Part shown: piece by piece, positions 1-64,000 of the stretch | Numbering within the stretch: position 1 is the first letter of the stretch | How the letters are laid out: the number at the start of each line of letters is the position of its first letter | Assembly: GCA_012026975.1 (NCBI GenBank) | Contig: VEPG01000010.1 | Location: forward strand, 1 to 64,000 | From: Desulfuromonas sp. | GTDB lineage: Bacteria; Desulfobacterota; Desulfuromonadia; Desulfuromonadales; BM103 | Length of the DNA: 64,000 nt | Reading direction: 5' to 3' | Program-made: the position numbers and the translations under genes | Notes under the pieces: model-generated | What the model saw: the letters and a program-made list of their open reading frames with translations, nothing else | Databases searched by the model: none | What the model was told of the DNA's origin: nothing

Positions 1-94
1 CTTCCGCGACCTGATCGCCTTCTCGGTGCTGATGCTGATCCTCGCCATCCGCCCGACCGGGCTGTTCGGCGTGGCGCGAACGACCAAGATATGA
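1..94 (+). CDS. livH: LivH, branched-chain amino-acid ABC permease (3' end only)
   Basis: The reading frame that starts at base 2 ends at TGA 92-94. It encodes the last 30 residues, a hydrophobic helix followed by RPTGLFGVARTTKI, which matches the C-terminus of LivH-type permeases. LivH pairs with LivM to form the inner-membrane channel of the branched-chain amino-acid importer. The rest of the gene lies to the left of the window. Its place directly before livM-livG-livF is the usual order of this operon. The identity rests on the short tail plus this context. Confidence 0.8.
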   Translation, partial: FRDLIAFSVLMLILAIRPTGLFGVARTTKI

Positions 95-107
95 TGCTGA
101 AACATTC

Positions 108-170
108 ACCGCAGAGAGCGCCGAGGACGCAGAGAATATCATTTTGGTTTTTCTCTGCGGTCTCTGCGGT
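108..170. repeat. Intergenic palindromic repeat (CGCAGAG family), copy 1
   Basis: Outer arms ACCGCAGAGA (108-117) and TCTCTGCGGT (161-170) are exact reverse complements, and an inner CGCAGAGAA faces TTCTCTGCGG. A related copy sits in the next gene gap at 1275-1359. It fills the gap between livH and livM and leaves livM without a clear Shine-Dalgarno sequence. Confidence 0.8.
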
Positions 171-190
171 AAGCGTTTTGAATTAAAGCT

Positions 191-1267
191 ATGCAGCGCT
201 ACTCCGCCCCCCTCCTGCTGGTTATCGCCGGCGCCCTGCTGGTCTACGGCGCCAAAGCCGAGTGGCTGAGCCTTTACGTCCTGTCGGTACTGATGTTCAT
301 GGGGGTCAACGTGATCCTCGCCACCAGCCTCAACCTGGTCAACGGCTCTATGGGGGAGTTCTCCTGCGGCCATGCCGGCTTCATGTGCGTCGGCGCCTAC
401 ACCGCCTCGATCCTCGGCGTCCTGCTCTTTTCCGGTCACAAGAGCTTTGGCGAGGCCTGGCTGCCGGCGGAGCTGGCGGTGTGGGGCTTCCCCTTGCTGA
501 TCCTCGCCGGCGGCGTCACCGCCGCCCTGGCCGGACTGGCGGTGGCGATCCCCTCCTACCGCACCCGTGGCGACTACCTGGCGATCATCACCCTGGCGGC
601 GAACTACATCATTCTCAGCGTTGTCGAGAACCTCGACATCATCGGCGGCTCGCGCGGTTTCATGGGGATGAAGAAGATCGTCAACGGCATGGAGGAGACG
701 CTGGAGGTGCCGTGGCTGCCGCTGTGGGTCTTCGTTTTTACCGTCTTCACCGTCTGGCTGCTGCGCCGCTATCTCTCCTCGACCTACGGCAAGGGGGTGA
801 TGGCCATCTGCCAGGACGAGGTGGCCGCCGAGATCATGAGCGTGAATACCGACCGCATCAAGACCGTGACTTTCATGCTCTCCTCGGGGCTGGCGGGGAT
901 CGCCGGCGGACTGTTCGCCTTCATCCTCGGCTACGTCAACCCCGGCTCCTTCAACATCCTCAAGTCGACCGAGGTGCTGGTCATGGTCTACCTTGGCGGC
1001 ATGGGCTCGCTCTCCGGCGCGGTGCTCGCGGCGATCTTCTTCACCCTGCTTTTGGAGAGCTTTCGCTTCGTCATCCCCTGGCTCAACACCCTGGTCCACC
1101 AGCTCAGCCTGGTGCCGGAGAGCTACGAGGTCAGCCAGGTCTGGAAGTGGGTGCTGATTCCGCTGCTGCTGATCATTGTCATGCAGTTTCGCCCCGAAGG
1201 GATCATGGGCAACCGGGAACTGGGGGATCTGTTTCCGAAGCTGAAACGCTTCTACCGGTTCAAATAA
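191..1267 (+). CDS. livM: LivM, branched-chain amino-acid ABC transporter permease
   Basis: This 358-residue integral membrane protein is the second permease subunit of the leucine/isoleucine/valine importer. It has about nine hydrophobic segments. The conserved region around residues 235-285 (GLAGIAGGLFAFILGYVNPG, then VMVYLGGMGSLSGA) is typical of the BPD_transp_2 family and holds the loop that contacts the ATPases. The C-terminus FRPEGIMG is also typical of the family. The ATG at 191 gives a normal N-terminal helix, but the bases before it come from a repeat and show no good ribosome binding site, so translation may depend on coupling or be weak. It lies between livH and livG in one operon. 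Confidence 0.95.
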   Translation: MQRYSAPLLLVIAGALLVYGAKAEWLSLYVLSVLMFMGVNVILATSLNLVNGSMGEFSCGHAGFMCVGAYTASILGVLLFSGHKSFGEAWLPAELAVWGFPLLILAGGVTAALAGLAVAIPSYRTRGDYLAIITLAANYIILSVVENLDIIGGSRGFMGMKKIVNGMEETLEVPWLPLWVFVFTVFTVWLLRRYLSSTYGKGVMAICQDEVAAEIMSVNTDRIKTVTFMLSSGLAGIAGGLFAFILGYVNPGSFNILKSTEVLVMVYLGGMGSLSGAVLAAIFFTLLLESFRFVIPWLNTLVHQLSLVPESYEVSQVWKWVLIPLLLIIVMQFRPEGIMGNRELGDLFPKLKRFYRFK

Positions 1268-1274
1268 ACATTTC

Positions 1275-1359
1275 ACCGCGGAGAACGCAGAGGACGCAGA
1301 GAAATCATTTTGACCATAAAGCCTTGAATCTTAAACGTGCACTCTGCGCTCTCTGCGGT
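1275..1359. repeat. Intergenic palindromic repeat (CGCAGAG family), copy 2
   Basis: The left arm (1275-1302) carries ACCGCGGAGAACGCAGAGG and a second CGCAGAGA. The right arm (1342-1359) reads CTCTGCGCTCTCTGCGGT. It resembles copy 1 at 108-170, and both copies are followed by a TTTGA sequence. It occupies the livM-livG gap. Confidence 0.8.
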
Positions 1360-1374
1360 AATCGATTTGAACAC

Positions 1375-2172
1375 ATGACCAAAACACAACCGGAAACAAC
1401 AACTGCCCCCGTTCTCGAAATCACCGGCCTGACCAGGCAGTTCGGCGGGCTGCGGGCCGTGGCCGATTTCCACGAGCGCCTCGCCCCCAACGAACTGGTC
1501 GGGCTGATCGGCCCCAACGGTGCCGGCAAGACTACGGTCTTCAACCTGGTCAGCGGTTTCTACCAGCCGAGTTCGGGAGCCATCAAGGTCAACGGCGTCG
1601 ACACCAAAGGGCTCAAACCGCACCGGATCACCGCCCTGGGGGTGGCGCGCACCTTCCAGAACATCCGGCTGTGGAACGAGCTGACGGTCCTCGACAACAT
1701 CCGCGTCGCCCGTCACGGCAAGCTCGGCTACGGCTTTTTCCATGCCGTCACCCGCAGCCGCACCTACCACGAGCGCGAGCATGAGATCGAGCGCGAGGCG
1801 CGCGAGCTGCTGGAGGTCTTCCAGCTCGACCGCCACGCCGACGAACTACCGAAGAACCTCCCCTACGGCACCCAGCGCCGGCTGGAAATCGCCCGGGCTC
1901 TGGCGGGAAAACCGAAACTGCTGCTCCTCGATGAACCGGCCGCCGGGCTGAACTCGGTGGACATCCAGGAGCTGATCCGTCTGGTGCGCTGGATCCACAC
2001 CCATTTCGACGTGACCATCTGGATGATCGAGCACCACATGGACGTGATGATGGAGCTGTGCCAGCGGATCAAGGTCATCGATTTCGGCGAAACGATCGCC
2101 GCCGGGACACCGGAGGAAATCCGCAACCACCCGGCGGTGATCAGCGCCTACCTCGGAGATGACAAGATTTAG
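1375..2172 (+). CDS. livG: LivG, branched-chain amino-acid ABC transporter ATPase
   Basis: This 265-residue cytoplasmic ATPase energises the branched-chain amino-acid importer together with LivF. Walker A is GPNGAGKT at residues 46-53. The signature region reads YGTQRRLEIARAL near residue 160, a usual LivG variant of LSGGQ. Walker B is KLLLLDEPAAGLN, and the switch histidine lies in MIEHHMD. I chose the ATG at 1375 (MTKTQPETTT) because it gives the normal LivG length. The same frame stays open far upstream through livM in the wrong phase, which is not coding. The TAG stop at 2170-2172 is supplied by the first bases of the repeat that follows. Confidence 0.95.
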   Translation: MTKTQPETTTAPVLEITGLTRQFGGLRAVADFHERLAPNELVGLIGPNGAGKTTVFNLVSGFYQPSSGAIKVNGVDTKGLKPHRITALGVARTFQNIRLWNELTVLDNIRVARHGKLGYGFFHAVTRSRTYHEREHEIEREARELLEVFQLDRHADELPKNLPYGTQRRLEIARALAGKPKLLLLDEPAAGLNSVDIQELIRLVRWIHTHFDVTIWMIEHHMDVMMELCQRIKVIDFGETIAAGTPEEIRNHPAVISAYLGDDKI

Positions 2173-2333
2173 TGTCCTATGCGGCTAATTCTATCCTTTC
2201 AAATTGTGGTGCTTTCGGCCCCTGGCTACGTTACGGTTCCTCGGCGTAGTCCCACTATGCCTACGTCACCGCGCCTTGCCAGAGACCGAAATCCCTCACA
2301 ATTTGTGCAGGGAACTAACCGCACAGGACACTA
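2170..2333. repeat. MITE-like element with 21-bp imperfect terminal inverted repeats
   Basis: The left end (2170-2190, beginning TAGTGTCCTATGCGG) and the right end (2313-2333, ending CCGCACAGGACACTA) are inverted repeats differing at 3 of 21 positions. Inside are a second inverted pair, AAATTGTG (2201-2208) and CACAATTT (2297-2304), and a central hairpin, GGCGTAGT with ACTATGCC (one mismatch). There is no open frame of note. The element supplies the livG stop codon, and its right end carries the only purine-rich stretch (AGGA) before the livF ATG. Confidence 0.8.
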
Positions 2334-2334
2334 G

Positions 2335-3060
2335 ATGCTCCTCGAGGTCGAAAATCTCGCCGTCAGGTACGGCAACATCCAGGCGCTGCACGGGATCAGC
2401 TTCCACGTGCGCGAGGGGGAGATCGTCACCCTGATCGGCGCCAACGGCGCCGGCAAGACCACTACCCTCTACAGCATTGCCCGGCTTGCCCCTCCCGAGG
2501 CGCCGCGCGTGGTGGCCGGCGACATCCGTCTGCGCGGGCACTCGCTCCTGGCCACCACTGCCGACCAGGTGGTCAGCCGGCTGGGGATGGCCCTGGTCCC
2601 CGAGGGACGACGGATCTTCGGCAAGCTCACCGTCGCGGAGAACCTCCAGCTCGCCACCTATGCCCGCGGCAAGGACGCCGATCTGGCCCGCGACTTCCAG
2701 CGGGTCTTCGAGCTCTTCCCGCGCCTGGCCGAGCGTCGCGCCCAGCGCAGCGAATTGCTTTCCGGCGGCGAGCAGCAGATGCTTGCCGTCGGCAGGGCAC
2801 TGATGACCGGCTGCCGTTTCCTCCTCCTCGACGAGCCGTCGATGGGCTTGGCTCCGGCTCTCAAGTATGAGCTGTTCCGCACCCTCAAGCGCCTCAACGA
2901 AGAGGGATTGACGCTGCTGCTGGTCGAGCAGAACGCCAGCCTCGCCCTCCATCTCGCCCACCGCGGCTACGTTCTCGACACCGGCAGAATCGTCGCCAGC
3001 GGCACCGGCGCGGAACTGCTCGGCAACCCCGAGGTCAGGAAGGCCTATCTGGGCGGCTGA
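2335..3060 (+). CDS. livF: LivF, branched-chain amino-acid ABC transporter ATPase
   Basis: This 241-residue protein is the second ATPase of the Liv importer. Walker A is GANGAGKT at residues 35-42, the signature is LSGGEQQMLAVGRAL near residue 142, Walker B is CRFLLLDEPSMGLAP, and the Q-loop/H-region is LLVEQNASLALH. Length and motif order are normal for LivF. The start ATG lies 2 bases after the repeat at 2170-2333, so the element provides its ribosome binding region. It is the last gene of the operon. The next 188 bases hold no gene and presumably the promoter of the following signalling operon. Confidence 0.95.
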   Translation: MLLEVENLAVRYGNIQALHGISFHVREGEIVTLIGANGAGKTTTLYSIARLAPPEAPRVVAGDIRLRGHSLLATTADQVVSRLGMALVPEGRRIFGKLTVAENLQLATYARGKDADLARDFQRVFELFPRLAERRAQRSELLSGGEQQMLAVGRALMTGCRFLLLDEPSMGLAPALKYELFRTLKRLNEEGLTLLLVEQNASLALHLAHRGYVLDTGRIVASGTGAELLGNPEVRKAYLGG

Positions 3061-3248
3061 GCCTGTTTTTCCCTCCGAACCAGAGAAACTCGTCCGGCAA
3101 GGGGAGGTTCACTCTTGGATGGAAGTTCGCCGATATTCCTGGTCTGCAAAAAATGGGATTTACCTGTCCGGTTTCGCCTTGTGCGCCGGGAAATCTGCCT
3201 TAGAATTAAATTTTCATCTTATTCCGGTCATAAAGGGTGCATCAACCC

Positions 3249-4133
3249 ATGAGCAACGACCATCACGAAAACTTTCATGCCGCCCTGTTCCCGGAGGAAA
3301 ACCCGTTTCCGGTTCTGTGTGTAAACCGTGATGGGGTACTGCTCTACGCCAACCGAGCCGCCGCCGGGTTGCTGCAGTCCTGGCAGACAAGCATCGGCGG
3401 GGTGATCCCCGATTTTCTCCATCGTGAAGTCGCCAGGACGCTGGAAGAAAGCGGCCATCGGGAGCTGGAGATCCGTTTCAATGACCGGGAGATCTCTTTC
3501 GTCCTGGTGCCGATCGCCGAACACGGTTATGTCAATCTCTACGGACGCGACCTTACCGAACGCAAACAGGCCGAACAGGCATTGCGAGAGAGCGAAAGGA
3601 GATTCAAACTTTTCTTCGAGCACGCGCCCGCGGGCCTGGCGATGTTCGACCGCGACATGCGCTACCTCTGCGCCAGCCGGCGCTGGCTTCAGGACTATGG
3701 GCTGGAGGACCGCGACCTGACCGGGCTCTCCCATTACGAGATCTTCCCGGAAATCGGCGACGCCTGGAAGGAGGCCCATCGCCGGGGGTTGGCCGGCGAG
3801 GTGCTGCGGGCCGAAGCCGATCGTTTCGAGCGGGCCGACGGCTCGGCGCAGTGGGTGCGCTGGGAGGTTCGCCCCTGGCACGACGCGGCGGGGGAGGTCG
3901 GCGGCATCGTCATCTTCGCCGAGGACATTTCCGCGCGCATGTGGGCTGAAGAGCAGATTCAACGCCATGTCATGGAGTTGAAGGCCGTGAATGCGGAACT
4001 GACCCGCTTCAACAGCGCCTCGGTGGGGCGCGAGTTGTGCATGATCGAGTTGAAGCGGGAGATCAACGAGTTCTGCGCAAAGGCCGGACAGCCGCCGCGC
4101 TATCCGCTCGAATTCGAGGAGGGGCGATCGTGA
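3249..4133 (+). CDS. Two-PAS-domain signalling protein without a kinase domain
   Basis: This cytoplasmic protein of 294 residues has one PAS-like domain near residues 15-100 and a second near 115-235 (ESERRFKLFFEHAPAGLAMFDRDMRYL). Its C-terminal helical tail (NAELTRFNSASVGRELCMIELKREINE) is the kind found at the end of PAS sensor proteins that feed a partner kinase. No histidine-kinase, GGDEF, EAL or methyl-acceptor domain is present. A GTG at 3237 is possible, but the AAAGGG ribosome site overlaps it, so ATG 3249 is preferred. Its stop overlaps the next gene's GTG start (GTGA at 4130-4133), showing translational coupling. Role as an input or adaptor for the next kinase is inferred from context. 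Confidence 0.8.
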   Translation: MSNDHHENFHAALFPEENPFPVLCVNRDGVLLYANRAAAGLLQSWQTSIGGVIPDFLHREVARTLEESGHRELEIRFNDREISFVLVPIAEHGYVNLYGRDLTERKQAEQALRESERRFKLFFEHAPAGLAMFDRDMRYLCASRRWLQDYGLEDRDLTGLSHYEIFPEIGDAWKEAHRRGLAGEVLRAEADRFERADGSAQWVRWEVRPWHDAAGEVGGIVIFAEDISARMWAEEQIQRHVMELKAVNAELTRFNSASVGRELCMIELKREINEFCAKAGQPPRYPLEFEEGRS

Positions 4134-6516
4134 GCATGACCACCGGTTCCCGTCAACGCTCTCCTTATGCCGTCCTCGGCGGGACATTCACGCTTTTTTT
4201 GCTTCCGGTCGCAATGATTGGGATGTTCCCCGCCCAGTTCGATACCGTTATCGATAAGGAGACTTATGTCACCTTTCACAATGCCGCCGAATTTTTCAGC
4301 ATCGTAGTTTCTCTCTCCGTATTCAGCGTAGGCTGGTTCACCTTCGAGCAGTCGAGGGACCGGCATGGCCTGCTCCTCGGAACGGTTTTTCTCGCCGTCG
4401 GGCTGCTCGACTTCATGCATGCCATGAGCAACGCAGCCATGCCCGCTTTCATATCCCCCAACTCCACCAACAAATCGACCCAATTCTGGCTCGCCGCCAG
4501 GCTCTTCGGCGCATCGACCCTGCTGGCAAGCGCCTTTGTTTATCCGGAGAGTCAATTCCGATGGCTGTCGAAAAAGGTCCTGATGACATCGGCATTGCTG
4601 GTAACGGCAGTGACCTTTACCGCGATTGTCTTCTTTCCGGCATATGTTCCGGCTACCGCCATCCAGGGGGCGGGGCTTACTCCCTTGAAAAGGGTGCTGG
4701 AGTTTCTGGTCATCATTTTGCTCCTGTTCGCAGCGGTTGCGTACTGGAAACGGATGACAGTGACCGGGAACCGGCTTCTCGTCTATTATCTTGCCGCCTT
4801 CATCATCTCCATCTTCAGCGAGGTGTTCTTTGCTTCCTACACGACCGGGTTCGATACCTACAACGTGCTGGGGCATATCTACAAGGTGATCGCATTCTGC
4901 CTGATCTACAAGGCGGTCTTCATCTCCTCGGTCAACAGCCCCTACCTGAAACTTGCCGATGCCATGGAAGGACTCCGAATGGAGAGCGTCTCCCGTAGCG
5001 ACCTTGAGAGAGAGGTCGAGGAGCGCAAGCGGGCCGAAGAGTCGCTGAAACTGACACAGGCATCGGTGGATGGGGCTGCGGAATTGGTGGCGTGGTTCAC
5101 CAGCGATGGGAAGGTGTATTACGTCAACGAGACAACCTGCCGGACGCTGGGATACTCCCGCGAGGAGCTTCTCAAGATGACCGCGCTCGATTTCAGTCCG
5201 GGATTCACTTGGGAGCAATATGAGGAGCACTGGCAGGAGGTCAGGAAGCGAAAGTCCTTTGTTCTGGAGACGGTGCACCGTCGAAAAGACGGCACGGAAT
5301 ACCCGACCGAGGTATTGGTCAACTACGTGGTGTATGGTGGCCAGGAGTTCATTTTCGCCTACGGGCGGGACATCACCGAGCGCAAGCAGACAGAGGAGGC
5401 GCTGGCCAGGGCCCATGAGCAGACCGAGGTCGAGCGGCGGCGGCTGGAGGCCATCCTGGAAACCTCTCCCGTCGGGATTGTGCTGGTCGAGGCCGCTCCC
5501 GGCAGGCTCTCGCTTGTCAACCGGCGGGCCGCGGAGATCTACGGCATCGATTATGGCGGGTTCGACCTAGAGACCCATGTTGCCAGTGTCAAGGTACTGC
5601 TGCCCGACGGCTCGCCGTTCCCCATTCAGGAGCTGCCTGTCAACCGCGCTTTCAAGGGAGAAGAAGTCCACGACGTCGAAATGACCATAGAGCGGAGCAA
5701 CGGTGAGCGCGTGCCGCTTTCCGCATATGCCGCGCCATTGCTCGACACCGAGGGAAATGTCACCACGGCCGTCATCCTCTTCGATGACATCACCGCACGC
5801 AAACAGGCAGAAGACACGATCAAGGCGTCTTTGCAGGAGAAGGAAATCCTGCTGAAGGAAGTCCATCACCGGGTGAAGAACAACCTCCAGGTGATCTCCA
5901 GCCTGGTCGACATGCAGGCGGACGGCTCAAAGGACGAGACAGTGCGCGAGGGGCTCCGGGACGTGACCTACCGGATCCGCTCCATGGCCCTGGTCCACGA
6001 GAAGCTTTACCACTCCGCGAGTCTTTCCCGGGTCGATTTCGGCGAGTACGCCCAGAGCCTGCTTACCTATCTCTGGCGCGCCCACGGCGGCGCCGCCGAA
6101 CCGATCCGGCTCACCCTCGACCTGGACCCGGTGGAACTGGCGGTGGACACCGCCGTGCCGTGCGGCCTGATTCTGAACGAGCTGGCCGGCAACGCCCTCA
6201 AACACGCCTTCCGGGGGCGAAGCGACGGGAAGGTGACCGTGTCGCTGCGCAGGACCGCGGACGGCCAGGTTTCCCTTTCCGTGTACGATAACGGCGTCGG
6301 CATGCCTGCCGAGTTCGACTGGCGAAAGGCCCATTCCCTGGGGCTGCGCCTAGTGCAGATGCTGGCCGGGCAGTTGCGGGGGTCGGTGGAGGTGGCGCGG
6401 GGAGAGGGGACGAAGTTTACATTGGCATTCAGACCCAAGGATGCGGTAGAGACGCATGCGAATGAGACGCATGCAATGCGTCTCTCCCATGTTGATGTTG
6501 CCAGAGGAACCTATCC

Positions 6517-6520
<4 letters not shown>
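4130..6520 (+). CDS. Membrane sensor histidine kinase, MASE3-like + PAS + HisKA_2
   Basis: This 796-residue kinase begins with a multi-helix membrane region (about residues 10-270) resembling MASE3 sensor domains. Two PAS domains follow, each ending in a DITERKQ/DITARKQ motif. The C-terminal kinase module has EVHHRVKNNLQ near residues 577-587, the HisKA_2 phosphoacceptor box, then an HATPase region (N-box LNELAGNALKHAF, G-box NGVGMP). I chose GTG 4130 because GGAGG lies 7 bases upstream and it forms a GTGA overlap with the previous gene; ATG 4136 is the alternative. Its stop overlaps the next ATG (ATGA at 6517-6520). The last 25 codons run through a palindromic repeat, so the C-terminal tail may be recent. 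The ligand cannot be told. Confidence 0.9.
6464..6484. repeat. GAGACGCAT palindrome inside the 3' end of the kinase gene
   Basis: GAGACGCAT and ATGCGTCTC are perfect 9-bp arms around GCA. A partial copy (TAGAGACGCATGCG) precedes it at 6447-6460. A related palindrome lies at 40140-40167 between genes. Here it is translated as part of the C-terminal tail of the kinase. Confidence 0.75.
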
Positions 6521-9198
<2,678 letters not shown>

Positions 9199-9238
9199 GA
9201 ACCGGTTGGCCGCTATCGGCTGTTCATGGAAAAGATTC

Positions 9239-9265
9239 TTGACACATTCAATTTATTATTATAAG
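9239..9265 (+). promoter_or_regulatory. Probable sigma-70 promoter of the Rrf2 regulator gene
   Basis: A perfect -35 TTGACA (9239-9244) is followed 15 bases later by TATAAG (9260-9265). Transcription would start near 9272, just before the dyad at 9278-9297 and only about 25 bases from the start codon. Confidence 0.6.
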
Positions 9266-9277
9266 TTCTAGCGTAAT

Positions 9278-9297
9278 TCTACTTACCCTATAGATTA
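9278..9297. promoter_or_regulatory. Putative Rrf2 operator, site 1 (autoregulation)
   Basis: TCTACTTACCCTATAGATTA fits the window-derived consensus TCTAYTTANNNNATAGAYT, shared with 9788-9807 and 13890-13909. It lies between the predicted transcription start and the ATG at 9299, so bound protein would block transcription. It also occupies the place of the ribosome binding site. Confidence 0.65.
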
Positions 9298-9298
9298 A

Positions 9299-9760
9299 AT
9301 GCTATCAAAAAAAACCAAATACGGCCTGCAGGCCCTGCTCATCCTGGCCCGGGAATACGGCCAGGGGCCGCTGCTGATCGCCGACCTGGCCGAGCGGGAA
9401 CGGATTCCCAGGAAGTTTCTCGAATTCATCCTGCTGCAGCTCAAGAATGCCGGGGTACTGCAAAGCCGCAAGGGGAAAGGAGGCGGTTATTCATTGGCCA
9501 AGCCCCCCACCGAAATCAGCGTGGGCCGCATCGTACGCACTCTCGATGGACCATTGGCGCCGGTACCGTGCGTCAGCGTCATGGCCTACGAGAAGTGCCA
9601 GGAATGCCGGGACGAAAAAACCTGCGCGATTCGCCTGGTCATGAAGGATGTGCGGGATGCCATTGCCGACATTCTCGATCATACCTCCTTGCAGGACATG
9701 CTGAATCGCTCGGCTGACGAGTTGAAAAAACTGGACGGGATTGTAGACTTTCAAATCTGA
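9299..9760 (+). CDS. Rrf2-family transcriptional regulator (CymR/IscR-like)
   Basis: This 153-residue DNA-binding protein has the winged helix-turn-helix of the Rrf2 family at its N-terminus (KTKYGLQALLILAREYG, then IPRKFLEFILLQLKNAGVLQSRKGKGGGYSL). Four cysteines (C91, C100, C103, C109) sit in the loop where IscR/NsrR/RsrR bind an iron-sulfur cluster, so a cluster or thiol switch is likely but not shown. It stands immediately before the sulfate importer and shares an operator-like dyad with two downstream promoters, so control of sulfur assimilation, as for CymR, is the best inference. There is no Shine-Dalgarno sequence before the ATG; the message may be nearly leaderless. Confidence 0.9.
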   Translation: MLSKKTKYGLQALLILAREYGQGPLLIADLAERERIPRKFLEFILLQLKNAGVLQSRKGKGGGYSLAKPPTEISVGRIVRTLDGPLAPVPCVSVMAYEKCQECRDEKTCAIRLVMKDVRDAIADILDHTSLQDMLNRSADELKKLDGIVDFQI

Positions 9761-9787
9761 GGCGCGCATTATTTTTTTAACTATAAA

Positions 9788-9807
9788 TCTATTTAGTTGA
9801 TAGACTA
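9788..9807. promoter_or_regulatory. Putative Rrf2 operator, site 2 (sulfate-binding protein gene)
   Basis: TCTATTTAGTTGATAGACTA matches sites 1 and 3 in both half-sites. It lies 20 bases upstream of the start codon, just before the ribosome site GGAAAGG (9811-9817). TATAAAT overlaps its left side and could be a -10 element. Confidence 0.65.
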
Positions 9808-9826
9808 AAAGGAAAGGTATCAGATC

Positions 9827-10834
9827 ATGTTGAAGAAGAGCCTTCTGCTTGTCGTTGTGACGCTGCTGCTGGCGACCGGAAATGTTCCGGCCGCCGAGAT
9901 CACCCTGCTCAACGTCTCCTATGACCCGACCCGCGAACTCTACGTCGATGTCAATGCCGCCTTCGCCAGGTACTGGCAGGGGAAAAGCGGCGACACGGTC
10001 ACTATCCAGCAGTCGCACGGCGGTTCCGGCAAACAGGCCCGCGCGGTCATCGACGGCCTGGAAGCCGATGTGGTGACGCTGGCCCTGGCCGGCGACATCG
10101 ACGCCATCGCCGACAAGGCCAGACTGCTGCCGCCTGATTGGCAGAAACGCCTGCCGCACAACAGCTCCCCCTACACCTCGACCATCGTCTTTCTGGTCCG
10201 CAAAGGGAACCCCAAAGGGATCAAGGACTGGAATGATCTGACCAGACCGGGCGTTTCGGTCATCACGCCCAACCCCAAGACCTCCGGCGGGGCGCGCTGG
10301 AACTATCTGGCCGCCTGGGGTTATGCCCTGAAGCAGAATGGCGGCAACGAAAACAAGGCCAGGGATTTCGTCGCCGCCCTGTTCAAGAACGTGCCGGTGC
10401 TCGATTCGGGAGCACGCGGGTCGACGACCACCTTCGTGCAGCGCGGCATCGGCGACGTTTTCCTCTCCTGGGAAAACGAGGCCTTCCTGGCGGTCAAGGA
10501 GTTCGGCGCCGACAAATTTGAAATTGTTGTCCCATCCCTCTCCATTCTTGCCGAACCGCCGGTGACCGTGGTCGACAAGGTGGCGGACAAGCGCGGCACC
10601 CGCAAGGTGGCCGAAGCCTATCTGAACTTCCTCTACACCCCCGAAGGCCAGGAGATCGCCGGCAAGAACTTCTACCGCCCGCGCCTGGCGGAAGTTGCCA
10701 AAAAATACGAAAAGCAGTTCCCGAAGGTAAATCTCTTTACCATCGACGAGCTGTTCGGCGGCTGGAAGCCGGCACAGACCAAGCACTTCAATGATGGCGG
10801 CATATTCGACCAGATCTACACACCAGGCCGATGA
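9827..10834 (+). CDS. sbp: Periplasmic sulfate-binding protein of the sulfate ABC transporter
   Basis: This 335-residue protein carries a signal peptide (residues 1 to about 22, ending VPAA) and the family start [15 protein letters not shown]. The conserved [12 protein letters not shown] and [18 protein letters not shown] segments contact the oxyanion in Sbp/CysP proteins. It captures sulfate or thiosulfate in the periplasm and delivers it to CysT-CysW. Length is normal. Ribosome site GGAAAGG stands 9 bases before ATG 9827. An operator-like dyad lies directly upstream, suggesting repression when sulfur is ample. It is the first gene of an sbp-cysT-cysW-cysA operon. Confidence 0.95.
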
Positions 10835-10938
10835 AAAGCACCCGTCTGCGGCGTTCCCGCCCGCTCTCGTCGCTGCGACGTACCCAGAGGGTACGCCTCA
10901 CTCCTCTAACGGACGGCGCCTTGCACCCGGGCACTTTT
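10834..10938. repeat. Palindromic intergenic element with central GTACCC/GGGTAC hairpin
   Basis: Its ends are imperfect inverted repeats (AAAAGCACCCGTCTGCGGCG at the left, GGCGCCTTGCACCCGGGCACTTTT region at the right). The centre folds as GCGACGTACCC/AGA/GGGTACGCCTC. Architecture resembles the element at 2170-2333, and it likewise begins at the stop codon of the preceding gene. Confidence 0.7.
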
Positions 10939-10975
10939 GATCGGCCTACGACCTGACGGCCAGAGGGAACCTTTG

Positions 10976-11818
10976 ATGAAAAACCTTCGCCTCAAACAAC
11001 CGAGCGTTCTCCCCGGCTTCAGCCTGACTCTCGGCTACACGGTCTTCTATCTGAGCCTGATCGTGCTGCTGCCGCTGTCGGCGCTGTTCCTCAGAACCAC
11101 AGCCATGGGCTGGGAGGCTTTCTGGGCAACCGTCACCGATCCGCGGGTGGTTGCCTCCTACCGGCTCACTTTCGGGGCCTCCCTGGTCGGTGCGTTGATC
11201 AACGCGGTGTTCGGCTTCATCGCCGCCTGGACGCTGGTGCGCTACTCCTTTCCGGGGAAGAAGCTGATCGACGCCCTGATCGACCTCCCCTTCGCCCTCC
11301 CCACCGCGGTCTCGGGGATCGCCCTGACGGCGATTTACGCGCCGAACGGCTGGCTCGGCCAGCATCTGGAGCCGCTCGGCATCAAGGCGGCCTTCTCGCC
11401 GCTGGGCGTGACCATCGCCCTGACCTTTATCGGCCTCCCCTTCGTGGTGCGTACCTTGCAGCCGGCGCTGGAGGAGCTCGACCCCGCCGTCGAGGAGGCC
11501 GCGGCCAGCCTCGGCGCCGACCGGGTGCAGACCTTCGTGCGGGTGATCCTGCCGGCGCTGCTGCCGGCGCTGCTCACCGGTTTTGCCCTGTCGTTTGCCC
11601 GGGCCCTCGGCGAATACGGTTCGGTGGTGTTCATCTCCGGCAACATGCCGATGCGCACCGAGATCACCGCCCTGCTGATCATCGCCAAACTCGAGCAGTA
11701 CGATTACGCCGGGGCCACGGCCATCGCCGTGGTCATGCTGATCGCCTCCTTCACCATCCTGCTCGGCATCAATCTGCTGCAGTGGTGGAGCAGCCGACGC
11801 CTTGGCACGGGAGCCTGA
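10976..11818 (+). CDS. cysT: CysT, sulfate ABC transporter permease
   Basis: This 280-residue inner-membrane permease forms the sulfate channel with CysW. It has about six transmembrane helices and the conserved cytoplasmic EAA loop ([45 protein letters not shown]), which docks to CysA. ATG 10976 is preferred because GAGGGA precedes it; the frame extends upstream into the repeat but that part is unlike the family. The next gene begins two bases after its stop. Confidence 0.95.
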
Positions 11819-11820
11819 CC

Positions 11821-12693
11821 ATGGCCGGAAGCATCGCCCTGCGCAAGGGCCCGAAGACCGCCGCCGGCACCGGCGCGCCCTCGTGGGTCAAGTGGCCGCT
11901 GATCGTGCTGACCCTGGGGTTCCTGACCCTCTTTCTGTTTGTCCCCCTTGCGGCGGTCTTTACCGAGGCGCTGCGCAAGGGAGTGGGCGCCTACCTGGCG
12001 AGTTTCAGCGATCCGGCGGCGCTGGCGGCGATCAAGCTGACGCTGATCACCGCGGCCATCGCCGTGCCGCTCAACCTGCTCTTCGGCCTGGCCGGCGCCT
12101 GGGCCATCGCCAAGTTCAATTTCACCGGGAAGAGCGTGCTGCTCACCCTGATCGATCTCCCCTTCGCCGTCTCACCGGTCATCTCGGGGCTGATCTATGT
12201 GCTCCTGTTCGGCCTGCAGGGGTGGCTGGGGCCGTGGCTCGCCGACCACGACGTGAAGATCATCTTCGCCGTACCGGGGATCGTACTGGCCACCATCTTC
12301 GTCACCTTCCCCTTCGTCGCCCGCGAACTGATCCCGCTCATGCAGGAGCAGGGGATCGAAGAGGAACAGGCCGCCCTGTCGCTGGGAGCGAGCGGCTGGC
12401 AGACGTTCTGGCGGGTGACGCTCCCCAACGTCAAATGGGCTCTGCTTTACGGGGTGATCCTCTGCAACGCCCGGGCCATGGGGGAGTTCGGCGCGGTCTC
12501 GGTGGTTTCCGGCCACATTCGCGGCAAGACCAACACCATCCCGCTGCGTGTGGAGATCCTTTACAACGAATACAACTTCGTCGCGGCCTTCGCCGTCGCC
12601 TCCCTGCTCGCCATCCTGGCGCTGCTGACCCTGGCCGCCAAAAGCCTGGTCGAATGGCAGGCGCAGCGGCAGGCCGCCAGGGATCCAGAGTAG
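11821..12693 (+). CDS. cysW: CysW, sulfate ABC transporter permease
   Basis: The 290-residue second permease of the sulfate importer has about six membrane helices. The EAA loop reads [47 protein letters not shown], diagnostic of CysW, with the RAMGEFGAV tail that distinguishes it from CysT. ATG 11821 follows GGGAG at a good distance and lies 2 bases after the cysT stop, so the two are probably co-translated. It acts with CysT and CysA. Confidence 0.95.
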
Positions 12694-12722
12694 TTAATTA
12701 TCGCGAATTCGCCGGAGAAATC

Positions 12723-13811
12723 ATGAGCATCGAAGTCCGCAACCTTACCAAAACCTTCGGCAGTTTCACTGCCCTGCACGACATCAGCCTGACGGTCCCC
12801 GACGGCGAACTGGTTGCCCTGCTCGGCCCCTCGGGATGCGGCAAGACCACCCTGCTGCGCGTCATTGCCGGCCTGGAGCCGCCCGATCCCGGCAGCGGGG
12901 CGATCCTCTTCCACAACCAGGACGTGGCCAACCGCCAGGTCGGCGAGCGCCAGGTCGGTTTCGTTTTCCAGCACTACGCCCTGTTCCGGCACATGACGGT
13001 GTTCGACAACGTTGCCTTCGGCCTGCAGGTGAAGCCCCGTCGCGAGCGCCGGCCCAAAGCCGAAATCCGCGACCGGGTCATGGCCCTGCTGCGTCTGGTC
13101 CAGCTTGAAAGCCAGGCGGACCGTTTTCCGTCACAGCTCTCCGGTGGCCAGCGGCAGCGGGTGGCGTTGGCCCGGGCGCTGGCGGTGGAGCCGAAGGTTC
13201 TGCTCCTCGATGAGCCGTTCGGAGCGCTCGACGCCAAGGTCCGGCTGGAGTTGCGCCGCTGGCTGCGCCGGCTGCACGACGAGATCCACGTCACCAGCGT
13301 CTTCGTCACCCACGACCAGGAAGAGGCTCTGGAGGTCGCCGACAAAGTGGTGGTGATGAATCAGGGACGAATCGAGCAGATCGGCACCCCCCAGGAGATC
13401 TATGACCAGCCGGCCAACCCCTTCGTCTACAACTTTCTCGGCAGCGTCAACCTCTTCCATGGCCGCGTGCATACCGGGCATGCCCATTTCGACGGCATCC
13501 GCGTCGATTTGCCTGCCCCCTCGGCTGCCGATGACCATGAGGTGGTCGGCTATGTGCGCCCCCATGACATCGAAGTGGAACGCACCCGCAGCAGCGTCGA
13601 GGAGATCGAGGCCGTGATCGTTCATATCCACGGCGCTGGCGGGATGCCGCGCCTGGAACTGGAGCGCCTCGACAATCACGAGCGAATCGAAGCCGAATTG
13701 ACCCGCGACCGCTTCCGCGAACTCGCCCTGCAAACCGGCGAGCGGGTTTTTATCCGACCCAGAAATCTGCGGGTGTTTGTCGAAGGGCAACATCTCGACT
13801 ACCAGATCTGA
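12723..13811 (+). CDS. cysA: CysA, sulfate/thiosulfate ABC transporter ATPase
   Basis: This 362-residue ATPase powers the sulfate importer. Walker A is GPSGCGKT near residues 36-43, the signature is [19 protein letters not shown], Walker B is [15 protein letters not shown], and the switch histidine is in [15 protein letters not shown]. Residues after about 240 form the regulatory TOBE-like domain. ATG 12723 lies just after GGAGAAATC. The frame runs open for 307 codons upstream through cysW in the wrong phase and is ignored. It is the last gene before a 190-base gap holding operator site 3. Confidence 0.96.
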
Positions 13812-13889
13812 AGGCTCGCGGCCACCTCACTTCGTCAGCTGACAGGTTGGCTGACATTAAAGCTAAGCAGGTGTTTTTTTGATTATTAG

Positions 13890-13909
13890 TCTACTTATTC
13901 CATAGACTG
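13890..13909. promoter_or_regulatory. Putative Rrf2 operator, site 3 (porin gene)
   Basis: TCTACTTATTCCATAGACTG matches sites 1 and 2. TATTAT at 13912-13917, just downstream, could serve as a -10 element overlapped by the bound repressor. It suggests that the porin gene belongs to the same sulfur regulon. Confidence 0.6.
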
Positions 13910-14003
13910 ACTATTATGCTAACCGGGCAACCGGAGGCAACCCTATGAACTGCGAGGTAACTGACCGGACCACCGGAAGTGCTCGACCATGAAGGAGGCA
14001 CCC

Positions 14004-15371
14004 ATGAAAGTCGTCCGGTATCTGTTGATTGTCGCGCTGCTTGGCGCATTGCCCGTCGCAGCCGCGGCGGCCGAGGAAACGCTGTCAGCCGACGAACGCT
14101 GGCAGGCGCTCGACCAGAAGATTCGCATCCTGGAGCGCAAGCTGGAACTTGACCAGGAACAGACGGCAGCCAAGGCCAAGGAAGGCGCTACCGTGAGCGC
14201 CGGGGAAAAGGGGTTTGTGATCAAGTCGGCGAATGGAGATTACCAACTCAAGTTGTCCGGTTACGTGCAACTCGACGGGCGTTTCTTCCTCGATGACGAG
14301 AATCACTCTGCAACCGACACCTTTACCTTGCGCCGGGTTCGCCCGATCGTCGAGGGGACCCTCGCCAGGCACTTCGATTTCCGGATCATGCCTGATTTCG
14401 GTGGGGGCAAGACCGTGTTGCAGGACGCCTATCTCAATGCCCGCTACTGGCCGGCCGCCAAAATCCAGGTCGGTAAATTCAAGGCCCCGTTCGGCCTGGA
14501 GCGCCTGCAGTCGGGGACGGCCACGCTCTTTGCCGAGCGGGCTCTGCCAACCAGTCTGGTTCCCAACCGGGATCTCGGTCTGCAACTTCACGGCGAGTTC
14601 GGCGAAGGGACCGTGGCTTATGCCCTCGGGGAGTTCAACGGCGTCCCCGCCGGCGGCAGCGGCGATGAGGACAGCTACGACGGCAAGGACGTCATCGGGC
14701 GTCTCTTCTTCCACCCCTTCCGCAAGACCGATCTCGACTGGCTCAAGGGGTTCGGCCTCGGCGTGGCCGTCAGCCGGGGGAATGCCCAGGGGAGCTTGTC
14801 TTCGCCTGATCTTCCTGCCTTCAAAACCTCCGGGCAGAAGACCTTCTTCAGCTACCGCTCCAACAACCCAGCCACCGCCGCCGGAACCGTCATTGCCGAT
14901 GGCCGCCGCACCCGTCTGTCACCGCAAGCCTATTATTTTGCCGGCCCCTTCGGCGTGATTGGCGAGTATGTCCGCTCTGAACAGGAGGTCGAGCGTGGGA
15001 GCAGTTCCGAGGAACTGACCCACAAGGCCTGGCAGGTCGCGGGTTCCTGGGTCGTGACCGGCGAGGATGCATCCTTCAGAGGAGTCAAGCCAAAGCGCCC
15101 CTTTGATCCGGCAGCCGGCAACTGGGGAGCACTGGAACTGGCAGGCCGCTATCACGTGCTCAAAGCGGACAAGGATGCGTTTCCCATCTTTGCCGATGCG
15201 ACGAAGTCGGCAGAAAAGGCCACCGCATGGGGTGCCGGCCTCAACTGGTACCTGAACAACCACGTCAAGCTCGTTCTCAATTACGAGGAAACCGATTTCG
15301 AGGGCGGAGCCGTCAACGGCGACCGACCCAACGAAAAACTTATCCTGAGCCGTTTCCAGGTTGCTTTCTAA
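14004..15371 (+). CDS. OprO/OprP-like anion porin
   Basis: This 455-residue outer-membrane protein has a signal peptide (residues 1-23, ending AAAAA), a short coiled coil (about 25-55, LDQKIRILERKLELDQEQ), then a beta barrel beginning YQLKLSGYVQLDGRFFLDD and ending with phenylalanine (SRFQVAF). Segments FGGGKTVLQDAYLNARYWPAAKIQVGKFKAPFGLERL are typical of the phosphate-selective porin family (PF07396). ATG 14004 has GGAGG 5 bases upstream; the earlier ATG at 13989 contains that ribosome site inside its frame. Because it follows the sulfate importer and shares its dyad motif, I infer it passes sulfate or another oxyanion across the outer membrane rather than phosphate. Confidence 0.88.
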   Translation: MKVVRYLLIVALLGALPVAAAAAEETLSADERWQALDQKIRILERKLELDQEQTAAKAKEGATVSAGEKGFVIKSANGDYQLKLSGYVQLDGRFFLDDENHSATDTFTLRRVRPIVEGTLARHFDFRIMPDFGGGKTVLQDAYLNARYWPAAKIQVGKFKAPFGLERLQSGTATLFAERALPTSLVPNRDLGLQLHGEFGEGTVAYALGEFNGVPAGGSGDEDSYDGKDVIGRLFFHPFRKTDLDWLKGFGLGVAVSRGNAQGSLSSPDLPAFKTSGQKTFFSYRSNNPATAAGTVIADGRRTRLSPQAYYFAGPFGVIGEYVRSEQEVERGSSSEELTHKAWQVAGSWVVTGEDASFRGVKPKRPFDPAAGNWGALELAGRYHVLKADKDAFPIFADATKSAEKATAWGAGLNWYLNNHVKLVLNYEETDFEGGAVNGDRPNEKLILSRFQVAF

Positions 15372-15389
15372 AGCAGGCAACACGGGGGG

Positions 15390-15425
15390 GATGCCGGTGC
15401 GCAGCTTAAGCTGCGCACCGGCATC
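15390..15425. repeat. 36-bp perfect palindrome between porin and small-protein genes
   Basis: The left arm (15390-15407, GATGCCGGTGCGCAGCTT) is followed without spacer by its exact reverse complement (15408-15425). No U-run follows, so it is not a classic terminator. It may stabilise or separate the porin message, or be a REP-type repeat. Confidence 0.85.
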
Positions 15426-15456
15426 GATCGGCTCGCCCACCCACCAGGAGGAAATC

Positions 15457-15618
15457 ATGAGCACCACCACCATTGACCAGACCAACGACTGGCCCCGCGA
15501 GCTTGAAACCAGAATCCGCGCGGCCTTGCGCGAGATTCGCTTCGGCACCATTACTCTGGTGATTCAGGACGGCCAGGTCATCCAGATCGACAAAAATGAA
15601 AAGATCCGGCTGAAATAG
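15457..15618 (+). CDS. YezD-like small protein (DUF2292 family)
   Basis: This 53-residue protein reads ...ELETRIRAALREIRFGTITLVIQDGQVIQIDKNEKIRLK. It matches the YezD/DUF2292 pattern of an amphipathic helix followed by GTITLVIQDGQVIQIDKNEK. CAGGAGGAAATC gives an excellent ribosome site before ATG 15457. YezD-like genes are found in sulfur-assimilation operons, often CymR-controlled; their biochemical role is not known. Here it sits between the sulfate porin and the reductase genes, which fits. Confidence 0.85.
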   Translation: MSTTTIDQTNDWPRELETRIRAALREIRFGTITLVIQDGQVIQIDKNEKIRLK

Positions 15619-15841
15619 CCGACAGCGGCAACCTGGAGCACTGTCATGATCGCCAAGCGCATCGCCTTTTTCGGCCGGCGTGGTCATAGCGAAGCTGTCC
15701 TTGGTGCCGATATTTATCGTTCGATTGATCCTGTCGGCACAATCCAAATTATCAATTTGACTCCAGAGCGTCGGCCCATTAAGGTTGGCACCGGTTTTCG
15801 TCGACCAGTCTCATTCCTCGACCGATCTGGAGGTCTTGCGC

Positions 15842-16855
15842 ATGCGCCGTCTGTTTCTGCTCGCCACCTTGTGTTGCCTCGCCACCACCGCAACCGCCTG
15901 GAGCGCCGCCAGTCGCGGCGGCACCGTCACCATGACGGTCGACCTCTCCGCGCAGAAGACCGGGGAATCGGCGCGGCTCTGGCTCCCCTACCCGGTCAGT
16001 GACCGTGACCAGACCGTCGGCGACATCCGGGTCAGCGGCGACTTCGCCAGCTCCGGCGTTTATACCGACAGCGTGCACGGCACGCCGATCCTCTATGCCG
16101 AGTGGCCGAAGGACGCAGCCAGCCGCAAACTCACCCTCGCCTTCAGCGTGACCCGCCAGGAGATTCGCCTGGCCAAACTGCCGGAGCGGGAACCGAAGTG
16201 GAATCCGGCCGACTATGCCGAATACCTCAAGCCGACCAGCCTCGGGCCGATCGACGGCGAGGTAAAAAAACTCGCCGACAGGATCACCAAGGGGAAGCAG
16301 ACGGTCCTGTCCAAGGCGCGGGCGATCTACGACTGGACCGTGGAGAACATGTACCGCGATCCGGCCACCCGCGGCTGCGGCCTGGGCGACGTTTGCGCCC
16401 TGCTGCTCAAGCCCGGCGGCAAGTGCACCGACATCTCTTCGACCTATATCGCCCTCTGCCGCGCGGCCGGCGTGCCGGCCCGGGAGATTTTCGGCCTGCG
16501 TCTCGGCAAGAAGGCCGAGGAGGACATCACCACCTGGCAGCACTGCTGGGTCGAGTTCTTCCTCCCCGGCGCCGGTTGGGTGCCGGTCGACCCGGCCGAC
16601 GTGCGCAAGGCGATCCTGGTCGAAAAGCTGGAGATGACTGACCCCAGGGTCAGGGAATACCGCGAGTATTTCTGGGGCGGCCTTGATCCCTACCGCTTCA
16701 GGTTGGCGATTGGCCGCGACCTGATGCTCAATCCGCCACAGGCCGGGGCGCCGCTCAACACCTTTGGCTATCCCTATGCCGAAATCGGCGGCCAGCCTCT
16801 CGATTTCTACGACCCCAAAGGCTTCGTCTACACCATCGGCTACCGGGAAAAGTAG
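15842..16855 (+). CDS. Secreted transglutaminase-like protein
   Basis: The 337-residue protein starts with a signal peptide (MRRLFLLATLCCLATTATAWSA). The transglutaminase-like core spans about residues 150-270. The presumed triad is C in GGKCTDISSTY, H in WQHCWVEFF and D in VPVDPADVRK. It probably acts in the periplasm as a cysteine protease or amidase; the substrate is unknown. ATG 15842 was chosen because GGAGG lies 8 bases upstream and the signal peptide starts there, although the frame is open to 15785. A strong terminator follows. Its link to sulfur metabolism is by position only. Confidence 0.85.
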   Translation: MRRLFLLATLCCLATTATAWSAASRGGTVTMTVDLSAQKTGESARLWLPYPVSDRDQTVGDIRVSGDFASSGVYTDSVHGTPILYAEWPKDAASRKLTLAFSVTRQEIRLAKLPEREPKWNPADYAEYLKPTSLGPIDGEVKKLADRITKGKQTVLSKARAIYDWTVENMYRDPATRGCGLGDVCALLLKPGGKCTDISSTYIALCRAAGVPAREIFGLRLGKKAEEDITTWQHCWVEFFLPGAGWVPVDPADVRKAILVEKLEMTDPRVREYREYFWGGLDPYRFRLAIGRDLMLNPPQAGAPLNTFGYPYAEIGGQPLDFYDPKGFVYTIGYREK

Positions 16856-16882
16856 CCCGACTACCGATCAATCAACATGCAC

Positions 16883-16921
16883 AAAAAGGCCGCTTCCCCG
16901 CATGGGGGCAGCGGCCTTTTT
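16883..16921 (+). terminator. Rho-independent terminator after the transglutaminase-like gene
   Basis: AAAAAGGCCGC (16883-16893) pairs with GCGGCCTTTTT (16911-16921), ending in a T-run. Confidence 0.85.
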
Positions 16922-16997
16922 GTGCTTTCACCCCGTCTCTTCCTAAGCAGAAGACCGTCTAGCAGGTGGAGATCGGTATCCGATTGTCACATAAACT

Positions 16998-17017
16998 AAT
17001 GTAGTACCGATTACATA
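16998..17017. promoter_or_regulatory. AT-rich control region of the cysH gene with a small dyad
   Basis: ATGTA (16999-17003) and TACAT (17012-17016) form a dyad within a very AT-rich leader (16980-17100). A possible -10, TATAGT, lies at about 17063 with only a weak -35. The Rrf2 dyad seen at three other promoters is not clearly present; only a half-site-like GTAGATTA occurs near 17069. Confidence 0.35.
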
Positions 17018-17130
17018 TTTTATTTTTTTGATCAAGAATAATTTTCAAAATTACTTGACTGCTATAGTGTAGATTATGTATTTTGTTTTTATAGCACTGA
17101 TTCGGAAACCCCGGAAGGAGTTGCGCTTTC

Positions 17131-17853
17131 ATGGAAACAACCAGCCGCGGCATGACCAACGCCGACCCGCGCGAAATCATCCAGGCCGGCCTGAACGCCG
17201 CCCACGGACCGGTCAAGCTGGCGAGTTCGTTTTCCGTCGAGGATGTCGTCGTGATCGACCTGATTTGCCGCCACCGCCTGCCGGTCGGCATCTTCGCCCT
17301 CGACACCGGTCGGCTCAACGAAGAGACCTATGAAGTCGCCGAAACGGTCAGCCAGCGCTACGGCGTGCCGATCGAATGGTATTTCCCAGAACGCGCCGCC
17401 GTGGAGGAACTGGAGCGCGGCAAGGGACTTTTTTCCTTCCGCGAAAGCCTGGACAATCGCCACGAGTGCTGCCGCATCCGCAAGGTCGAGCCGTTGCAGC
17501 GAGCCTTGCGCGGCCTGGGCGGCTGGGTGACGGGGATGCGCCGCGAACAGAGCGTGACCCGCACCGAGGTCGCACCCCTGGAAATCGACGGCGCCCATGG
17601 CGGCATCGTCAAGATCAATCCCCTGAGCTACTGGAACGAGCAGCAGCTCTGGGACTATGCCCGCGAGCAGCGGATCCCGGTCAATCGCCTGCACAAACGG
17701 GGCTACCCGTCGATCGGCTGCGCCCCCTGCACCCGTGCCATCGAGCCGGGGGAACATCCGCGCGCGGGGCGCTGGTGGTGGGAGGACCCGGCCCACAAGG
17801 AGTGCGGGCTGCATCGTGGCGGGGAATCGGAAGGGAGCGGTGCCGGCATCTGA
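17131..17853 (+). CDS. cysH: CysH, assimilatory adenylyl-sulfate (APS/PAPS) reductase
   Basis: This 240-residue enzyme reduces adenylyl sulfate (or its phosphorylated form) to sulfite. Signature segments are KLASSFSVEDVVVIDLI, FALDTGRLNEETYE, the pair CC in NRHECCRIRKVEPL (near residue 113), CAPC near residue 202 (SIGCAPCTRAIEPGEHPRAGRWWWED), and a final KECGLH with the catalytic cysteine. The CC...CxxC set marks the iron-sulfur type, which usually prefers APS. GGAAGGAG precedes ATG 17131. The sulfite reductase-like gene follows, so the two give consecutive steps from activated sulfate to sulfide. Confidence 0.95.
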   Translation: METTSRGMTNADPREIIQAGLNAAHGPVKLASSFSVEDVVVIDLICRHRLPVGIFALDTGRLNEETYEVAETVSQRYGVPIEWYFPERAAVEELERGKGLFSFRESLDNRHECCRIRKVEPLQRALRGLGGWVTGMRREQSVTRTEVAPLEIDGAHGGIVKINPLSYWNEQQLWDYAREQRIPVNRLHKRGYPSIGCAPCTRAIEPGEHPRAGRWWWEDPAHKECGLHRGGESEGSGAGI

Positions 17854-17995
17854 GCGCCAGACACCGCTTCGGCCAGAGCATGATTTACATGACGGAAAAG
17901 GCTATACTCTCCGCCCGACATCGTCTAAAACAGCAGGGCAGGCGCGGCACGAGCCTGGCAACCAACACTTTTGTGGATATTCCAACGGATCCGAC

Positions 17996-19282
17996 GTGAC
18001 CATCGACTACCAGAGACTGCGCCTCGACGGCGTCTACCGGCAGAACGACGCCGGACAGCTCATGCTGCGCGTGAAAATTCCGGCCAGTGTGCTCTCCGCT
18101 CCCCAGGTCGAGGCGCTTTGCCTCGTTGCCGAAAGCTTCAGCAACGGCCGACTGCACCTGCCCTGCCGCGGCAGCGTCGAACTGCACTGGCTGGAGCACG
18201 ACCGTCTGCCGGAGATCTTCCGGCAGCTGGCAACGGTCGGACTGACCACCCGCGGCGCCTGCGGTGGCGCGGTGCGCGGCATCTCCTGCAGCACCAGCGC
18301 CGGGCCCGATCTCGGCACGGTCCAACGCGTTGCCCGCCGGCTGCACCGGCACTTTACCGGCAACCCGCGCTTCGAGGGGCTCCCCAAGAAATTCAAAATC
18401 GGGGTAGAATCCGGCTACGCCGGCGGCCGGCACCTGATCCAGGATTTCGGTATCGTCCATACGGGAGCAGCCAACGATAGTGGCCGCTTCGACGTCTGGT
18501 GTGCCGGCGGCCTCGGCCGCGAACCCCAGGCCGGCTTCCTGCTGTGCCGGAATGTGGCGGAAGCGGAGTTGCTGCCGCTCGCCGAGGCGGTCGTGCGCGT
18601 CTATGCCCGCCACGCGCCGGCCGGCAAGCGCCTCAAGTATGTCGCGCGCGAGGTCGGCCAGGAGCGACTGCGCGAACTGATCGCCGACGCCTGCGAGCCG
18701 ATTGCAGCAGCGAAGCCATCGTTGAACGACGCGCTGGGCATCGGCAACGGCGTGCGCCTGGACATCCCGGTTTTTGCCGGCGAAATCGAGGCCGCGCAAC
18801 TGCGCCTGGTGGCCAGGACCGCCGCCATTCATGGCGACGGCATGCTGGTCCTGACCGCCGACCAGAATCTCGCCCTCTTCCTCCCCGACCAGGCGGCTCT
18901 TGAGCGGACTCGTCATGAGCTGGCCGGCCATGGGCTGCTTCCCGCCACGGCGGAAGCCGCTGTGACCTGCCGCATCTGCCCCGGCAATCACGAGTGCCGC
19001 ATGGGGCTCGCCCCGACCCGCGACGTTGCCCGCCAGCTCATTGCCACCCTCGGCCCACGGGCACAAGCGCTGACCTGGGCGGTCTCCGGCTGCCCCAACA
19101 GCTGTTCCCAGCCGCAACTGGCCGATGTCGGCATCATGACCGGCAAGCTGGTCATGGCGGAGGATGGCAGTCGCACCCCACGGTTCGACCTCTATCGGCG
19201 CAATGGCGACGGGCTGGGAGCGGCGGTCGCCACCGGGCTCGACCTGACCAGCCTGCTGGCAGAAGTCGGCAAGCTCGGCTGA
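17996..19282 (+). CDS. Sirohaem/4Fe-4S sulfite or nitrite reductase family protein
   Basis: This 428-residue protein belongs to the NirA/CysI/CobG superfamily. The cluster and sirohaem motif is complete: CPGNHEC (CX5C) and SGCPNSC (CX3C) near residues 325-370, with RGACGGAVRGISCS earlier in the first half. It is shorter than CysI or plant-type enzymes (about 550). Because it follows cysH, I infer it reduces sulfite to sulfide, but nitrite cannot be excluded. The start is uncertain. GTG 17996 gives a sensible N-terminus (TIDYQRLRLDGVYRQND), and upstream sequence in the same frame overlaps cysH without family likeness. No strong ribosome site is visible. Confidence 0.85.
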   Translation: MTIDYQRLRLDGVYRQNDAGQLMLRVKIPASVLSAPQVEALCLVAESFSNGRLHLPCRGSVELHWLEHDRLPEIFRQLATVGLTTRGACGGAVRGISCSTSAGPDLGTVQRVARRLHRHFTGNPRFEGLPKKFKIGVESGYAGGRHLIQDFGIVHTGAANDSGRFDVWCAGGLGREPQAGFLLCRNVAEAELLPLAEAVVRVYARHAPAGKRLKYVAREVGQERLRELIADACEPIAAAKPSLNDALGIGNGVRLDIPVFAGEIEAAQLRLVARTAAIHGDGMLVLTADQNLALFLPDQAALERTRHELAGHGLLPATAEAAVTCRICPGNHECRMGLAPTRDVARQLIATLGPRAQALTWAVSGCPNSCSQPQLADVGIMTGKLVMAEDGSRTPRFDLYRRNGDGLGAAVATGLDLTSLLAEVGKLG

Positions 19283-19351
19283 CCCTCCCGCCAAAAGGGG
19301 ATTGAACCTCCAGCCGTTTCATGTTAGAAAATGCAGGCTTGCAAACCAGAC

Positions 19352-19427
19352 GCCGCCTTAGCTCAGCTGGTAGAGCAATTGATTCGTAATCAATAGGTCG
19401 CCGGTTCAAGTCCGGCAGGCGGCTCCA
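19352..19427 (+). tRNA. tRNA-Thr (anticodon CGT)
   Basis: A full cloverleaf is present. The acceptor stem is GCCGCCT (19352-19358) with AGGCGGC (19417-19423), the D-loop is AGCTCAGCTGGTAGAGC, the anticodon stem is ATTGA/TCAAT around loop TTCGTAA, and the T-arm is CCGGTTCAAGTCCGG. CCA is encoded at 19425-19427. Anticodon CGT reads ACG, threonine. Confidence 0.95.
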
Positions 19428-19460
19428 GCAGCAAGTCCGGGACCATCTTGCGCCATACGG

Positions 19461-19487
19461 AAAAACCCGCCAGACGTGCGGGTTTTT
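19461..19487. terminator. Bidirectional terminator between tRNA-Thr and the LpxR-like gene
   Basis: AAAAACCCGC (19461-19470) pairs with GCGGGTTTTT (19478-19487). It can end the tRNA transcript on the plus strand and the LpxR-like/MFS transcript on the minus strand. Confidence 0.8.
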
Positions 19488-19605
19488 CTATTTCACCCCC
19501 CCTTCCGCCGTCTATTCCGCAGCCGTAACGAAAAGCCTGAAAGCAGCGCAAGCCTGGCCGACGCCTGCGTCTCCCCCCGGGATGGGGACGCCGCCTTTCC
19601 GCGCA

Positions 19606-20598
19606 TCAGAACTTGACCGAAAGGCTGATGGCGCCGAAGTCGTCATTCCCCTTCTGGGTCCGGAATTCCTTGGTGCGCAGGACGTGGGTATAACTGAGCC
19701 GGGCCGACGGCCAATCCAGAACCAGACCGAACTGCAGGTCGCCGACCAAAGGATATTTGTCGACGCTGCGGCTGTCGCGAAAGGTGTTGCCGTCGAGAAA
19801 GATATTGCGCGCCACCACTCGTCCGTCAACGCCGGCAAACAGGTACCAGCCGAAATCGGAGGTGGGCGAGAAATCCGAGGTGCCCGGCAGACCCGGCTGG
19901 ATGCGCGGCGGGCCGTAGTCGTTGGGTAGCCGCCGGCCGTAACGCATGGTCAACCCCGCATTGGCGTAGGTAAAGACGTTGCCCAGGGCCCCGCCGACGT
20001 GCGGGGAGAAGTCGATCTCGTTTTTTAAAAAGGTCTTGGCGGCAAGCTCCCGCCAGCTGCGCTGGTAGGTGAGAACGAGTCCCGGCTCGTTCTTCAGTTG
20101 GGTATCCCAGCCCTTGGGCTCGTCGGAATCGATGGTCTTGTGGACGGACTTCTGGCTCTCCTCGGCCAGGGAGGCCGGACCGACCATGCCGAAGGTGATC
20201 CCGAACTGATCGAGCTGCCGGCCCGACTCCACCCCCAGCCCGATCGTCCCGTAGAGCCAGCCGGCATAGGGACGCTCCCCCGGGGGCGGATCGGCGATGG
20301 TGATATCGCTCGGCGTGAACATGCTCTGGCCAAGGGCATAGCCGGGGCGAACCGTTCCCTCCGCCGGGAACCACGGTACCCAGCCGGCCGCTTTCATAGC
20401 CCATCGCGGGGTGGCGGCCGCCCGATCCGGAACCCAGACCAGCCTCACTCCGCTGGTATAGTGGCGGTCGATGTTATAGAAGAGGTCGTTTTCCAGGACA
20501 AAGCTGAGCGTCCCGCTCTTTGTCGACTCCTCCGCCTCGGCCCGAACCGGAGCGAAGAGGATGAGCAGCAGCAAGGGGACAAGCAGAAGGACTCGCAT
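19606..20598 (-). CDS. LpxR-like outer-membrane lipid A deacylase family protein
   Basis: The 330-residue protein has a signal peptide (residues 1 to about 22) and ends as a beta barrel (AISLSVKF). The N-terminal motifs FVLENDLFYNIDRHYTSGVRLVW hold the END and YTSG residues that form the active site in LpxR, which removes the 3'-acyl chain of lipid A. The following GERPYAGWLYG is also typical. Most bacteria outside the enterics carry this family (DUF2219) without a tested function, so lipid A remodelling is a family-level inference. It follows the MFS gene by 69 bases on the same strand and may share its transcript. Confidence 0.82.
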   Translation of the reverse strand: MRVLLLVPLLLLILFAPVRAEAEESTKSGTLSFVLENDLFYNIDRHYTSGVRLVWVPDRAAATPRWAMKAAGWVPWFPAEGTVRPGYALGQSMFTPSDITIADPPPGERPYAGWLYGTIGLGVESGRQLDQFGITFGMVGPASLAEESQKSVHKTIDSDEPKGWDTQLKNEPGLVLTYQRSWRELAAKTFLKNEIDFSPHVGGALGNVFTYANAGLTMRYGRRLPNDYGPPRIQPGLPGTSDFSPTSDFGWYLFAGVDGRVVARNIFLDGNTFRDSRSVDKYPLVGDLQFGLVLDWPSARLSYTHVLRTKEFRTQKGNDDFGAISLSVKF

Positions 20599-20667
20599 CG
20601 GGTCATCGTCGCCAGAGGGTTACGGAACTATGTTCTGGAAAGTTTAACAGACTTTCTGGAGCAGTTT

Positions 20668-21843
20668 TCAATCGACGGCATTCAATCGCGCCGCGCGGTA
20701 GAGATTGCGGAACAGCACCGTCACCGCCAGCGTCGCCGCACCGGCCACCAGAAAGCCGCTCTTGAAGCCGTACCGGGCAATGAGGACACCCATGCTGGTG
20801 GCGCTGGCCATCATGCCGAGATAGATGCAGCTGTTGTAGCCGCCCATGGCCAGCCCGCGCAGCTCGTGCGGGACGACGTCGGCGATCAGGGCGGCCAGGG
20901 CGGTGAAGGCGACCCCCATGCTCACGCCGAGCAGGGCGGCGCAGGCGAACAGCCCCGGCAGGCCGGTGCATTGGCCGGTCAGGGCGAGGGCGGCGGCCAG
21001 GCCGAAGAGCCCGCCGGCCACCAGGGTGCCGCGATCGGCGACGCGGTCGCACAAGCGGCCGAAGGGGATGCGGGAGAGGGCGTTGGCCAGGGCCTGGACG
21101 GCGAAGACCAGGCCGACATGGCCGGCATCCATTCCCAGGGAGGCAAGATACAGCGGGAGGAAGGTCAGGAATACGCCGAAACCGAAGCAGCCGCCAAGAG
21201 TCACCAGCAGACAGGCCCGGAACCGGCGATTGTGGCGCAGTTCGCCGAAGGCCGGCCGGATGGCGCGCCGAGGTCCCGGCTGCGTGGCAGTCGCCGGCAG
21301 GAAGGCGCCGGCCACGAACACCATCGCCAAGGTGAGCCCGCCCGAGATCAGGAAGACCGTGCGCAGTCCCAGCATCCGACCGAGCAGGCCGCCGCTGGCC
21401 GGGCCGAGCATCATGGCGACATTCGAGGCGATGGTGTACATCCCGTAGGCCCGCCCGAGATGGGTACGGGGGGCGATGTCGGCCACATAGGACATCATCG
21501 CCGGCGAGAAGGCCGCCAGGCCGATGCCGAAGAGGAGATAGACCCCGATCATGGCGGCGGGGGTGGTGCTCAGGTAGAGCAGGAAGGAAGAACCGGCGAT
21601 GATCAGCAGCCCGCCGAGAATGACCGTGCGCCGGCCGACACGATCGGAGATGAGCCCGGCGGGGATGGCGAGCAGGCCGGCCATCAGCATGAAGGCGGCG
21701 TTGATCGCCCCGACCTGGGCGGTGCTCGCCCCGAGTTCGGCGGCATAGAGCGGCACCACCGGGATGCGCAGATACGAGCCGAGAAAGCAGGCGAAGCTCA
21801 CCGCACAGCAGGTGAGCAGCAGCGATGCGTAAGAACGGCTCAT
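20668..21843 (-). CDS. MFS transporter
   Basis: This 391-residue membrane protein has about 12 helices. The MFS loop motif appears as ISDRVGRRTVILGG after helix 2 and as RIPFGRLCDRVADRG after helix 8. The family resembles drug/sugar efflux carriers, and the substrate cannot be predicted. ATG 21843 has no evident Shine-Dalgarno sequence. It is preceded at 45 bases by the 43-codon peptide gene at the end of the RND efflux operon, so it is probably co-expressed with the pump. Confidence 0.88.
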   Translation of the reverse strand: MSRSYASLLLTCCAVSFACFLGSYLRIPVVPLYAAELGASTAQVGAINAAFMLMAGLLAIPAGLISDRVGRRTVILGGLLIIAGSSFLLYLSTTPAAMIGVYLLFGIGLAAFSPAMMSYVADIAPRTHLGRAYGMYTIASNVAMMLGPASGGLLGRMLGLRTVFLISGGLTLAMVFVAGAFLPATATQPGPRRAIRPAFGELRHNRRFRACLLVTLGGCFGFGVFLTFLPLYLASLGMDAGHVGLVFAVQALANALSRIPFGRLCDRVADRGTLVAGGLFGLAAALALTGQCTGLPGLFACAALLGVSMGVAFTALAALIADVVPHELRGLAMGGYNSCIYLGMMASATSMGVLIARYGFKSGFLVAGAATLAVTVLFRNLYRAARLNAVD

Positions 21844-21888
21844 AGGCGTGTCGGGTGAACAGCGGACGGGCTGCCGCGGTTCATGCGC

Positions 21889-22020
21889 TCAGTGCCTGGT
21901 CAGCAGATGAATCAGGTTGATCGGCCACTCGGGCGGCGGCTCCTTGGCCAGAAAATACCAGGCGATGACTGCGGCCGTCAGGGCGATGAGGGTGTACAAC
22001 GCGATCCGCGACGGCTTCAC
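21889..22020 (-). CDS. 43-residue single-span membrane peptide, coupled to the efflux OMF gene
   Basis: The product has a basic start (KPSR), one membrane helix (IALYTLIALTAAVIAWYFLA) and a polar, proline-rich tail (KEPPPEWPINLIHLLTRH). Start codon GTG at 22020-22018 overlaps the stop of the outer-membrane factor gene (GTGA), and GGAGGAGGG lies about 11 bases upstream. The coupling and clean topology suggest a real small protein. By analogy with AcrZ, which binds AcrB in E. coli, it might be an accessory subunit of the RND pump. No sequence likeness to AcrZ is claimed. Confidence 0.6.
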   Translation of the reverse strand: MKPSRIALYTLIALTAAVIAWYFLAKEPPPEWPINLIHLLTRH

Positions 22021-23432
22021 TGCTGGACCTGCCCTCCTCCCCCCAACACTTTATACTGCGTCACCAGATTGTCCAGCCGGGCGAGGCGCGCGCCGATCAG
22101 GCTTTGCTGGGCGCCATAGAGAAACCGTTGGGAAACCAGCACGGCCAGGTAATTGTCGACCCCCTTTTCGAAACGCGCCTGGGAGAGTCGGTAACTCTCG
22201 GCGGTGGCGTCGGTCAACGCCTGCTGGGCCGTCAACTGCTCATCGATGGTGCCGCGTCGCGCCAAGGCATCGGCGACTTCCCGGAACGCTGTCTGAATGG
22301 CCTGTTCGTAGCGGGCCACGGCGATATCGCGGTCGACCTCCGCCACCTTCAGATTTGCCAGATTTTTGCCGGCGTCGAAGATCGGCAGGGTAACCCTCGG
22401 CGCGAAACTCCAGACCAGTGAACCATCCTCGAACAGACCGGCCAGTTCGACGCTTCCCGTACCGATTGACGAAACCAGGGTAATGCGCGGGAAAAACGCC
22501 GCCCGAGCCGCGCCGATATTGGCGTTGTATCCCTTGAGCTGGTTTTCGGCCTGAAGGATATCGGGGCGCCGCAGCAAGGCCTCCGAGGGGAGACCCGGAG
22601 AGAAGTCCTTGAGGGCGGTGAGCGTTTCCGAAAGCGTCGACGGCAGCAGTTCGGCCGGCACCGGGGTGCCGACCACCAGGTTGAGGGCGTTCTCGTCCTG
22701 GGCCACCAGGGTGGTGAAGCGGGCGATTTCAACCCGAGCCGCCTCGACGGCGGTTTTGGCCTGGTTTAAATCAAGGGCGGAGGCGATGCCGGCTTCGAAA
22801 CGGCTGCGGGACAATTCATAGGAAACCTGATAGTTGGCAAGAGTCTCCCTGGTGAGCGCCAGCCGTTCGCGATCGGCGGCCAGAGTCAGGTAGTTTGCCG
22901 CAACCTCGCCGACCAGACTGATCTGCACCGCGCGACGCGCCTGCTCGGTAGCCAGGTACTGCTCCAGCGCCTGATCCGTGAGGCTGCGTATCCGGCCGAA
23001 CAGGTCCAGCTCGTAGGCACTGACGGCAAGATCGGCCCGGTACTGATGAATGGTCTCGGCAGAGCCGGTCCCCGCAAGGTCGGCCGGCACCCGCCGGCCG
23101 CTCCCCTCGCCGATGGCGTCGACCCGCGGGAAGAGGTCGGCGCGACTGATCCGGTACTGGGCCCGCGACCGCTCGATATTGAGCGCGGCCACGCGCAGGT
23201 CGCGATTGTTTTCCAGCGCCAGGGTGATCAGCTTCCGCAGTTGCGGATCAATGAAAAACTCCTGCCAGGGGATATCGGCCACAACCTTTCCGGATGCCGC
23301 GGCCCCCTGCTGGTATGACGGACCGCTTGGCCAGACGGCGGGCACGGGAGCTTCCGGGCGGGTGTATTTGGGCGCCAGGCTGCACGCGGAGAGGGCAAGC
23401 AGCATCATGGCGCAGGCAATCGGTCTGTTCAT
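22017..23432 (-). CDS. RND efflux outer-membrane factor (TolC/OprM family lipoprotein)
   Basis: The 471-residue lipoprotein has lipobox LSAC with lipidated C17 and the family start APKYTRPEAPVPAVWP. Two OEP repeats follow, with typical segments DLFGRIRSLTDQALEQYLATEQARRAVQISLVGEVAANYLTL and RPDILQAENQLKGYNANIGAARAAFFPRITL. It forms the outer-membrane exit duct of the tripartite pump. ATG 23432 follows GGGAGCGTAAT and lies just after the pump gene's stop. The longer frame upstream overlaps the pump gene and is rejected. Confidence 0.95.
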   Translation of the reverse strand: MNRPIACAMMLLALSACSLAPKYTRPEAPVPAVWPSGPSYQQGAAASGKVVADIPWQEFFIDPQLRKLITLALENNRDLRVAALNIERSRAQYRISRADLFPRVDAIGEGSGRRVPADLAGTGSAETIHQYRADLAVSAYELDLFGRIRSLTDQALEQYLATEQARRAVQISLVGEVAANYLTLAADRERLALTRETLANYQVSYELSRSRFEAGIASALDLNQAKTAVEAARVEIARFTTLVAQDENALNLVVGTPVPAELLPSTLSETLTALKDFSPGLPSEALLRRPDILQAENQLKGYNANIGAARAAFFPRITLVSSIGTGSVELAGLFEDGSLVWSFAPRVTLPIFDAGKNLANLKVAEVDRDIAVARYEQAIQTAFREVADALARRGTIDEQLTAQQALTDATAESYRLSQARFEKGVDNYLAVLVSQRFLYGAQQSLIGARLARLDNLVTQYKVLGGGGQVQQ

Positions 23433-23433
23433 A

Positions 23434-26400
23434 TTACGCTCCCTCGGCAGCGGTAGCTTCTGCTGCGTGCTTTTTATATTTTTTCCGGCCAAAGATGCGC
23501 GAAACCATGACAAAGAAGAACGGGATGAAGATCAGGTCGATGAAGGTGGCGGAGAGCAGGCCACCGGTCACGGCGGTGCCGATGGCATTCTGCGCGGCTG
23601 CCCCCGCTCCTTTGGTCAGTGCCAGTGGCAGGGTGCCGAAGAAGAAGGCCAGCGAAGTCATGATGACCGGCCGCAGCCGGATCTTGACCGCCGCCAGGGT
23701 AGCCTCGACCAACTCATGCCCCTGGTGCAGCTGATCCTTGATGAACTGAATGATCAGGATCGCGTTCTTGGTGGACAACCCCACCGTGGTCAACAGACCG
23801 ATCTGCAGATAGACGTCGTTGGGGAGGACCCGCAGCGTCACCGCCGTGACCGCCCCTACCAGCCCCAGGGGGAGCATGAGCAGATTGACAAAGGGGATTG
23901 TCCAACTTTCGTAAAGGGCCGCCACCGCCAAAAACACCACCAGCAGCGAGATGGCATAGAGGGCCGGGGCCTGCGCACCGGCCTTCTTTTCCTCGTAGGA
24001 GAGACCGGTCCACTCGTAGCCGATGCCGGGAGGGAGCTTGGCCGCCATCTTCTCCATTTCCAGCATGGCCTCGCCGGTGCTGATGCCAGCGGCGGCCTGC
24101 CCCATGATCTCCACCGACGGGATGCCGTTGTAGCGCTCCAGGCGGGGCGAACCATAGACCCAGCGGGCGGTGGAAAAGGCCGAGAACGGCACCATCTCCC
24201 CCTGGTTGTTGCGGACGTACCACTTGCCGATATCCTCGGGGAGCATCCGGTACCTGGCATCGGCCTGGAGATAGACCTTCTTGACCCGGCCGTTCTCGAT
24301 GAAATCGTTGACGTAGGAACTTCCCCAGGCGGTGGCCAGCACCTCGTTGACATTCGCCAGCGAGACCCCCAGGGCCCCGGCCCGCACATCATCGATATCC
24401 AGCTTGAACTGGGGGGCGTCGTCCTGACCGTTGGGCCGCACCGCGATCAGCTTGGGATTCTGCATGGCCATCCCCAACAGCTGGTTGCGCGCTTCCATCA
24501 ACTTTTCATGCCCCAGGCCGCCGCGGTCCTGCAGCATGAGGTCGAAGCCGTTGGCCTGCCCCAGCTCGATCACGGCCGGCGGTGAAAAGGCGAAGGCCAG
24601 ACCATCCTTGATTTTGGAGAAGGCCGCCATGGCCCGGCCGGCCACGGCCTTGGCCCGCAGGTTCGGCTGTTGGCGCAGATCCCAGTCCTTGAGCCGCACG
24701 AAGGCCAGCCCCATGTTTTGACCGCGCCCGGCAAAGCTGAAGCCGGCGACAGTGATGATCGTCTCCACCGCCTCTTTTTCGTCCTCCAGAAAATGCCTCT
24801 CCATCTGCTCGATGACCTTGATGGTCCGTTCCTTGGCCGCCCCGGCGGGGAGTTGAACCTGGCAGATGATGAAGCCCTGGTCCTCGTCGGGGAGGAACGC
24901 CGTCGGCAGCCGCAGGAAAAAGAAAACCATGACCGCCACGATGGCACCGTAAATGACCAGGTAACGGACCGGTTTGCCGAAGGAGCGGCCGACGATCCCC
25001 TCGTATTTGCCCCGGCTCCACTCGAACAGCTTGTTGAACCAGCGGAAGAACTGGCAGAACCAGCCGCAATCGCCGGCGGCATGCCCCTTTTCAATCGGCT
25101 TGAGCAGGGTCGAGCAGAGGGCGGGGGTCAGGATCATCGCCACCAGCACCGACAGGATCATGGCCGCGATGATGGTGATCGAAAACTGCCGGTAGATGAC
25201 GCCGGTGGAGCCGCCGAAGAAGGCCATCGGCAGGAAGACCGCCGTCAGCACCGTGGCGATGCCGATCAGGGCGCTGGTGATCTGCCCCATCGACTTGATG
25301 GTGGCGTCGTGGGGCGACAGCCCCTCCTCGGACATGATCCGCTCGACGTTCTCGACGACGACGATGGCGTCGTCCACCAACAGGCCGATGACGATGACCA
25401 GGGCGAACATGGTCAGGGTGTTGATGGAGAAACCGCTGGCCGCCAGCACCCCCATCGTCCCGAGGAGCACTACCGGTACGGCGATGGTGGGGATCAGGGT
25501 GGCCCGGAAGTTCTGCAGGAAGAGGAACATGATGATGAAGACCAGGAAGACCGCTTCGATCAGGGTCATCACCACTTCTTTGATGGAGATCTTGACGAAG
25601 GGGGTGGTGTCGTAGGGGTAGACCACCTTCATGCCGGCGGGGAAATATCTTTCCAATTCCGCCATCTTGGCCTTGATCCGGTCCCCGGTATCGAGGGCGT
25701 TGGCCCCGGCCGCCAGGCGGAGCGCCATCCCCCCGAGCGGTTTCCCCTTGTAGCGCGCTTCGATCTCGTAATTCTCGGTGCCGACCTTGCAATCGGCCAC
25801 GTCCCGCAGTTTGACCGTGGAACCGTCACCGTTGGTGCGCAGGATGATGGCGCCGAACTGCTCCGGGGTCTGCAGCAGGGTCCGGGCGGTGATGGTCGCG
25901 TTCAGCTGCTGGCCCAGGGGCGCGGGGCTGCCGCCGAACTGCCCCGCCGACACCTGGGCGTTCTGGGCCTGCACCGCCGCGATCACGTCATTGGTGGTCA
26001 GGTGAAAGTTGTTCAGCCTGGCGGGGTCGAGCCAGATACGCATGGCGTTCTGGGAGCCGAACACCGTGACCTCGCCGACCCCTTCGGTCCGGCTGATGAT
26101 GTCCTGGACATTGGCCACCAGATAGTCGGTCAGGGCCGGGCGGTCCATGGAGCCGTCCACCGACACCAGGCCGACGATCATCAGGAAGTTCCGGGTCGAC
26201 TTGACCACCTGGATCCCCTGCCTCTGTACCACCTGGGGGAGGAGCGGCGTGGCCAGCTGCAGCTTGTTCTGCACCTGCACCTGGGCGATGTTCGGATCGG
26301 TGCCGGCCTTGAACGTCAGGTTGATGGCCACGGCCCCGGCCGAATCGCTGGTCGAGGACATGTAAATCAGGTTGTCGATCCCGTTCAGCTTCTGCTCGAT

Positions 26401-26592
26401 GACCTGGGTGACCGTATCCTGCACCGTCTGGGCCGAGGCCCCGGGGTAGACGGCGTTGATGGTGATCTGCGGCGGCGCGATCGGCGGATACTGGGAGACC
26501 GGCAGCGTTTTGATCGCCAGCAGTCCCGCCAGCATGACCATGATGGCGATCACCCAGGCGAAGATCGGGCGATCGATGAAAAATCTCGGCAT
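23434..26592 (-). CDS. RND multidrug efflux pump inner-membrane transporter (AcrB/MexB type)
   Basis: This 1052-residue proton-driven transporter belongs to the hydrophobe/amphiphile efflux-1 family. The N-terminus [27 protein letters not shown] is classic. The proton-relay aspartate pair is in [18 protein letters not shown] and the relay lysine is in [16 protein letters not shown]. Twelve membrane helices and two large periplasmic loops give normal length. AAGGAG precedes ATG 26592 by 8 bases. It works with the adaptor (upstream) and outer-membrane factor (downstream). Likely substrates are hydrophobic drugs, solvents or bile-like compounds, which cannot be narrowed from sequence. Confidence 0.97.
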
Positions 26593-26617
26593 GGAGGAAA
26601 CTCCTTAAAGGCTTTTT

Positions 26618-26655
26618 ATAGGTCTTATCGGCCTTATATGACTCATAAGACCTAT
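26618..26655. repeat. Palindromic repeat between efflux adaptor and pump genes
   Basis: ATAGGTCTTAT (26618-26628) and ATAAGACCTAT (26645-26655) are perfect 11-bp arms. It sits in the 65-base gap between adaptor stop and pump start, another example of an intra-operon palindrome. Confidence 0.75.
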
Positions 26656-26657
26656 GA

Positions 26658-27848
26658 TTATTTCGCCGGAGCCACTGCCGGAACTCCACCACTCGGCGGC
26701 GCACCGAACGGCACGGCCTTGACGACGGTTCCCGGGCGGGCCTTTTGAATTCCTTCCAGAATGACCCGGTCACCGGCCTTGAGCCCTTCGCTCACCAGCC
26801 AGCTGTCACCCACTGTCCGCGCAACCTTGATCATTCGCGGCTCGACCTTCTCCTCATTGCCGACCACCATGGCCATGGCATTGCCGGCGGGGTTGCGGGT
26901 CACCCCGCGCTGCGGCACCAGGATCGCTTGCTCGTCGACGCCCTCCTCGAGGACCGCACGGACGAACATTCCCGGCAGGAGCAGCTGCTCGGGGTTGGGA
27001 AAGAGGTTGCGCAGGGTCACGGAGCCGGTGCTCTGATCCACGGTGACCTCGGAGAATTTCAGGGTTCCCGCCTGCGCGTAGGCAGTGCCGTCCTCCAGCA
27101 GCAGCCTGACCTGGGCCTGATTTGTCCCGCCGTTTTTCAGCAGACCGCTGGCCAGGCTCTGCCTGAGACGCAACAGGTCGGCCGTCGACTGGGTGACATC
27201 GACATAGACCGGATCGAGTTGCTGGATCGTCGCCAGGGTGGCGTCCTGGCTGGCCTTCACCAGCGCACCGGTCGTCACCGAGGAACGACCGATCCGGCCG
27301 GAGATGGGCGCCTTGACGCTGGTGTAGTCGAGGTTGATGCGGGCATTTTCCACCGCCGCCCGGGCGCTTTCCACGTCAGCTTCAGCCTGCAGCAGTGCCG
27401 CGCTGGCATCGTCAAAATCCTGCTGGCTGACCGCCTTGATCGTGACCAGTTCCCGGAAGCGCTCCGCCTTGAGACGGGCCGGCACCAGGTTGGCCTCGGC
27501 CCGGGAGAGTGCCGCCCTGGCGCTGGCGAAGGCCGCCCGGTAGATGGCCGGGTCGATCTGGTAGAGCACCTGGCCGGCCTTGACGTCGGAGCCTTCGGTA
27601 AAGAGCCGCTGCTGGATGATCCCGCCGACCTGCGGCCGCACTTCGGCGACCAGGTGCGGGGCGACCCGTCCGGGCAGCTCCGTGGTCAGCACCGCGCGTT
27701 GCGGCTGGATGGTGAGCACCCCGACCTCGGGAGGGGCGGCAGGAGCCGGAGCGGGGGCGGAACCCTGCTTGTTGCAGCCGCCGAGCAGCAGCGAGCCGCC
27801 AAGGATCACGGCGGCAAGGGTCAGGTTCATTCTGGTCAGGTTGTTCAT
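26658..27848 (-). CDS. RND efflux periplasmic adaptor (AcrA/MexA-type lipoprotein)
   Basis: This 396-residue membrane-fusion protein has a lipobox (LLLGGC). The barrel-sandwich and lipoyl halves carry PEVGVLTIQPQRAVLTTELPGRVAPHLVAEVRPQVGGIIQ and GRIGRSSVTTGALV, and an alpha-hairpin lies between. It bridges the pump and the outer-membrane duct. ATG 27848 has GAGG 5 bases upstream; GTG 27854 is possible. It is the first gene of the efflux operon, 58 bases after the TetR gene. Confidence 0.95.
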   Translation of the reverse strand: MNNLTRMNLTLAAVILGGSLLLGGCNKQGSAPAPAPAAPPEVGVLTIQPQRAVLTTELPGRVAPHLVAEVRPQVGGIIQQRLFTEGSDVKAGQVLYQIDPAIYRAAFASARAALSRAEANLVPARLKAERFRELVTIKAVSQQDFDDASAALLQAEADVESARAAVENARINLDYTSVKAPISGRIGRSSVTTGALVKASQDATLATIQQLDPVYVDVTQSTADLLRLRQSLASGLLKNGGTNQAQVRLLLEDGTAYAQAGTLKFSEVTVDQSTGSVTLRNLFPNPEQLLLPGMFVRAVLEEGVDEQAILVPQRGVTRNPAGNAMAMVVGNEEKVEPRMIKVARTVGDSWLVSEGLKAGDRVILEGIQKARPGTVVKAVPFGAPPSGGVPAVAPAK

Positions 27849-27906
27849 AAACACCTCTGCACGGTTATTGAGAAATTGATTTGCCTATGGATGATCAAGG
27901 TGAGGA

Positions 27907-28479
27907 TCAACGTTTCAGGCCGTCCCAGCAGGCGGCCACTATCTGTTCGATAAGGGTTTCGTCCAGATGGACGAACTCCAGGATGTGGTCGCGACAGACG
28001 TCGACCAGCGGCCCGAACGCCAGGGCGCAAAGCACCGGCAACGGCAGAGCCTTGATGATCCGCTGTTCGAGAGCTTCCTCGAAAAGTTTGAAGATCAAGC
28101 TTTTTTCCTGGTTGCCGAAAAGCTTCTCCCGACGATGGGCCGCGCCGTAGGGCGAGTCGAAAAACTGCTCCATGAACCGGAATTCCATCGGTGAGGCAAC
28201 AAAATATTTGACGATTTTTTTCTCGATGTGCAGAAAACGTTCGCGGATCGGCCGCTCCGCGGGGTAATCCTCGGTCAGCACCGCCAACAGCTGGCGTTCA
28301 AGACAGGCATGGGTTTCCCGGATCAGGTCATCCTTGCTCTCGAAGTAACGATAAATGGTGCCGGCCGCCACTCCGGCCCGCTCCGCGACCAACGCCATCG
28401 GCGCACCGTGGAAGCCGTGCTCGGCAATCAGCTCCATGGCCGCGCGGATGATCTCGTCACGTTTTTCCGGTTTGGTCAT
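27907..28479 (-). CDS. TetR-family repressor of the RND efflux operon
   Basis: The 190-residue regulator has a TetR-type N-terminal helix-turn-helix (RDEIIRAAMELIAEHGFHGAPMALVAERAGVAAGTIYRYFESKDDL). The variable C-terminal ligand-binding domain includes MEFRFMEQFFDSPYG. ATG 28479 is preceded by AGGAGGTGTC. The perfect 22-bp palindrome just upstream (28487-28508) is the likely operator, implying autorepression and control of the efflux genes that follow on the same strand. The inducing ligand is unknown. Confidence 0.92.
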   Translation of the reverse strand: MTKPEKRDEIIRAAMELIAEHGFHGAPMALVAERAGVAAGTIYRYFESKDDLIRETHACLERQLLAVLTEDYPAERPIRERFLHIEKKIVKYFVASPMEFRFMEQFFDSPYGAAHRREKLFGNQEKSLIFKLFEEALEQRIIKALPLPVLCALAFGPLVDVCRDHILEFVHLDETLIEQIVAACWDGLKR

Positions 28480-28486
28480 GACACCT

Positions 28487-28508
28487 CCTGAATGAACGTT
28501 CATTCAGG
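28487..28508. promoter_or_regulatory. Operator for the TetR-type repressor
   Basis: The 22-bp sequence is a perfect palindrome with arm CCTGAATGAAC. It begins 7 bases upstream of the regulator's ATG and overlaps its ribosome site, so it would repress the tetR-efflux transcript. Confidence 0.8.
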
Positions 28509-28544
28509 ATAGCGGGTCTTCCCCGGCAGGTCAAGATTAATTAA

Positions 28545-28724
28545 ACGCAAGGCCACCTGTGCAAATCGCCGGTCCCGGTTCGTCAGGATGGTGCCGAAAA
28601 AATACGGGCATTCACGTTTTCGCGGCTCGACCTTTGCGTTATCTTCAGCACAACAAGAACGTTACAAACGTTCAACCTCCTAGTCCTGGCCCCGTGACCG
28701 CCTCCTGTCACGGGGCATTTTTTT
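28545..28724 (+). ncRNA. Candidate small RNA with CCUCC-loop hairpins and a terminator
   Basis: On the plus strand, AACGCAAGG near 28545 can pair with CCTTTGCGTT near 28631-28640, enclosing about 80 structured bases. GAACGTT/ACA/AACGTTC follows (28657-28673), then single-stranded CCTCC, then a 9-bp hairpin CCCCGTGAC/GTCACGGGG (28690-28715) with loop CGCCTCCT and a T7 run. No gene of fitting strand ends here, and no convincing promoter was found. It could instead be part of the 3' region of the minus-strand dehydrogenase gene. Confidence 0.3.
28690..28724 (+). terminator. Plus-strand terminator-like hairpin with anti-Shine-Dalgarno loop
   Basis: Perfect arms CCCCGTGAC and GTCACGGGG flank CGCCTCCT. 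CATTTTTTT follows on the plus strand. It also lies just downstream of the glutamate dehydrogenase stop on the other strand, where no T-run follows the stem. Confidence 0.6.
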
Positions 28725-28730
28725 CCTTTT

Positions 28731-31715
28731 TCAACCCTTCGCGAAATGCCGCTGCACGTGCAGACGGATACCGGCGGTGAAATCGGCCTCGCGGTCGCCG
28801 AGGTAGACCAGCGACGAACCAATCTCGGCAGCGGCAATCGCCGCCCGGTATTTGACCGGCAGGCGCCGCAGCCGGCGGCGAAAGCGCGGCTCCTCGCGCA
28901 GCATGGCCGGCAGGTGAGCAAGCAGGGCCCGGCGGTACGGCTCCCGCAAGGGCAGCTCCGGATGCTCCAGGAAGTACCGGAACAACCGGGCATAGTGGGC
29001 GTTGATCTCTCCGCTCAAGGCATCGGAGATTTCCGTGCAGGACAATTCCGGTTTCTCCCGGCGACGCTTGAGGATCAGGCGGGCTTCATCGCCGGCACGC
29101 TTTTCCAGTATCGCCAGCACGTCATGCACGTAGCGCTCCTTGTGGGCCAGGAACTCGTCGTCGGAGAGCAGGAGATTGGCGATGATTTCGTAGGAGGACG
29201 AGATGACCCCGCATTTGTTTGCCGAGGCATCGCGCATGATCAGCACCCCCCTGCGCTGCAATTCGAGCCGGGCCTCCGGAGTCAGGAACGAGTTGGCGCC
29301 CTCAATGATGGCGCGCGCCGACGGGGTACCGTCGGCGAGCATAAAACGCTGCCAGTTATCCCGGTCGATCGTCTCCGGTCGTCCCCCCGCCGGAATGAAC
29401 AGGTCGGCCGGCACAACGAACACCAGGTCACCGTATTCCCTGGCGAACTCGTCGCTCGACACCCACTCCTCGACCAAATCACCATCTTTCCTGACCATGC
29501 GCCGGTAAAGGGTCTTCAACCCATCCTGACGGCTGCCGCTGCGGTACAGCAGCATACCTCCCTCGTGCAGGGCTTCCGGCGCAAACGCGTCCAGATCCTT
29601 TTTCAGGACAATTCTGCGCAATTCGTCATGATCCGCCCCGACCGGATCGATCAGTGCGGCGGTACCGTCAAGGATCAGCACGAACCGGGCACGCGGCGCG
29701 CGCTCAAGCAGCAGGCGGATGGCATTGCCGGCCACATCGCCGTTGGGTCCGCCGGTGAGCTTGATGCGCAGCGGGTCGCGGCGCGGATCGATGCCGAGTT
29801 CGTTCATGACGATCTCGGCAAAGGTCACCACCCCGGTGGAGGTCACCCCGTACTCCTTGTGGTTGATGCCGGCCTGCTTGCTCGAGATGATCCCGGCGCC
29901 GAGCAGATACCCGCGGCGCCTTGCCATCCGGGCAATCGACTCGATCATGACATCGTGCATGTTTTCATCGGGGCCGAGTTCGATCGCCTCATCCTCCCGG
30001 TAGTAATCGACCACCGCGGGGTGTCCGGCAACGCCGCCCAGCGTGACGAAGATGTCAAAAAAAGCGCTGATGACCCCGTATTGCAGTTTGTAAAGACGGA
30101 TCCTTTCGAGGGTCTGCTCGTCGGTGCGATCCCCGCTCTGCCGCAAGTCGGTGGCATCGAGCAGCATCACCATCTTCGAGCCCCCTTCGAAGATATCCTT
30201 GTTCTTGGCGTGCTGGGTGTGCGCCAGCACGAAGCATTCGCGGAACAGGGTGTCGGCGCTGGTCACCAGGTCATCGTGGCCGCGGGCGATGATCGTGCGC
30301 CAGCCGCCGCGGGCGATATCCGAAAAACCGATGTGGTAACCGAAACCGACCCGGCTGAAGAAGAAGGTCACCCGAAACGGCACGGCCGCCGGCAGGTCGG
30401 CGGTAAACTCCGCGCCCAGTTCGGCGAGGTAAGCCGGATCGAGGCGAAAGGCCAGCGCCTGCTTTTCGAAGACGAAGGCGTTGGTCTTGAGGGTGTGGCG
30501 GATGAAGAGCAGGCAGCAGCGGAAAATATTGCGGCGCACTTCGTCAAGGTGCCGCCGGCCGGTATTGTAGCCGGCCACGGCTTCTTCCGCCGTGGCCAGC
30601 GCGGCTGTGCATGCCTTTTCCCGGTTGCTTCGCGACGGATCGAACCGGCAGCGGAACAGTTCAACCAACTGCAGGGCGATCCGCGGATTGGCGTGGAAGG
30701 CGGTGCGAACCTCTTCGAAATCGTAGCGATCGGGCTGGCTGTGCGCCAGAGTGGTGTGGCAGAAGGCAATGAAGGCATTGACCAGCGAGGCTTCGAGTCC
30801 GCTCATCAAACCGGCCGTGACAAATTCGCGATAAGCCTGCGAGGTGGTGGCAAGCAGCTGCGTGTTGCACAATTCCTCCCGCAGCTGACGGTGCAGGGCG
30901 GATTCCGGAGACAGGGTCCGGCCGTCACGGCAGCGGACATAAAAACTGGCCAGAAAATACGGATGGATGCCGCTGCTGACCGTCAGGCAATAGGCACGGT
31001 TGACGCCAAGGTTGAGCCGGCGGAAAACCTCCATGACCTGGATGAGAAAATCGTGCTGGGGAGGGTTGCCGACGGCGAAGCTGACGCGGGTTTCATCCCC
31101 CTGGCCGGGAAGCGGCTCAATGTCCAGGAAAAGCCCGCCCCGGCGCTGCGCTTCCCGGAACATGTGCAGGGTCTGCGCAACCCGCCGTGGCGGTGAGATG
31201 CGCACGTAGTTTTCATTGTTGAGCCAGAGGATATTCAGCAACGGATCGAATTTGAGCCGCTCGAAGCCGGGGAAATACCGGGACATCGCGCGGGTCACCC
31301 TGCGACGAACAGCCGCCGGCACCTCGACGTCGAAGTTGGCGGAAATCTCCACATCGCTCTTGCTCCGGAACTCGAATCGCTGGATCTCCAGTTCCTGCTC
31401 CAACCCGGGAATCCGGTCGTCGGAATGGGCGAACATCGCATAAGAGATCTCCCTGTCCGCTACGCTGTTCAAGGAGAGCATTTCGTAGAGTGAACCGGGA
31501 CGGCTGGCCGTAGCCACAATCAGCGTGTCGGGCTGGTCGGCCAGGATCAGTCGACGGTTGAACCGCAAGGTGCCGAGCTCACGTTCGAGGATCGCCAGCG
31601 CCGCGGGCTGGTCACGCATGGCGACAAAAAAATACGGGTTCATCCGGGTTTTCAGCCAGCGGCGGTTGACGGTGACCTTTCCTTCTTGCCGATCATGCAT
31701 CATCGATCGCTTCAT
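28731..31715 (-). CDS. Large NAD-dependent glutamate dehydrogenase family protein
   Basis: This 994-residue protein belongs to the large (about 115 kDa class) Glu/Leu/Phe/Val dehydrogenase group. The catalytic and nucleotide-binding parts lie in the second half. GYHIGFSDIARGGWRTII, KDIFEGGSKMVMLLDA and the region FVTLGGVAGHPAVVDYY precede KLTGGPNGDVAGNAIRLLL and SANKCGVISSSYEII. The long N-terminal part is regulatory. It would convert glutamate to 2-oxoglutarate and ammonia with NAD. ATG 31715 follows GAGAGG by about 10 bases; a TTG at 31733 is less likely. It stands alone between divergent or terminated neighbours. Confidence 0.88.
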   Translation of the reverse strand: MKRSMMHDRQEGKVTVNRRWLKTRMNPYFFVAMRDQPAALAILERELGTLRFNRRLILADQPDTLIVATASRPGSLYEMLSLNSVADREISYAMFAHSDDRIPGLEQELEIQRFEFRSKSDVEISANFDVEVPAAVRRRVTRAMSRYFPGFERLKFDPLLNILWLNNENYVRISPPRRVAQTLHMFREAQRRGGLFLDIEPLPGQGDETRVSFAVGNPPQHDFLIQVMEVFRRLNLGVNRAYCLTVSSGIHPYFLASFYVRCRDGRTLSPESALHRQLREELCNTQLLATTSQAYREFVTAGLMSGLEASLVNAFIAFCHTTLAHSQPDRYDFEEVRTAFHANPRIALQLVELFRCRFDPSRSNREKACTAALATAEEAVAGYNTGRRHLDEVRRNIFRCCLLFIRHTLKTNAFVFEKQALAFRLDPAYLAELGAEFTADLPAAVPFRVTFFFSRVGFGYHIGFSDIARGGWRTIIARGHDDLVTSADTLFRECFVLAHTQHAKNKDIFEGGSKMVMLLDATDLRQSGDRTDEQTLERIRLYKLQYGVISAFFDIFVTLGGVAGHPAVVDYYREDEAIELGPDENMHDVMIESIARMARRRGYLLGAGIISSKQAGINHKEYGVTSTGVVTFAEIVMNELGIDPRRDPLRIKLTGGPNGDVAGNAIRLLLERAPRARFVLILDGTAALIDPVGADHDELRRIVLKKDLDAFAPEALHEGGMLLYRSGSRQDGLKTLYRRMVRKDGDLVEEWVSSDEFAREYGDLVFVVPADLFIPAGGRPETIDRDNWQRFMLADGTPSARAIIEGANSFLTPEARLELQRRGVLIMRDASANKCGVISSSYEIIANLLLSDDEFLAHKERYVHDVLAILEKRAGDEARLILKRRREKPELSCTEISDALSGEINAHYARLFRYFLEHPELPLREPYRRALLAHLPAMLREEPRFRRRLRRLPVKYRAAIAAAEIGSSLVYLGDREADFTAGIRLHVQRHFAKG

Positions 31716-31859
31716 CAGGCGTTTTCCTCTCAACCTCTGGCTTTAACTCCCGCTGCCATCGTACATCATCGCCGCTCCGGGACCGATGTCAACCATCGGG
31801 AACAGCACGGGGCCGACGGATTTCCCCGCGGCCCCGCGATACTTTTGTCGATGCCGAAA

Positions 31860-32102
31860 TCAGTTGGCAACAGGGTCGAAGAACCAGATGCTCTGTTTCT
31901 TGTGCCAGCCGCGCCCCCACATGCAGCCCTCGTAGCTGACCCGTTCCGTCCCCGGTTCGACCACTTGCGAGGCACCGCCGGAGATGACCTGGCATTCGCG
32001 ATCGTCGGCATAAAAATCGCTGCGTCGCTTGGTCGCGTGCTCCCAGCGGGCGGCACACCCGACCAGCAGCAAAAGAGCCAGAACCATGGCTAGTTTTTTC
32101 AT
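31860..32102 (-). CDS. Small lipoprotein of unknown function
   Basis: The 80-residue product begins MKKLAMVLALLLLVGCAARW, a clear signal peptide with lipobox LVGC. The mature part (ATKRRSDFYADDRECQ, ERVSYEGCMWGRGWHKKQ) has two further cysteines and resembles small periplasmic lipoproteins with a YADD/C pattern, without known function. GGAAGG lies 7 bases before ATG 32102. The longer frame running upstream is rejected. It is divergent from the triheme cytochrome gene. Confidence 0.8.
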   Translation of the reverse strand: MKKLAMVLALLLLVGCAARWEHATKRRSDFYADDRECQVISGGASQVVEPGTERVSYEGCMWGRGWHKKQSIWFFDPVAN

Positions 32103-32198
32103 AACGTTACCTTCCCGTTCAACGATGAATGGAATACCAAATCGATCAAATCCACTCGGCAAGATTAGCATTGACTCAACCGGCAACCAAGATTTTTC

Positions 32199-32228
32199 TT
32201 GACAGCCTGCCGGCTGCTTGGTCAGAAT
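32199..32228 (+). promoter_or_regulatory. Possible sigma-70 promoter of the triheme cytochrome gene
   Basis: TTGACA (32199-32204) is followed after 18 bases by CAGAAT (32223-32228). The -10 is weak but the position, about 45 bases before the start codon, is suitable. Confidence 0.45.
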
Positions 32229-32271
32229 TACAACCGCTTCATCAATATTCATTAACCGGAAGGAGAGAGAA

Positions 32272-32544
32272 ATGAAAAAGCTGTTCGTTGTTCTGATGCT
32301 GCTGACCTTCGCCACCAGCGCCACCCTCGCCATCGCCGCCGACTCGGTGTCGTATGACGGCAAGCAGGGGAAAGTCACCTTCAATCACAAGGGTCACAGC
32401 GACAAGATGAAATGCGATTCCTGCCATCAGGGGACCCCGGCCAAGATTGCCGTGACCAAGGACAGCGCCCACGGCGCGGTTTGCAAGGACTGCCACAAAG
32501 CCAAGGGCGGCCCGACCAAGTGCGGCGATTGCCACAAGAAGTAA
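32272..32544 (+). CDS. PpcA-like periplasmic triheme cytochrome c7
   Basis: The 90-residue precursor has a signal peptide (residues 1 to about 23) and a 67-residue mature part with three CXXCH motifs (CDSCH, CKDCH, CGDCH). Distal histidines occur in FNHKGH. The pattern VTFNHKGHSDKMKCDSCH...AHGAVCKDCHKAKGGPTKCGDCHKK follows the Geobacter PpcA family. These proteins shuttle electrons across the periplasm from inner-membrane quinol oxidation toward outer-membrane cytochromes. GGAGAGAGAA precedes ATG 32272. A strong terminator follows, so it is a single-gene unit. It is a likely periplasmic partner for the large cytochromes at 40-57 kb (inference). Confidence 0.93.
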   Translation: MKKLFVVLMLLTFATSATLAIAADSVSYDGKQGKVTFNHKGHSDKMKCDSCHQGTPAKIAVTKDSAHGAVCKDCHKAKGGPTKCGDCHKK

Positions 32545-32564
32545 ACCGGATCGATGTCTGACGT

Positions 32565-32599
32565 AAAGCGGGGTTCCCGATCGGGAGCCCCGCTTTTTC
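32565..32599 (+). terminator. Terminator of the triheme cytochrome gene
   Basis: AAAGCGGGGTTCCCGA pairs with TCGGGAGCCCCGCTTT (one wobble), followed by TT-rich sequence. Confidence 0.85.
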
Positions 32600-32689
32600 T
32601 TTGAATTAATTACCTTTTTTATCCTTATTGCACAAGCGCCAGAGTATGCTAGACTTCCATTCGCCTGCCATTTTCGACAAGGAGTGCAT

Positions 32690-33262
32690 ATGCCACTTAA
32701 GGGAACCAAGACTGAACGGAATATTCTGACTGCCTTCGCCGGTGAGAGCCAGGCCCGCATCCGCTACACCTACTCCGCCAAGCAGGCCGACAAGGAAGGC
32801 TACAAGCAGATCGCCGCGATTTTCGAGGAAACCGCCGACCAGGAACGCGAGCACGCCAAGCGCTTGTTCAAACTACTGGAGGGCGGTGAAGTGGAAATCA
32901 CCGCCAGCTTCCCGGCCGGGGTGATCGGCACGCCCGCCGCCAACCTCCTCGAAGCCGCCAACGGCGAACACTATGAATTCACCAGCATGTACCCGGATTT
33001 TGCCGCCACGGCACGCAGCGAGGGCTTCCCTGAAATCGCCGGAGTTTTCGAGGCGATCGGCGTGGCCGAAAAGCAGCACGAGAAACGCTTCCGGGCCCTG
33101 CTGGCAAACATCGAGAACGAGAACGTTTTCAAACGCAGTCAGCCGGTGGTCTGGCGCTGCCGCAACTGCGGCTGGCTGCATGAAGGGACGGACGCCCCGG
33201 AATGCTGCGCCGCCTGTGCTCATCCTCGCGCTCACTTTGAGCTTCTCGGCGAAAACTACTAA
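32690..33262 (+). CDS. rbr: Rubrerythrin
   Basis: This 190-residue non-haem di-iron peroxidase reduces hydrogen peroxide in anaerobes. The four-helix domain holds glutamate ligands in [46 protein letters not shown] and [15 protein letters not shown]. The C-terminal rubredoxin-like domain has two CXXC knuckles ([10 protein letters not shown] and CCAACAHP). GGAG lies just before ATG 32690. The superoxide reductase gene begins 18 bases after its stop, so the two form an oxidative-stress pair. Confidence 0.95.
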
Positions 33263-33280
33263 ACCCAAGGAGTCATGAAG

Positions 33281-33661
33281 ATGGTCAAGCTGAATGAAAT
33301 CTACAAATGCACGTTGTGCGGCAACATCGTCGAAGTCGTGCACGCCGGACCCGGTGCACTGGCCTGCTGCAATGCCCCGATGGTCCTGATGACCGAGAAT
33401 ACCGTCGATGCCGCGAAGGAAAAGCATGTCCCGGTGATCGAGGTTGGCGCGAACGGCATCACGGTCAAGGTCGGCAGCGTACCGCACCCGATGGAGGCCG
33501 CGCATTACATCGAATGGATCGAACTGGTCGCCGACGGCAAGATCTACCGTCAGCAACTCCAGCCCGGACAGGCCCCCGAAGCGACTTTCCCGGTCATTGC
33601 CAAGCAGGTGACGGCTCGCGAGTACTGCAATCTGCACGGACTCTGGTCAGCCGCCAGCTAG
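33281..33661 (+). CDS. Desulfoferrodoxin (superoxide reductase, two-iron class)
   Basis: The 126-residue protein reduces superoxide to peroxide without making oxygen. The N-terminal desulforedoxin-like domain has CTLCGN and ACC ligands. The catalytic iron site is formed by histidines in EKHVPVIE and [14 protein letters not shown] plus the cysteine and histidine of YCNLHGLW. The glutamate-lysine pair before HVP is retained. AAGGAG is 8 bases from ATG 33281 but only 2 from ATG 33275, so 33281 is preferred. It follows rubrerythrin, which would remove the peroxide produced. Confidence 0.95.
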
Positions 33662-33665
33662 GGGC

Positions 33666-33679
33666 AAGGAAGTGTCCCC
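33666..33679. repeat. Half-copy of the GGGGACACTTCCTT palindrome (left)
   Basis: AAGGAAGTGTCCCC occurs directly after the superoxide reductase stop. The identical 14-mer is the right arm of the full palindrome at 33970-33998. The two copies flank the zinc-finger gene. Confidence 0.7.
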
Positions 33680-33691
33680 GAAGCAACCGAT

Positions 33692-33985
33692 ATGACCGAC
33701 ATCCGCCACGAATGGGACCACCGCATCAAGGATTGGCCAACCATCCACAAGATCGCCAACGATCTGGGGCTGGCCGGCGAAGGGCACCACTTCTATTGCC
33801 CCGGCTGCCAACCGCTGCGCAACGGCGCGCCGGAACTCGCCATTCGCGAAGGGAATTTCGAATGCTTCCGCTGCGGTGCGCGCGGCGACGTGGTCGGGCT
33901 GGTCAAGCTGGCCCGCAAATGCGATCTTGAAGCCGCCATCGCCTGGCTGGAGAGAGAAACGGGAACGGAGGGGACACTTCCTTGA
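33692..33985 (+). CDS. Small DnaG/CHC2-like zinc-finger protein
   Basis: The 97-residue protein has a single zinc-binding fold of the primase CHC2 type: FYCPGCQ at one side and ECFRCGARGDVVGLVKLARKCDLEAAIAWLE at the other. These hold four cysteines and the GARGDV/ALVK pattern typical of primase zinc domains. No polymerase or helicase part is present. Such stand-alone proteins occur in mobile elements and as single genes; a DNA-binding role is only inferred. The final residues GTEGTLP and the stop are encoded by the flanking repeat. No strong ribosome site is seen before ATG 33692. Confidence 0.7.
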   Translation: MTDIRHEWDHRIKDWPTIHKIANDLGLAGEGHHFYCPGCQPLRNGAPELAIREGNFECFRCGARGDVVGLVKLARKCDLEAAIAWLERETGTEGTLP

Positions 33986-33998
33986 AGGAAGTGTCCCC
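33970..33998. repeat. 29-bp perfect palindrome, GGGGACACTTCCTT arms
   Basis: Arms at 33970-33983 and 33985-33998 are exact reverse complements around a single G. It supplies the stop codon of the zinc-finger gene. A structurally similar GGGGACA...TGTCCCC palindrome lies at 37016-37048. Confidence 0.85.
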
Positions 33999-34012
33999 AT
34001 CAGCCGAGCATC

Positions 34013-34042
34013 AAAAAGGGCCGCCAATCCGGCGGCCCTTTT
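34013..34042. terminator. Bidirectional terminator hairpin
   Basis: AAAAAGGGCCGCC (34013-34025) and GGCGGCCCTTTT (34031-34042) flank a 5-base loop. It separates the convergent zinc-finger gene and the SlyD-like gene. Confidence 0.85.
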
Positions 34043-34126
34043 GCGTCATCCTCAACAACACGCTTTTTCTTAAACCCTAAACCTTAAATCCTAAATCTTG
34101 TGTCTCGCGTCTTGACGCTGCTTCAA

Positions 34127-34570
34127 TCAGGCGAATTCCAGCAGCTGCACGTCGAAGTGCAACACCTTGCCGGCCAGCGGGTGGTTGGCATCCAGGTGAA
34201 CCGTGGTTTCCGTAAGCGCGGCAATCCGCACCTCGAAATTGGCGCCGTTCTGCGCACGGACTTCCAGGTAATTTCCCACCTCCAGCAGATGTTCATCGGG
34301 AATCTGCCGCCGTTCAACCTCCGCGACCATCTCCGGCAGGTGCGCCCCGTAGCCGTCTTCCGGCGCCACCTCGACCGTACGGCATTCCCCCGGGGAAAGA
34401 CCGATGACGGCCTGATCGAAGCCGGCGATCACTTCCCCGGCTCCCACGGTGAACTCCAACGGCTCATTCCCTTCGGAACTGTCGAACACCGTGCCGTCGC
34501 TGAACCGTCCCACATAGGTAACGCGCACCCGGTCACCGTCCTGCGCACGCTTTATCGTGTCGGCCGTCAT
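34127..34570 (-). CDS. SlyD-like FKBP-type peptidyl-prolyl isomerase
   Basis: This 147-residue protein has an FKBP domain split by an insert-in-flap (IF) chaperone domain, as in SlyD. The start is VRVTYVGRFSDGTVFDSSEGNEPLEFTVGAGEVIAGFDQAVIGLSPGE, and the insert is around PEDGYGAHLPEMVAEVERRQIP. It lacks a histidine-rich metal-binding tail. ATG 34570 is favoured because GGAG lies 8 bases upstream; ATG 34576 would overlap the preceding stop. It follows the disrupted Mip-like gene with a 5-base gap. Confidence 0.88.
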   Translation of the reverse strand: MTADTIKRAQDGDRVRVTYVGRFSDGTVFDSSEGNEPLEFTVGAGEVIAGFDQAVIGLSPGECRTVEVAPEDGYGAHLPEMVAEVERRQIPDEHLLEVGNYLEVRAQNGANFEVRIAALTETTVHLDANHPLAGKVLHFDVQLLEFA

Positions 34571-34575
34571 GGTCA

Positions 34576-35289
34576 TCACTCCATTTTGGCGGCGGCCGAA
34601 AGCAGCTCGACTTCAAAGATCAGCGCCGCGTTCGGGCCAATCGCCGGAGGGGCGCCTTCCGCCCCGTAGGCCAGTTCCGCCGGGATGAAGAGCTGCCACT
34701 TCGAGCCTTCCTTCATCAGCGTCAGCGCCTCGGTCCACCCCGGGATCACGCCGCCAACCGGCAGCGTAAGCGGTTCGTTGCGCTCGTAGGAACTGTCGAA
34801 TTCGGTCCCGTCGAGCAGCGTGCCGCGGTAGTGCACGCTGACGATGGCGTCAGCCTTCGGCAGCGGTCCCGTTCCTGCCTTGAGCACTTTGTACTGCAAG
34901 CCGCTTTCGCGCACCACAACCCCCGCTTCCTTGGCATTTTTTGCCAGGAACGCCGCGCCATCGGCCTTGTTCTTCTCGGCCAGGGCCTTCAATTTGGCTT
35001 CCTGCTTGGCCACCATCGATTCACGGAAGGTTTTGACCTCGGCAACCATCTGCTCATCGGTCAGGCGCGGTTTCTGCCCGCCCAGACCATCGCGGATACC
35101 GGCCAACAGGGAGGTGGTGTCGACTTCGACCCCCTGGTTGGCAAAATCGCGGCCGATATTCAGACCGATGGTGTAGCTGATCCGTAGCTTGCCGTCATCC
35201 AGCTAGCCGACGGCTTCTTCAGCAGTACAGCCGGCGGCAATGGCAACCAGCAGGGTCGTGGCGCCAAGCACCTGAAGAAATTTGCTCAT
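34576..35289 (-). pseudogene. Mip/FkpA-type FKBP isomerase gene split by an in-frame TAG
   Basis: Upstream part: ATG 35289 (ribosome site AAGGA) encodes signal peptide MSKFLQVLGATTLLVAIAAG, then CTAEEAVG, then TAG at 35205-35203. Reading continues in the same frame with LDDGKLRISYTIGLNIGRDF and the Mip N-terminal helical domain. A complete FKBP domain follows (VSVHYRGTLLDGTEFDSSYERNEPLTLPVGGVIPGWTEAL ... GAEGAPPAIGPNAALIFEVELL). Without the stop it would be a normal exported isomerase of 237 residues. The remainder (ATG 35106, 176 residues) could be made inside the cytoplasm. A single-base change such as CAG or AAG to TAG explains it; sequencing error is possible. Confidence 0.8.
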
Positions 35290-35402
35290 GGGAAATCCTT
35301 TCATGGGGAAATGACAGGCGCTCACGATACTCCCGGCGGATTTGGGAGTCAATTGCGGATTCCATGCAATTGTGACGCAGAGCGCATCTTTGCGTCTTTG
35401 CG

Positions 35403-36182
35403 TCAAATCAAATTTCGCTTCTTCAAAAACTCCAGCAAAATCCTGTTGAACGCCTCCGGCTGTTCGAGGTTGCCCATGTGGCCGGCTTTGGCAACGATAT
35501 GCAACTCGTCATCGGGGAGTCCGGCGGCCAGCGCTTCGGAATGGGATGGCGGGATGGCAAGATCCTCCGCGGCACCGATCACCAGGGCCGGCAGGTGGAA
35601 AGTCGGCAGCAGGGCGAGATAGTCCTTGCGGTCACGCATCGCCAGGAGGCCACCGACCACCCCCTCCGGCTCGGCCGTATCCATCAATTTCCGCACCGTG
35701 GCAAGCAGTTCCGGTCGTTTTTGCGGCGTTCCCGGCGCAAAGAGCAGCTTCTCGAAGGCATCCGGCACGACCTCCCGGTCGCCGCCGCGCACCGCTCCCG
35801 CCAGGTCGCCGCGCCGCACCCTGCCGGCCGCGTCGTCGGCCGCCGCGCGGGTCACCAGGAACAGCGCCGCCGTCAATCGCCGCGGATAGCGCTCCAGCAG
35901 ATCGAGCAGGACATAGCCCCCCATCGACATGCCGCCGATCACCGCCCGGTCGATCCCCAGCCGATCGAGCAGACCGATGACGGCGTCGGCATAGGCATCC
36001 ATGTTTGCGGGACCTTGCAGCGGCGGCGACTCACCGAAGCCGGGCAGATCGGGGGTGATGACCCGGCAGCCGGCCTTCACCAACGGTCCGACCTGCGGCT
36101 GCCACATCTTCCGGCTCAGAGGGAAACCGTGGATCAACAGCACCGGCAAACCTGTCGCCGTGTCATCAAAAATCAGGGTCAT
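35403..36182 (-). CDS. Alpha/beta hydrolase
   Basis: The 259-residue cytoplasmic protein has the alpha/beta-hydrolase fold. The oxyanion region is LLIHGFPLSRKMW, the nucleophile elbow is GGMSMGGYV (Ser near residue 94), the acid is in GAAEDLAIP, and the catalytic His is in KAGHMGNLEQPEAFN. It resembles 3-oxoadipate enol-lactonase and small esterases, but the substrate cannot be set. AAGGAG precedes ATG 36182. Its 3' end is followed by a CTTTGCGTC repeat stretch. Next gene on this strand is the disrupted isomerase gene. Confidence 0.88.
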   Translation of the reverse strand: MTLIFDDTATGLPVLLIHGFPLSRKMWQPQVGPLVKAGCRVITPDLPGFGESPPLQGPANMDAYADAVIGLLDRLGIDRAVIGGMSMGGYVLLDLLERYPRRLTAALFLVTRAAADDAAGRVRRGDLAGAVRGGDREVVPDAFEKLLFAPGTPQKRPELLATVRKLMDTAEPEGVVGGLLAMRDRKDYLALLPTFHLPALVIGAAEDLAIPPSHSEALAAGLPDDELHIVAKAGHMGNLEQPEAFNRILLEFLKKRNLI

Positions 36183-36276
36183 GACAACTCCTTGTCAATC
36201 GGTTTGATCTGTCAGCAAGTGCTTGGCTCTTGGCAACGCAGCGCCTATAATACCGCAAACAATTGGAGTCGACAGC

Positions 36277-36984
36277 ATGCCACGTCATTTTTTTGCGGTT
36301 TTTGTGTTGATTTGCACCCTGGCCTTTGCCCCTGCCTGCCAGAAGCAGGAGGACCCGCCCAAAACTACAACCCCGGTCGCCGTTGCGGACCAAAACCCGT
36401 CGGTACCTGCCGGCAAGGAGGGTGAAGAACCGCCACCGGCACCACCGATCAGGGAGGATTTCGAAGGGCAGCCGAAGCTGTCGCTCTTCCCGCGGGTCGG
36501 CGACTTCTCCCCGGAGGAGACGGACAAGGAAGGGCAATCGTACTGGTTGACCTTCATCGACCATCTGGTACGCACCAGCGGGCCGATCAAGGGGAAGAAC
36601 GGTACCGGTTTTGCCATCCGCGGCATCAAGACCATCGATTCGGTTGGCTTCTTCTCGCCGCTGGCAGTCAAACCGGACACCAGCTATCGCATCGACTTTC
36701 GCTTTTGGGGAAAGCTGCCCAAGGGAGGGGAAAGCGGTGCCGGCATCCTCGAATTCGACGAGTTTCTCTGGATTCCCGGCCAGTATCCGAAATCAGTGAG
36801 CGAAAAGCACTTCCAACGCGCGCAGGTCGGCGTGAAGCTGACCGGTCAGCATGACGGCACCCGTCAGAGCTTTACGTTTCGCACCGGGCCGAACACCCGC
36901 ATGATCCACCTGGTTTTCTTCCGGGAGGGAACGCCGGACCGGGAACCGGTCATCATTGACGACATCGACATCCGCAGCGAGTAG
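36277..36984 (+). CDS. Predicted lipoprotein with proline-rich linker
   Basis: The 235-residue product has a signal peptide and lipobox-like end (AFAPAC). A proline-rich linker (about 45-60) precedes a beta-rich domain with FEGQPKLSLFPRVGDF and VGFFSPLAVKPDTSYRIDFRFWGKLPKGGESGAGILEFDEFLW. The last part has the look of a carbohydrate-binding or jelly-roll type domain, but no family was recognised with certainty. GGAG lies 8 bases before ATG 36277. It is divergent from the hydrolase gene and ends at a REP-like palindrome. Confidence 0.75.
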   Translation: MPRHFFAVFVLICTLAFAPACQKQEDPPKTTTPVAVADQNPSVPAGKEGEEPPPAPPIREDFEGQPKLSLFPRVGDFSPEETDKEGQSYWLTFIDHLVRTSGPIKGKNGTGFAIRGIKTIDSVGFFSPLAVKPDTSYRIDFRFWGKLPKGGESGAGILEFDEFLWIPGQYPKSVSEKHFQRAQVGVKLTGQHDGTRQSFTFRTGPNTRMIHLVFFREGTPDREPVIIDDIDIRSE

Positions 36985-37015
36985 CGGGACCCTCGACAAC
37001 ACGCCAATACAAATA

Positions 37016-37048
37016 CGCGGGGGACAGAACTGGATTCTGTCCCCCGCG
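37016..37048. repeat. REP-like palindrome with GGGGACAGAA arms
   Basis: CGCGGGGGACAGAA (37016-37029) and TTCTGTCCCCCGCG (37035-37048) are perfect 14-bp arms around CTGGA. It can also act as a terminator for the converging genes. Confidence 0.85.
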
Positions 37049-37060
37049 CTATCTCTCTTC

Positions 37061-37090
37061 TCGCTACCTCGCTACCTCGCTACCTCGCTT
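37061..37090. repeat. Short tandem repeat TCGCTACC, about 3.7 copies
   Basis: Three exact 8-bp units (37061-37084) are followed by TCGCTT. It is located right after the palindrome and before the stop codon of the minus-strand gene. Confidence 0.8.
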
Positions 37091-37102
37091 CTCACTGCCC
37101 TT

Positions 37103-38146
37103 CTACCAGACCGCCTCGACCACGATCCGCAGCCCTTCGAGGCTCTGCCCGGTTGCAACCTTGAGTACCGCCCCCGTCGCGCCTTGATAGCGGCCGTACA
37201 GTTCGCCGGGGGCCGGGGTGCCGCCGAGGTTGTTGCGCGCGGCGAGGAAGAAGTTGCCGCCGCTCGGGAATGACAGTTGGAAAAAACCGTCCGCCCCGGT
37301 CGGCTGGGACACATAGAGCGGGCGGTTGAGCATCGATTCGTCGGCATAGAGCAAGGCCTGCACGCCGGCCAGGGGTTTGCCGTCGCGATCGACGATGGTG
37401 CCGCTGAGCCGCGTCTGGCCGAACATGGTGGCGGCATGCCGTGAAACTTTCTCCGGCACGGCGATCACCGGCAGGCTGACCTTCGTGACGCTCTCTTTGC
37501 CAACCGTCACCGGGTTGGTCGGCAGGTAACCGAACAGGTCCCCGGCCTGGAGTGGCCCGGCCAGCGAGTTGCCGTGACGGACTCGGGCCACCAGGTAGTA
37601 ACTGCCCGCCGGCAAAGGTGCTTCGAACCGACCCTGCTCGTCGGTCGGGGCCGACATCCCCAGACCGAACCCCTTGAACTGGGCGGAGAGATCCGGATAG
37701 ACAAAAACAATGGCGTTGGCCACCGGTTTGCCATCATGCAACACGCGGCCGGCGACGCCACTGGGAATGGCCGTCGTCATCTCCGGCGGAGCAGTGACGG
37801 CCGGCACCAGCGGCAGGTTGACGTCGGCCAACCCATCCGCCGGCACGGTCACGGGGTTGCGCCCGTAATAGCTGAACCAACCGCTGCCGTTGGCCAGCAG
37901 GTAGTAACTGCCCGCCGGCAGGTCGAGGGTAAACAATCCGTCCGGGCCGGTCGCCTTGCTGGTGAATGGAGCGTCGCCGGCAAGCGACAGCGTCGTCAGC
38001 GGGTAGGCCAGCACCCGCACGCCTGCCGTCCCTGCCCCGCCGACCGCCACCTTGCCGGTGACGGGTGCGGCCTGGGCAGGGACAACCGACAGGAACAGGC
38101 AACAAAAGATCAGGATGAGTCGATGCTTGATCATCGAAAGGATCAT
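37103..38146 (-). CDS. Exported protein with carboxypeptidase-regulatory-like (CarboxypepD_reg) repeats
   Basis: This 347-residue secreted protein has a signal peptide (to about residue 27, VVPAQA). Three related beta-sandwich units follow, each with the pattern GxVxxxGxPxAGVxVxAYP and a GSYYLLA/GSYYLVA/GNFFLAA strand. They occur near residues 30-115, 130-225 and 250-345. Such domains are structural or adhesive rather than enzymatic. ATG 38146 follows GAGGG by 5 bases. It lies downstream of the FG-GAP and 17-codon peptide genes, beyond a strong hairpin. Confidence 0.82.
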   Translation of the reverse strand: MILSMIKHRLILIFCCLFLSVVPAQAAPVTGKVAVGGAGTAGVRVLAYPLTTLSLAGDAPFTSKATGPDGLFTLDLPAGSYYLLANGSGWFSYYGRNPVTVPADGLADVNLPLVPAVTAPPEMTTAIPSGVAGRVLHDGKPVANAIVFVYPDLSAQFKGFGLGMSAPTDEQGRFEAPLPAGSYYLVARVRHGNSLAGPLQAGDLFGYLPTNPVTVGKESVTKVSLPVIAVPEKVSRHAATMFGQTRLSGTIVDRDGKPLAGVQALLYADESMLNRPLYVSQPTGADGFFQLSFPSGGNFFLAARNNLGGTPAPGELYGRYQGATGAVLKVATGQSLEGLRIVVEAVW

Positions 38147-38209
38147 GGTCACCCTCTTCTTCGCAAGAGGGAAAGTCCCCCTGCGGGGACAGTCCCTGAA
38201 CTCAACTCC

Positions 38210-38250
38210 GCAAAAGGAAAAGGCCGGGTTGGCCGGCCTTTTCCTTTTGC
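38210..38250 (-). terminator. Terminator hairpin after the 17-codon peptide gene
   Basis: Perfect 18-bp arms (38210-38227 and 38233-38250, arm GCAAAAGGAAAAGGCCGG) flank a 5-base loop. On the minus strand the 3' arm ends in TTTTCCTTTT, suiting rho-independent termination. Confidence 0.8.
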
Positions 38251-38255
38251 GTTTC

Positions 38256-38309
38256 TTAGCAGGGGTGGACGCTGCCGCTCCCTACCACGCGGGGTTTTAC
38301 GTACTTCAT
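38256..38309 (-). CDS. 17-residue peptide MKYVKPRVVGSGSVHPC
   Basis: ATG 38309 is preceded by GAAGGAGGAAGTC, an almost ideal ribosome site, and the frame ends with TAA 17 codons later. A strong terminator follows 5 bases later. It lies 43 bases downstream of the FG-GAP/ASPIC gene in the same transcript. The product is basic at its start and ends HPC with a C-terminal cysteine, not a signal peptide. It may be a modified (RiPP-like) or signalling peptide, or a partner of the FG-GAP protein, but no maturation enzyme is in the window. Identity is unknown. Confidence 0.55.
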   Translation of the reverse strand: MKYVKPRVVGSGSVHPC

Positions 38310-38352
38310 GACTTCCTCCTTCGCGCAAAGGTGAGGTTGAATAACCTCGCTT

Positions 38353-39804
38353 CTACTTCGGTTCAACCACTTCCAGCAATTGACCAGCCTTGACGGCCTG
38401 GACCACTTTCGTTCCGCTCGGGAACACCACTTCCACACTGTAATTCTTACCGGCCGGGGCGCCAAAATGCACCACCGCCGGTTCCTGGGCACAGAACCCG
38501 GTGGCCGATTTCACTTCGCGCATCCCGGCCAGTCTGCCATCGGCCAGCAGTTTGACGCGGGCGCCGTAGGCATCGCGGTTCGACTTGGTGCCGACCAGCT
38601 TGACCTTCACCCAGTTGCTGTCGTTCTGGTTGTTCAGCAGCAGCTTGTTCTCGGCGCCCCAGTTGACCACGTAAAGGTCGAGGTCGCCGTCGTTGTCGAC
38701 GTCGGCCAGCGCGGTAGCCTTGGTGCGCACGGTGGCGCACTGGATCTGCGGCTGTTTGGCGGCTACGTCGGTGAAGTTCCCCTTGCCGTCGTTCAGGTAG
38801 AGCTGGTTGGCCTGCTTGCAGTCGCCTTCGTAAAGATCGAGGTCGCCGTCATGATCGATGTCGCCGAAACTCGGGCCCTTGCCCCAGCCGTCCTTGGCGC
38901 CCTTGATGCGGTCGGAGACCTTGGCGAAGTTCCCCTTGCCGTCGTTGACGTACAGGTTGTTGCCACCGATGTAGTTGGAAACGAACAGGTCGAGATCACC
39001 GTCGTTGTCGATGTCGCCGAACGCCGCGCCGAGACCCCAGTTGGCATCGTCGACGCCACGCGCCTTGGCCTGCTCGCTGAAAACACCGCCGTTGTTGATG
39101 AACAGCTTGTTCGGCTCGCCGGCCGGGTAGCGGCCGTTGACTACATAGAGGTCGACATCGCCGTCGTTGTCGACGTCGGCCCAGACGCCCATCCAGCTCC
39201 AGCTCTTGTCGCCCACGCCGGCCTGATCGGTGACGTCGGTGAAGGTGCCGTCGCCATTGTTGCGATAGAGCACGTTCTTGGCGCCAACGCCGTAGTTGGC
39301 GCAGTAGAGGTCAAGATCGCCGTCGTTGTCGTAGTCGGCAAAACTGGCCGAATAGGTGAAGGCTTTCAGTCCCACGCCGGCCTTGTCGGTGACGTCGGTG
39401 AAGGTACCGTCGCCATTGTTGGCGAAGAGGCGGTTGGCTTCGATCTCGTACTGGCCGCCATTGGCCAGGTAGAGGTCGGTATCACCGTCGTTGTCGTAGT
39501 CGCCGAAAACGCTCCCCATGGTGAAGCCGGGGGAGTCGAGACCTTTGCCGGCAGTCGCCGTCACATCCTTGAAGGTGCCTTTTCCCTGGTTCAGGAACAG
39601 CTTGTTGGCACCGCCCTTGTTGGAAACATAGAGATCGACCAGGCCATCGTTGTTGACGTCGGCAAACGCCGCGCCCTTGCCAAGGCCGTCGTCGGCCACG
39701 CCGGCCTTTACCGACACATCGACGAACTCCTGCGCCAAGGCCGGGCCGGCCAACATCGCCAGCGCGCATACTCCGACAAGAATCTGTCCCGCCTTTTTAC
39801 TCAT
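38353..39804 (-). CDS. Exported FG-GAP/VCBS repeat protein with ASPIC/UnbV C-terminal domain
   Basis: The 483-residue protein has a signal peptide ending ALAQ (about residue 25) and a beta-propeller. At least seven calcium-binding units share the pattern DxDNDGDxDLYxxN (for example DYDNDGDTDLYLAN and DIDNDGDLDLFVSN). The ASPIC/UnbV domain closes the protein (NWVKVKLVGTKSNRDAYGARV ... VVFPSGTKVVQAVKAGQLLEVVEP). This architecture equals CRTAC1-like surface proteins. GGAG precedes ATG 39804 by 6 bases. A good promoter lies at 39894-39922. The 17-codon peptide gene follows. Confidence 0.92.
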   Translation of the reverse strand: MSKKAGQILVGVCALAMLAGPALAQEFVDVSVKAGVADDGLGKGAAFADVNNDGLVDLYVSNKGGANKLFLNQGKGTFKDVTATAGKGLDSPGFTMGSVFGDYDNDGDTDLYLANGGQYEIEANRLFANNGDGTFTDVTDKAGVGLKAFTYSASFADYDNDGDLDLYCANYGVGAKNVLYRNNGDGTFTDVTDQAGVGDKSWSWMGVWADVDNDGDVDLYVVNGRYPAGEPNKLFINNGGVFSEQAKARGVDDANWGLGAAFGDIDNDGDLDLFVSNYIGGNNLYVNDGKGNFAKVSDRIKGAKDGWGKGPSFGDIDHDGDLDLYEGDCKQANQLYLNDGKGNFTDVAAKQPQIQCATVRTKATALADVDNDGDLDLYVVNWGAENKLLLNNQNDSNWVKVKLVGTKSNRDAYGARVKLLADGRLAGMREVKSATGFCAQEPAVVHFGAPAGKNYSVEVVFPSGTKVVQAVKAGQLLEVVEPK

Positions 39805-39893
39805 GGCTTTCTCCTTTTCACCGACCAGCAAATTATCAGAAGGATAACACATTATTCGGCGCGCGCCAGAGCTGACCATCCGACACGCCGCTA

Positions 39894-39922
39894 ATTATAC
39901 AAGCAACCTATTGAAACAACAA
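39894..39922 (-). promoter_or_regulatory. Sigma-70 promoter of the FG-GAP/peptide unit
   Basis: On the minus strand, TTGTTG (39922-39917) and TATAAT (39899-39894) are separated by 17 bases, giving a start near 39887 and an 80-base leader. Confidence 0.7.
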
Positions 39923-39934
39923 ACGAAATATAAC

Positions 39935-40139
39935 CTCACCAAGACAAGGGCGACACATACTGCTACCCGTACATCAAAAGCTTCAAGGCATGGCTGACGA
40001 TTAACACCCTACTTCTTTATGCAAAATCAACGCCGAAATCCGTGCTGCCGGAGATCGTCCTGACACCACCGGCCAGACCGGCACAAGACTTCCCGGGGCA
40101 GGCCGAAAACCATGCAGGATTGGCCGTTGACGTTGATCT
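39935..40139. other. Intergenic stretch without a recognised gene
   Basis: About 200 bases between the FG-GAP promoter and the next palindrome. A plus-strand frame is open from 39934 to TAG 40143 but has no start codon or ribosome site. No repeat or RNA structure was recognised in it. Confidence 0.5.
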
Positions 40140-40167
40140 GTAGAGACGCATGGCAATGCATCTCTAC
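40140..40167. repeat. GTAGAGACGCAT palindrome
   Basis: GTAGAGACGCAT and ATGCATCTCTAC are 12-bp arms with one mismatch around GGCA. It is related to the palindrome at 6464-6484. Confidence 0.75.
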
Positions 40168-40172
40168 GATGC

Positions 40173-40210
40173 AAACGAGAAGGGCCGGGTTACCCCAGCC
40201 CTTCTCGTTT
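40173..40210 (-). terminator. Terminator of the giant multihaem gene
   Basis: AAACGAGAAGGGC and GCCCTTCTCGTTT are perfect 13-bp arms. On the minus strand the stem starts 17 bases after the stop codon at 40227. Confidence 0.8.
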
Positions 40211-40226
40211 CCCTGTTATGCTTCGA

Positions 40227-43200
40227 TTACCACGGGGTGACGGTGTTCCAGCCGCGGTTCGAGTAGTTGGTGCCGGTGCCTTTGGTCGCCTCGACCGCAC
40301 CAGTATCGACCGGTTCGGCGTAGAGACCGTTGCCGGTCGGCCCGCCGGTGGTCGAATCGCCCGGGATCAACCGGTTGGCGGGAATGATGCCACCGACCCG
40401 GTGGCAGTTTTGCGCCGTCGACCAGTTGGAAATACTGCGGTTAGTGTTGATCGCACCGTTCGAAGCATTCAGCTGATAACTGTCGTCCCAGGTGTTGTGC
40501 TTGGTGTCGAGGCAGTTGGTGATCATCAGCTTCGGCAGACGTGACGCGTGCGGATTGTGGCACTTCGAGCAACTGAACTTGTGATACTGGCTGTTGATCG
40601 TCGCCGCATCGATGGTGATCGTTCCCCAGCGGTTGGTGCCCGGGGTGGTGATTTCGTTGTTCTCGGAGACGGACGACAGTGACGGCGTGTAGTTGTAGCC
40701 CGAGTTGCCGCCGTTGCGGAAACCGTAGGTACCAACGTCGCCAGGCGCGACACCTGTTGTCGCCGTCCCGCCCCAGTAGTGCATCGCCGGAGTGTTGGTG
40801 GCGCCAGTGGTCGAGAGCGTACCGCCACGGAGGTCGAAGATGTTGGCCGCAGTGCCGGCGGGGACGTTGCCCGTGCCGCCGATGACCGCATTGGCGTGGC
40901 CGTTGGCGCTGAACCACATGTTGGTCTCGGTGGTGTTCCAGTTCATCGTGCTCGGGTTGTTGCCGTGGCACAGGGTGCACAGGCCGGCCGAATCAGCCAG
41001 GGTCCAGGCGCCGCCGGTGCCGGTGCCGCCGGTGGCCGTCGGGTTGGCCGAGGCAGTCCCGTTGGCCGCCGCACCAGCCGTGCCGGGACGGACGTTGTTG
41101 ATGTCGATAAAGAAGCCGCCGATATAGGTCTGGTTGGCCCCGTTGCCGCGCGGCACGGCACCGAACGGCGCGGTAACAGAATAGGCAGTGGCTGCCTGCG
41201 GCGCCCCGTCCTCCTCGTAGGGGTTCCCCCACCAGGTGCCACGCAGATACGGCGGGCCGTTGGGGCCGACGGCATCGTGCACGTCGTGGCAGTAAGAGCA
41301 ACGGATCAGGGCGACGTTGTCCGGGCTCTCCTTGTAGGCATAGGCCGTCCCGGTGACCGTACTGGCACCCGCGCTGTTGGCCGCATGGGTCGACTGGATC
41401 TTGCTGGTCTTGTAGCCGAACTTCGCCTGGCCGCTGGTCCAGGTCGCCGTGGTCCAGTTCGAGGTCGACAGTGAACCGTAGTCATACTGATACTGCGATG
41501 CTGCCGCGGCTCCGGCCTGGTAGCTGTTCTTGCCCCATTCGGAGACGAAATCCTGCAGGGTGATCATCTCGCCGGCAGTGGCGTCGGCGGTGAAGGTGGC
41601 TGCCGGAAAGGTCAGGGTGCCGGCAGCAACGGCTGTCGGGGTGACCCACTTATTGTTGGCGACCACGGATGAGCCCATAACCTTGAGCGGCTTGCCCACG
41701 GTGAAGACGCCCAGGCCGGCGCCGGAATCGACGATGGTGGTCGCGGTGAAGGTGATCGTGGCCTTCTTGACATTGGCCGTGCCCATGGCATCGTGGCAGC
41801 CCCAGCAGATCTCCGCCTCGGTGGTCTTGGTCGCGATCGAAGCATGGGTTCCCGGCCCGCCGAGCTTGATGCCGCCGTGCTGCGTGCCAACGTAGTTGAT
41901 GCCGACCGTCGCGTTGTTCGGGATGTTCACCCCACCCGCTTTGATGTAATGACCGCTGTGGCAACTGCCGCAACCGGTGAACGTACCATTCTTGGTGACC
42001 GTGGTGTGCGGGCTGGTCGACGTGACGATGGTCGCCCCGCCGACGCCGGTGGTGTGGCAGGCGCCACAGTCGCCCGGGCCGATGTCGGCCGCCTTGAGCG
42101 GGCTGTTGATGCCGCCGGGGATAGTGAACTGATGGGCGGTATCGTTGCCGTGGCAGACGGCGTTGTCGCAGCCGCCGGTCGTCGGGTCGTAGTCCGCATC
42201 GTTGGCCAGATTCGCGTCACCATCATCGTTCAGGGTGATGGTGCCGTCCATGTGCTGGCCAATGGTGTTTCCCGGACTGCTGTAGGTAGTGAAATTCGGC
42301 GCCTCAGCAGGATCGCCGTTCATGGCGGTTAGCTGCGCTGCCGTCATCCCGGTGATCGGCAGGGCACCGGAGCCATTGTCATTCCAGCCATGGCAATAGA
42401 GGCATTGGCCATGGTTGTCCTTCAGGTACTGCAAACCGTTCGGCGTGGTGTGGTTGACCGGTTTGATGACGCCACTGCTGTAGGTGGAATAACCGGCGGT
42501 GACGCCAACCGGCGGATAGTTGTGGCACGACTGGGTGCAGTTGAGGATCGCCGCCGAATCCCAGCTGGTCGCGCCGTGGCACTCGGTAGTGCAGGTGCGG
42601 TTCGCGTTATAGCTGGATCCGAGGCCGGCGCCGCCGGTCGTCCCCGGCGATGAGAGCTTGGCCGCTTGACGGAGCTTGACGTTGACCGTGCCGTTGACAT
42701 GGGTCGTATCGTTATAGTTGAAGCCGTCATGGCACAGGGCACACGGGTCACCGGTCTGGTAGACGCTGTCGTCAAGGTGGTTGGCATGCTTGCCAACCTG
42801 GAAGCCGGTGGTCAGGCCGGCGAGATCCCTGCTGGTGACACCGCCGACGGTCAGGCCTGTCGGCGCGCCCGCACGGTAGCCGACCCCGGTCCCGATGCCC
42901 CCGTGGCAGGAGCCGCAGGGTTGGGTCGAAGCCGGGTTCCATACTGGTCGCGCATAGCCGTGACAGTAGACCGCGCAGGTCATGTCGCCGCTGGCGGTAT
43001 TGACAACAGTGGCCGGTGTGGTGGAGGTGTCCCCGGTATAGCCGCCGCCGGTGGTGCGCCCCTCGTAGGTGCCGCCGAGAATCTGTTTCACGGCGCCGGT
43101 GAATTGCGGGTTGACGCTCACTTTGAAGCCGATGTTGAGGTTGCCGTTTTTCGGCATCTGGTTGGGACCATCCCAGCCGTTGTGGCAGGTGTTGCAGTCG

Positions 43201-46200
43201 TAGCCAAGATCAACGGCATGGCGTTGGTGCTCGCCCCACACCGTGGAACCGGTGGTCGCCGGCTGGGTCGCCAGACCGGCGGCACTAACCGGCGGCGTAC
43301 CATGACAGTTGTCGCAGGAGGCGCGGAAACCGACGTTGTGCTCGTGGCAGCGGATGCAATCGGTCTTGTTGTTGTGCAGTTTGTTGGTCAGCGTACTGGA
43401 GTTCTGGCGATGATAGGTGGTCTGGCTGTGGCAAACCTCGCAGACCCGGTTCGACGTGGTGTGGCTGTCGCTGTCGTCGCCGAATTCGGCGGTCCCCTCA
43501 CGGACATCCTGCAGGGCCACGGTACTCCCCGGCAGGGTATCGGCCTTTGCCGTCACCGCCGTGATCACCCGTTTGACGTTGCTGCTGTTCTTTGCATGGC
43601 AGGTGCCGCACTCGAACGCGTCGTACTGGGCGCCCGGGTAAGAGGCGTTCGGCAGCCCCCAGCCGCCGGGCCACTTGCCGTTGAGATCCCAAGTGCCGCC
43701 GGCACCGACGCAGGCCGCCTCGCTGGCATAACCGATCTTGCTGCAGGCAAAGCGCAGGGCGTTGTGCATCAGGTTGCTGTCGACCCAGGAGGTCAGCTGT
43801 ACGGTTTTCTTCCAAGGGGGCGCCGTCGCCTGCGACAGCTGGATGGTCGTCCAGTCGACGACGTCCGGGGCCGTCTCGGTGACAGTCACCTCGATGTCAT
43901 AGCTGGTATCGGTCGTCAGGCTGGTCAGCATGAACTGCACGGTCTGGTTGCGCAAACCGTCAGCGTCGCCCGCCTGGCCGTCGATCACCGGGCCGACCGT
44001 GGTCCAGTTGGCCGGGAGGTCCGGTGCGCTGGTCAGCTTGTAGCGCACCGTGGTCTGGGCATTGTCGTTCTTGTCGCTGCAATAGTTCATTGAGACGGTG
44101 ATCGAGGTCTTGCCAAAGGCTTGCGCCGTGATCTGCAGCGGCCGGATGCGGTTAAGACGGCCATCGAAGGGGACATTGTAGGCTTTTCCCGGGGCCGTCG
44201 CCCCCTCGACGACAGTGCCGCCGTAGATGCGCTTACCGCAGACATTCAGCGCCCGGAAGCGGAAGATCGCCGTCCCCAACTGGTCGACCTTGGGGGTAAA
44301 GGTCGCGCCGTTGGTCTGCCAAGTGCCGCCGTCGTCGAAGGAGACCTCGATCGCGGTGACGCCGACCGTGCCCGTCGCCGTGATGGCAGTCGCCACGGTG
44401 ATTGGCGCGCCCGGAACAGTCCAGGTGACCGTGCTGGTATTATCGATACAGGTGTTGTCGATTGTCACCGAGGTCGCCGCCGACGTGACGTAATTGCCGC
44501 AGTCGGGATCGTTGCCACTGGTGGTGAGCGTCACCCCGGACAACGCGGGGCCGGTACCGCAGGCCGAGGTATCCCAACTGTACTCCCACCGACTCGACCC
44601 GGCGTTCCAGGTCATCACCCCGTTGGAGACGTTGCAGGCGCCGGCGCCGGTAATATTCACCGACATGTTGGTCATGGTCGACGGCGCGGATTCCACGCCG
44701 ACCTGGGCACGCACGACCACCAGGCCCGTCACCGTGCCGCTCGGCGTCGTGGTCAGCGTCGCCAGGTCGGCATCGTTGGTATTGTAGGCAACCGCCCCTG
44801 ACTGCACCGTGATGGTCGCACAATCGCCGGATCCCTGGGCGCGGAAGATCACACTCCCGCTCGCGCAGGGCGGCGGCGTGAAGGTGGAGCCGTTGGCTAC
44901 CCAGGCGCTCCAGTTGGTACCGCCGTCGATGCTCCAGCTGACCTGGATGCCGGTGGCGGTGCCGCCGGCCGTGACCGTCACCGGTCCGGTGATCGGTGCG
45001 GCGGGGCTGGGTGCGGTCAGGGTTTTGGTCTCGCTGCACGCATTCCAGGTGAAGGCCGTCGGCGTCGTGGTGATCGCGGCGCCGCAATCCGGATCGGTGC
45101 CACGGACCTCCAATGTATAAGTGCCGAGGTTGACATAGTCGCCGCAGAGCGAGCCGCCGGCCGCAGTGGCCGGAATTGCTGCAGTCGCCGTCCAGTTGGT
45201 GCAGATCGTGACCGTCGGGTCGGGGGTCGAGGTTACGGCCACCCAGCTGCCGGTGGTCGTCGTAGTCCCCCCGTAATAGACCCGGCAGGTGGTGCCGCCG
45301 GCAAAGGTCGTCGCGGCGATCTCGTACATCAGGCGATGATTGGCCTGGACCTTGCCGCCGTTGACCAACGTGTAGGTATTGAATACCGCGGCCGTAGTTG
45401 CGGCATTTGAAATGTTGGTCACCGTGTTCGAGGTCGCGATCTGGGTTTTGGTGCCGGTCGCCGGATCGTAGTCGTAAAGATGCATGGTGAATACGTCCCC
45501 TGTCGCCGTGGAACGCAACGCCGCGTTGGCGGAAATGGAGGAGAGCGTCGAAGTGTAGGTGTACACCGGCGAATAGCCGCGGATAAGAACCTTGGCGCCG
45601 GCCGCCAGGGTCGAAGGCCGCCAACTGGTTGCCGTGGTGGCGCCGGTCGAGGTCGTGCCGCGATAGGGGATCGTCGTTCCCGTCGATTGGATCGTCGGTA
45701 GGTTCGCCGTGCCGTCGGTGCCGAGGTTGGTGGTCGTATCGCCCTGTAGGTACAGGGTGGTCGTCGTCGGCCCGGCAGGGGCGGCCGTACGGGTCACCTT
45801 GTATTCGAATGTCCCAACATCGCCAGTCGTGGTTTTCAGGTTGCCGGCGTTATACGGCGTGCCGTAGGCGGTCTGGCCGGTCGGGATGGTGATAGTCGAG
45901 GGGTCGGCATCGTAGCAGGTGTACCAGGTGAAATCCTGACCGTTCCCTGGAGCGGTGGTGCCACCGACGTAATAGGTGGTCAATCCGCACTCGGTGTCGG
46001 TGCCGCGCGCGTACAGCTTGTATGAGCTACCGTTGGTCAGGACTGCGGCAGCCTCCTGCGGGTCGGCGTTCCAGTCGATCAGGACAGTTTCCACCGTGGC
46101 CGGCTTCAGACTCATGGCAGTCATGGAATCGAAGGCCGTGTTACTTGCAGTATGCTGGGAACCATCGCTGGCCGCGGTTGTCACGTTGCGATTACGGATA

Positions 46201-49148
46201 TAGACTTGGAAACAAGGGGTATTCGTCGCCGTCGTATATGCCTGCGCCAGCCCTGCGGTCTCCCAACCCGCGGCCCAGGTCGTAATCGTGCGACCGGTCG
46301 TGCCCGTGGTGCTGCGGGCCAGGTTGACAACTTCGATGGCCTGATCGCCGTCGTTGATGGTCAGCGCCGGATTGAATGGGCCGACCGTGGTATTGCCGGC
46401 ATTGCTGTTGTAGTTCTGCGTGCTCGTGAATGGTGTGGTCTGATTCACATTGCCGAACACCGCCGCGCCGACGTAGGTGTAGAGTGCGGTGCCGCCGGTA
46501 ATGGTCACGTTCAGGTTGTCGTCCGGCACGGCCTGGGCGGCCTGGATTCCCGCCTCATCCAGATAGTAGAGATAGGAATGATTCCAGGTGGCGGTCGAAC
46601 TGCCGTCGCCCGCGGCGAGGGTCAAGGCTTGCCCACCATAGGTAACGGATACGGTTTGATTTCCGACAGCCGTCCGCGTCGAAGCGATGGCAACGACCAG
46701 CAGACGCTGGCTGCCGGCGCCCACCGCATAGGCGGCATTGATGGTGCCGGCAGGATAGCCCGCCTGGTTATACTGCTGCGCCCAGGCATTCACCGTCCCG
46801 ATCGTTGCCGGCCCGGTCCCGGTCACACGGTACTGCAGGTTGTTCAGGTCGGTCGCCGTGACAAAGGTGGAACCGTTGAAGTTGCCGCCGGTCGCGGTCG
46901 TGCCGGTGAACGTAAGGGAGGAGAGCACCGACTCGGTGCACAGCGTGAGCTGGTTGCCGGTTGCCGGGGTCTCGCGGTAGTTGGTCCCCTGGTTATCACC
47001 GGCTGTATCGACGGTTCCCTTGTATTCGTAAACCGCGACATGATAGGTCGTGCCCTTAGTCAGACCAGTCACGGAGGTGCTGGTGCCAGTGCCCTTGTAG
47101 ATCACATAGTTGCCGGTGCCTATCTGTGCGCCGCTGCCGAAAACAGTATTTGCCGTGTAGGTGGTATAGGTGCCGTCGGCAGGATCGGCATCGACAGCCG
47201 ACACAGCTTTCATCAGAACGATGACGCCATCACCCGCGGTGCCGCGCGTCCAATTGACAGTCATGCCGGTCGAGGTGACGTTGGTGAAATTGACACCCGA
47301 CGCCTGAGCTGACGGTTCGGTGTAAAAAGAGCCGTCCGGCGAATATGCCGTGCCGACGGAGTTAGTCGCATAACCGCGATAGTAGATTTTGGTGCCGGCT
47401 GTCAGTCCTGTCCGCGCCTGTGTGAATACCCCGGTGGTCGTTCCCCCTGCAGCGACCTGATTGCCGGTCGGGTTCGCAGCCGTTCCCCAGACGGTGCCCC
47501 GAGCGGTCAGGGTCGCGCCGCCGTTGCTGGTAATGTTTGCACCCAAGGTTGCCGTGGTCGCTTCAAGCAGGGTGGCTGTTGGTGTAGTCAGAGTTGGCAG
47601 CCCTGGCGGAGTCTGGTTGCCAGTGGCCGGTGCCTCACGGTAGTTGGTTCCCTGATCGAATCCACTGGTGTCAAGTGCACCCTTGTATTCATAGACCGCC
47701 ACATAATAGGTGGTCCCAGAAGTCAGACCCGTCACCGCGACACTGGTCCCTGCTCCTTTAAAAACCACATAGTTGCCAGTGCCAATCTGGGTGCCGCTGC
47801 CAAAGGCCGCATTGGCTGTATAGGTGCTATACGTACCATCAAGCGGATCGGAGTCGACCGCCGAGGCTGCCTTCATCAGGACGATGACGCCATCGCCGGC
47901 CGTGCCACGCGTCCAGTTGACGGTCATTCCAGTGCTTGTAACTGATGTGAAGTTGACACCTGAAGCTTGAGCAGATGGTTCGGTGTAGAAGGAACCGTTC
48001 GGAGAATACGCCGTACCGATGGAATTGGTCGCATAGCCGCGGTAGTAGATCCTGGTTCCAGCAGTCAGTCCTGTTCGGGCCTGGGTGAACACTCCGGTGG
48101 TTGTGCTCCCTTCGGCAACCTGGTTGCCCGTCGGGTTCGTCGCCGTTCCCCAGACGGTACCTCGAGCGGTGATCGCAACTCCGCCATCGCCGGTTACTTC
48201 AGCACCTAGGGTTGCGGTAGTCGCCTCCAGAAGAGTTGCTGTCGGGTTGGCCAGGGTTGGGGCCGTCGCGGGCCGAATCGCCAAGGTTCCTGCTGCCCAC
48301 GAATCGCTGTTCGACGTTGTGCCTGTCCATGTTGCAGGGTCTAATGCACCGCTAGTCCACGCAATTGATGCAATACTCGCAATGGCTGACATCGTGGTGC
48401 CGGCACCTGGAACAGAAACCGGATTTCCATAACCCGATGGCGGGGTAAAAGCCGTCGGCGAAGCAGGACCTGTTCCGAGACCAACGGTCAGGACATAAGC
48501 ACCCGCTGTTACCGGCGTGATACTCGGGCTGTCCGGTAACGCCACGCCTGCGTTGTTGGCAGCAACAGCACTCGTTGGGGCAACATCCATCGGCGTTGCC
48601 TGGTTGGCTCCACGCCAGACATGAATAGCCGTCGCGCCACCGTTTGCAGCGTTACCGAAACCGCTTACGGTAACGGATGTGTCTGGCGTGCTCCCCATGA
48701 TCTTCCAGTTGACACTGAGGTTGGCATCTCTGGTGTCACTAGCGTATAGGTTAAGAACTTCCGTATAGCCCGCTGTTGTAACTCCGGGAGTGCCATCTGC
48801 ACCACTTGCCCAACCGGTGACCACAATGACCAGATCGCCTGCAGCAGGAGATGTTGCAAGACCTCCCGTCAAAGTGCCATTCAGGGAAACGTTATACGTT
48901 GCGCCGGTGCCATTACCGGATGTTCCACCGACATATTGAAGAGCCGCTTGCGCTGCAGACAACAAACCGACCGCGTTGAAAACAACTGCAAGCAGCACGA
49001 TCAAAGCTACGCGCAAAAATTTTCTCATCCCTCTCCCCTCCCCACCCCGACGCGGCACCGCGTCATCGTGACGTGCCGACCTGGTGACAGCATGACTGCT
49101 GCCGACATGTCCGTTGTTCATCATCTTTTCGCTGTGCCGTTCGTTCAT
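40227..49148 (-). CDS. Giant exported multihaem cytochrome c with FN3-like N-terminal half
   Basis: This is a 2973-residue protein. A signal peptide lies at about residues 41-68 (MRKFLRVALIVLLAVVFNAVG...AQA). Residues to about 1840 are beta-rich adhesin/fibronectin-III-like domains, with a near-duplicate block of about 215 residues at roughly 303-519 and 519-729. The last third (from about 1845) carries some 18 haem motifs: by my count 14 CXXCH, 3 CX3CH and 1 CX4CH, beginning CGTCH and ending CSKCH. CX4CH with CXXCH is typical of Geobacter outer-surface cytochromes. ATG 49148 has AGGAG 8 bases upstream; ATG 49028 also has a good site and a standard signal peptide. It is probably a cell-surface electron-transfer or adhesion protein. 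A GEMM riboswitch precedes it. Confidence 0.9.
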   Translation of the reverse strand: MNERHSEKMMNNGHVGSSHAVTRSARHDDAVPRRGGEGRGMRKFLRVALIVLLAVVFNAVGLLSAAQAALQYVGGTSGNGTGATYNVSLNGTLTGGLATSPAAGDLVIVVTGWASGADGTPGVTTAGYTEVLNLYASDTRDANLSVNWKIMGSTPDTSVTVSGFGNAANGGATAIHVWRGANQATPMDVAPTSAVAANNAGVALPDSPSITPVTAGAYVLTVGLGTGPASPTAFTPPSGYGNPVSVPGAGTTMSAIASIASIAWTSGALDPATWTGTTSNSDSWAAGTLAIRPATAPTLANPTATLLEATTATLGAEVTGDGGVAITARGTVWGTATNPTGNQVAEGSTTTGVFTQARTGLTAGTRIYYRGYATNSIGTAYSPNGSFYTEPSAQASGVNFTSVTSTGMTVNWTRGTAGDGVIVLMKAASAVDSDPLDGTYSTYTANAAFGSGTQIGTGNYVVFKGAGTSVAVTGLTSGTTYYVAVYEYKGALDTSGFDQGTNYREAPATGNQTPPGLPTLTTPTATLLEATTATLGANITSNGGATLTARGTVWGTAANPTGNQVAAGGTTTGVFTQARTGLTAGTKIYYRGYATNSVGTAYSPDGSFYTEPSAQASGVNFTNVTSTGMTVNWTRGTAGDGVIVLMKAVSAVDADPADGTYTTYTANTVFGSGAQIGTGNYVIYKGTGTSTSVTGLTKGTTYHVAVYEYKGTVDTAGDNQGTNYRETPATGNQLTLCTESVLSSLTFTGTTATGGNFNGSTFVTATDLNNLQYRVTGTGPATIGTVNAWAQQYNQAGYPAGTINAAYAVGAGSQRLLVVAIASTRTAVGNQTVSVTYGGQALTLAAGDGSSTATWNHSYLYYLDEAGIQAAQAVPDDNLNVTITGGTALYTYVGAAVFGNVNQTTPFTSTQNYNSNAGNTTVGPFNPALTINDGDQAIEVVNLARSTTGTTGRTITTWAAGWETAGLAQAYTTATNTPCFQVYIRNRNVTTAASDGSQHTASNTAFDSMTAMSLKPATVETVLIDWNADPQEAAAVLTNGSSYKLYARGTDTECGLTTYYVGGTTAPGNGQDFTWYTCYDADPSTITIPTGQTAYGTPYNAGNLKTTTGDVGTFEYKVTRTAAPAGPTTTTLYLQGDTTTNLGTDGTANLPTIQSTGTTIPYRGTTSTGATTATSWRPSTLAAGAKVLIRGYSPVYTYTSTLSSISANAALRSTATGDVFTMHLYDYDPATGTKTQIATSNTVTNISNAATTAAVFNTYTLVNGGKVQANHRLMYEIAATTFAGGTTCRVYYGGTTTTTGSWVAVTSTPDPTVTICTNWTATAAIPATAAGGSLCGDYVNLGTYTLEVRGTDPDCGAAITTTPTAFTWNACSETKTLTAPSPAAPITGPVTVTAGGTATGIQVSWSIDGGTNWSAWVANGSTFTPPPCASGSVIFRAQGSGDCATITVQSGAVAYNTNDADLATLTTTPSGTVTGLVVVRAQVGVESAPSTMTNMSVNITGAGACNVSNGVMTWNAGSSRWEYSWDTSACGTGPALSGVTLTTSGNDPDCGNYVTSAATSVTIDNTCIDNTSTVTWTVPGAPITVATAITATGTVGVTAIEVSFDDGGTWQTNGATFTPKVDQLGTAIFRFRALNVCGKRIYGGTVVEGATAPGKAYNVPFDGRLNRIRPLQITAQAFGKTSITVSMNYCSDKNDNAQTTVRYKLTSAPDLPANWTTVGPVIDGQAGDADGLRNQTVQFMLTSLTTDTSYDIEVTVTETAPDVVDWTTIQLSQATAPPWKKTVQLTSWVDSNLMHNALRFACSKIGYASEAACVGAGGTWDLNGKWPGGWGLPNASYPGAQYDAFECGTCHAKNSSNVKRVITAVTAKADTLPGSTVALQDVREGTAEFGDDSDSHTTSNRVCEVCHSQTTYHRQNSSTLTNKLHNNKTDCIRCHEHNVGFRASCDNCHGTPPVSAAGLATQPATTGSTVWGEHQRHAVDLGYDCNTCHNGWDGPNQMPKNGNLNIGFKVSVNPQFTGAVKQILGGTYEGRTTGGGYTGDTSTTPATVVNTASGDMTCAVYCHGYARPVWNPASTQPCGSCHGGIGTGVGYRAGAPTGLTVGGVTSRDLAGLTTGFQVGKHANHLDDSVYQTGDPCALCHDGFNYNDTTHVNGTVNVKLRQAAKLSSPGTTGGAGLGSSYNANRTCTTECHGATSWDSAAILNCTQSCHNYPPVGVTAGYSTYSSGVIKPVNHTTPNGLQYLKDNHGQCLYCHGWNDNGSGALPITGMTAAQLTAMNGDPAEAPNFTTYSSPGNTIGQHMDGTITLNDDGDANLANDADYDPTTGGCDNAVCHGNDTAHQFTIPGGINSPLKAADIGPGDCGACHTTGVGGATIVTSTSPHTTVTKNGTFTGCGSCHSGHYIKAGGVNIPNNATVGINYVGTQHGGIKLGGPGTHASIATKTTEAEICWGCHDAMGTANVKKATITFTATTIVDSGAGLGVFTVGKPLKVMGSSVVANNKWVTPTAVAAGTLTFPAATFTADATAGEMITLQDFVSEWGKNSYQAGAAAASQYQYDYGSLSTSNWTTATWTSGQAKFGYKTSKIQSTHAANSAGASTVTGTAYAYKESPDNVALIRCSYCHDVHDAVGPNGPPYLRGTWWGNPYEEDGAPQAATAYSVTAPFGAVPRGNGANQTYIGGFFIDINNVRPGTAGAAANGTASANPTATGGTGTGGAWTLADSAGLCTLCHGNNPSTMNWNTTETNMWFSANGHANAVIGGTGNVPAGTAANIFDLRGGTLSTTGATNTPAMHYWGGTATTGVAPGDVGTYGFRNGGNSGYNYTPSLSSVSENNEITTPGTNRWGTITIDAATINSQYHKFSCSKCHNPHASRLPKLMITNCLDTKHNTWDDSYQLNASNGAINTNRSISNWSTAQNCHRVGGIIPANRLIPGDSTTGGPTGNGLYAEPVDTGAVEATKGTGTNYSNRGWNTVTPW

Positions 49149-49212
49149 GACGCTGACTCCTGGTAAAGCAGTTGAATAGTTATCTTAAAGATTAAAATCG
49201 CAGAACCTATCG

Positions 49213-49238
49213 ATTAAACATAACTATTAAACATAACT
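49213..49238. repeat. Two tandem 13-bp repeats in the leader of the giant cytochrome
   Basis: ATTAAACATAACT occurs twice without a gap (49213-49225 and 49226-49238). On the minus strand this is AGTTATGTTTAAT repeated, between the riboswitch and the start codon, a possible protein-binding or expression-platform element. Confidence 0.7.
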
Positions 49239-49320
49239 GTTCGTATTTTTCTAATGCACACCATACATGAAAGCCACAGTTCCCATTGCACTGATCAGCC
49301 GTTAATTCCTAAGGATCGCT

Positions 49321-49395
49321 TGTTAGCAACCCGGCTGTCCGCGTGGGACCCGTGGCTTTGCGTCCCCGGGTTGCCCCGGGTTTGCCCGAATTATT
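49321..49395 (-). promoter_or_regulatory. Cyclic-di-GMP (GEMM-I) riboswitch aptamer
   Basis: On the minus strand the conserved GEMM-I elements appear in order. GGGCAAACC is followed by a perfect P1b stem CCCGGG capped by GNRA tetraloop GCAA. Then comes GGACGCAAAGCCACGGGTC, a short loop (CCACGC), and GGACAGCCGGGTTGC. The position that distinguishes c-di-GMP from cGAMP binders looks like G, so c-di-GMP is the expected ligand; this assignment is from memory of the family alignment. It lies about 170 bases upstream of the giant cytochrome start. No clear terminator-type expression platform is visible, so control may act on translation or on RNA stability. Confidence 0.88.
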
Positions 49396-49416
49396 CATGT
49401 GTGAATTTGCTGCAGC

Positions 49417-49451
49417 CATGACAACCCGGCCATTTCGGCCGGGTTGTCATG
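49417..49451. terminator. Strong hairpin between the two giant cytochrome genes
   Basis: Perfect 15-bp arms (CATGACAACCCGGCC and its complement) flank ATTTC. It begins 12 bases after the stop of the 59-haem gene and lies just upstream of the riboswitch. No T-run follows on the minus strand, so it may be leaky and allow read-through into the riboswitch. Confidence 0.6.
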
Positions 49452-49462
49452 CATCCCCTTAA

Positions 49463-52400
49463 TTACTTCGGCAGACTGGTGTGGCAACCCATGCAGTTCG
49501 GCGCATAGGTGGCCGGGTTGATGTTCCCCGCCGAATTCCAGATCGCCGGCTGATTATTGTGGCAAGCAACATTACTGCAGTTGCCACCGGCGAAGTTCGG
49601 CGTGGCGAACGCCGCCTGGCCCTTGTCGTGGCTGGCCGCCGCCTTGTAGCCAGTGATGCGGTTCCAGACCGCCGACAGGATGGTGGTGCCGTCATTGGCA
49701 TCCGCCAGGTTGTCGCGCAGCTGGGCCTTTGACTTGAAGGCGGTCATGTCGACGAAGCTGACCTCGGCGGTGGCGGTGCCGTCGTCAAGGTGTTTCGACT
49801 TGTCGGCCACGGCCATAATCACTTCCGCGGCACCACTGTGGCAGCTGTTGCACTCGGTGCCGAACTTGTTGCGCGCCGAGGTCACGGTGCCGCTGTGGCA
49901 GACGTTGCAGCTGATGGTCGAGCTGTTGGTGGCATCACCGTGCGACTTGGTTGCCGTCGCCGTGGACAGCTTGCCGGTGGCGCCGGAGTAGATATCCTCG
50001 GCATGGATGCCGACCGCGTGGGCGCGGTGCGCGTTGGTGGTCGGGCTGTTGCCGTGGCAGTTGTTGCACGGATCGCTGTCGTCGCTGGCACCCCAGTTGG
50101 TGGCGGCCCAGTAGGCCGTGCGGATCGCATCGTTGCCCACGCCGGCACCCTTGCCGTTGTTATGGCAGGCGTTGTTGACGCAGCTGTCGGTGCCGGCAAC
50201 GTAGTTCACCGTGGCAGCGACGTTGATGGTCGGAGCGGCCCAGCTCGCCGAGCTGAGATGGTTTGCCAGGGTGTTGCCATGGCATTTGGCGCAGGTGAAG
50301 CGATACTCGCCGGCGGTAGAGCTATTGGCAGCCGCAGCGGTGTAGGACGTGGCACCGGCCGTCCCAATGTGGGCGTCGTGCGCGGCGGTTGCCGCGGGCG
50401 CCGCGTCGAAGTGGCAGATCGAACAATTGTCCGCCGCCGAGGGGGTGCGATTCCAGAGCGGCGTCACCTTGGCCGTACCATTGCCGTCCTGGTGACAGAT
50501 GTTGGTGGTGCAGGTACCGGGGCTGGCCGCCTGGGTGACGCCCAGGTTGGTACCGTTGTAGCCCATGGTGCCGAGAACGTTGATGCTGGCGTTCATGTGA
50601 TCAACATTTGACGTCGAACCGTTGTATGGATGGCACTTGGAGCACGCCATGCCGCCAGCGCTGATCATGACGCCATCGGCGACGAAATGCGGCTGATGAC
50701 CCTGGGCATTGTTCAGATGACAGAAGCTGCACTGGCTGTTGGTCGTGGTCCCCCAGGTATAGACACCGCTGGCCGGGGCGCCGTTGCGGCCGTTGTTGTG
50801 GCAGGCGTTGGTGCCGCACGAGCCCTTGACGGTCGGATAAGTGCCGGTATAGGCGAGCGTTACGCTGCCGCTCACGTTGAAGGTGCCGTTGATGTGGTTG
50901 CTGGCCGGCTTGGTGTTACCCGTCCAGCTGGTGGCCGCGTCATGGCAATAGGCGCAGCTGTTGTCCAAGCCGTAGATGCTGCCGCTGAGGTGCGCGGCGT
51001 GGGTCTGCTCGGCCGGGGCGTTGATATGGCACATGCTGCAGACGCTGGTGCTCGCGCCGTACCAGCTGTAGCCGGCCGGGGTGGTCATGTTGTTGTGGCA
51101 GTCGACGGTGGCGCAGGTCCCCTTGTTGGTGTCGCCGGCGGCATCCCAGGCACCGTTGTCGGCCGAACCGTCCCACAGTTTCTTCATGCTGGTGACGTTG
51201 CCCACCGAGTTCAGGTGGTTGATCGTGCCGGCGGGAGCCGGGTGACAGTATTCGCAGATGGCTCGCTGCTGGGCATCGTCGCCCGGCAGGGTGACGCCGA
51301 GCTTGGCCGCCACGATTTCCATATGCTTCTGGTGACGACCGGCACGGTCCGGAGTTGCACCGCCATCCGGCCAGTAGCTGTTGGTGCCGTTGCCGTGACA
51401 GCTGAAGCAGCTGCTGGGGAAGTCACCATAGGCAATCGTCCAGTTGGAGTCGGACATGGTGTGGTTGTAGTTCGACGCGCCGGAGTCGGTCAGGGAGCCG
51501 GTATGGCAGGCCGACAGGCAGCCGAAGTTGGTTTCGTCATACTGGGCACCGGCCGCGGTTCCATGAGCCGCATCCGGGCCGTTCATGTTGATCTTGCCGT
51601 CGCCGTGGCCGAACGGAGTCGGTGATCCCCCGCCCCAGGCTTCTTCGTATTGGTCACTGCCGTAACCGTGGCAGGTCTTGCAGTTGGCGTGCTGAGAGAG
51701 CATCTCGATATCGGTATCGGCATCCGGGCTGTCTTGATGGCCCGGCGCCATGCCGGCATTCCAGGCGTTGTCGACAGTGGTGCCGTCGGTCTTGTTGATG
51801 CCGTCGCCGTGGCAGTTGTCGCAAACCGCGGCGCCCGGGTTGTCGGTGGCGAGAGGTTTGGCATCGACCACGCCGAGCCACTTGCGCGACCACTTGCCGT
51901 TGCCGCTGTTGGCCACGGCGTCGAGATGGCACTTGGCGGCGCACCCGGCGGCACTGTAGCTGTTGATGTTGGCGTTCCAGGTATAGGTGATTCCGCCGGC
52001 GCCAAAAGCCGTCGGGCCGACGGTATTGATGTGCTGGCTAGTAACCGCGGTGCTGTGGCACGAAGTACAGGTCGCGGTCCCCGGCGCGGCTTCAATCGCA
52101 GTGGCCAGGAACTGGACATCGTGGGCCATGGCGGTAGCCGCCGTATGCAGGCCGCTGGTCGGAGCCAGATTGGCCTTCAGACCGGCCTTAGCATTGGTAT
52201 GGCAGTCGACGCAGCCGAGCAGGTTGGCCGCCGTCCAGGTGGCGTCGTTGCCGCCGCCGGCCGCGTTGTCCACGCCGTTGAGGGTGTGACAGGTGTTGGT
52301 GCAGTTCCCGGCCGCATAGGCGGAAACCTTGTTGCCGTCGACTTCGACAATGTTGTTCAGCAGGCTGTGGGTCACTGTATTGGTGCTGTGGCAATCGACG

Positions 52401-55400
52401 CAGCCAGCCGCGATGTAGCCGCCGCCGTGATCGGCGTGCTTGCCGGTTGCCGGCGGGAGGCCGCGGGTCAGCAGGGCGCCGCCGGCGCCGGCCCAGGTCT
52501 TGCCGCTGACGTGGCAGTCCTCGCAGCCAAGCTTGTTGGCGCTGGTCCACGACGGGTTGTCGGCTGCGGCGCCGACATTGTTGTCGAGCCCGTCGAGGGT
52601 ATGGCAGGCGTTGGTGCAGGTCGGCGCGCTGGCGACGGTGGCGTTGCCGCCGAGGTCAACCGTGCCGAAGACGTGAGTGGTTACGGCCTTGGTATGGCAG
52701 TCGTCGCAGTTACCCGGCACGTAGGTGTTGCTGCCGAGGTGGACGGCATGCTTGTTGGTGGTCGGCGTCGCCGCGCTGTCGCTGCCGTGGCAGGTGCCGC
52801 AGGCGCCGTCGCCGTTGTTAAGACCGGCGATGCGTGCGTCGGTGTTGAACCAGTTCGGCGCATTGGCCGGCTTGCCGCCGGTAAAGTTGCCGTGGCATTC
52901 GAGGTTGGCGCAGGTGGAGAATTCAGCAGCGACCGCACCGGCGGCGTTGTACTTCGGACCGAGCTTGGTCCCGGCGGTGGTGGCCGCATCGATCGACAGG
53001 GTCGTCTCAAGCGGAGCCGCGGCCGTGCTGAAGTCGATCACGCCGTTCTGGTGGGCGGCATCGATCGTCGACGGATGACACTGTGTACAATCCATGTTGC
53101 GGCCGTTGGCGGCCGTTTCGCCCATGTGCTTGTCGTGGGCATCCGGCAGGGTTCCCAACGTGTATGTGCCGGTGTAGACGTGGCAGTAGTTGCAGTTGGC
53201 CGAAGCCTGGTCGCCGGCGGTGTACCAGTCGGCCGCGACCGTGGCCGTGGTGTAATGGCAGTCGACGTTGGAGCAGCTGACGTTGCCACCGCTCTGGGTG
53301 ACGGACGAGGTCTGGACGTTGGTCGCGCCAAGGATGTTCTTGAACTTGCTGGTGGTTCCATTCATCAAGTCGGCCGGCGAGGCCGCCTGGTCACCCGAGT
53401 GGCCGCCACTCGGGTGGCAATAGCCGCAGGTGGCGTTTTTCTGTGCCATGGTGGCACCGACGCCGGCAATCTTGGTGATGTGGATGTCGTGAGAACCAAG
53501 ACGGTTCGGCCAGGCGGTACCGTGCTGGGCGGTGCTGTCGGGCCAGTAGTTGCCGGCAGCGGTGTTGCCGTGGCAGTCGGTGCAACCTGCCGCGAACGAT
53601 TCCGGCGTCGATTCGTGCCTGTGGCACTGGGTGCAGACCGAACCCGGATTGTGGCTGGCATCGGCGGTCACGCCGTTGGCCGTGCGGTTGAAATAGCTGA
53701 CCTCGGTCGGGTCGTGACAGACCTGGCAGACACCGGTGTTGTCCGCCTCCCAGTAACTGGCGCGGGCGGCCTTGTCGGTAAAGTTGTTGACCGTGCGGCT
53801 GGCGATGGTGCCGAGCAGCATGACGTCGGTGTTGGTCCCCATTCCATCGCCGTGCGGCTCGTGACAGGTGGCGCAGGCGAGAGCGTCATTGCTGGTGCCA
53901 CCGGCCGTCCTGGTGTTGGCATAATGCGAATTGATCGCATGGCAACTCTTGCAGAAGGCATCGTTGGCCGTCGCACCGCCGGTGAGCATGTTGCTGTCGG
54001 TCACGCCGTCGATGTGATCGGCGGTCAGCGTATGGCAGCCAAGGCAGTTCGGCGAACCGGCGGGGAGAGTCGGGTCACCATGACCGCCGCCGCTGACGTA
54101 GAAACTGTTTTTGGCCGGGGCGGTGCGGGCATTGATAACCGCCAGCACGCCGACATGGCAGGTGCCACAGTCGACGGAAGCCACGCTGGTCCAGATCGGC
54201 TCGCGGTCGTTGCCGGTGGTCTGACCGGCGGTGGCACCGTGGCAGGCGTTGCATACCGCCATGGCGGGCTTGTCGATCACGCGGTTGACGTGCGCGGCGT
54301 GGGTACCGGTCGAGGCGTTGGCACCATGGCACGTATCGCAGCCGATGCCGGCATTCAGGTGCTTGTCATGGGCATCGAGCAGACCGGTTCCGGCCGCAAC
54401 GGCATGGCAGTCGCCGCAGTCGCCGGTGGTCGCGTCATCCCAGTCGGGAGCCTGCTTGACCGCGCCTTTGCCGTTGCTGTGGCAGTAGGTCGTACAGGTC
54501 CCGTCGGTGTTGCCATAGGAACCGGCGCCGAGGGCACCACCCGCGGCGGCGCCGTTCAGGTCGAAAGCATTATCGAAGAAGACATCGGCCTGACCGTCGA
54601 CATGGTCGCCGCCGGCCGCCACCAACGCGGTGTTGCCGGTTGCCGTCTGGCTGTGGCAGACGTTGCAGGCATAGTTTTTGTTGAGGTGCGCGATATGCGT
54701 GGCCGAGTTATCGCGCTGGGCGGGGGCCATGGTGGCTGCGGTATTGCCGTGACAAACGTCGCAGGTCGCGATGTCGCCGGCACCCGTCGCCCAGACCGGC
54801 GCGGTTGCGGAGTACTTCTTGGCACCATTGCTGCGCGGACCGCCGTTGGAATGGCAATAGGTTGTGGAACAGCTGCCGTTGCCGGTCGCCGTGTAGGCCG
54901 GCGTAGACGTATCGGTCCAGGCGATGGTGCCGCTGCCGCTGAAGGTCACGTTCTGGAAGTTGCCGTCCTTGTGGGGAGCGGTTTCGACGTCGACCACGGT
55001 GTAATGGCACTGGTTACAGGCAAAGGAGTAGTCAGTGCCGCCGTTGGTGTGGCGCTTGTGCGGCGTCTGCGATTCATCTTTGAATTTGCCGCTGGTCGAG
55101 TAGTTATAAATGGGTGCGGTCGTGGTGACTGCGTAGCCGGTCGTCCCGCCCGCCGTATTGGTCGTCGGTGCATAGCCGTGGCAGCCGTTGCAGGTCTTGG
55201 TGAAGCTGCCGGTTTGGTGGCTGTGGCAGCCGACGCAATCCGCGGAAGTCGCCGATGCCACGTTGTGCTGGGTCACCGTCGCGGGGATATTATGGCACCC
55301 CTGGCAGTAGCCGGTACCGGAAGCGTTTTTCCATTCGGCCGTGGTCGTCGTGTAAGCCAGGGGATCGGAGTCGCCGGCGGCACCATCTTTGGGCACCCAG

Positions 55401-56365
55401 CCGAGAGCGGTGACCACGGGACGCAGCATGTTGTAGTTGCCGGCCGGCGAATGGCCGCCGTGGCAGTCGAGGCAGCCGAGGGTGGCGTGCGTGCCGCCGT
55501 GCTTTTCATAGATGTGGCAGGTCGTGCAGAGGGCAGAACTCTTGACGCCGGTCGCGTCCGTCGCCACCCGCCCGTAGGAGCGCAGCGCCTTGCCATTGCC
55601 GCCGGAAAATGAAAGATTATCCCAGTTGGACGGGATATCAGGGGTAGTCGGGTCGGAATCGGCAAAATGAACCTGGTGGCAGGAACCGCAGACCACCTTG
55701 CCGCCGGTGAGGCTGATCGGCGTATCGGTATTGATATTGCCGTCGTTTGTCGGCAAGGACCCCACCGCCACATACTTGCCGGGATGGGCCGCCGCCGCAG
55801 TCGCATAGTCGATATCGACCGGGTGGGTGACATTGGTCATGCCGGCCCCCTTGACCCAGGGCACGTGGCAAGCGGTACACATGGTTTCGGCGGAACCGAC
55901 ACCCTTGGTGAGCAATTGCGGGTTGGTGTCGTCACCGTGCGGGTTGTGGCAGCGCGAGCAGGTCACCCGGCCGGTCGACGCCCCCTGGCGGGAATAGAAC
56001 TCCGGATGCGTTATTCGCGAGGGGGCCGTTGCCCCGGCCGCCGTTTGAGTATCCGGCCCCGACCAGTTGTGCGAGGTCTGCCCCCTGCCGGCAACGACGG
56101 AGGCGTTGTTGCCCATGGCATTACTGGAGTCCAAGGCGCCAAACGCCGAATTTGTCGACCCGGTCGTCCCATCGTTCAGGAGTGTGTTCAACTCCCCGGA
56201 ATGGCACGTCAGGCAAACGTTGCCCCCGCCGAGGTCGGCAACCGACAGGGTCGGGATGTGGCAGTTCTTGCAGTCGAAGGTATGGACTACCACCGCGCCG
56301 GCAAGTTGCGGCAGGGTAAGTAGAGCCGCCAATACCACTGCAGTGAACATCGCTCTCGGTTTCAT
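49463..56365 (-). CDS. Very large exported multihaem cytochrome c, about 59 haem motifs
   Basis: The 2300-residue precursor has a signal peptide (MKPRAMFTAVVLAALLTLPQLAGA), and haem motifs begin within 10 residues of it. By my count there are 46 CXXCH, 5 CX3CH and 8 CX4CH motifs, spread evenly to the C-terminus (CMGCH). They form repeating modules of CX4CH-HNNG and CXXCH-GN types with many distal histidines (AHxxHL). No other domain is evident, so it is likely an extended haem wire on or outside the outer membrane. AGGAG lies 7 bases before ATG 56365. It follows a tetrahaem gene and precedes the giant FN3 cytochrome on the same strand. Codon composition gives long open frames on the opposite strand, which are not genes. 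Confidence 0.93.
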   Translation of the reverse strand: MKPRAMFTAVVLAALLTLPQLAGAVVVHTFDCKNCHIPTLSVADLGGGNVCLTCHSGELNTLLNDGTTGSTNSAFGALDSSNAMGNNASVVAGRGQTSHNWSGPDTQTAAGATAPSRITHPEFYSRQGASTGRVTCSRCHNPHGDDTNPQLLTKGVGSAETMCTACHVPWVKGAGMTNVTHPVDIDYATAAAAHPGKYVAVGSLPTNDGNINTDTPISLTGGKVVCGSCHQVHFADSDPTTPDIPSNWDNLSFSGGNGKALRSYGRVATDATGVKSSALCTTCHIYEKHGGTHATLGCLDCHGGHSPAGNYNMLRPVVTALGWVPKDGAAGDSDPLAYTTTTAEWKNASGTGYCQGCHNIPATVTQHNVASATSADCVGCHSHQTGSFTKTCNGCHGYAPTTNTAGGTTGYAVTTTAPIYNYSTSGKFKDESQTPHKRHTNGGTDYSFACNQCHYTVVDVETAPHKDGNFQNVTFSGSGTIAWTDTSTPAYTATGNGSCSTTYCHSNGGPRSNGAKKYSATAPVWATGAGDIATCDVCHGNTAATMAPAQRDNSATHIAHLNKNYACNVCHSQTATGNTALVAAGGDHVDGQADVFFDNAFDLNGAAAGGALGAGSYGNTDGTCTTYCHSNGKGAVKQAPDWDDATTGDCGDCHAVAAGTGLLDAHDKHLNAGIGCDTCHGANASTGTHAAHVNRVIDKPAMAVCNACHGATAGQTTGNDREPIWTSVASVDCGTCHVGVLAVINARTAPAKNSFYVSGGGHGDPTLPAGSPNCLGCHTLTADHIDGVTDSNMLTGGATANDAFCKSCHAINSHYANTRTAGGTSNDALACATCHEPHGDGMGTNTDVMLLGTIASRTVNNFTDKAARASYWEADNTGVCQVCHDPTEVSYFNRTANGVTADASHNPGSVCTQCHRHESTPESFAAGCTDCHGNTAAGNYWPDSTAQHGTAWPNRLGSHDIHITKIAGVGATMAQKNATCGYCHPSGGHSGDQAASPADLMNGTTSKFKNILGATNVQTSSVTQSGGNVSCSNVDCHYTTATVAADWYTAGDQASANCNYCHVYTGTYTLGTLPDAHDKHMGETAANGRNMDCTQCHPSTIDAAHQNGVIDFSTAAAPLETTLSIDAATTAGTKLGPKYNAAGAVAAEFSTCANLECHGNFTGGKPANAPNWFNTDARIAGLNNGDGACGTCHGSDSAATPTTNKHAVHLGSNTYVPGNCDDCHTKAVTTHVFGTVDLGGNATVASAPTCTNACHTLDGLDNNVGAAADNPSWTSANKLGCEDCHVSGKTWAGAGGALLTRGLPPATGKHADHGGGYIAAGCVDCHSTNTVTHSLLNNIVEVDGNKVSAYAAGNCTNTCHTLNGVDNAAGGGNDATWTAANLLGCVDCHTNAKAGLKANLAPTSGLHTAATAMAHDVQFLATAIEAAPGTATCTSCHSTAVTSQHINTVGPTAFGAGGITYTWNANINSYSAAGCAAKCHLDAVANSGNGKWSRKWLGVVDAKPLATDNPGAAVCDNCHGDGINKTDGTTVDNAWNAGMAPGHQDSPDADTDIEMLSQHANCKTCHGYGSDQYEEAWGGGSPTPFGHGDGKINMNGPDAAHGTAAGAQYDETNFGCLSACHTGSLTDSGASNYNHTMSDSNWTIAYGDFPSSCFSCHGNGTNSYWPDGGATPDRAGRHQKHMEIVAAKLGVTLPGDDAQQRAICEYCHPAPAGTINHLNSVGNVTSMKKLWDGSADNGAWDAAGDTNKGTCATVDCHNNMTTPAGYSWYGASTSVCSMCHINAPAEQTHAAHLSGSIYGLDNSCAYCHDAATSWTGNTKPASNHINGTFNVSGSVTLAYTGTYPTVKGSCGTNACHNNGRNGAPASGVYTWGTTTNSQCSFCHLNNAQGHQPHFVADGVMISAGGMACSKCHPYNGSTSNVDHMNASINVLGTMGYNGTNLGVTQAASPGTCTTNICHQDGNGTAKVTPLWNRTPSAADNCSICHFDAAPAATAAHDAHIGTAGATSYTAAAANSSTAGEYRFTCAKCHGNTLANHLSSASWAAPTINVAATVNYVAGTDSCVNNACHNNGKGAGVGNDAIRTAYWAATNWGASDDSDPCNNCHGNSPTTNAHRAHAVGIHAEDIYSGATGKLSTATATKSHGDATNSSTISCNVCHSGTVTSARNKFGTECNSCHSGAAEVIMAVADKSKHLDDGTATAEVSFVDMTAFKSKAQLRDNLADANDGTTILSAVWNRITGYKAAASHDKGQAAFATPNFAGGNCSNVACHNNQPAIWNSAGNINPATYAPNCMGCHTSLPK

Positions 56366-56586
56366 GGGCCAACTCCTAGCTGTTGCGGCGGATCGCATTT
56401 TCGCGGATGAATCCCGCTCTTAATAAACGAAGATCAAGTCTTTTAAGTCTATATTGCTGCTGCTGTTTACTCTCGTTTAAGCTACAGGCCTGCAATCTTA
56501 AAAAAACCTATTATAATACCCTAATAAACTGCTCGTCTTCCGTCCATTCAAACCATTGCAAACATGTTCATAGCTCGCCGGTCAGC

Positions 56587-57366
56587 TTATTTGTTGTGGC
56601 AGGCAAGACACAGGTTACTGCTATCGTTGGGACGAATCAGAAACGGCGTATAATCGGCATCGGTCACATAATCAACATGCGGATCGTGGCAGGAGGAACA
56701 TTCCACCCGGTTGTCGGTGCCAAAGAAACGGACACCTTCACCGAGCCAAGCCTTAGCCGTGGCAAGTGGCCGCAGCTGATTTTCCTTGACGCCACCAACG
56801 CCATATTCCGAACTGGAGAGCACCGAAGCATAGCTGAAGGAAATCGGATGGTCGTCGCGCAAATCGCCAAACGCCCCGGCATTGCCGCGCGAACCACCGA
56901 TCTTGGCAGCCGGATTACCGTCTAGCAACGGCTGAATTGGGACATCATCGTTAAAGGTAAAGGTGCTTCGGGGATTGCGGCCAAGCGTGTTTGAGGGGTT
57001 GAGCAGATGCATGACCGAGATGCTGCCATCGTGGCAGGCCATACACAGCAACGATTCATCATTGATGGCGCGAGAGGCCGACAACCCTTGCAAATAGGTT
57101 GAAAGGGTGGCGCTGTTATAGTGAGTCCACGGCCCGGTTGCCAGACTCCGGTTCCACAGGGGACCCTCAAGACGCCCGCCGTGCGGGGTGTGACAAAAGA
57201 TGCAAACTTCGCTCTCATCCGACTTGTACATTGCGTACGGTGCCGAACTTGACATGTTGTGGATGGTATTCTTGACATTGGCCAAACCTTTGGCCCAGAC
57301 GCTGCCCGCACCTAACAAAAGAAGTGTTGCGACCAGAAGAGAGAGAGTTAAGCGTGCGCTTTTCAT
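56587..57366 (-). CDS. Periplasmic or surface tetrahaem cytochrome c
   Basis: The 259-residue precursor has a signal peptide (to about residue 25, GSVWA). Four CXXCH motifs follow: CIFCHTPHG, CMACHDGSI, CSSCHDPHV and CLACHNK. The spacing with TPHGG and DPHV resembles the doubled-CXXCH cytochrome family (PF09699-like), found beside large electron-transfer cytochromes. It lies 29 bases downstream of the NHL protein gene and 221 bases upstream of the 59-haem gene, so it is probably co-transcribed with the former. GAGG is about 10 bases before ATG 57366. Confidence 0.9.
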   Translation of the reverse strand: MKSARLTLSLLVATLLLLGAGSVWAKGLANVKNTIHNMSSSAPYAMYKSDESEVCIFCHTPHGGRLEGPLWNRSLATGPWTHYNSATLSTYLQGLSASRAINDESLLCMACHDGSISVMHLLNPSNTLGRNPRSTFTFNDDVPIQPLLDGNPAAKIGGSRGNAGAFGDLRDDHPISFSYASVLSSSEYGVGGVKENQLRPLATAKAWLGEGVRFFGTDNRVECSSCHDPHVDYVTDADYTPFLIRPNDSSNLCLACHNK

Positions 57367-57394
57367 GATATTACTGACCTCGTTTATAGAAATT

Positions 57395-60205
57395 TCAATT
57401 CTTTAGAAGAGCTGCAAAATCCCAGACTGCCTTGCGAACTTCCCCTGGAGTGAGCATGCCGAGTAGCGTCGCTGCCGATTTTTTCGCCAAGCTATAAGTG
57501 CCGGCCGCCAGCTCGGTACGTACCTGACCGGCCTGTGTCAGTGCCGCCGGATTCGCCGCCGCAACCAGGAGAGTAATCTCGTCCCACTCCGTCAACAGAT
57601 ATTCATTGAAAGCATCGGCATATGTCCGGTCGGCACTCGGCCGGTAGATCAGTCGGCCGCCGACCTTGCCAAGGATCATATCCTGGCCCTTGACACCATT
57701 GACGCCTGCAACCGTTACCCCAAACACGTTGCTAAACGGCAAATTGCCGGCGGCGGTAAAAGCGCCACTCGTGGACAGATCGTTGCGATAGATTGCGGGA
57801 ATTCCGCCAACAGTCACCAGCAGGTCACGGTCGCCGTCGGCATCCCAGTCGACCGGGGTGATCTGGGCGGCACCCGCCACCTGGAAGAGCGCCACGCCCG
57901 CTGCCAACTGCGGCGCAGCATCGCTCCCCTGGTTGTAGAACACCGAGACCTGGCCGGCAGCATTGCCGACCACCAGATCTTTCTTGTCATCGCCGTTCAG
58001 GTCGACAATGGCCGGGAATGCCCCGCCGCCCACGCTCAGGACGCTGCCATCGACCGTCAGATCCTGACCGGCACCGAACGCCGGCGCCGTCTCGGTACCG
58101 CTGTTCGTGAAGAGCTTCACCGTACCGTCGGCCAGACCCACCAGCAGATCCTTGCGACCGTCGTTATCCCAGTCCGCCACGAAAGGCACCGCGCCCGGCA
58201 GCACCGGCAGACCGAGACTGCGCTTGGGCTGGAAGGTCAAAGCGGTTGCCGACTGCAAAGCCATTACCGGGAAAAGGGTCAGCTGGCCCGAGGCGTCGCC
58301 GACCAGCAGGTCGAGGCTGCCGTCATTGTCATAATCGACCAGGAATGGGGCGGCTTTCGGTGCCACTGCAAGCGAATCGCCCCCGTTGATGGTCCCGGCC
58401 GCAAATTTTGACAATTTGCAGGCAGGCAGCAGGTTGGCCGTCACCTTGGCGCTCGCTCCCTCGGCCAACTCTACCTGCGTGACTGACGGGTCGAAGCCGG
58501 CGTGCTCGACGACAACCGAGTAGTTGCCGGCCGCAAGGTCACGCAGCTCCAACGGCGCCAGACCGACGAACTGCCCGGCGAAACCGTGATTGCCATGCAG
58601 GTAAACCTTGGCATCGGCAACGTTGGCAGTCACTCTCAGCAGCATGACATCGTAGACGAAGCTGCCGGCGATACTCGGTTCCGAGAAGGTGCCATCGCCA
58701 TCCCGGGCCGCTACTCTCCAGAAATAAGTCGAACCAGCCACCAGCTTGTCGTAGCCGGCAAGTTCGGTCAGACCAACGGAAGTTCCCGGAAACGCCTGCC
58801 TCAGCAGGAGCTTGGTAAACGTATTGTTGATAGCGATTTCCAACCGATAGGCAAGCCGCGTGTCAGTCGGATCGGGATCGCTGGAGGCTCCCCAGCTCAG
58901 CACACCGTCGTCGCCAAGCTTTTCTCCGGCCAACGGCGACACAAGCGCCGGGGTGGTCGGCGCCTCGTCGGTCGCATTGACCACGAACGATGCCGGCGCA
59001 CTGACCGGCGCGGACGCCTCGGCGTCACTCGCCTGAACCGTCCACACGTAGGAGCCGTTCTCAGCCAGGATGTCGGCGGGAAGGGCAACGCCGGTCGCGC
59101 TGGTCGTGGTCGAGTAAACCGTGGCAGCACCCTGCTTGACGGTTACCGCGTAGGTCAGGGCATCCCCGTCGATATCGGTCGCGGCATTCCAGCTCAAGAT
59201 CGGCGTCATGCTCGCCACCACCGTCCCGCCAACCGGCGACACCGGCTGGGCGGCAGACGGCGCACTGTTGACCCGCACCGGGGTCGAACCGCCATCGATG
59301 CCAAAGATATCGACACCGGAGCCATCGGAGACAAACAGACGCTTGGTCGCCGGGTCATAGACCGCATCGACGGGTGCCGTCAGCTTTCCGGAAAGAGCGC
59401 CGAAGTCACCAAGGAGGGTCGCAAACGCATCGTCGAACACCCGCAGAGCCACCGGCAGATAGCGAAGCACATAGGCACGGCCGCCGACTTGACCTTCGAA
59501 GGCAATGCCACGGCCGGTGTGGTTGTCGGTGCCGTACAGAGTTGCATTCAGGACACTGGATTGCAAGGCGCCGGCCGTATCGAAAACCTGCAGGCGGGGA
59601 ACCGCGGCTTCGTTATTGGCGACATAGACGCGTGCCGCGAGAGGATTGACCGTAAGCGCACCAATGCTGGTGAAAAGGCCGGCGGTGTTGCCGGCTCCGC
59701 CGAAAGCCGACTTGAAGGTGCCGTTCGGAAAGAACACCTTGATGTTGAACTGACCAACCCCTGTATCGGCGACAAAAACATAACCGTCGGCATCCAGGTC
59801 AATTTCCGCGGGGTCGCCCAGCACTACGCCCGACAGGTAGCCGCCGACACTGCCGTCGGCCACATTGACGATGGCGACTGCCTTGGACTTGGTCGAGACG
59901 TACAGGGTCTGCCCGTCAGGGGTTACCGCCACCCCCTTGCCGCTGGCCTTCCCTTCCAGGAAGGACGCCACCTGCCGGCCATACCGGTCGTACTTGAGGA
60001 CGGTACGGGCAACCTGGTCGGCCACATAGAGATTTCCCTGCCCGTCCACGTCGATTGCGCGAGGGCTGACCAAGCTGCCGCCTGACAACTCGCTCAACCA
60101 GGTAATCTGCGGGACAGTGACAGCACCGGCCGGACTAAGCCATATGGCATTGAGCAGCAGTGAAATCACCACTGCAAGGCGTGCTACAGGGAAGAACCGG
60201 TTCAT
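57395..60205 (-). CDS. Exported NHL/FN3/PEGA/FG-GAP surface protein of the cytochrome cluster
   Basis: The 936-residue protein has a signal peptide (to about residue 28). An NHL-type beta-propeller spans about residues 30-305 (SPRAIDVDGQGNLYVADQVARTVLKYDRYGRQV, VFVADTGVGQFNIKVF). Two fibronectin-III-like modules follow (about 310-510), then a PEGA-like unit (about 520-590, VYLHGNHGFAGQFVGLAPLELRDLAAGNYSVVVEHAGF). An FG-GAP propeller region (about 610-850, DYDNDGSLDLLVGD, DWDNDGRKDLLVGL, DWDADGDRDLLVTV) completes it. Such NHL proteins accompany outer-surface cytochromes in Geobacter-type clusters. AGGAGG precedes ATG 60205 by 7 bases. The predicted sigma-54 promoter lies upstream. It heads an operon with the tetrahaem gene. 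Confidence 0.9.
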   Translation of the reverse strand: MNRFFPVARLAVVISLLLNAIWLSPAGAVTVPQITWLSELSGGSLVSPRAIDVDGQGNLYVADQVARTVLKYDRYGRQVASFLEGKASGKGVAVTPDGQTLYVSTKSKAVAIVNVADGSVGGYLSGVVLGDPAEIDLDADGYVFVADTGVGQFNIKVFFPNGTFKSAFGGAGNTAGLFTSIGALTVNPLAARVYVANNEAAVPRLQVFDTAGALQSSVLNATLYGTDNHTGRGIAFEGQVGGRAYVLRYLPVALRVFDDAFATLLGDFGALSGKLTAPVDAVYDPATKRLFVSDGSGVDIFGIDGGSTPVRVNSAPSAAQPVSPVGGTVVASMTPILSWNAATDIDGDALTYAVTVKQGAATVYSTTTSATGVALPADILAENGSYVWTVQASDAEASAPVSAPASFVVNATDEAPTTPALVSPLAGEKLGDDGVLSWGASSDPDPTDTRLAYRLEIAINNTFTKLLLRQAFPGTSVGLTELAGYDKLVAGSTYFWRVAARDGDGTFSEPSIAGSFVYDVMLLRVTANVADAKVYLHGNHGFAGQFVGLAPLELRDLAAGNYSVVVEHAGFDPSVTQVELAEGASAKVTANLLPACKLSKFAAGTINGGDSLAVAPKAAPFLVDYDNDGSLDLLVGDASGQLTLFPVMALQSATALTFQPKRSLGLPVLPGAVPFVADWDNDGRKDLLVGLADGTVKLFTNSGTETAPAFGAGQDLTVDGSVLSVGGGAFPAIVDLNGDDKKDLVVGNAAGQVSVFYNQGSDAAPQLAAGVALFQVAGAAQITPVDWDADGDRDLLVTVGGIPAIYRNDLSTSGAFTAAGNLPFSNVFGVTVAGVNGVKGQDMILGKVGGRLIYRPSADRTYADAFNEYLLTEWDEITLLVAAANPAALTQAGQVRTELAAGTYSLAKKSAATLLGMLTPGEVRKAVWDFAALLKN

Positions 60206-60323
60206 TGTGCGGCCTCCTGGAAGATGCGGATATTGCTCTTCTTTTTAATAAATCGCGAGGACATGCGAGGCTCCCGACGACACCCCTTTTCGTGGCTCCG
60301 CGATTTCCCCTGCATTGGTGGTT

Positions 60324-60340
60324 TGCAATCTTGATACCAA
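60324..60340 (-). promoter_or_regulatory. Predicted sigma-54 promoter of the NHL-cytochrome operon
   Basis: On the minus strand TTGGTATCAAGATTGCA has GG and GC separated by exactly 10 bases and the TTGCA -12 box. Transcription would start near 60313. The gene for a sigma-54 activator ends about 35 bases upstream. Confidence 0.6.
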
Positions 60341-60346
60341 AATCAA

Positions 60347-60372
60347 GAGGGGGCTGATTATCCAGCCCCCTC
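60347..60372 (-). terminator. Terminator after the sigma-54 activator gene
   Basis: GAGGGGGCTG and CAGCCCCCTC flank 6 bases. On the minus strand TTGATTTT follows. It separates the regulator from the sigma-54 promoter. Confidence 0.7.
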
Positions 60373-60375
60373 CCT

Positions 60376-61749
60376 TCAAACCAGAAAACCGAATTTCTTC
60401 ATGCGGTAGCGGAAGGCGTCGATGCCGAGGTTGAGCTTCTTGGCGGCCTTGGACTGGTTCCCCTCGGCGATCTCCAACGACTGTCGGATCAGTTCGCGTT
60501 CGATATCCTCGATGTCGACACCTTCGGGAGGGATACGAAGATTGAGGGGGCTGCTGCCGGATTCACTGGTACGGGAAATCAACTCGCGGGGAAGATGATC
60601 GAGCATCAGCGTCTCCTCGCTCTCGAGGATGATGGCGCGCTCGATGATATTGCGCAGTTCCCTGACGTTCCCCGGCCAGGCGTATTCCTCGAGGAACTTG
60701 TGGGCCATCTTGGAAACCCCGGCGACATTCTTGCCGAACTCGCGGTTGAAGTGGCCGATAAAGAATTCGACCAGCGGCATGATGTCTTCGCGCCGGTCGC
60801 GCAGAGGGGAGAGATAGATGGGGATGACCTGAAGACGATAGTAGAGGTCGTTGCGGAACTCCTTGGCTTCGATCTTCTTGAGCAAATCCTGATTGGTGGC
60901 CGAAACAATGCGGACGTCGACGGGGATCTCCTTGGTGCCGCCGACCCGGCGGAAGGCACGTTCTTCAAGGACGCGCAGGAGCTTGGCCTGCATCCCCATC
61001 TCCATATCGCCGATCTCGTCAAGGAAGATGGTACCGCCGTCGGCGGTCTCGAACAGCCCCTTCTTCTGCACCTTGGCATCGGTGAAGGCGCCCTTCTCGT
61101 GGCCAAGCAGTTCGCTTTCCAGCAGGGTGGCGGGAACCGCCGCGCAGTTGATCGCCATGAAGGGTTTGTCATGACGGGCGCTCTCGTAGTGGATCGCCTT
61201 GGCAATCAGTTCCTTGCCGGTGCCGCTCTCCCCCTGGATGAGGACGGTGCTGGCATCGCTCTTGGCAACCTTGCGCACCATGTCAAGCACCTGGCCCATG
61301 GCGCGGCTTTTGCCGATGATGTTATCGATGCCGTACTTGCTGCTCTGCGCCGAACGCAGGTGGGCAACCTCCTTGCGCAGGTCGCGGGTTTCCAGCGCCT
61401 TGCGGACGATGATCGCCAGCTCGTCAAGATTGAACGGCTTGTTGATGTAGTCGTAGGCACCCATGCGCATCGCCTTGACGGCGGTTTCCAGAACGCCGAG
61501 GGCGGTGACCATGATGACAATCAGCTCCTCGTCGAACTCCTTGGCGCGGGAGAGCACTTCCAGACCGTCCATGCCGGGAAGTTGGATGTCGAGCAAAACC
61601 AGATCGGGGGAATCTTCCTGAATTTGCCGGAGCGCTTCCTCACCCGACGATGCCGTCTGCACCTCGTACCCCTGCTTGCGCAGCGACTGTTCCAGCGACC
61701 AGCGAATCAGGTGTTCATCGTCGACGACAAGGATTTTGGCTTTGCGCAT
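60376..61749 (-). CDS. NtrC-family sigma-54-dependent response regulator
   Basis: The 457-residue activator has a receiver (residues 1-120, D54 in LVLLDIQ), then an AAA+ sigma-54 interaction domain. Walker A is GESGTGKE near 171 and Walker B is GGTIFLDEIGDM. The sigma-54-contacting loop reads GAFTDA rather than the usual GAFTGA, a variant that may affect sigma contact. A Fis-type helix-turn-helix closes the protein (NQSKAAKKLNLGIDAFRYRMKKF). AAAGGG is 5 bases before ATG 61749. The haem-motif sensor kinase is just upstream on the same strand and is its likely partner. The NHL-cytochrome operon with a sigma-54 promoter is the likely target. Confidence 0.95.
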   Translation of the reverse strand: MRKAKILVVDDEHLIRWSLEQSLRKQGYEVQTASSGEEALRQIQEDSPDLVLLDIQLPGMDGLEVLSRAKEFDEELIVIMVTALGVLETAVKAMRMGAYDYINKPFNLDELAIIVRKALETRDLRKEVAHLRSAQSSKYGIDNIIGKSRAMGQVLDMVRKVAKSDASTVLIQGESGTGKELIAKAIHYESARHDKPFMAINCAAVPATLLESELLGHEKGAFTDAKVQKKGLFETADGGTIFLDEIGDMEMGMQAKLLRVLEERAFRRVGGTKEIPVDVRIVSATNQDLLKKIEAKEFRNDLYYRLQVIPIYLSPLRDRREDIMPLVEFFIGHFNREFGKNVAGVSKMAHKFLEEYAWPGNVRELRNIIERAIILESEETLMLDHLPRELISRTSESGSSPLNLRIPPEGVDIEDIERELIRQSLEIAEGNQSKAAKKLNLGIDAFRYRMKKFGFLV

Positions 61750-61779
61750 TCGTAACCCTTTGAAATTTATGATGAGCAG

Positions 61780-61851
61780 GGGCGCATGACAGGCGCCCTG
61801 GGCGGATACCGTCCGCCCTTGCGATAAATCGGTGGCACGTCACGCCGTGCC
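61780..61851. repeat. Array of three short GC-rich hairpins between kinase and regulator
   Basis: GGGCGC/GCGCCC (61780-61798), GGGCGGA/TCCGCCC (61800-61818) and GGCACG/CGTGCC (61834-61851) lie in line. They occupy most of the 103-base gap. A similar GGGCGCAC hairpin lies at 63928-63947. Confidence 0.65.
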
Positions 61852-61852
61852 C

Positions 61853-63325
61853 CTACCCTTCAGACAGTTCCTTTACCGGCAACTCGATGGTGACGCGCGT
61901 GCCTTCTCCGGGCTTGCTCGCCACCCGGATCGCCCCCCCCTGCTGTTCCATGAGCTGGCGGCAGATCGCCAGACCAAGCCCCGTCCCCTGGGTCTTGGTC
62001 GTATAAAAGGGGAGGAAGACCTTCTCCAGATCATCGGGAGGGATCCCCGGTCCGGAATCACCGATCACCACCCGGACGACCTCCGCGCCGTCACTCCGTT
62101 GAAGATCGGTCTGAATCAACAGGGTGCCGCCGCTCTTCATCGCCTGAATGGCGTTGATGATCACGTTGAAAAATACCTGCTGCAGCTGCTTTTCGTCAAC
62201 CCAAACCGGCGGCAGATTGCGGGTTAGTTCCTGAATCTGATGAACATTGCGTGCCTCCGGGTGCTGGGCCACGAAAAACAGGGTTTTTTTCAGCAGGTCA
62301 CTGGTATCGACCCAGACAAACGAAGGCTTTCCCGGTTTCCCGAAATAGAGCAGATCGGTGGCCGCCTTGTCGAGACGGGCAATCTGCTCAAGGACTTTGC
62401 CGACCACCTCGCGGCGCGGGTCGTCTTCCGAAAAATCGTCGGCAAGCACGGTGATCGCCCCGCTGATGGCGGCCAGGGGGTTCTTGATTTCATGGGCGAT
62501 GCCGGCAGACATTTCACCGACCGACGCCAGCCGGTCGGCCCGCTCCATCTGCTGATAGTGGCACTGTTGCAGATCGGTTTGGGCCTGGTTGAGCTTGTCA
62601 ACCATGGAGTTGAAGCTCCCCATGAGCTGACCGACCTCATCGGTGTGCCCCGGTTCCAGCCGGGCCGAAAGGTCGCCGGCTTCGACCAGGGCCATCTTGT
62701 CGGAGATCTGCAGCAGGGGCTGTCGGACAAAACGCTGAAAGATCAGCAGCACGCCGATCGTGAGCAGACCGATCATCAGCAGCATGGACACGCCGAAAAA
62801 ACGCGAGGAGGCATACATCTGCTCCTGCGGTTCGGTCAGCGAAAAATCGACGTTGAGGATGCCGATGACCTTGCGGCCACGACCGTGGCAGGGGGCACAC
62901 TGTGCTTCCGACCAGATCGGCTTGATGACCGCGAGAACATCGCCAAACGGGCCGCTATAGACATCATGGTTCGATCCACCCTGAAAGATTGCCAGTTCGT
63001 GCGGATTGACGCGACGGCCGATCTCGTGGGGGTCGGACGACTTGAGAATGCGCCCGTCGGGGTGGAAGATGCGCACTGCGGCCAGATGCGGGTCGCGCCC
63101 GATGGTTTCCAGGATCGCCTGGACATCGCGAGTGTTGCCGACACTCATCGAACTGGCAATCGAGCGCTCGATAACTGCCAGCATCAACTCGGCAGTATCC
63201 CGGCTGGTATCGGTAATGTTCTGATGTTCGCGCCGGATGTGCAAAAAGGTCACGGCGCCGATGGCCGCCGTGAAGAGCAGCAGCGAAAGGATCAAAATCC
63301 GGCCGGTCAGGGTTTTGAAGAACAT
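61853..63325 (-). CDS. Membrane sensor histidine kinase with a periplasmic c-type haem motif
   Basis: The 490-residue kinase has two membrane helices (about 8-28 and 175-197) enclosing a periplasmic sensor domain. In that domain lies SEAQCAPCHGRGRK, a CXXCH haem-attachment motif (C143, C146, H147). HAMP follows (about 195-250), then HisKA with H278 in GIAHEIKNPLAAISG, and HATPase (NVIINAIQAM, GDSGPGIPPDD, GTGLGLAICRQL). Haem in the sensor could respond to redox state, oxygen or NO. No good ribosome site precedes ATG 63325. The partner regulator gene starts 103 bases later. Linkage to cytochrome genes supports electron-acceptor sensing (inference). Confidence 0.93.
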   Translation of the reverse strand: MFFKTLTGRILILSLLLFTAAIGAVTFLHIRREHQNITDTSRDTAELMLAVIERSIASSMSVGNTRDVQAILETIGRDPHLAAVRIFHPDGRILKSSDPHEIGRRVNPHELAIFQGGSNHDVYSGPFGDVLAVIKPIWSEAQCAPCHGRGRKVIGILNVDFSLTEPQEQMYASSRFFGVSMLLMIGLLTIGVLLIFQRFVRQPLLQISDKMALVEAGDLSARLEPGHTDEVGQLMGSFNSMVDKLNQAQTDLQQCHYQQMERADRLASVGEMSAGIAHEIKNPLAAISGAITVLADDFSEDDPRREVVGKVLEQIARLDKAATDLLYFGKPGKPSFVWVDTSDLLKKTLFFVAQHPEARNVHQIQELTRNLPPVWVDEKQLQQVFFNVIINAIQAMKSGGTLLIQTDLQRSDGAEVVRVVIGDSGPGIPPDDLEKVFLPFYTTKTQGTGLGLAICRQLMEQQGGAIRVASKPGEGTRVTIELPVKELSEG

Positions 63326-63378
63326 GGATTCAGGCTAACAGTTCAAGGTTAATAGATAAAAGATTCAAGGCGTCAACC

Positions 63379-63981
63379 CTATCGCTTGGGAACAGCTGGA
63401 GTGGTGTTGCCTTGAACCTTGTTTCTCGAACCTTGCTGCGCCGGAGTTTCGGCCTTTTTCGGCGGGACAAAAACAAATTCCCATTCACGATAAACCGTTT
63501 TCCCCTCGAGATTTTCCAGTCCCTTGGGGAAGCCGGCCTGCTGGAACGGCTCAAGGTCGCTGGTACTGCGCACCCCGATGATTTTTTCCGCCGGATCCTT
63601 GACCGGTTCCCACTCCTTGCCGGTCATCGGGTCGGGATAGAGACGCCGCAGGTGACGGACGGCTCCGGGAAAGCGCGGGTCCTTCAGCAGATCTTCGAGC
63701 TTGGCGGGGAACATCTGCTGGGCACCGTGCTTGACATTGTAATAGCTGCCGATCGCCTGCTGGTACTGCTGCCCGCGCCACAGCAATTCGGCTTCGCGCT
63801 CACGCTGCATCAGCGCCCCCAGCGACTGGCTGGCCTTGGTGGCGGCAAGGCCCAGGAGAACGATCAGGACGAGGACGGTCAATAACACCGTGCCGTTTTG
63901 GCCAACGGTTCGACGGTTTCCATGCAGGGGCGCACTGCTGTGCGCCCGGCGGGCATGTCCGGCCGCGTCCCGAGGGCGCAT
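63379..63981 (-). CDS. Type II secretion pseudopilin-like protein, start uncertain
   Basis: Recognisable sequence begins at about residue 28 with GQNGTVLLTVLVLIVLLGLAATKASQ, a prepilin-like hydrophobic helix after a glycine. It continues with REREAELLWRGQQYQQAIGSYY and the pair HLRRLYPDPMTGKEWEPVKDPAEKIIGVRS, typical of Geobacter pseudopilin-like secretion proteins. The usual Glu at +5 is not seen. The first 27 residues come from a repeat and may not be real, but no ATG, GTG or TTG that keeps the glycine motif is available further in. The frame is also open to the window edge. It may help export the surface cytochromes nearby (inference). Confidence 0.7.
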   Translation of the reverse strand: MRPRDAAGHARRAHSSAPLHGNRRTVGQNGTVLLTVLVLIVLLGLAATKASQSLGALMQREREAELLWRGQQYQQAIGSYYNVKHGAQQMFPAKLEDLLKDPRFPGAVRHLRRLYPDPMTGKEWEPVKDPAEKIIGVRSTSDLEPFQQAGFPKGLENLEGKTVYREWEFVFVPPKKAETPAQQGSRNKVQGNTTPAVPKR

Positions 63982-63993
63982 GCAATGCGCTCC
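63928..63993. repeat. Palindromic repeats overlapping the 5' end of the pseudopilin gene
   Basis: GGGCGCAC/GTGCGCCC (63928-63947) and the near-palindrome GAGGGCGCATGCAATGCGCTCC region (63972-63993) surround the only in-frame ATG. The style matches other repeats of the window. Confidence 0.65.
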
Positions 63994-64000
63994 TACGAAT

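Follow-up and report, generated by a model that had tools for sequence, protein, structure and literature searches.

What does a cyclic dinucleotide riboswitch do in front of the gene for a giant multiheme protein, and through which of its helices does it act? The question is raised by a stretch of 64,000 nucleotides of Desulfuromonas sp. DNA (contig VEPG01000010.1, positions 1 to 64,000; hereafter the window), on whose minus strand an initial annotation had placed a GEMM-I riboswitch upstream of a cytochrome gene.

A GEMM-I aptamer between two giant multiheme genes

Scanning of the whole window with cmscan placed a GEMM-I/c-di-GMP-I aptamer at 49395..49321 on the minus strand, the strand of all features of the locus given below. 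With the RF03167 model (c-di-GMP-I-GGC) it reached 63.8 bits, above the gathering score of 59 (E = 9.3e-13), and in a search of the whole genome the parent family, RF01051, gave 63.2 bits for a gathering score of 35, so that the annotation was borne out by both covariance models. Two Rfam matches over threshold were listed in the 64 kb, the riboswitch and one tRNA. The motifs and the GCAA-capped stem that had been read from the sequence were all found in GEMM-I order, namely GGGCAAACC, the stem CCCGGG-GCAA-CCCGGG, GGACGCAAAGCCACGGGTC and ACAGCCGGGTTGC, and the features of RF01051, P2 with a GNRA tetraloop, P3 and the conserved joining nucleotides, are present. Mapping the cmscan structure line onto the sequence placed P2, with its GCAA tetraloop and a G21-C46 pair, at 49360..49385 and P3, in the ligand-bound conformation, at 49328..49357.

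The aptamer of the initial annotation therefore stood, and what that annotation had not covered was a nearly missing P1, the expression platform, 19 further copies in the genome and a mismatch to the 'GGC' label of RF03167. P1, the closing helix that is usual in GEMM-I and usually used for switching but is not obligatory, was reduced in the Rfam alignment to two A-U pairs and one A.A mismatch, and the window copy thus departs from RF01051 in this feature. At +0.6 kcal/mol its P1 duplex was the weakest among 59 GEMM-I copies of the genus, and the tail of the aptamer reads CTAAC, not CCGAA. A weak P1-like helix of 6 bp (UAAUUC/GAAUUA) is possible in the aptamer-forced fold of the window; it is not found in the second genome of the genus described below (G021). 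This genome, of the order Desulfuromonadales, holds 20 GEMM-I copies in all, so that the aptamer itself is ordinary.

The riboswitch sits inside a gap of 314 nt separating two giant multiheme genes. Upstream lies a gene for a 2311-aa cytochrome with 46 CXXCH motifs and an MtrC/F-like domain (49463..56398). The downstream, target gene (40227..49148) encodes a protein of 2973 aa with 14 CXXCH motifs, domains resembling fn3 and the purple acid phosphatase N-terminus, and a Cytochrome_C7 stretch. The giant cytochrome gene of the annotation was thus recovered, though the CXXCH motifs are confined to residues 1847-2860 and are preceded by the fn3-like domains. A hydrophobic stretch at about residues 41-68 looks like a signal peptide after an unusually long N-region; the protein is secreted-looking, and its designation as a surface protein may be appropriate. 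The annotated start is plausible, with ATG at 49148 and a Shine-Dalgarno-like AGGAG at 49161-49157 that is conserved in the second species.

No sigma-70 promoter-like site was found when the stretch separating the aptamer from the upstream gene was scanned. A 14-bp hairpin follows the 2311-aa gene at 49418..49450 and shows compensatory differences in G021; it could possibly mark an mRNA 3' end or act as a stabiliser. Its place ahead of the aptamer and the lack of a U-tract after it led us to reject it as the terminator of the switch. The region upstream of the aptamer also holds a palindrome, ATTCA-CACA-TGAAT (49406-49393; ATTCATAAATGAAT in G021), which is possibly part of an operator or promoter.

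Conservation in a second species of the genus

When 22 family genomes were searched at the DNA level, a 63-nt core of the aptamer was found with 100% identity in G021, on contig C155 at 258-320. Upstream, the neighbouring genes of the window and of this contig are collinear with 77-91% DNA identity, while the flanking non-coding DNA has diverged and, ahead of the aptamer, about 65 nt are inserted in G021. Since the core is identical in a second species while flanks and genes have diverged, the match is not due to chance, and an identical core amid drifting flanks is a pattern that points to selection on the RNA. The ortholog of the 2311-aa cytochrome on the G021 contig is 78% identical over the last 399 aa. 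Of the gene downstream of the aptamer, this contig covers only about the first 110 nt, and the giant gene there is a putative ortholog judged solely from the conserved Shine-Dalgarno sequence, the start position and a similarly extended N-terminus.

A search with the N-terminal 249 aa of the 2973-aa protein gave no match in the remaining 21 genomes of the family; the third member of the genus, whose genome is about 100% complete, likewise had no match to the N-terminus. A search of genome contigs with the 2311-aa cytochrome, meant to find orthologs in named species, returned three loci that belong to a single MAG (JAMPXI01, Desulfuromonadales bacterium R2F), and no further orthologs. Homologs of its C-terminal 399 aa were found in 26 genomes in an order-wide search of 136. 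Of the 28 cytochrome-homolog loci (L058-L085), 20 were scanned with cmscan and showed no GEMM-I, a weak result because these loci extend only 1.5 kb beyond the match. At L066, in another genome of the order, group II intron models (RF02001, RF01998) matched next to a giant cytochrome gene. Two segments of the window, 2170-2334 and 10825-10947, match the G021 contig out of gene order (90% and 81%, the first inverted) and may represent a dispersed repeat.

A predicted leader hairpin that captures both strands of P3

When the leader was folded as far as the outer arm described here, the minimum free energy structure was the same three-part hairpin in the window and in G021, with P2 intact and P3 wholly dissolved. 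The inner arm is formed by GGGUUGCU (49325..49332), in which C92 and a portion of the P3 3' strand lie, and AGCGAUCC (49313..49320), and both strands are conserved. The middle arm is formed by CAGCC of the P3 3' strand (49333..49337) and GGCUG (49296..49300), again conserved on both sides. In the outer arm, CCACGGGUCCC (49345..49355), which includes the P3 5' strand, pairs with GGGAACUGUGG (49274..49284; GGGUCCGUGG in G021), an assignment that draws on the fold and on a duplex test. The outer stem can be extended in the window by pairing AAAG (49359-49356) with CUUU (49273-49270). After the hairpin comes a short U-tract, a candidate terminator end, which is UUUUU in G021 and only CUUUC in the window (49269..49273).

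The three-part fold lay below the aptamer-forced fold by 16.1 kcal/mol in the window and by 9.0 kcal/mol in G021, these being secondary-structure energies, for a leader transcribed as far as the outer arm, that ignore tertiary docking and ligand. The modelled pairing shows that P3 of the aptamer and the three-part hairpin are mutually exclusive in both species. When the downstream sequence was shuffled with the aptamer held fixed, 0 of 1000 shuffles reached the observed energy in either species, a result that is biased because the end point was picked after seeing the fold. In a fairer pairing test, the strongest partner of each copy's P3 5' strand was sought within the 150 nt that follow and compared with 600 shuffles; 54 of the 59 genus copies entered, five being skipped for want of a regex anchor or because of a short leader. 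The window ranked first among the 54 (1/600) and its G021 ortholog third (11/600). The copy ranked second, L014, has no U-tract and presumably reflects chance. Window and G021 differ in the 3' strand of this outer arm, yet the pairing is retained. The inner and middle arms show little independent covariation, as they are largely identical by descent, and the conservation of the competing fold is that of two orthologs in one genus.

A terminator scan of the window leader detected no standard terminator, and no separate terminator was found downstream. An order-wide search of the 136 genomes with a model combining aptamer and platform listed matches in 51 genomes. None of the 18 other loci folded from that search showed the three-part capture; four of them had no hairpin before a T-run, and in two, L170 and L183, the P3 5' strand was partly paired over a short length. 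Use of the P3 5' strand was also assigned to L006 and L150 by an automatic terminator classifier. L006 has its own local downstream hairpin before a U-run, and its assignment looks like an artefact.

Proposed mechanism

On balance we favour a transcriptional ON switch for the 2973-aa multiheme gene, in which P3, held by c-di-GMP, would block termination; the ligand, the ON direction and the termination read-out are inferred. With c-di-GMP bound, P2 and P3 would dock and stay folded, the leader arms at 49320-49313, 49300-49296 and 49284-49274 would not pair with the aptamer, and RNA polymerase would continue into the gene. In the unbound RNA these arms would capture both P3 strands to give the long three-part hairpin that ends at the short U-tract, and transcription would tend to stop. 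P1 would have been given up as the switching helix, and the net prediction is that c-di-GMP turns the giant gene on. A broader evolutionary reading is tentative, and we hold it with less than even confidence: a canonical G21-C46/G20 aptamer may have been rewired from the usual OFF platform of its lineage to an ON platform, P1 being discarded and the leader evolving to open P3 by pairing with each of its strands, and c-di-GMP would thereby switch on a giant multiheme protein amid a giant-cytochrome cluster in the same cell in which cGAMP-type copies drive other genes. We found no description of wiring through both P3 strands without P1 in the literature searched, mostly non-subscription papers, and make no claim that it is absent from print.

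Alternatively, the aptamer may be functional while its read-out is something other than intrinsic termination: the hairpin would modulate the access of Rho, the decay of the RNA or a pause of transcription inside a cytochrome operon that spans 60205 to 40227. The weak U-tract of the window is consistent with such a read-out, as are the want of a promoter-like site between the two giant genes, the common strand of all genes from 60205 to 40227, and the hairpin without U-tract at 49450-49418. In the ortholog, however, UUUUU directly follows the outer arm, which argues for intrinsic termination at least there, and we regard this alternative to the ON terminator as unlikely.

Ligand bases and the nucleotides available in the cell

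Pocket and P2 bases were assigned by alignment and tabulation, using Vc2 numbering (that of the Vibrio reference type): G20 is 49386, G21 is 49385, C46 is 49360, A47 is 49359 and C92 is 49326. Position 20 had been singled out in the initial annotation as deciding the ligand. The base there is G, as in c-di-GMP aptamers, and not the A of cGAMP-binding GEMM-Ib. From G20, and also A47 and C92, the ligand is predicted to be c-di-GMP rather than 3',3'-cGAMP. An A20G change in the Gmet_0970 aptamer turned selectivity from cGAMP to c-di-GMP (PMC6456294). This remains a prediction and not a certainty, because the base equivalent to position 20 is described as a selectivity factor and no hard filter (PMC9262584) and one Geobacter GEMM-I copy was sensitive to both nucleotides (PMC6456294).

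The higher-scoring Rfam model might seem to suggest a variant ligand. The window shares the RF03167 consensus and scores over its gathering threshold, but the model has G at Vc2 position 47, after P2, where the window has A. Seven of the 20 GEMM-I copies of the genome passed the RF03167 threshold; G47 occurred in none of the 20, all of which have A. 'GGC' probably names these pocket bases. The label is no evidence of a variant ligand here because the discriminating G47 is absent, and we rejected it as a sign of altered specificity. It serves instead as a warning, since the Rfam label was given to sequences without the discriminating base.

The genome encodes 13 GGDEF domains, ten of which could be read by pattern, and seven of these have the usual Asp (GHxxGD). 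Two, L144 (G000:C72) and L146 (C65), have Ser at the selectivity position (GHLVGS) in an otherwise standard domain, which is the Hypr signature; L148 (C15) is a degenerate domain with Ser and GGDDF. All three are candidate cGAMP synthases. An active GGDDF cGAMP synthase is reported from G. sulfurreducens (PMC8835794), and with this precedent and both Asp and Ser domains in the genome, signalling through both c-di-GMP and cGAMP is likely. The genome thus appears to use the two nucleotides on 20 related switches.

It follows that the window copy might respond to 3',3'-cGAMP, or to both nucleotides, rather than to c-di-GMP alone. Nine of the 20 genome copies have A20, the genome encodes the two Hypr-like domains, and the tolerance at position 20 and the dual-sensitive Geobacter copy also speak for it. 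Against these stand G20 of the window together with A47 and C92, and the A20G exchange that flips a Geobacter aptamer to c-di-GMP, and we consider such a ligand quite unlikely.

Platform types among the GEMM-I copies of the genus

The three genus genomes hold 59 GEMM-I copies, one of them below the family cut-off. Position 20 is G in 37 and A in 22, and the foot of P2 is G21 in 27 and C21 in 32. All four combinations of position 20 (A/G) and P2 foot pair (G-C/C-G) occur within the one genus, and the type of platform tracks the foot pair and not the ligand base. Among G21 copies a C92-CGAA tail was found in 23 of 27 and a CUUCGG-like downstream element able to pair with the tail in 13 of 27, which suggests an OFF-type layout. 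Direct capture of the aptamer 3' end by a U-tailed hairpin, an ON-type layout with a precedent in Geobacter pilM, was scored by one fixed rule in 0 of 27 G21 and 23 of 32 C21 copies; the rule scans only 60 nt past the aptamer, too short a reach for the U-tract in the window and its ortholog. The window copy fits neither layout of the genus.

These counts bear on whether the window carries a true c-di-GMP aptamer with an ordinary OFF platform, in which ligand-stabilised P1 frees a downstream terminator, as would hold for most G21-type copies of the genus. The core does belong to the G21-C46 lineage, in which the CGAA tail and its CUUCGG-like partner are widespread. The window, however, has neither tail, partner nor P1, and its leader has no separate downstream terminator, which makes an OFF platform improbable. 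That the riboswitch is decaying and non-functional, having lost P1 and terminator, would agree with the nearly absent P1 and the weak U-tract of the window, but 63 aptamer nucleotides are identical across species amid drifting flanks and the outer pairing is retained despite a changed 3' strand, so that we consider it highly improbable.

Comparison with known systems

The favoured ON switch can be set beside several known types. The window shares with the RF01051/Vc2 type P2 with a GNRA loop, P3, the bases G20, A47 and C92, and a place in the leader of a redox or surface gene; it differs in that P1 is cut to two A-U pairs and the platform pairs with both P3 strands. Cd1 of C. difficile is likewise a GEMM-I without canonical P1, but it works in the OFF direction, and its T+H terminator is a separate element (PMC9262584). 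The 88-nt form of Cd1, without P1, binds c-di-GMP at 0.25 uM, and a P1-truncated pilM still binds cGAMP, more weakly, at 12 uM compared with 0.44 uM for the 84-nt construct (PMC9262584); P1 is thus not strictly needed for binding. The Geobacter GEMM-Ib ON switches of pilM and GSU1761/pgcA resemble the window proposal in that the bound aptamer excludes the terminator and that cytochrome or pilus genes are controlled; unlike the window they bind cGAMP, and pilM has P1 (PMC9262584 and PMC6456294). In most copies of the C21 lineage of the genus a U-tailed terminator takes the aptamer 3' end, whereas in the window both P3 strands are taken.

The annotation had stated that GEMM riboswitches control cytochrome and pilus genes in Geobacter, and GEMM-I cases are in print (PMC6456294). 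A GEMM-I before a cytochrome gene is thus known biology, and the double-strand wiring of P3 would be an unusual variant of it. Beyond the model species of Geobacter, the locus would bring the window's largest multiheme protein under the control of a second messenger that is tied to surface life. Among the 59 genus copies the ligand base and the P2 pair occur in four combinations, with two or more types of platform, which offers a set in which independent changes of ligand and sign can be studied.

Translations of the first downstream frames, read by eye, showed multiheme cytochromes after L002, L005, the tandem copies L011/L013, and L014. The frame downstream of the tandem L012/L016 has two CXXCH motifs in the part read, and the tandem L015/L017 precedes an L,D-transpeptidase-like lipoprotein. 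One of these three tandem pairs has G20 and two have A20, and each copy is followed by its own U-tailed hairpin.

Follow-up and report, generated by a model that had tools for sequence, protein, structure and literature searches.

A 59-haem cytochrome in a conserved gene block of Desulfuromonas sp., a probable single-chain carrier of electrons outside the cell

Introduction

What single proteins with dozens of haems are for is an openly stated question (PMC7096707), and it is raised anew by one gene of a Desulfuromonas sp. draft genome. The gene, called here gene A, lies in the first 64,000 nucleotides of contig VEPG01000010.1, the stretch of DNA that was analysed and that we call the window. 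An initial annotation, made from the letters of the window, described its product as a cytochrome of about 2300 residues and suggested a long protein-based electron wire or an extracellular filament subunit. The reading that we favour, with a probability of about 0.72, is that gene A encodes a secreted single-chain giant cytochrome, which would carry electrons outside the outer membrane in extracellular respiration.

Results

Gene A is an intact frame with 59 haem motifs

Gene A (49463..56398, minus strand) is open for 2311 codons without interruption. A regular-expression count returned 46 CXXCH, 5 CX3CH and 8 CX4CH motifs, 59 in total, which are the very numbers obtained by hand in the initial annotation. 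Each CH pair was assigned to one motif, and all 118 cysteines of the protein (2 x 59) fall inside the haem motifs with none to spare. Composition-preserving shuffles of the protein (n = 2000) contained a mean of 0.97 motifs and a maximum of 6. Reading of the translation by eye revealed a likely Sec signal peptide (56294..56365, minus strand; aa 12-35, MKPRAMFTAVVLAALLTLPQLAGA) with an AGA cleavage site and no lipobox cysteine. Since this signal peptide comes after Met12, the in-frame Met12 at 56365 is a likelier start than the beginning of the frame at 56398.

The source genome is a 2.83 Mb draft in 116 contigs, and doubt has been expressed in a review as to whether giant cytochromes carry their full haem complement (PMC7096707). 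Both points speak for an explanation in which gene A is an assembly artefact, a decayed gene or a protein made mostly without haem. We consider this highly improbable, as several observations weigh against it. A related genome, separately assembled (G001), encodes an orthologue of 2336 aa that also has 59 motifs and is 69% identical to gene A over the aligned residues, with 57 motifs sharing alignment columns and a dN/dS of about 0.40 (simple Nei-Gojobori count). Moreover, homologues of gene A exist in single-contig genomes, and conservation is far higher at the ligand residues than elsewhere in the protein. The independent 59-motif frame and the dN/dS value thus indicate that gene A is intact and speak against the frame break by sequencing errors considered at the outset. 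At four of the five CX3CH positions in gene A, the aligned G001 orthologue has CX4CH or CXXCH; the odd spacings therefore behave as haem sites. For a different protein, MmcA, mass spectrometry has demonstrated that haem is attached at CX3CH and CX4CH (PMC11024163).

Gene A combines an N-terminal haem module with tandem tri-haem units

The only domain matches of gene A were to c-type haem families (Cytochrome_C7, MtrC-type and GSu_C4xC__C2xCH), in agreement with the earlier statement that the protein has no non-haem domain. The match to TIGR01904 (CxxxxCH/CxxCH domain) reached 167.6 bits for a cut-off of 27 and was spread over nine stretches. Alignment delimited a conserved N-terminal haem module (55079..56293, minus strand; approximately aa 36-440) in which the CXXCH and distal His columns are invariant. 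Self-comparison together with a ligand map then delimited tandem tri-haem units at 51944..53275 (minus strand; aa 1042-1485) and a second tri-haem tandem array at 49838..51115 (minus strand; aa 1762-2187; self-comparison of 1715-1895 with 1815-1997). Most units of the first array follow the order CX3-4CH - CXXCH - HxxH - CXXCH - H. According to the ligand map, a unit spans about 100 residues and mostly holds exactly three spare His, and identity between adjacent units reaches 46% (1212-1300 versus 1316-1404). These repeats were not seen by whole-protein self-BLAST but were revealed by windowed self-comparison. Much of gene A beyond the N-terminal module is built of such tri-haem units. The protein has 67 non-motif His, 59 of which are retained in the G001 orthologue; because they track the haem number along the chain, they fit bis-histidine coordination of the haems throughout.

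Structure prediction gave models unusable for haem stacking, both for aa 36-1200 (AlphaFold2, 40 sequences, mean pLDDT 50.3) and for aa 1112-2311 (28 sequences, mean pLDDT 37.7), and Foldseek returned zero matches for the first of them. A phmmer search of gene A against the PDB also had zero matches, so that single-sequence search finds no solved relative. Profile searches produced weak matches to many different multihaem structures, which we read as haem-motif similarity. The N-terminal half matched OmcS in this way (E 8.8e-6), at a level comparable to other multihaem proteins, and this match too could reflect nothing beyond haem-motif similarity. If the haems stack at the spacings of other multihaem proteins, by extrapolation the chain could be several tens of nanometres long.

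The closest named relative is a predicted extracellular cytochrome

In genome G033, almost certainly that of Desulfuromonas soudanensis, we found a homologue colinear with gene A (34% by BLAST, residues 8-2187 against 7-2195) in a frame of about 2800 aa. Its 58 CXXCH and 11 CX3CH motifs add up to 69, which is the published count for DSOUD_0664 of D. soudanensis WTL, a cytochrome predicted to be extracellular (PMC4914508); the two are thus almost certainly the same protein, with 75 motifs once CX4CH is included. Among the 59 haem sites of gene A, 58 align with haem sites of this homologue. In a global alignment, 98% of Cys and 92% of His were conserved versus 44% overall, the first two figures being somewhat generous as such an alignment favours Cys/His matching.

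The N-terminal module was detected in 81 of the 194 genomes of the class (E <= 1e-40). Outside the order, the frames bearing it are shorter, often 1000-1200 aa, and the named module-bearing relatives from the scan are all Desulfuromonadales, Desulfuromonadaceae, Desulfuromonas, Geoalkalibacter or Deltaproteobacteria. An origin from a mobile element was rejected, with zero matches among phages or plasmids.

Several further cytochrome frames stood out. Some relatives (L020-L029 and similar) reach about 3600-4060 aa and hold 61-72 motifs; they also have several CH pairs that fit none of the three motif spacings and might be haem sites of longer spacing. At G008:C150:195001-235000 (L044, L045), at least six cytochrome frames stand in a row with the same N-terminal module at the start, most with at least 17 motifs. 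More large cytochrome frames, with 32, 26, 61, 24, 43, 18 and 16 motifs, share a single contig (G000:C42:55142-105986, L001-L004). Its 61-motif gene encodes 2743 aa, has internal repeats spaced 1458 bp and contains a 300-nt stretch in two copies with 97% identity, and has thus grown recently through duplication.

Gene A belongs to a conserved block with regulators and a haem-bearing partner

All genes of the block around gene A lie on the minus strand. Gene G (63379..64000, running past the window to about 64038) heads the block; it was judged pseudopilin-like by eye from its hydrophobic pilin-like N-terminal segment and had zero Pfam matches. It is followed by gene F (61853..63325), a histidine kinase (HisKA/HATPase/HAMP) whose N-terminal sensor part carries a single CXXCH (CAPCH), and by gene E (60376..61749), a sigma-54-dependent response regulator (Sigma54_activat 243 bits, Response_reg, HTH_8). 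Then come gene C (57395..60205; 936 aa), a secreted NHL-like/PEGA/FG-GAP protein assigned by Pfam and synteny, and gene D (56587..57366; 259 aa), a tetrahaem cytochrome with 4 CXXCH and a Paired_CXXCH_1 match. On the other side of gene A, gene B (40227..49148; 2973 aa) has an FN3-like N-terminal part, a region of about 1800 residues, and then 18 haem motifs in its C-terminal part (aa 1847-2864); its product is possibly an adhesive or matrix-binding redox protein.

Where the contig is long enough, Desulfuromonadales relatives keep the order G, F, E, C, D, A, often with B. In 23 distinct related loci, the giant gene is immediately preceded by the tetrahaem gene D. Gene B homologues adjoin gene A homologues at 7 loci and likewise combine FN3-like domains with haem motifs (15-24). 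The genes beyond G are metabolic, without visible link to the block.

In 16 of the 23 distinct loci the giant frame is complete, with 41-75 motifs in 1636-4064 aa. This range bears on whether gene A could polymerise end to end into a nanowire, as OmcS, OmcE or OmcZ do. Known filament subunits of this kind are small and hold four to eight haems. A fixed-size subunit is therefore unlikely for gene A, given the nearly twofold spread in haem number across its syntenic homologues, and the filament suggestion of the initial annotation is not supported. Extracellular multihaem cytochromes of the same bacterial group do build filaments (PMC9473688), and the weak OmcS match of the N-terminal half, which may stem from the haem motifs alone, could point the same way; on balance we hold a gene A filament to be unlikely.

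A sigma-54-type element and a riboswitch suggest regulated expression

Upstream of gene C lies a sigma-54-type -24/-12 element with correct spacing (TGGTATCAAGATTGC, 60325..60339, minus strand), which was first spotted by eye and then supported by conservation. TGG-N8-TTGC occurs upstream of gene C in 20 of 25 loci, or 18 of 23 without two genomes fetched twice, compared with 2.5% when the regions are shuffled and 1 of 25 when the opposite strand is read. A scan with the textbook sigma-54 consensus allowing 2 mismatches gave matches at chance level. The conserved element, taken with regulator E, makes a sigma-54 promoter upstream of gene C likely.

Gene B is preceded, at a distance of 173 nt, by a GEMM-I (c-di-GMP-I class) riboswitch aptamer (49321..49395, minus strand) identified with Rfam (RF03167, 63.8 bits for a gathering score of 59; RF01051, 63.2 bits for 35). 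The source genome contains 20 GEMM-I aptamers, and such aptamers precede genes with 61, 43, 34, 18 (gene B) and 8 haem motifs; the 34-motif gene is a 985-aa frame on C61. In 12 loci of relatives no riboswitch reached the gathering score (0/12), which gives no support to the riboswitch as a family-wide trait. Genes for surface attachment typically have riboswitches of the cyclic-dinucleotide type. A comparable arrangement exists in Geobacter sulfurreducens, whose extracellular cytochromes are controlled by GEMM-Ib switches through cGAMP (PMC6456294). For the aptamer before gene B, c-di-GMP and cGAMP are the candidate ligands.

These features of gene B also bear on a possible role of gene A as an electron reservoir (capacitor) or as redox-active biofilm matrix instead of a directed wire. 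In such a role it would store charge from one acceptor contact to the next, and the FN3-rich gene B product might anchor it in the matrix. The very high haem load, the variable length, the FN3-like domains of gene B and a riboswitch of the type usual for surface attachment genes would all suit it. However, capacitor and wire are non-exclusive and the same sequence features are predicted for both, and we regard the reservoir as a tenable but doubtful replacement for the wire.

Gene A is probably exported beyond the outer membrane

No porin family match was found by Pfam in genes G-F-E-C-D-A-B, a search that a barrel outside the Pfam families would escape. Together with a plain Sec signal as the only export signal and the lack of an outer-membrane anchor, this would agree with a periplasmic or envelope-spanning wire leading from inner-membrane quinol oxidation to the surface. 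Such a location seems improbable to us, given that its relative DSOUD_0664 is predicted to be extracellular (PMC4914508), that a holo-protein of about 268 kDa (calculated) would be awkward for the periplasm, and that a three-haem carrier is already encoded in the window. The latter is a small tri-haem frame at 32203-32541 (plus strand) that resembles periplasmic PpcA-type cytochromes. Genes for a type II secretin and for cytochrome maturation of the ResB type are also present in the source genome, and the pseudopilin-like product of gene G may hint at how the outer membrane is crossed, which is suggestive only.

Discussion

The secreted single-chain carrier is our preferred explanation for gene A. 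Its homology to DSOUD_0664, the almost completely conserved haem ligands, the signal peptide and the operon context give good support to a long protein that carries electrons at the cell surface or beyond it. The initial proposal is thus supported in part, for the electron carrier but not for the filament. The preferred explanation is strengthened by the high-molecular-weight cytochromes of D. acetexigens, with up to 86 motifs, which are differentially expressed in EET growth on electrode or iron-oxide (PMC12133095). In the mechanism that we propose, the product of gene A would be exported beyond the outer membrane, where about 59 bis-histidine haems, set in the N-terminal module and then in the tandem tri-haem units, would give electrons an unbroken hopping path if fully loaded. 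Iron oxide, an electrode or a partner cell could accept the electrons, and the same chain might double as a reservoir for up to 59 of them. The haem-bearing kinase F and the sigma-54 regulator E would control the expression of gene A, and gene B would additionally respond to a cyclic dinucleotide through its riboswitch.

More tentatively, the family of gene A could be a length-tunable, genetically encoded single-molecule wire, an alternative to polymerised nanowires that has a dedicated sigma-54 control responsive to redox state and, in gene B, a haem-bearing partner that binds the matrix. If this speculative picture is true, tri-haem units gained or lost would set the length of the wire. The modular repeat and the natural series of lengths, from 41 to 75 motifs, enable wire, capacitor and filament to be tested against one another. 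The likely sigma-54 promoter, the haem-bearing sensor and the local riboswitch give a handle on the operon that suggests when the product of gene A should be made and which partners matter, and most of these handles carry over to the cultured relative D. soudanensis.

Among known systems, DSOUD_0664 is the nearest: it is colinear with gene A (34%), shares 58 of its 59 haem sites and has E, C and D homologues upstream and a B homologue downstream, but it is longer, with extra units in its second half. The giants of D. acetexigens, likened here by description only, are the same kind of protein in the same bacterial group. The 113-haem cytochrome of Methanoperedenaceae (PMC7082337), also compared by description, is likewise a giant multihaem protein tied to extracellular electron transfer, but is archaeal. 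Gene A matches the TIGR01904 / PF09698 cytochromes of the Geobacter type, a domain family without the giant architecture or the operon. It resembles OmcS, OmcE and OmcZ as an extracellular multihaem electron carrier, its own location being predicted; these are small polymerising subunits, whereas gene A is one long chain whose length varies among relatives. The porin-cytochrome conduits (Pcc/Ext/Mtr) have an outer-membrane beta-barrel gene, and none was recognised in the block from G to B.

Ordinary outer-surface cytochromes have 6-12 haems, and in comparison with these the haem number of gene A is indeed far above the ordinary, as was first claimed; the claim does not extend to the published giants, which have 58, 69, 86 and 113 motifs. 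A record haem number was accordingly rejected, as 86 and 113 exceed 59. Gene A belongs to this already known class of giant cytochromes. In the literature searched, which left subscription papers mostly outside, we found no description of a conserved operon with a kinase, a sigma-54 element and an FN3-haem partner. Compared with the giant cytochromes themselves, it is thus the conserved, tightly regulated operon around gene A that appears to be less described.

Follow-up and report, generated by a model that had tools for sequence, protein, structure and literature searches.

Genomic context of the kinase gene

The window, i.e. the whole analysed stretch of 64,000 nt, carries on its minus strand a gene for a sensor histidine kinase, the gene for its presumed partner, a sigma-54 response regulator, and an operon for multihaem cytochromes headed by a predicted sigma-54 promoter (Table 1). 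An earlier note on this DNA had placed a sensor kinase with a periplasmic haem-binding motif at exactly 61853-63325, giving no strand, and had read the motif as CAPCH at C143-H147, which is what residues 143-147 of the translation are. Plus-strand open reading frames overlap the kinase gene and were taken as shadow frames of GC-rich DNA; a stop codon lies in the corresponding frame of that strand. The protein has the make-up of a HisKA-type kinase, with a HAMP domain, a HisKA domain including its histidine and a HATPase_c domain, all above the Pfam cut-offs. Two hydrophobic helices were detected by Kyte-Doolittle hydropathy (scan windows beginning at residues 4-13 and 172-183), and the predicted structure has long helices (residues 6-61 and 164-215) on either side of a Cache fold. 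Both observations agree with the position between two membrane helices that had been claimed for the CAPCH motif and place it outside the cytoplasm.

Table 1 Position and basis of the features at the kinase, regulator and cytochrome genes
Feature	Position	Strand	Basis or remark
Sensor histidine kinase, 490 aa, TM - sCache with CXXCH - TM - HAMP - HisKA - HATPase_c	61853..63325	-	
Transmembrane helix 1, ~residues 8-28	63242..63304	-	hydropathy
Periplasmic single-Cache haem c sensor domain (predicted), ~residues 31-171	62813..63235	-	PF21563 at residues 50-163; 3b42/3b47 profile match; Cache-fold model
Met60 codon, predicted distal haem ligand	63146..63148	-	invariant in 39/39; aligns with Met60 of GSU0582 and GSU0935
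CAPCH, residues 143-147; Cys143/Cys146 thioether, His147 proximal ligand	62885..62899	-	roles inferred from the family
Transmembrane helix 2, ~residues 172-196	62738..62812	-	hydropathy
HAMP domain, residues 198-247	62585..62734	-	PF00672 above Pfam cut-off
HisKA domain, residues 270-331, phospho-acceptor His278 in HEIKNP	62333..62518	-	PF00512 above cut-off; motif read in sequence
HATPase_c catalytic domain, residues 377-485	61871..62197	-	PF02518 above cut-off
NtrC-family sigma-54 response regulator, 457 aa, Asp54 receiver, GAFTDA loop, Fis-type HTH	60376..61749	-	
Terminator-like hairpin immediately after the regulator gene	60374-60345	-	one found; mean of shuffles 0.4
Predicted sigma-54 promoter TGGTATCAAGATTGCA, ahead of the cytochrome operon	60339-60324	-	
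NHL/FG-GAP/PEGA repeat protein, 936 aa, signal-peptide-like start, first gene of the operon	57395..60205	-	conserved neighbour
Four-haem c-type cytochrome, 259 aa, 4 CXXCH, Paired_CXXCH_1	56587..57366	-	
Giant multihaem cytochrome, single ORF, 2311 aa, 46 CXXCH	49463..56398	-	
Second giant protein, 2973 aa, 14 CXXCH	40227..49148	-	putative member of the operon

The multihaem cytochrome genes reported near the kinase were recovered as well, with 4, 46 and 14 CXXCH motifs in proteins of 259, 2311 and 2973 aa, respectively, the latter two being unusually large. Upstream of the kinase gene, positions 63379-63981 of the minus strand encode a small protein whose one hydrophobic helix is N-terminal; it looks like a pseudopilin by eye and gives no Pfam match. 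In many loci related genes immediately precede the kinase gene, and still further upstream come a conserved MVVGF protein and a metH-like gene. The only tRNA detected in the window is a tRNA-Thr (CGT) at 19352-19427.

A conserved, probable haem site in a single-Cache sensor domain

The window kinase was aligned with 38 orthologues, 18 of them from the window's family and close MAGs and 20 from other families of the class, so that the 39 sequences span 18 families including the window's (one, L051, has no family assignment). C143, C146, H147 and M60 are identical in all 39, whereas residues 144 and 145, the XX of CXXCH, are each occupied by ten different residues, which argues against a chance occurrence of the motif. 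Judging from this alignment, the haem site is under strong selection.

The sensor part matches the Pfam family Mcp40H-20_sensor (PF21563), which covers c-haem domains of Geobacter sulfurreducens, just below its cut-off of 27 bits: the whole window protein scores 24.7 bits (E 3.1e-5) and its sensor part by itself 26.0 bits. All 39 orthologues match it at E ≤ 0.1, the best at 3.7e-11. A profile built from the 39 sequences retrieved from the PDB the G. sulfurreducens sensor domains 3b42 (GSU0935, E 3.7e-7) and 3b47 (GSU0582, E 2.5e-5) and, more distantly, Tll0287 (5b82, E 0.014), and aligned M60 with Met60 and H147 with the haem histidine of 3b42 and 3b47. Position 60 of the kinase falls on residue 26 of both PDB chains; the review PMC8396549 numbers the haem histidines at chain positions 109 and 110 as 143 and 144, an offset of 34 by which residue 26 becomes Met60.

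An AlphaFold model computed from the 39-sequence alignment (mean pLDDT 83, pTM 0.62) shows a single Cache fold on the long helices, with CXXCH borne by a helix (residues 141-147) between the strands 128-138 and 153-162. The motif helix is thereby predicted to sit where the preprint PMC12889525, which was available in part, describes it for the sCache_heme family, namely as a short helix inserted between late strands. Structure searches with the model led to Cache domains, among them WalK, CitA, DcuS and GSU0935, with WalK (4ywz) as the best match (Z 13.1, rmsd 2.6, 134 aligned residues). Foldseek returned 3b42 with E 7.6e-5, while the superposition on 3b42 and 3b47 was poor (rmsd 13-14). We do not hold this against membership because both structures are domain-swapped dimers and the model is a monomer; the swap may explain the poor fit. 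Neither 3b42 nor 3b47 is among the 50 entries listed by VIA-align, to which we attach no weight either way.

Homology to two crystallised c-haem sensor domains together with the invariance of the ligands strongly supports the earlier proposal that haem c could be attached at this site, and the sensor very probably carries a covalent haem c, with His/Met ligation predicted. The genome of the window encodes ResB, which belongs to a haem c attachment system (G000:C108:18400-19677). Elsewhere on the same contig (G000:C108:3676-4572) lies a second NHL-like gene, which is 52% identical over residues 11-306 and part of a 1543-aa frame.

The partner response regulator

The gene at 60376-61749 encodes a full NtrC-type regulator, with the Pfam domains Response_reg, Sigma54_activat and HTH_8 in the order typical of that type, which bears out the statement that the kinase sits beside a sigma-54 regulator. 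A sigma-54 response regulator follows the kinase directly in 37 of 37 loci (the window plus 13, 20 and 3 relatives; the kinase loci L017 and L019 stand outside this count). Over 17 aligned relatives the identity to the window's regulator is 69-96%, with Asp54 invariant and the HTH nearly so. The loop that contacts sigma-54, GAFTGA in its canonical form, reads GAFTDA in the window and GSFTDA in L042 and L065, and its F-T-D is invariant in 18/18 sequences. In one locus (L077, ~5480-6900) the frame of the regulator gene appears broken towards the 3′ end, by an assembly error or a real frameshift.

Searches for a binding site of the regulator, by gapped inverted repeats in 18 promoters and by palindromic expectation-maximisation in 21 regions, found none. 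A GTGAT-ATCAC inverted repeat present in 6 of the 18 promoters falls in signal-peptide codons of the first operon gene, and the motif from expectation-maximisation had converged on the 3′ coding end of the regulator gene; both were rejected.

A predicted sigma-54 promoter between regulator and operon

The NHL/FG-GAP gene stands directly downstream of the regulator in 21 of the 37 loci and is usually followed, where the contig extends far enough, by genes for a four-haem and a giant cytochrome; it does not adjoin the pair in the remaining 16. An alpha/beta-hydrolase gene comes directly after the regulator in four of these operon-less loci (L049, L064, L071 and L073), and in the window a gene that resembles it by eye (35403-36182) is found on the far side of the operon. 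By gene order, the operon looks as if it had been placed like a cassette between fixed neighbours. Within the window's family, 4 of 18 kinase-bearing genomes have no match to the NHL gene (G003, G004, G005 and G011); in G011 and G022, both listed as 100% complete, the pair is present and the gene that opens the operon finds no match.

We scanned the gap between regulator and operon with a strict version of the published sigma-54 consensus (PMC2725144, available in part), in which 12 positions are scored and the -24 GG and -12 GC are required. An earlier, more tolerant scan had accepted either C or T at two positions and either A or G at one other, choices made after the window's site had been seen by eye. 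In each of the 22 linked loci, i.e. the 21 above and L094, whose kinase lies off the contig, the strict scan found exactly one site with a score of at least 9 of 12. The background density of 116 sites in ~394,000 same-strand positions elsewhere predicts ~1.9 chance sites for the total gap length of 6291 nt. The design of the scan preceded the retrieval of four of the 22 loci, and all four have the site. Among the 16 loci without the operon only two have a sigma-54 site after the regulator, neither of the TGGTAY form.

Operon-like copies also occur away from the pair. Scored with the tolerant version (at least 11 of 12), five of eight such copies are preceded by a correctly oriented sigma-54-like site (L088, L089, L095, L096 and L097, the site of L096 lying inside a mechanically extended ORF start), one (L093) has a site in the opposite direction only and two (L098 and L099) have none. 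A genome-wide search for the form TTGGTAY-N5-TTGCA gave 0 to 3 sites per genome in 14 genomes. Six such sites outside the operon (L105, L106, L115, L117, L118 and L120) precede genes that by eye encode livG-like branched-chain ABC ATPases; as a clue to the targets of this regulator they are uninformative.

The link between kinase and operon, which the earlier note drew from proximity alone, thus gains strength from the predicted sigma-54 promoter ahead of the operon in all 22 linked loci, but is weakened as an exclusive one, with 16 of 37 pairs lacking an adjoining operon. A conserved sigma-54 promoter next to the regulator makes the multihaem cytochrome operon the pair's most likely nearby target, as judged from gene arrangement and promoter conservation, and those 16 pairs, together with the four genomes without an NHL match, indicate that it is not the sole one.

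A proposed circuit and its alternatives

On these grounds we propose that the c-haem (sCache_heme) kinase and the adjacent NtrC-type regulator drive the cytochrome operon, with redox as the preferred signal, an account that we consider reasonably probable as a whole. Its domains, ligand residues, gene adjacency and promoter are read from sequence; haem attachment, the Met switch, phosphotransfer and promoter activation are steps that we infer. Haem c would be attached in the periplasm via C143 and C146, with H147 as the proximal and M60 as the distal ligand. Oxidation of the iron, or binding of NO or CO, would free M60, as in GSU0582 and GSU0935, and its release would cause a movement that reaches the kinase core by way of the second transmembrane helix and HAMP. 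The phosphoryl group of His278 would then pass to Asp54 in the receiver of the regulator, and this AAA+ protein, once active, would open the sigma-54 promoter at 60339-60324, from which the NHL-repeat protein and the multihaem cytochromes would be expressed; other genes elsewhere are probably controlled too. We are least sure of the choice of redox over NO as principal signal and of whether the response is positive or negative.

The suggestion that the kinase acts as a redox or gas sensor matches what the excerpts available of PMC8396549 and PMC12889525 report for the sensor family. According to the former, the haem of GSU0582 and GSU0935 has a histidine and either water or Met60 as axial ligands, being high-spin when oxidised and low-spin with Met60 bound when reduced; NO and CO displace Met60, and the midpoint potentials are -156 and -251 mV. 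According to the latter, a TM-HAMP member from Pseudomonas azotoformans shows slow NO dissociation and forms no stable oxy complex, and family members fused to signalling domains are regarded as NO sensors.

The same haem c kinase could accordingly have NO as its signal, with M60 displaced and the operon and other targets answering nitrosative stress or denitrification. The tight NO binding of the P. azotoformans protein (PMC12889525) and the binding of NO by GSU0582 and GSU0935 (PMC8396549) speak for such a role. We nevertheless consider it unlikely, if worth keeping in view, because M60, invariant in 39/39, is the very residue whose redox-linked binding is proposed as the switch in Geobacter (PMC8396549, as far as available), the adjoining genes code for proteins of electron transfer, and visual inspection of the neighbourhoods that were read revealed no gene for NO handling. 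Both the Met switch and the setting among electron-transfer genes speak for redox as the signal. A stronger form of this reading, a dedicated circuit throughout the class in which the Met60-ligated haem c kinase reads periplasmic redox and the regulator switches the giant multihaem cytochromes on or off, would set a signalling-fused c-haem Cache kinase with a redox signal against the NO-sensor view; we put it forward tentatively, at slightly less than an even chance.

A haem-bearing kinase might also control other genes altogether, the operon being a mere neighbour with its sigma-54 promoter served by another activator. The 16 pairs without an adjoining operon, G011 and G022, which have the pair and no match to the first operon gene, and the unsuccessful repeat and expectation-maximisation searches for the regulator's site around the promoters would all fit this. 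The sigma-54 site has been kept in the gap of all 22 linked loci from many families, however, and a promoter of this kind requires such an activator, the nearest of which adjoins it, so that we judge the idea improbable, slightly more so than a response to NO. Far less probable still is a haem-free CXXCH motif that binds a metal, forms a disulphide or survives as a relic in a Cache domain of the usual ligand-binding sort. The top structural neighbours are indeed non-haem Cache domains, e.g. WalK and CitA, but the two cysteines, the histidine and the distal methionine are strictly co-invariant, the sequence matches two c-haem crystal structures and the genome contains haem c machinery.

Relation to known c-haem sensors

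The closest known relatives of the sensor are GSU0582 and GSU0935 (3b47 and 3b42; PF21563), which have the same single-Cache/PAS-like periplasmic domain, the same placing of CXXCH and an exactly aligned Met60. These are chemotaxis receptors (MCP), whereas the window protein belongs to the histidine kinases and is paired with a sigma-54 regulator and an apparent target promoter. The sCache_heme/DUF3365/Tll0287-like family (PF11845), among which PMC12889525 in its available part counts GSU0582 and GSU0935, likewise joins a c-haem Cache domain to a signalling output, with transmembrane helices and a HAMP domain; even when E is relaxed to 0.1, PF11845 is matched by only 20 of the 39 orthologues, and Tll0287 has Cys/His ligation in contrast to the Met/His predicted for the window kinase. 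Further two-component proteins with a c-haem motif are reported for G. sulfurreducens (GSU0283, GSU0303, GSU0356, GSU0599, GSU1302, GSU2314, GSU2816 and GSU2916; PMC8396549, in part). The best NCBIfam matches were the AtoS/ZraS kinases and the NtrC/AtoC/ZraR regulators, which share the kinase core and the regulator's domain order; all of these matches stay under the cut-offs, and the sensor domain is of a different kind.

Both the sensor domain and Geobacter two-component proteins with a c-haem motif were thus already known from PMC12889525 and PMC8396549, as far as these were available. What appears to be new, on the basis of comparative sequence analysis, is the link from a c-haem sensor to a target promoter across many families of one class. 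We found no description of the kinase-regulator-operon circuit in the open-licence literature, and the available parts of the literature on purified or solved sensors named no target gene of any c-haem Cache sensor. The conserved partner regulator and the conserved promoter offer a transcriptional readout for the redox-versus-NO question. If redox is the signal, the sensor would couple the acceptor potential directly to cytochrome expression, and a circuit of this kind throughout the class would mean direct redox feedback on genes for extracellular electron transfer.

The sensor domain also occurs in other proteins. Proteins of ~679 aa that read as HAMP/GAF/HD-GYP-like share it (L027-L038; in the window's genome at G000:C106:6395-7171), and CXXCH and the methionine are kept in 12/12 aligned members from the window's family. 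A second kinase in the window's genome (L006, G000:C65:99263-100822), 33% identical, has a CX4CH motif (CSTAACH) at the haem position and an additional CLNCH, and is perhaps a two-haem version of the sensor.
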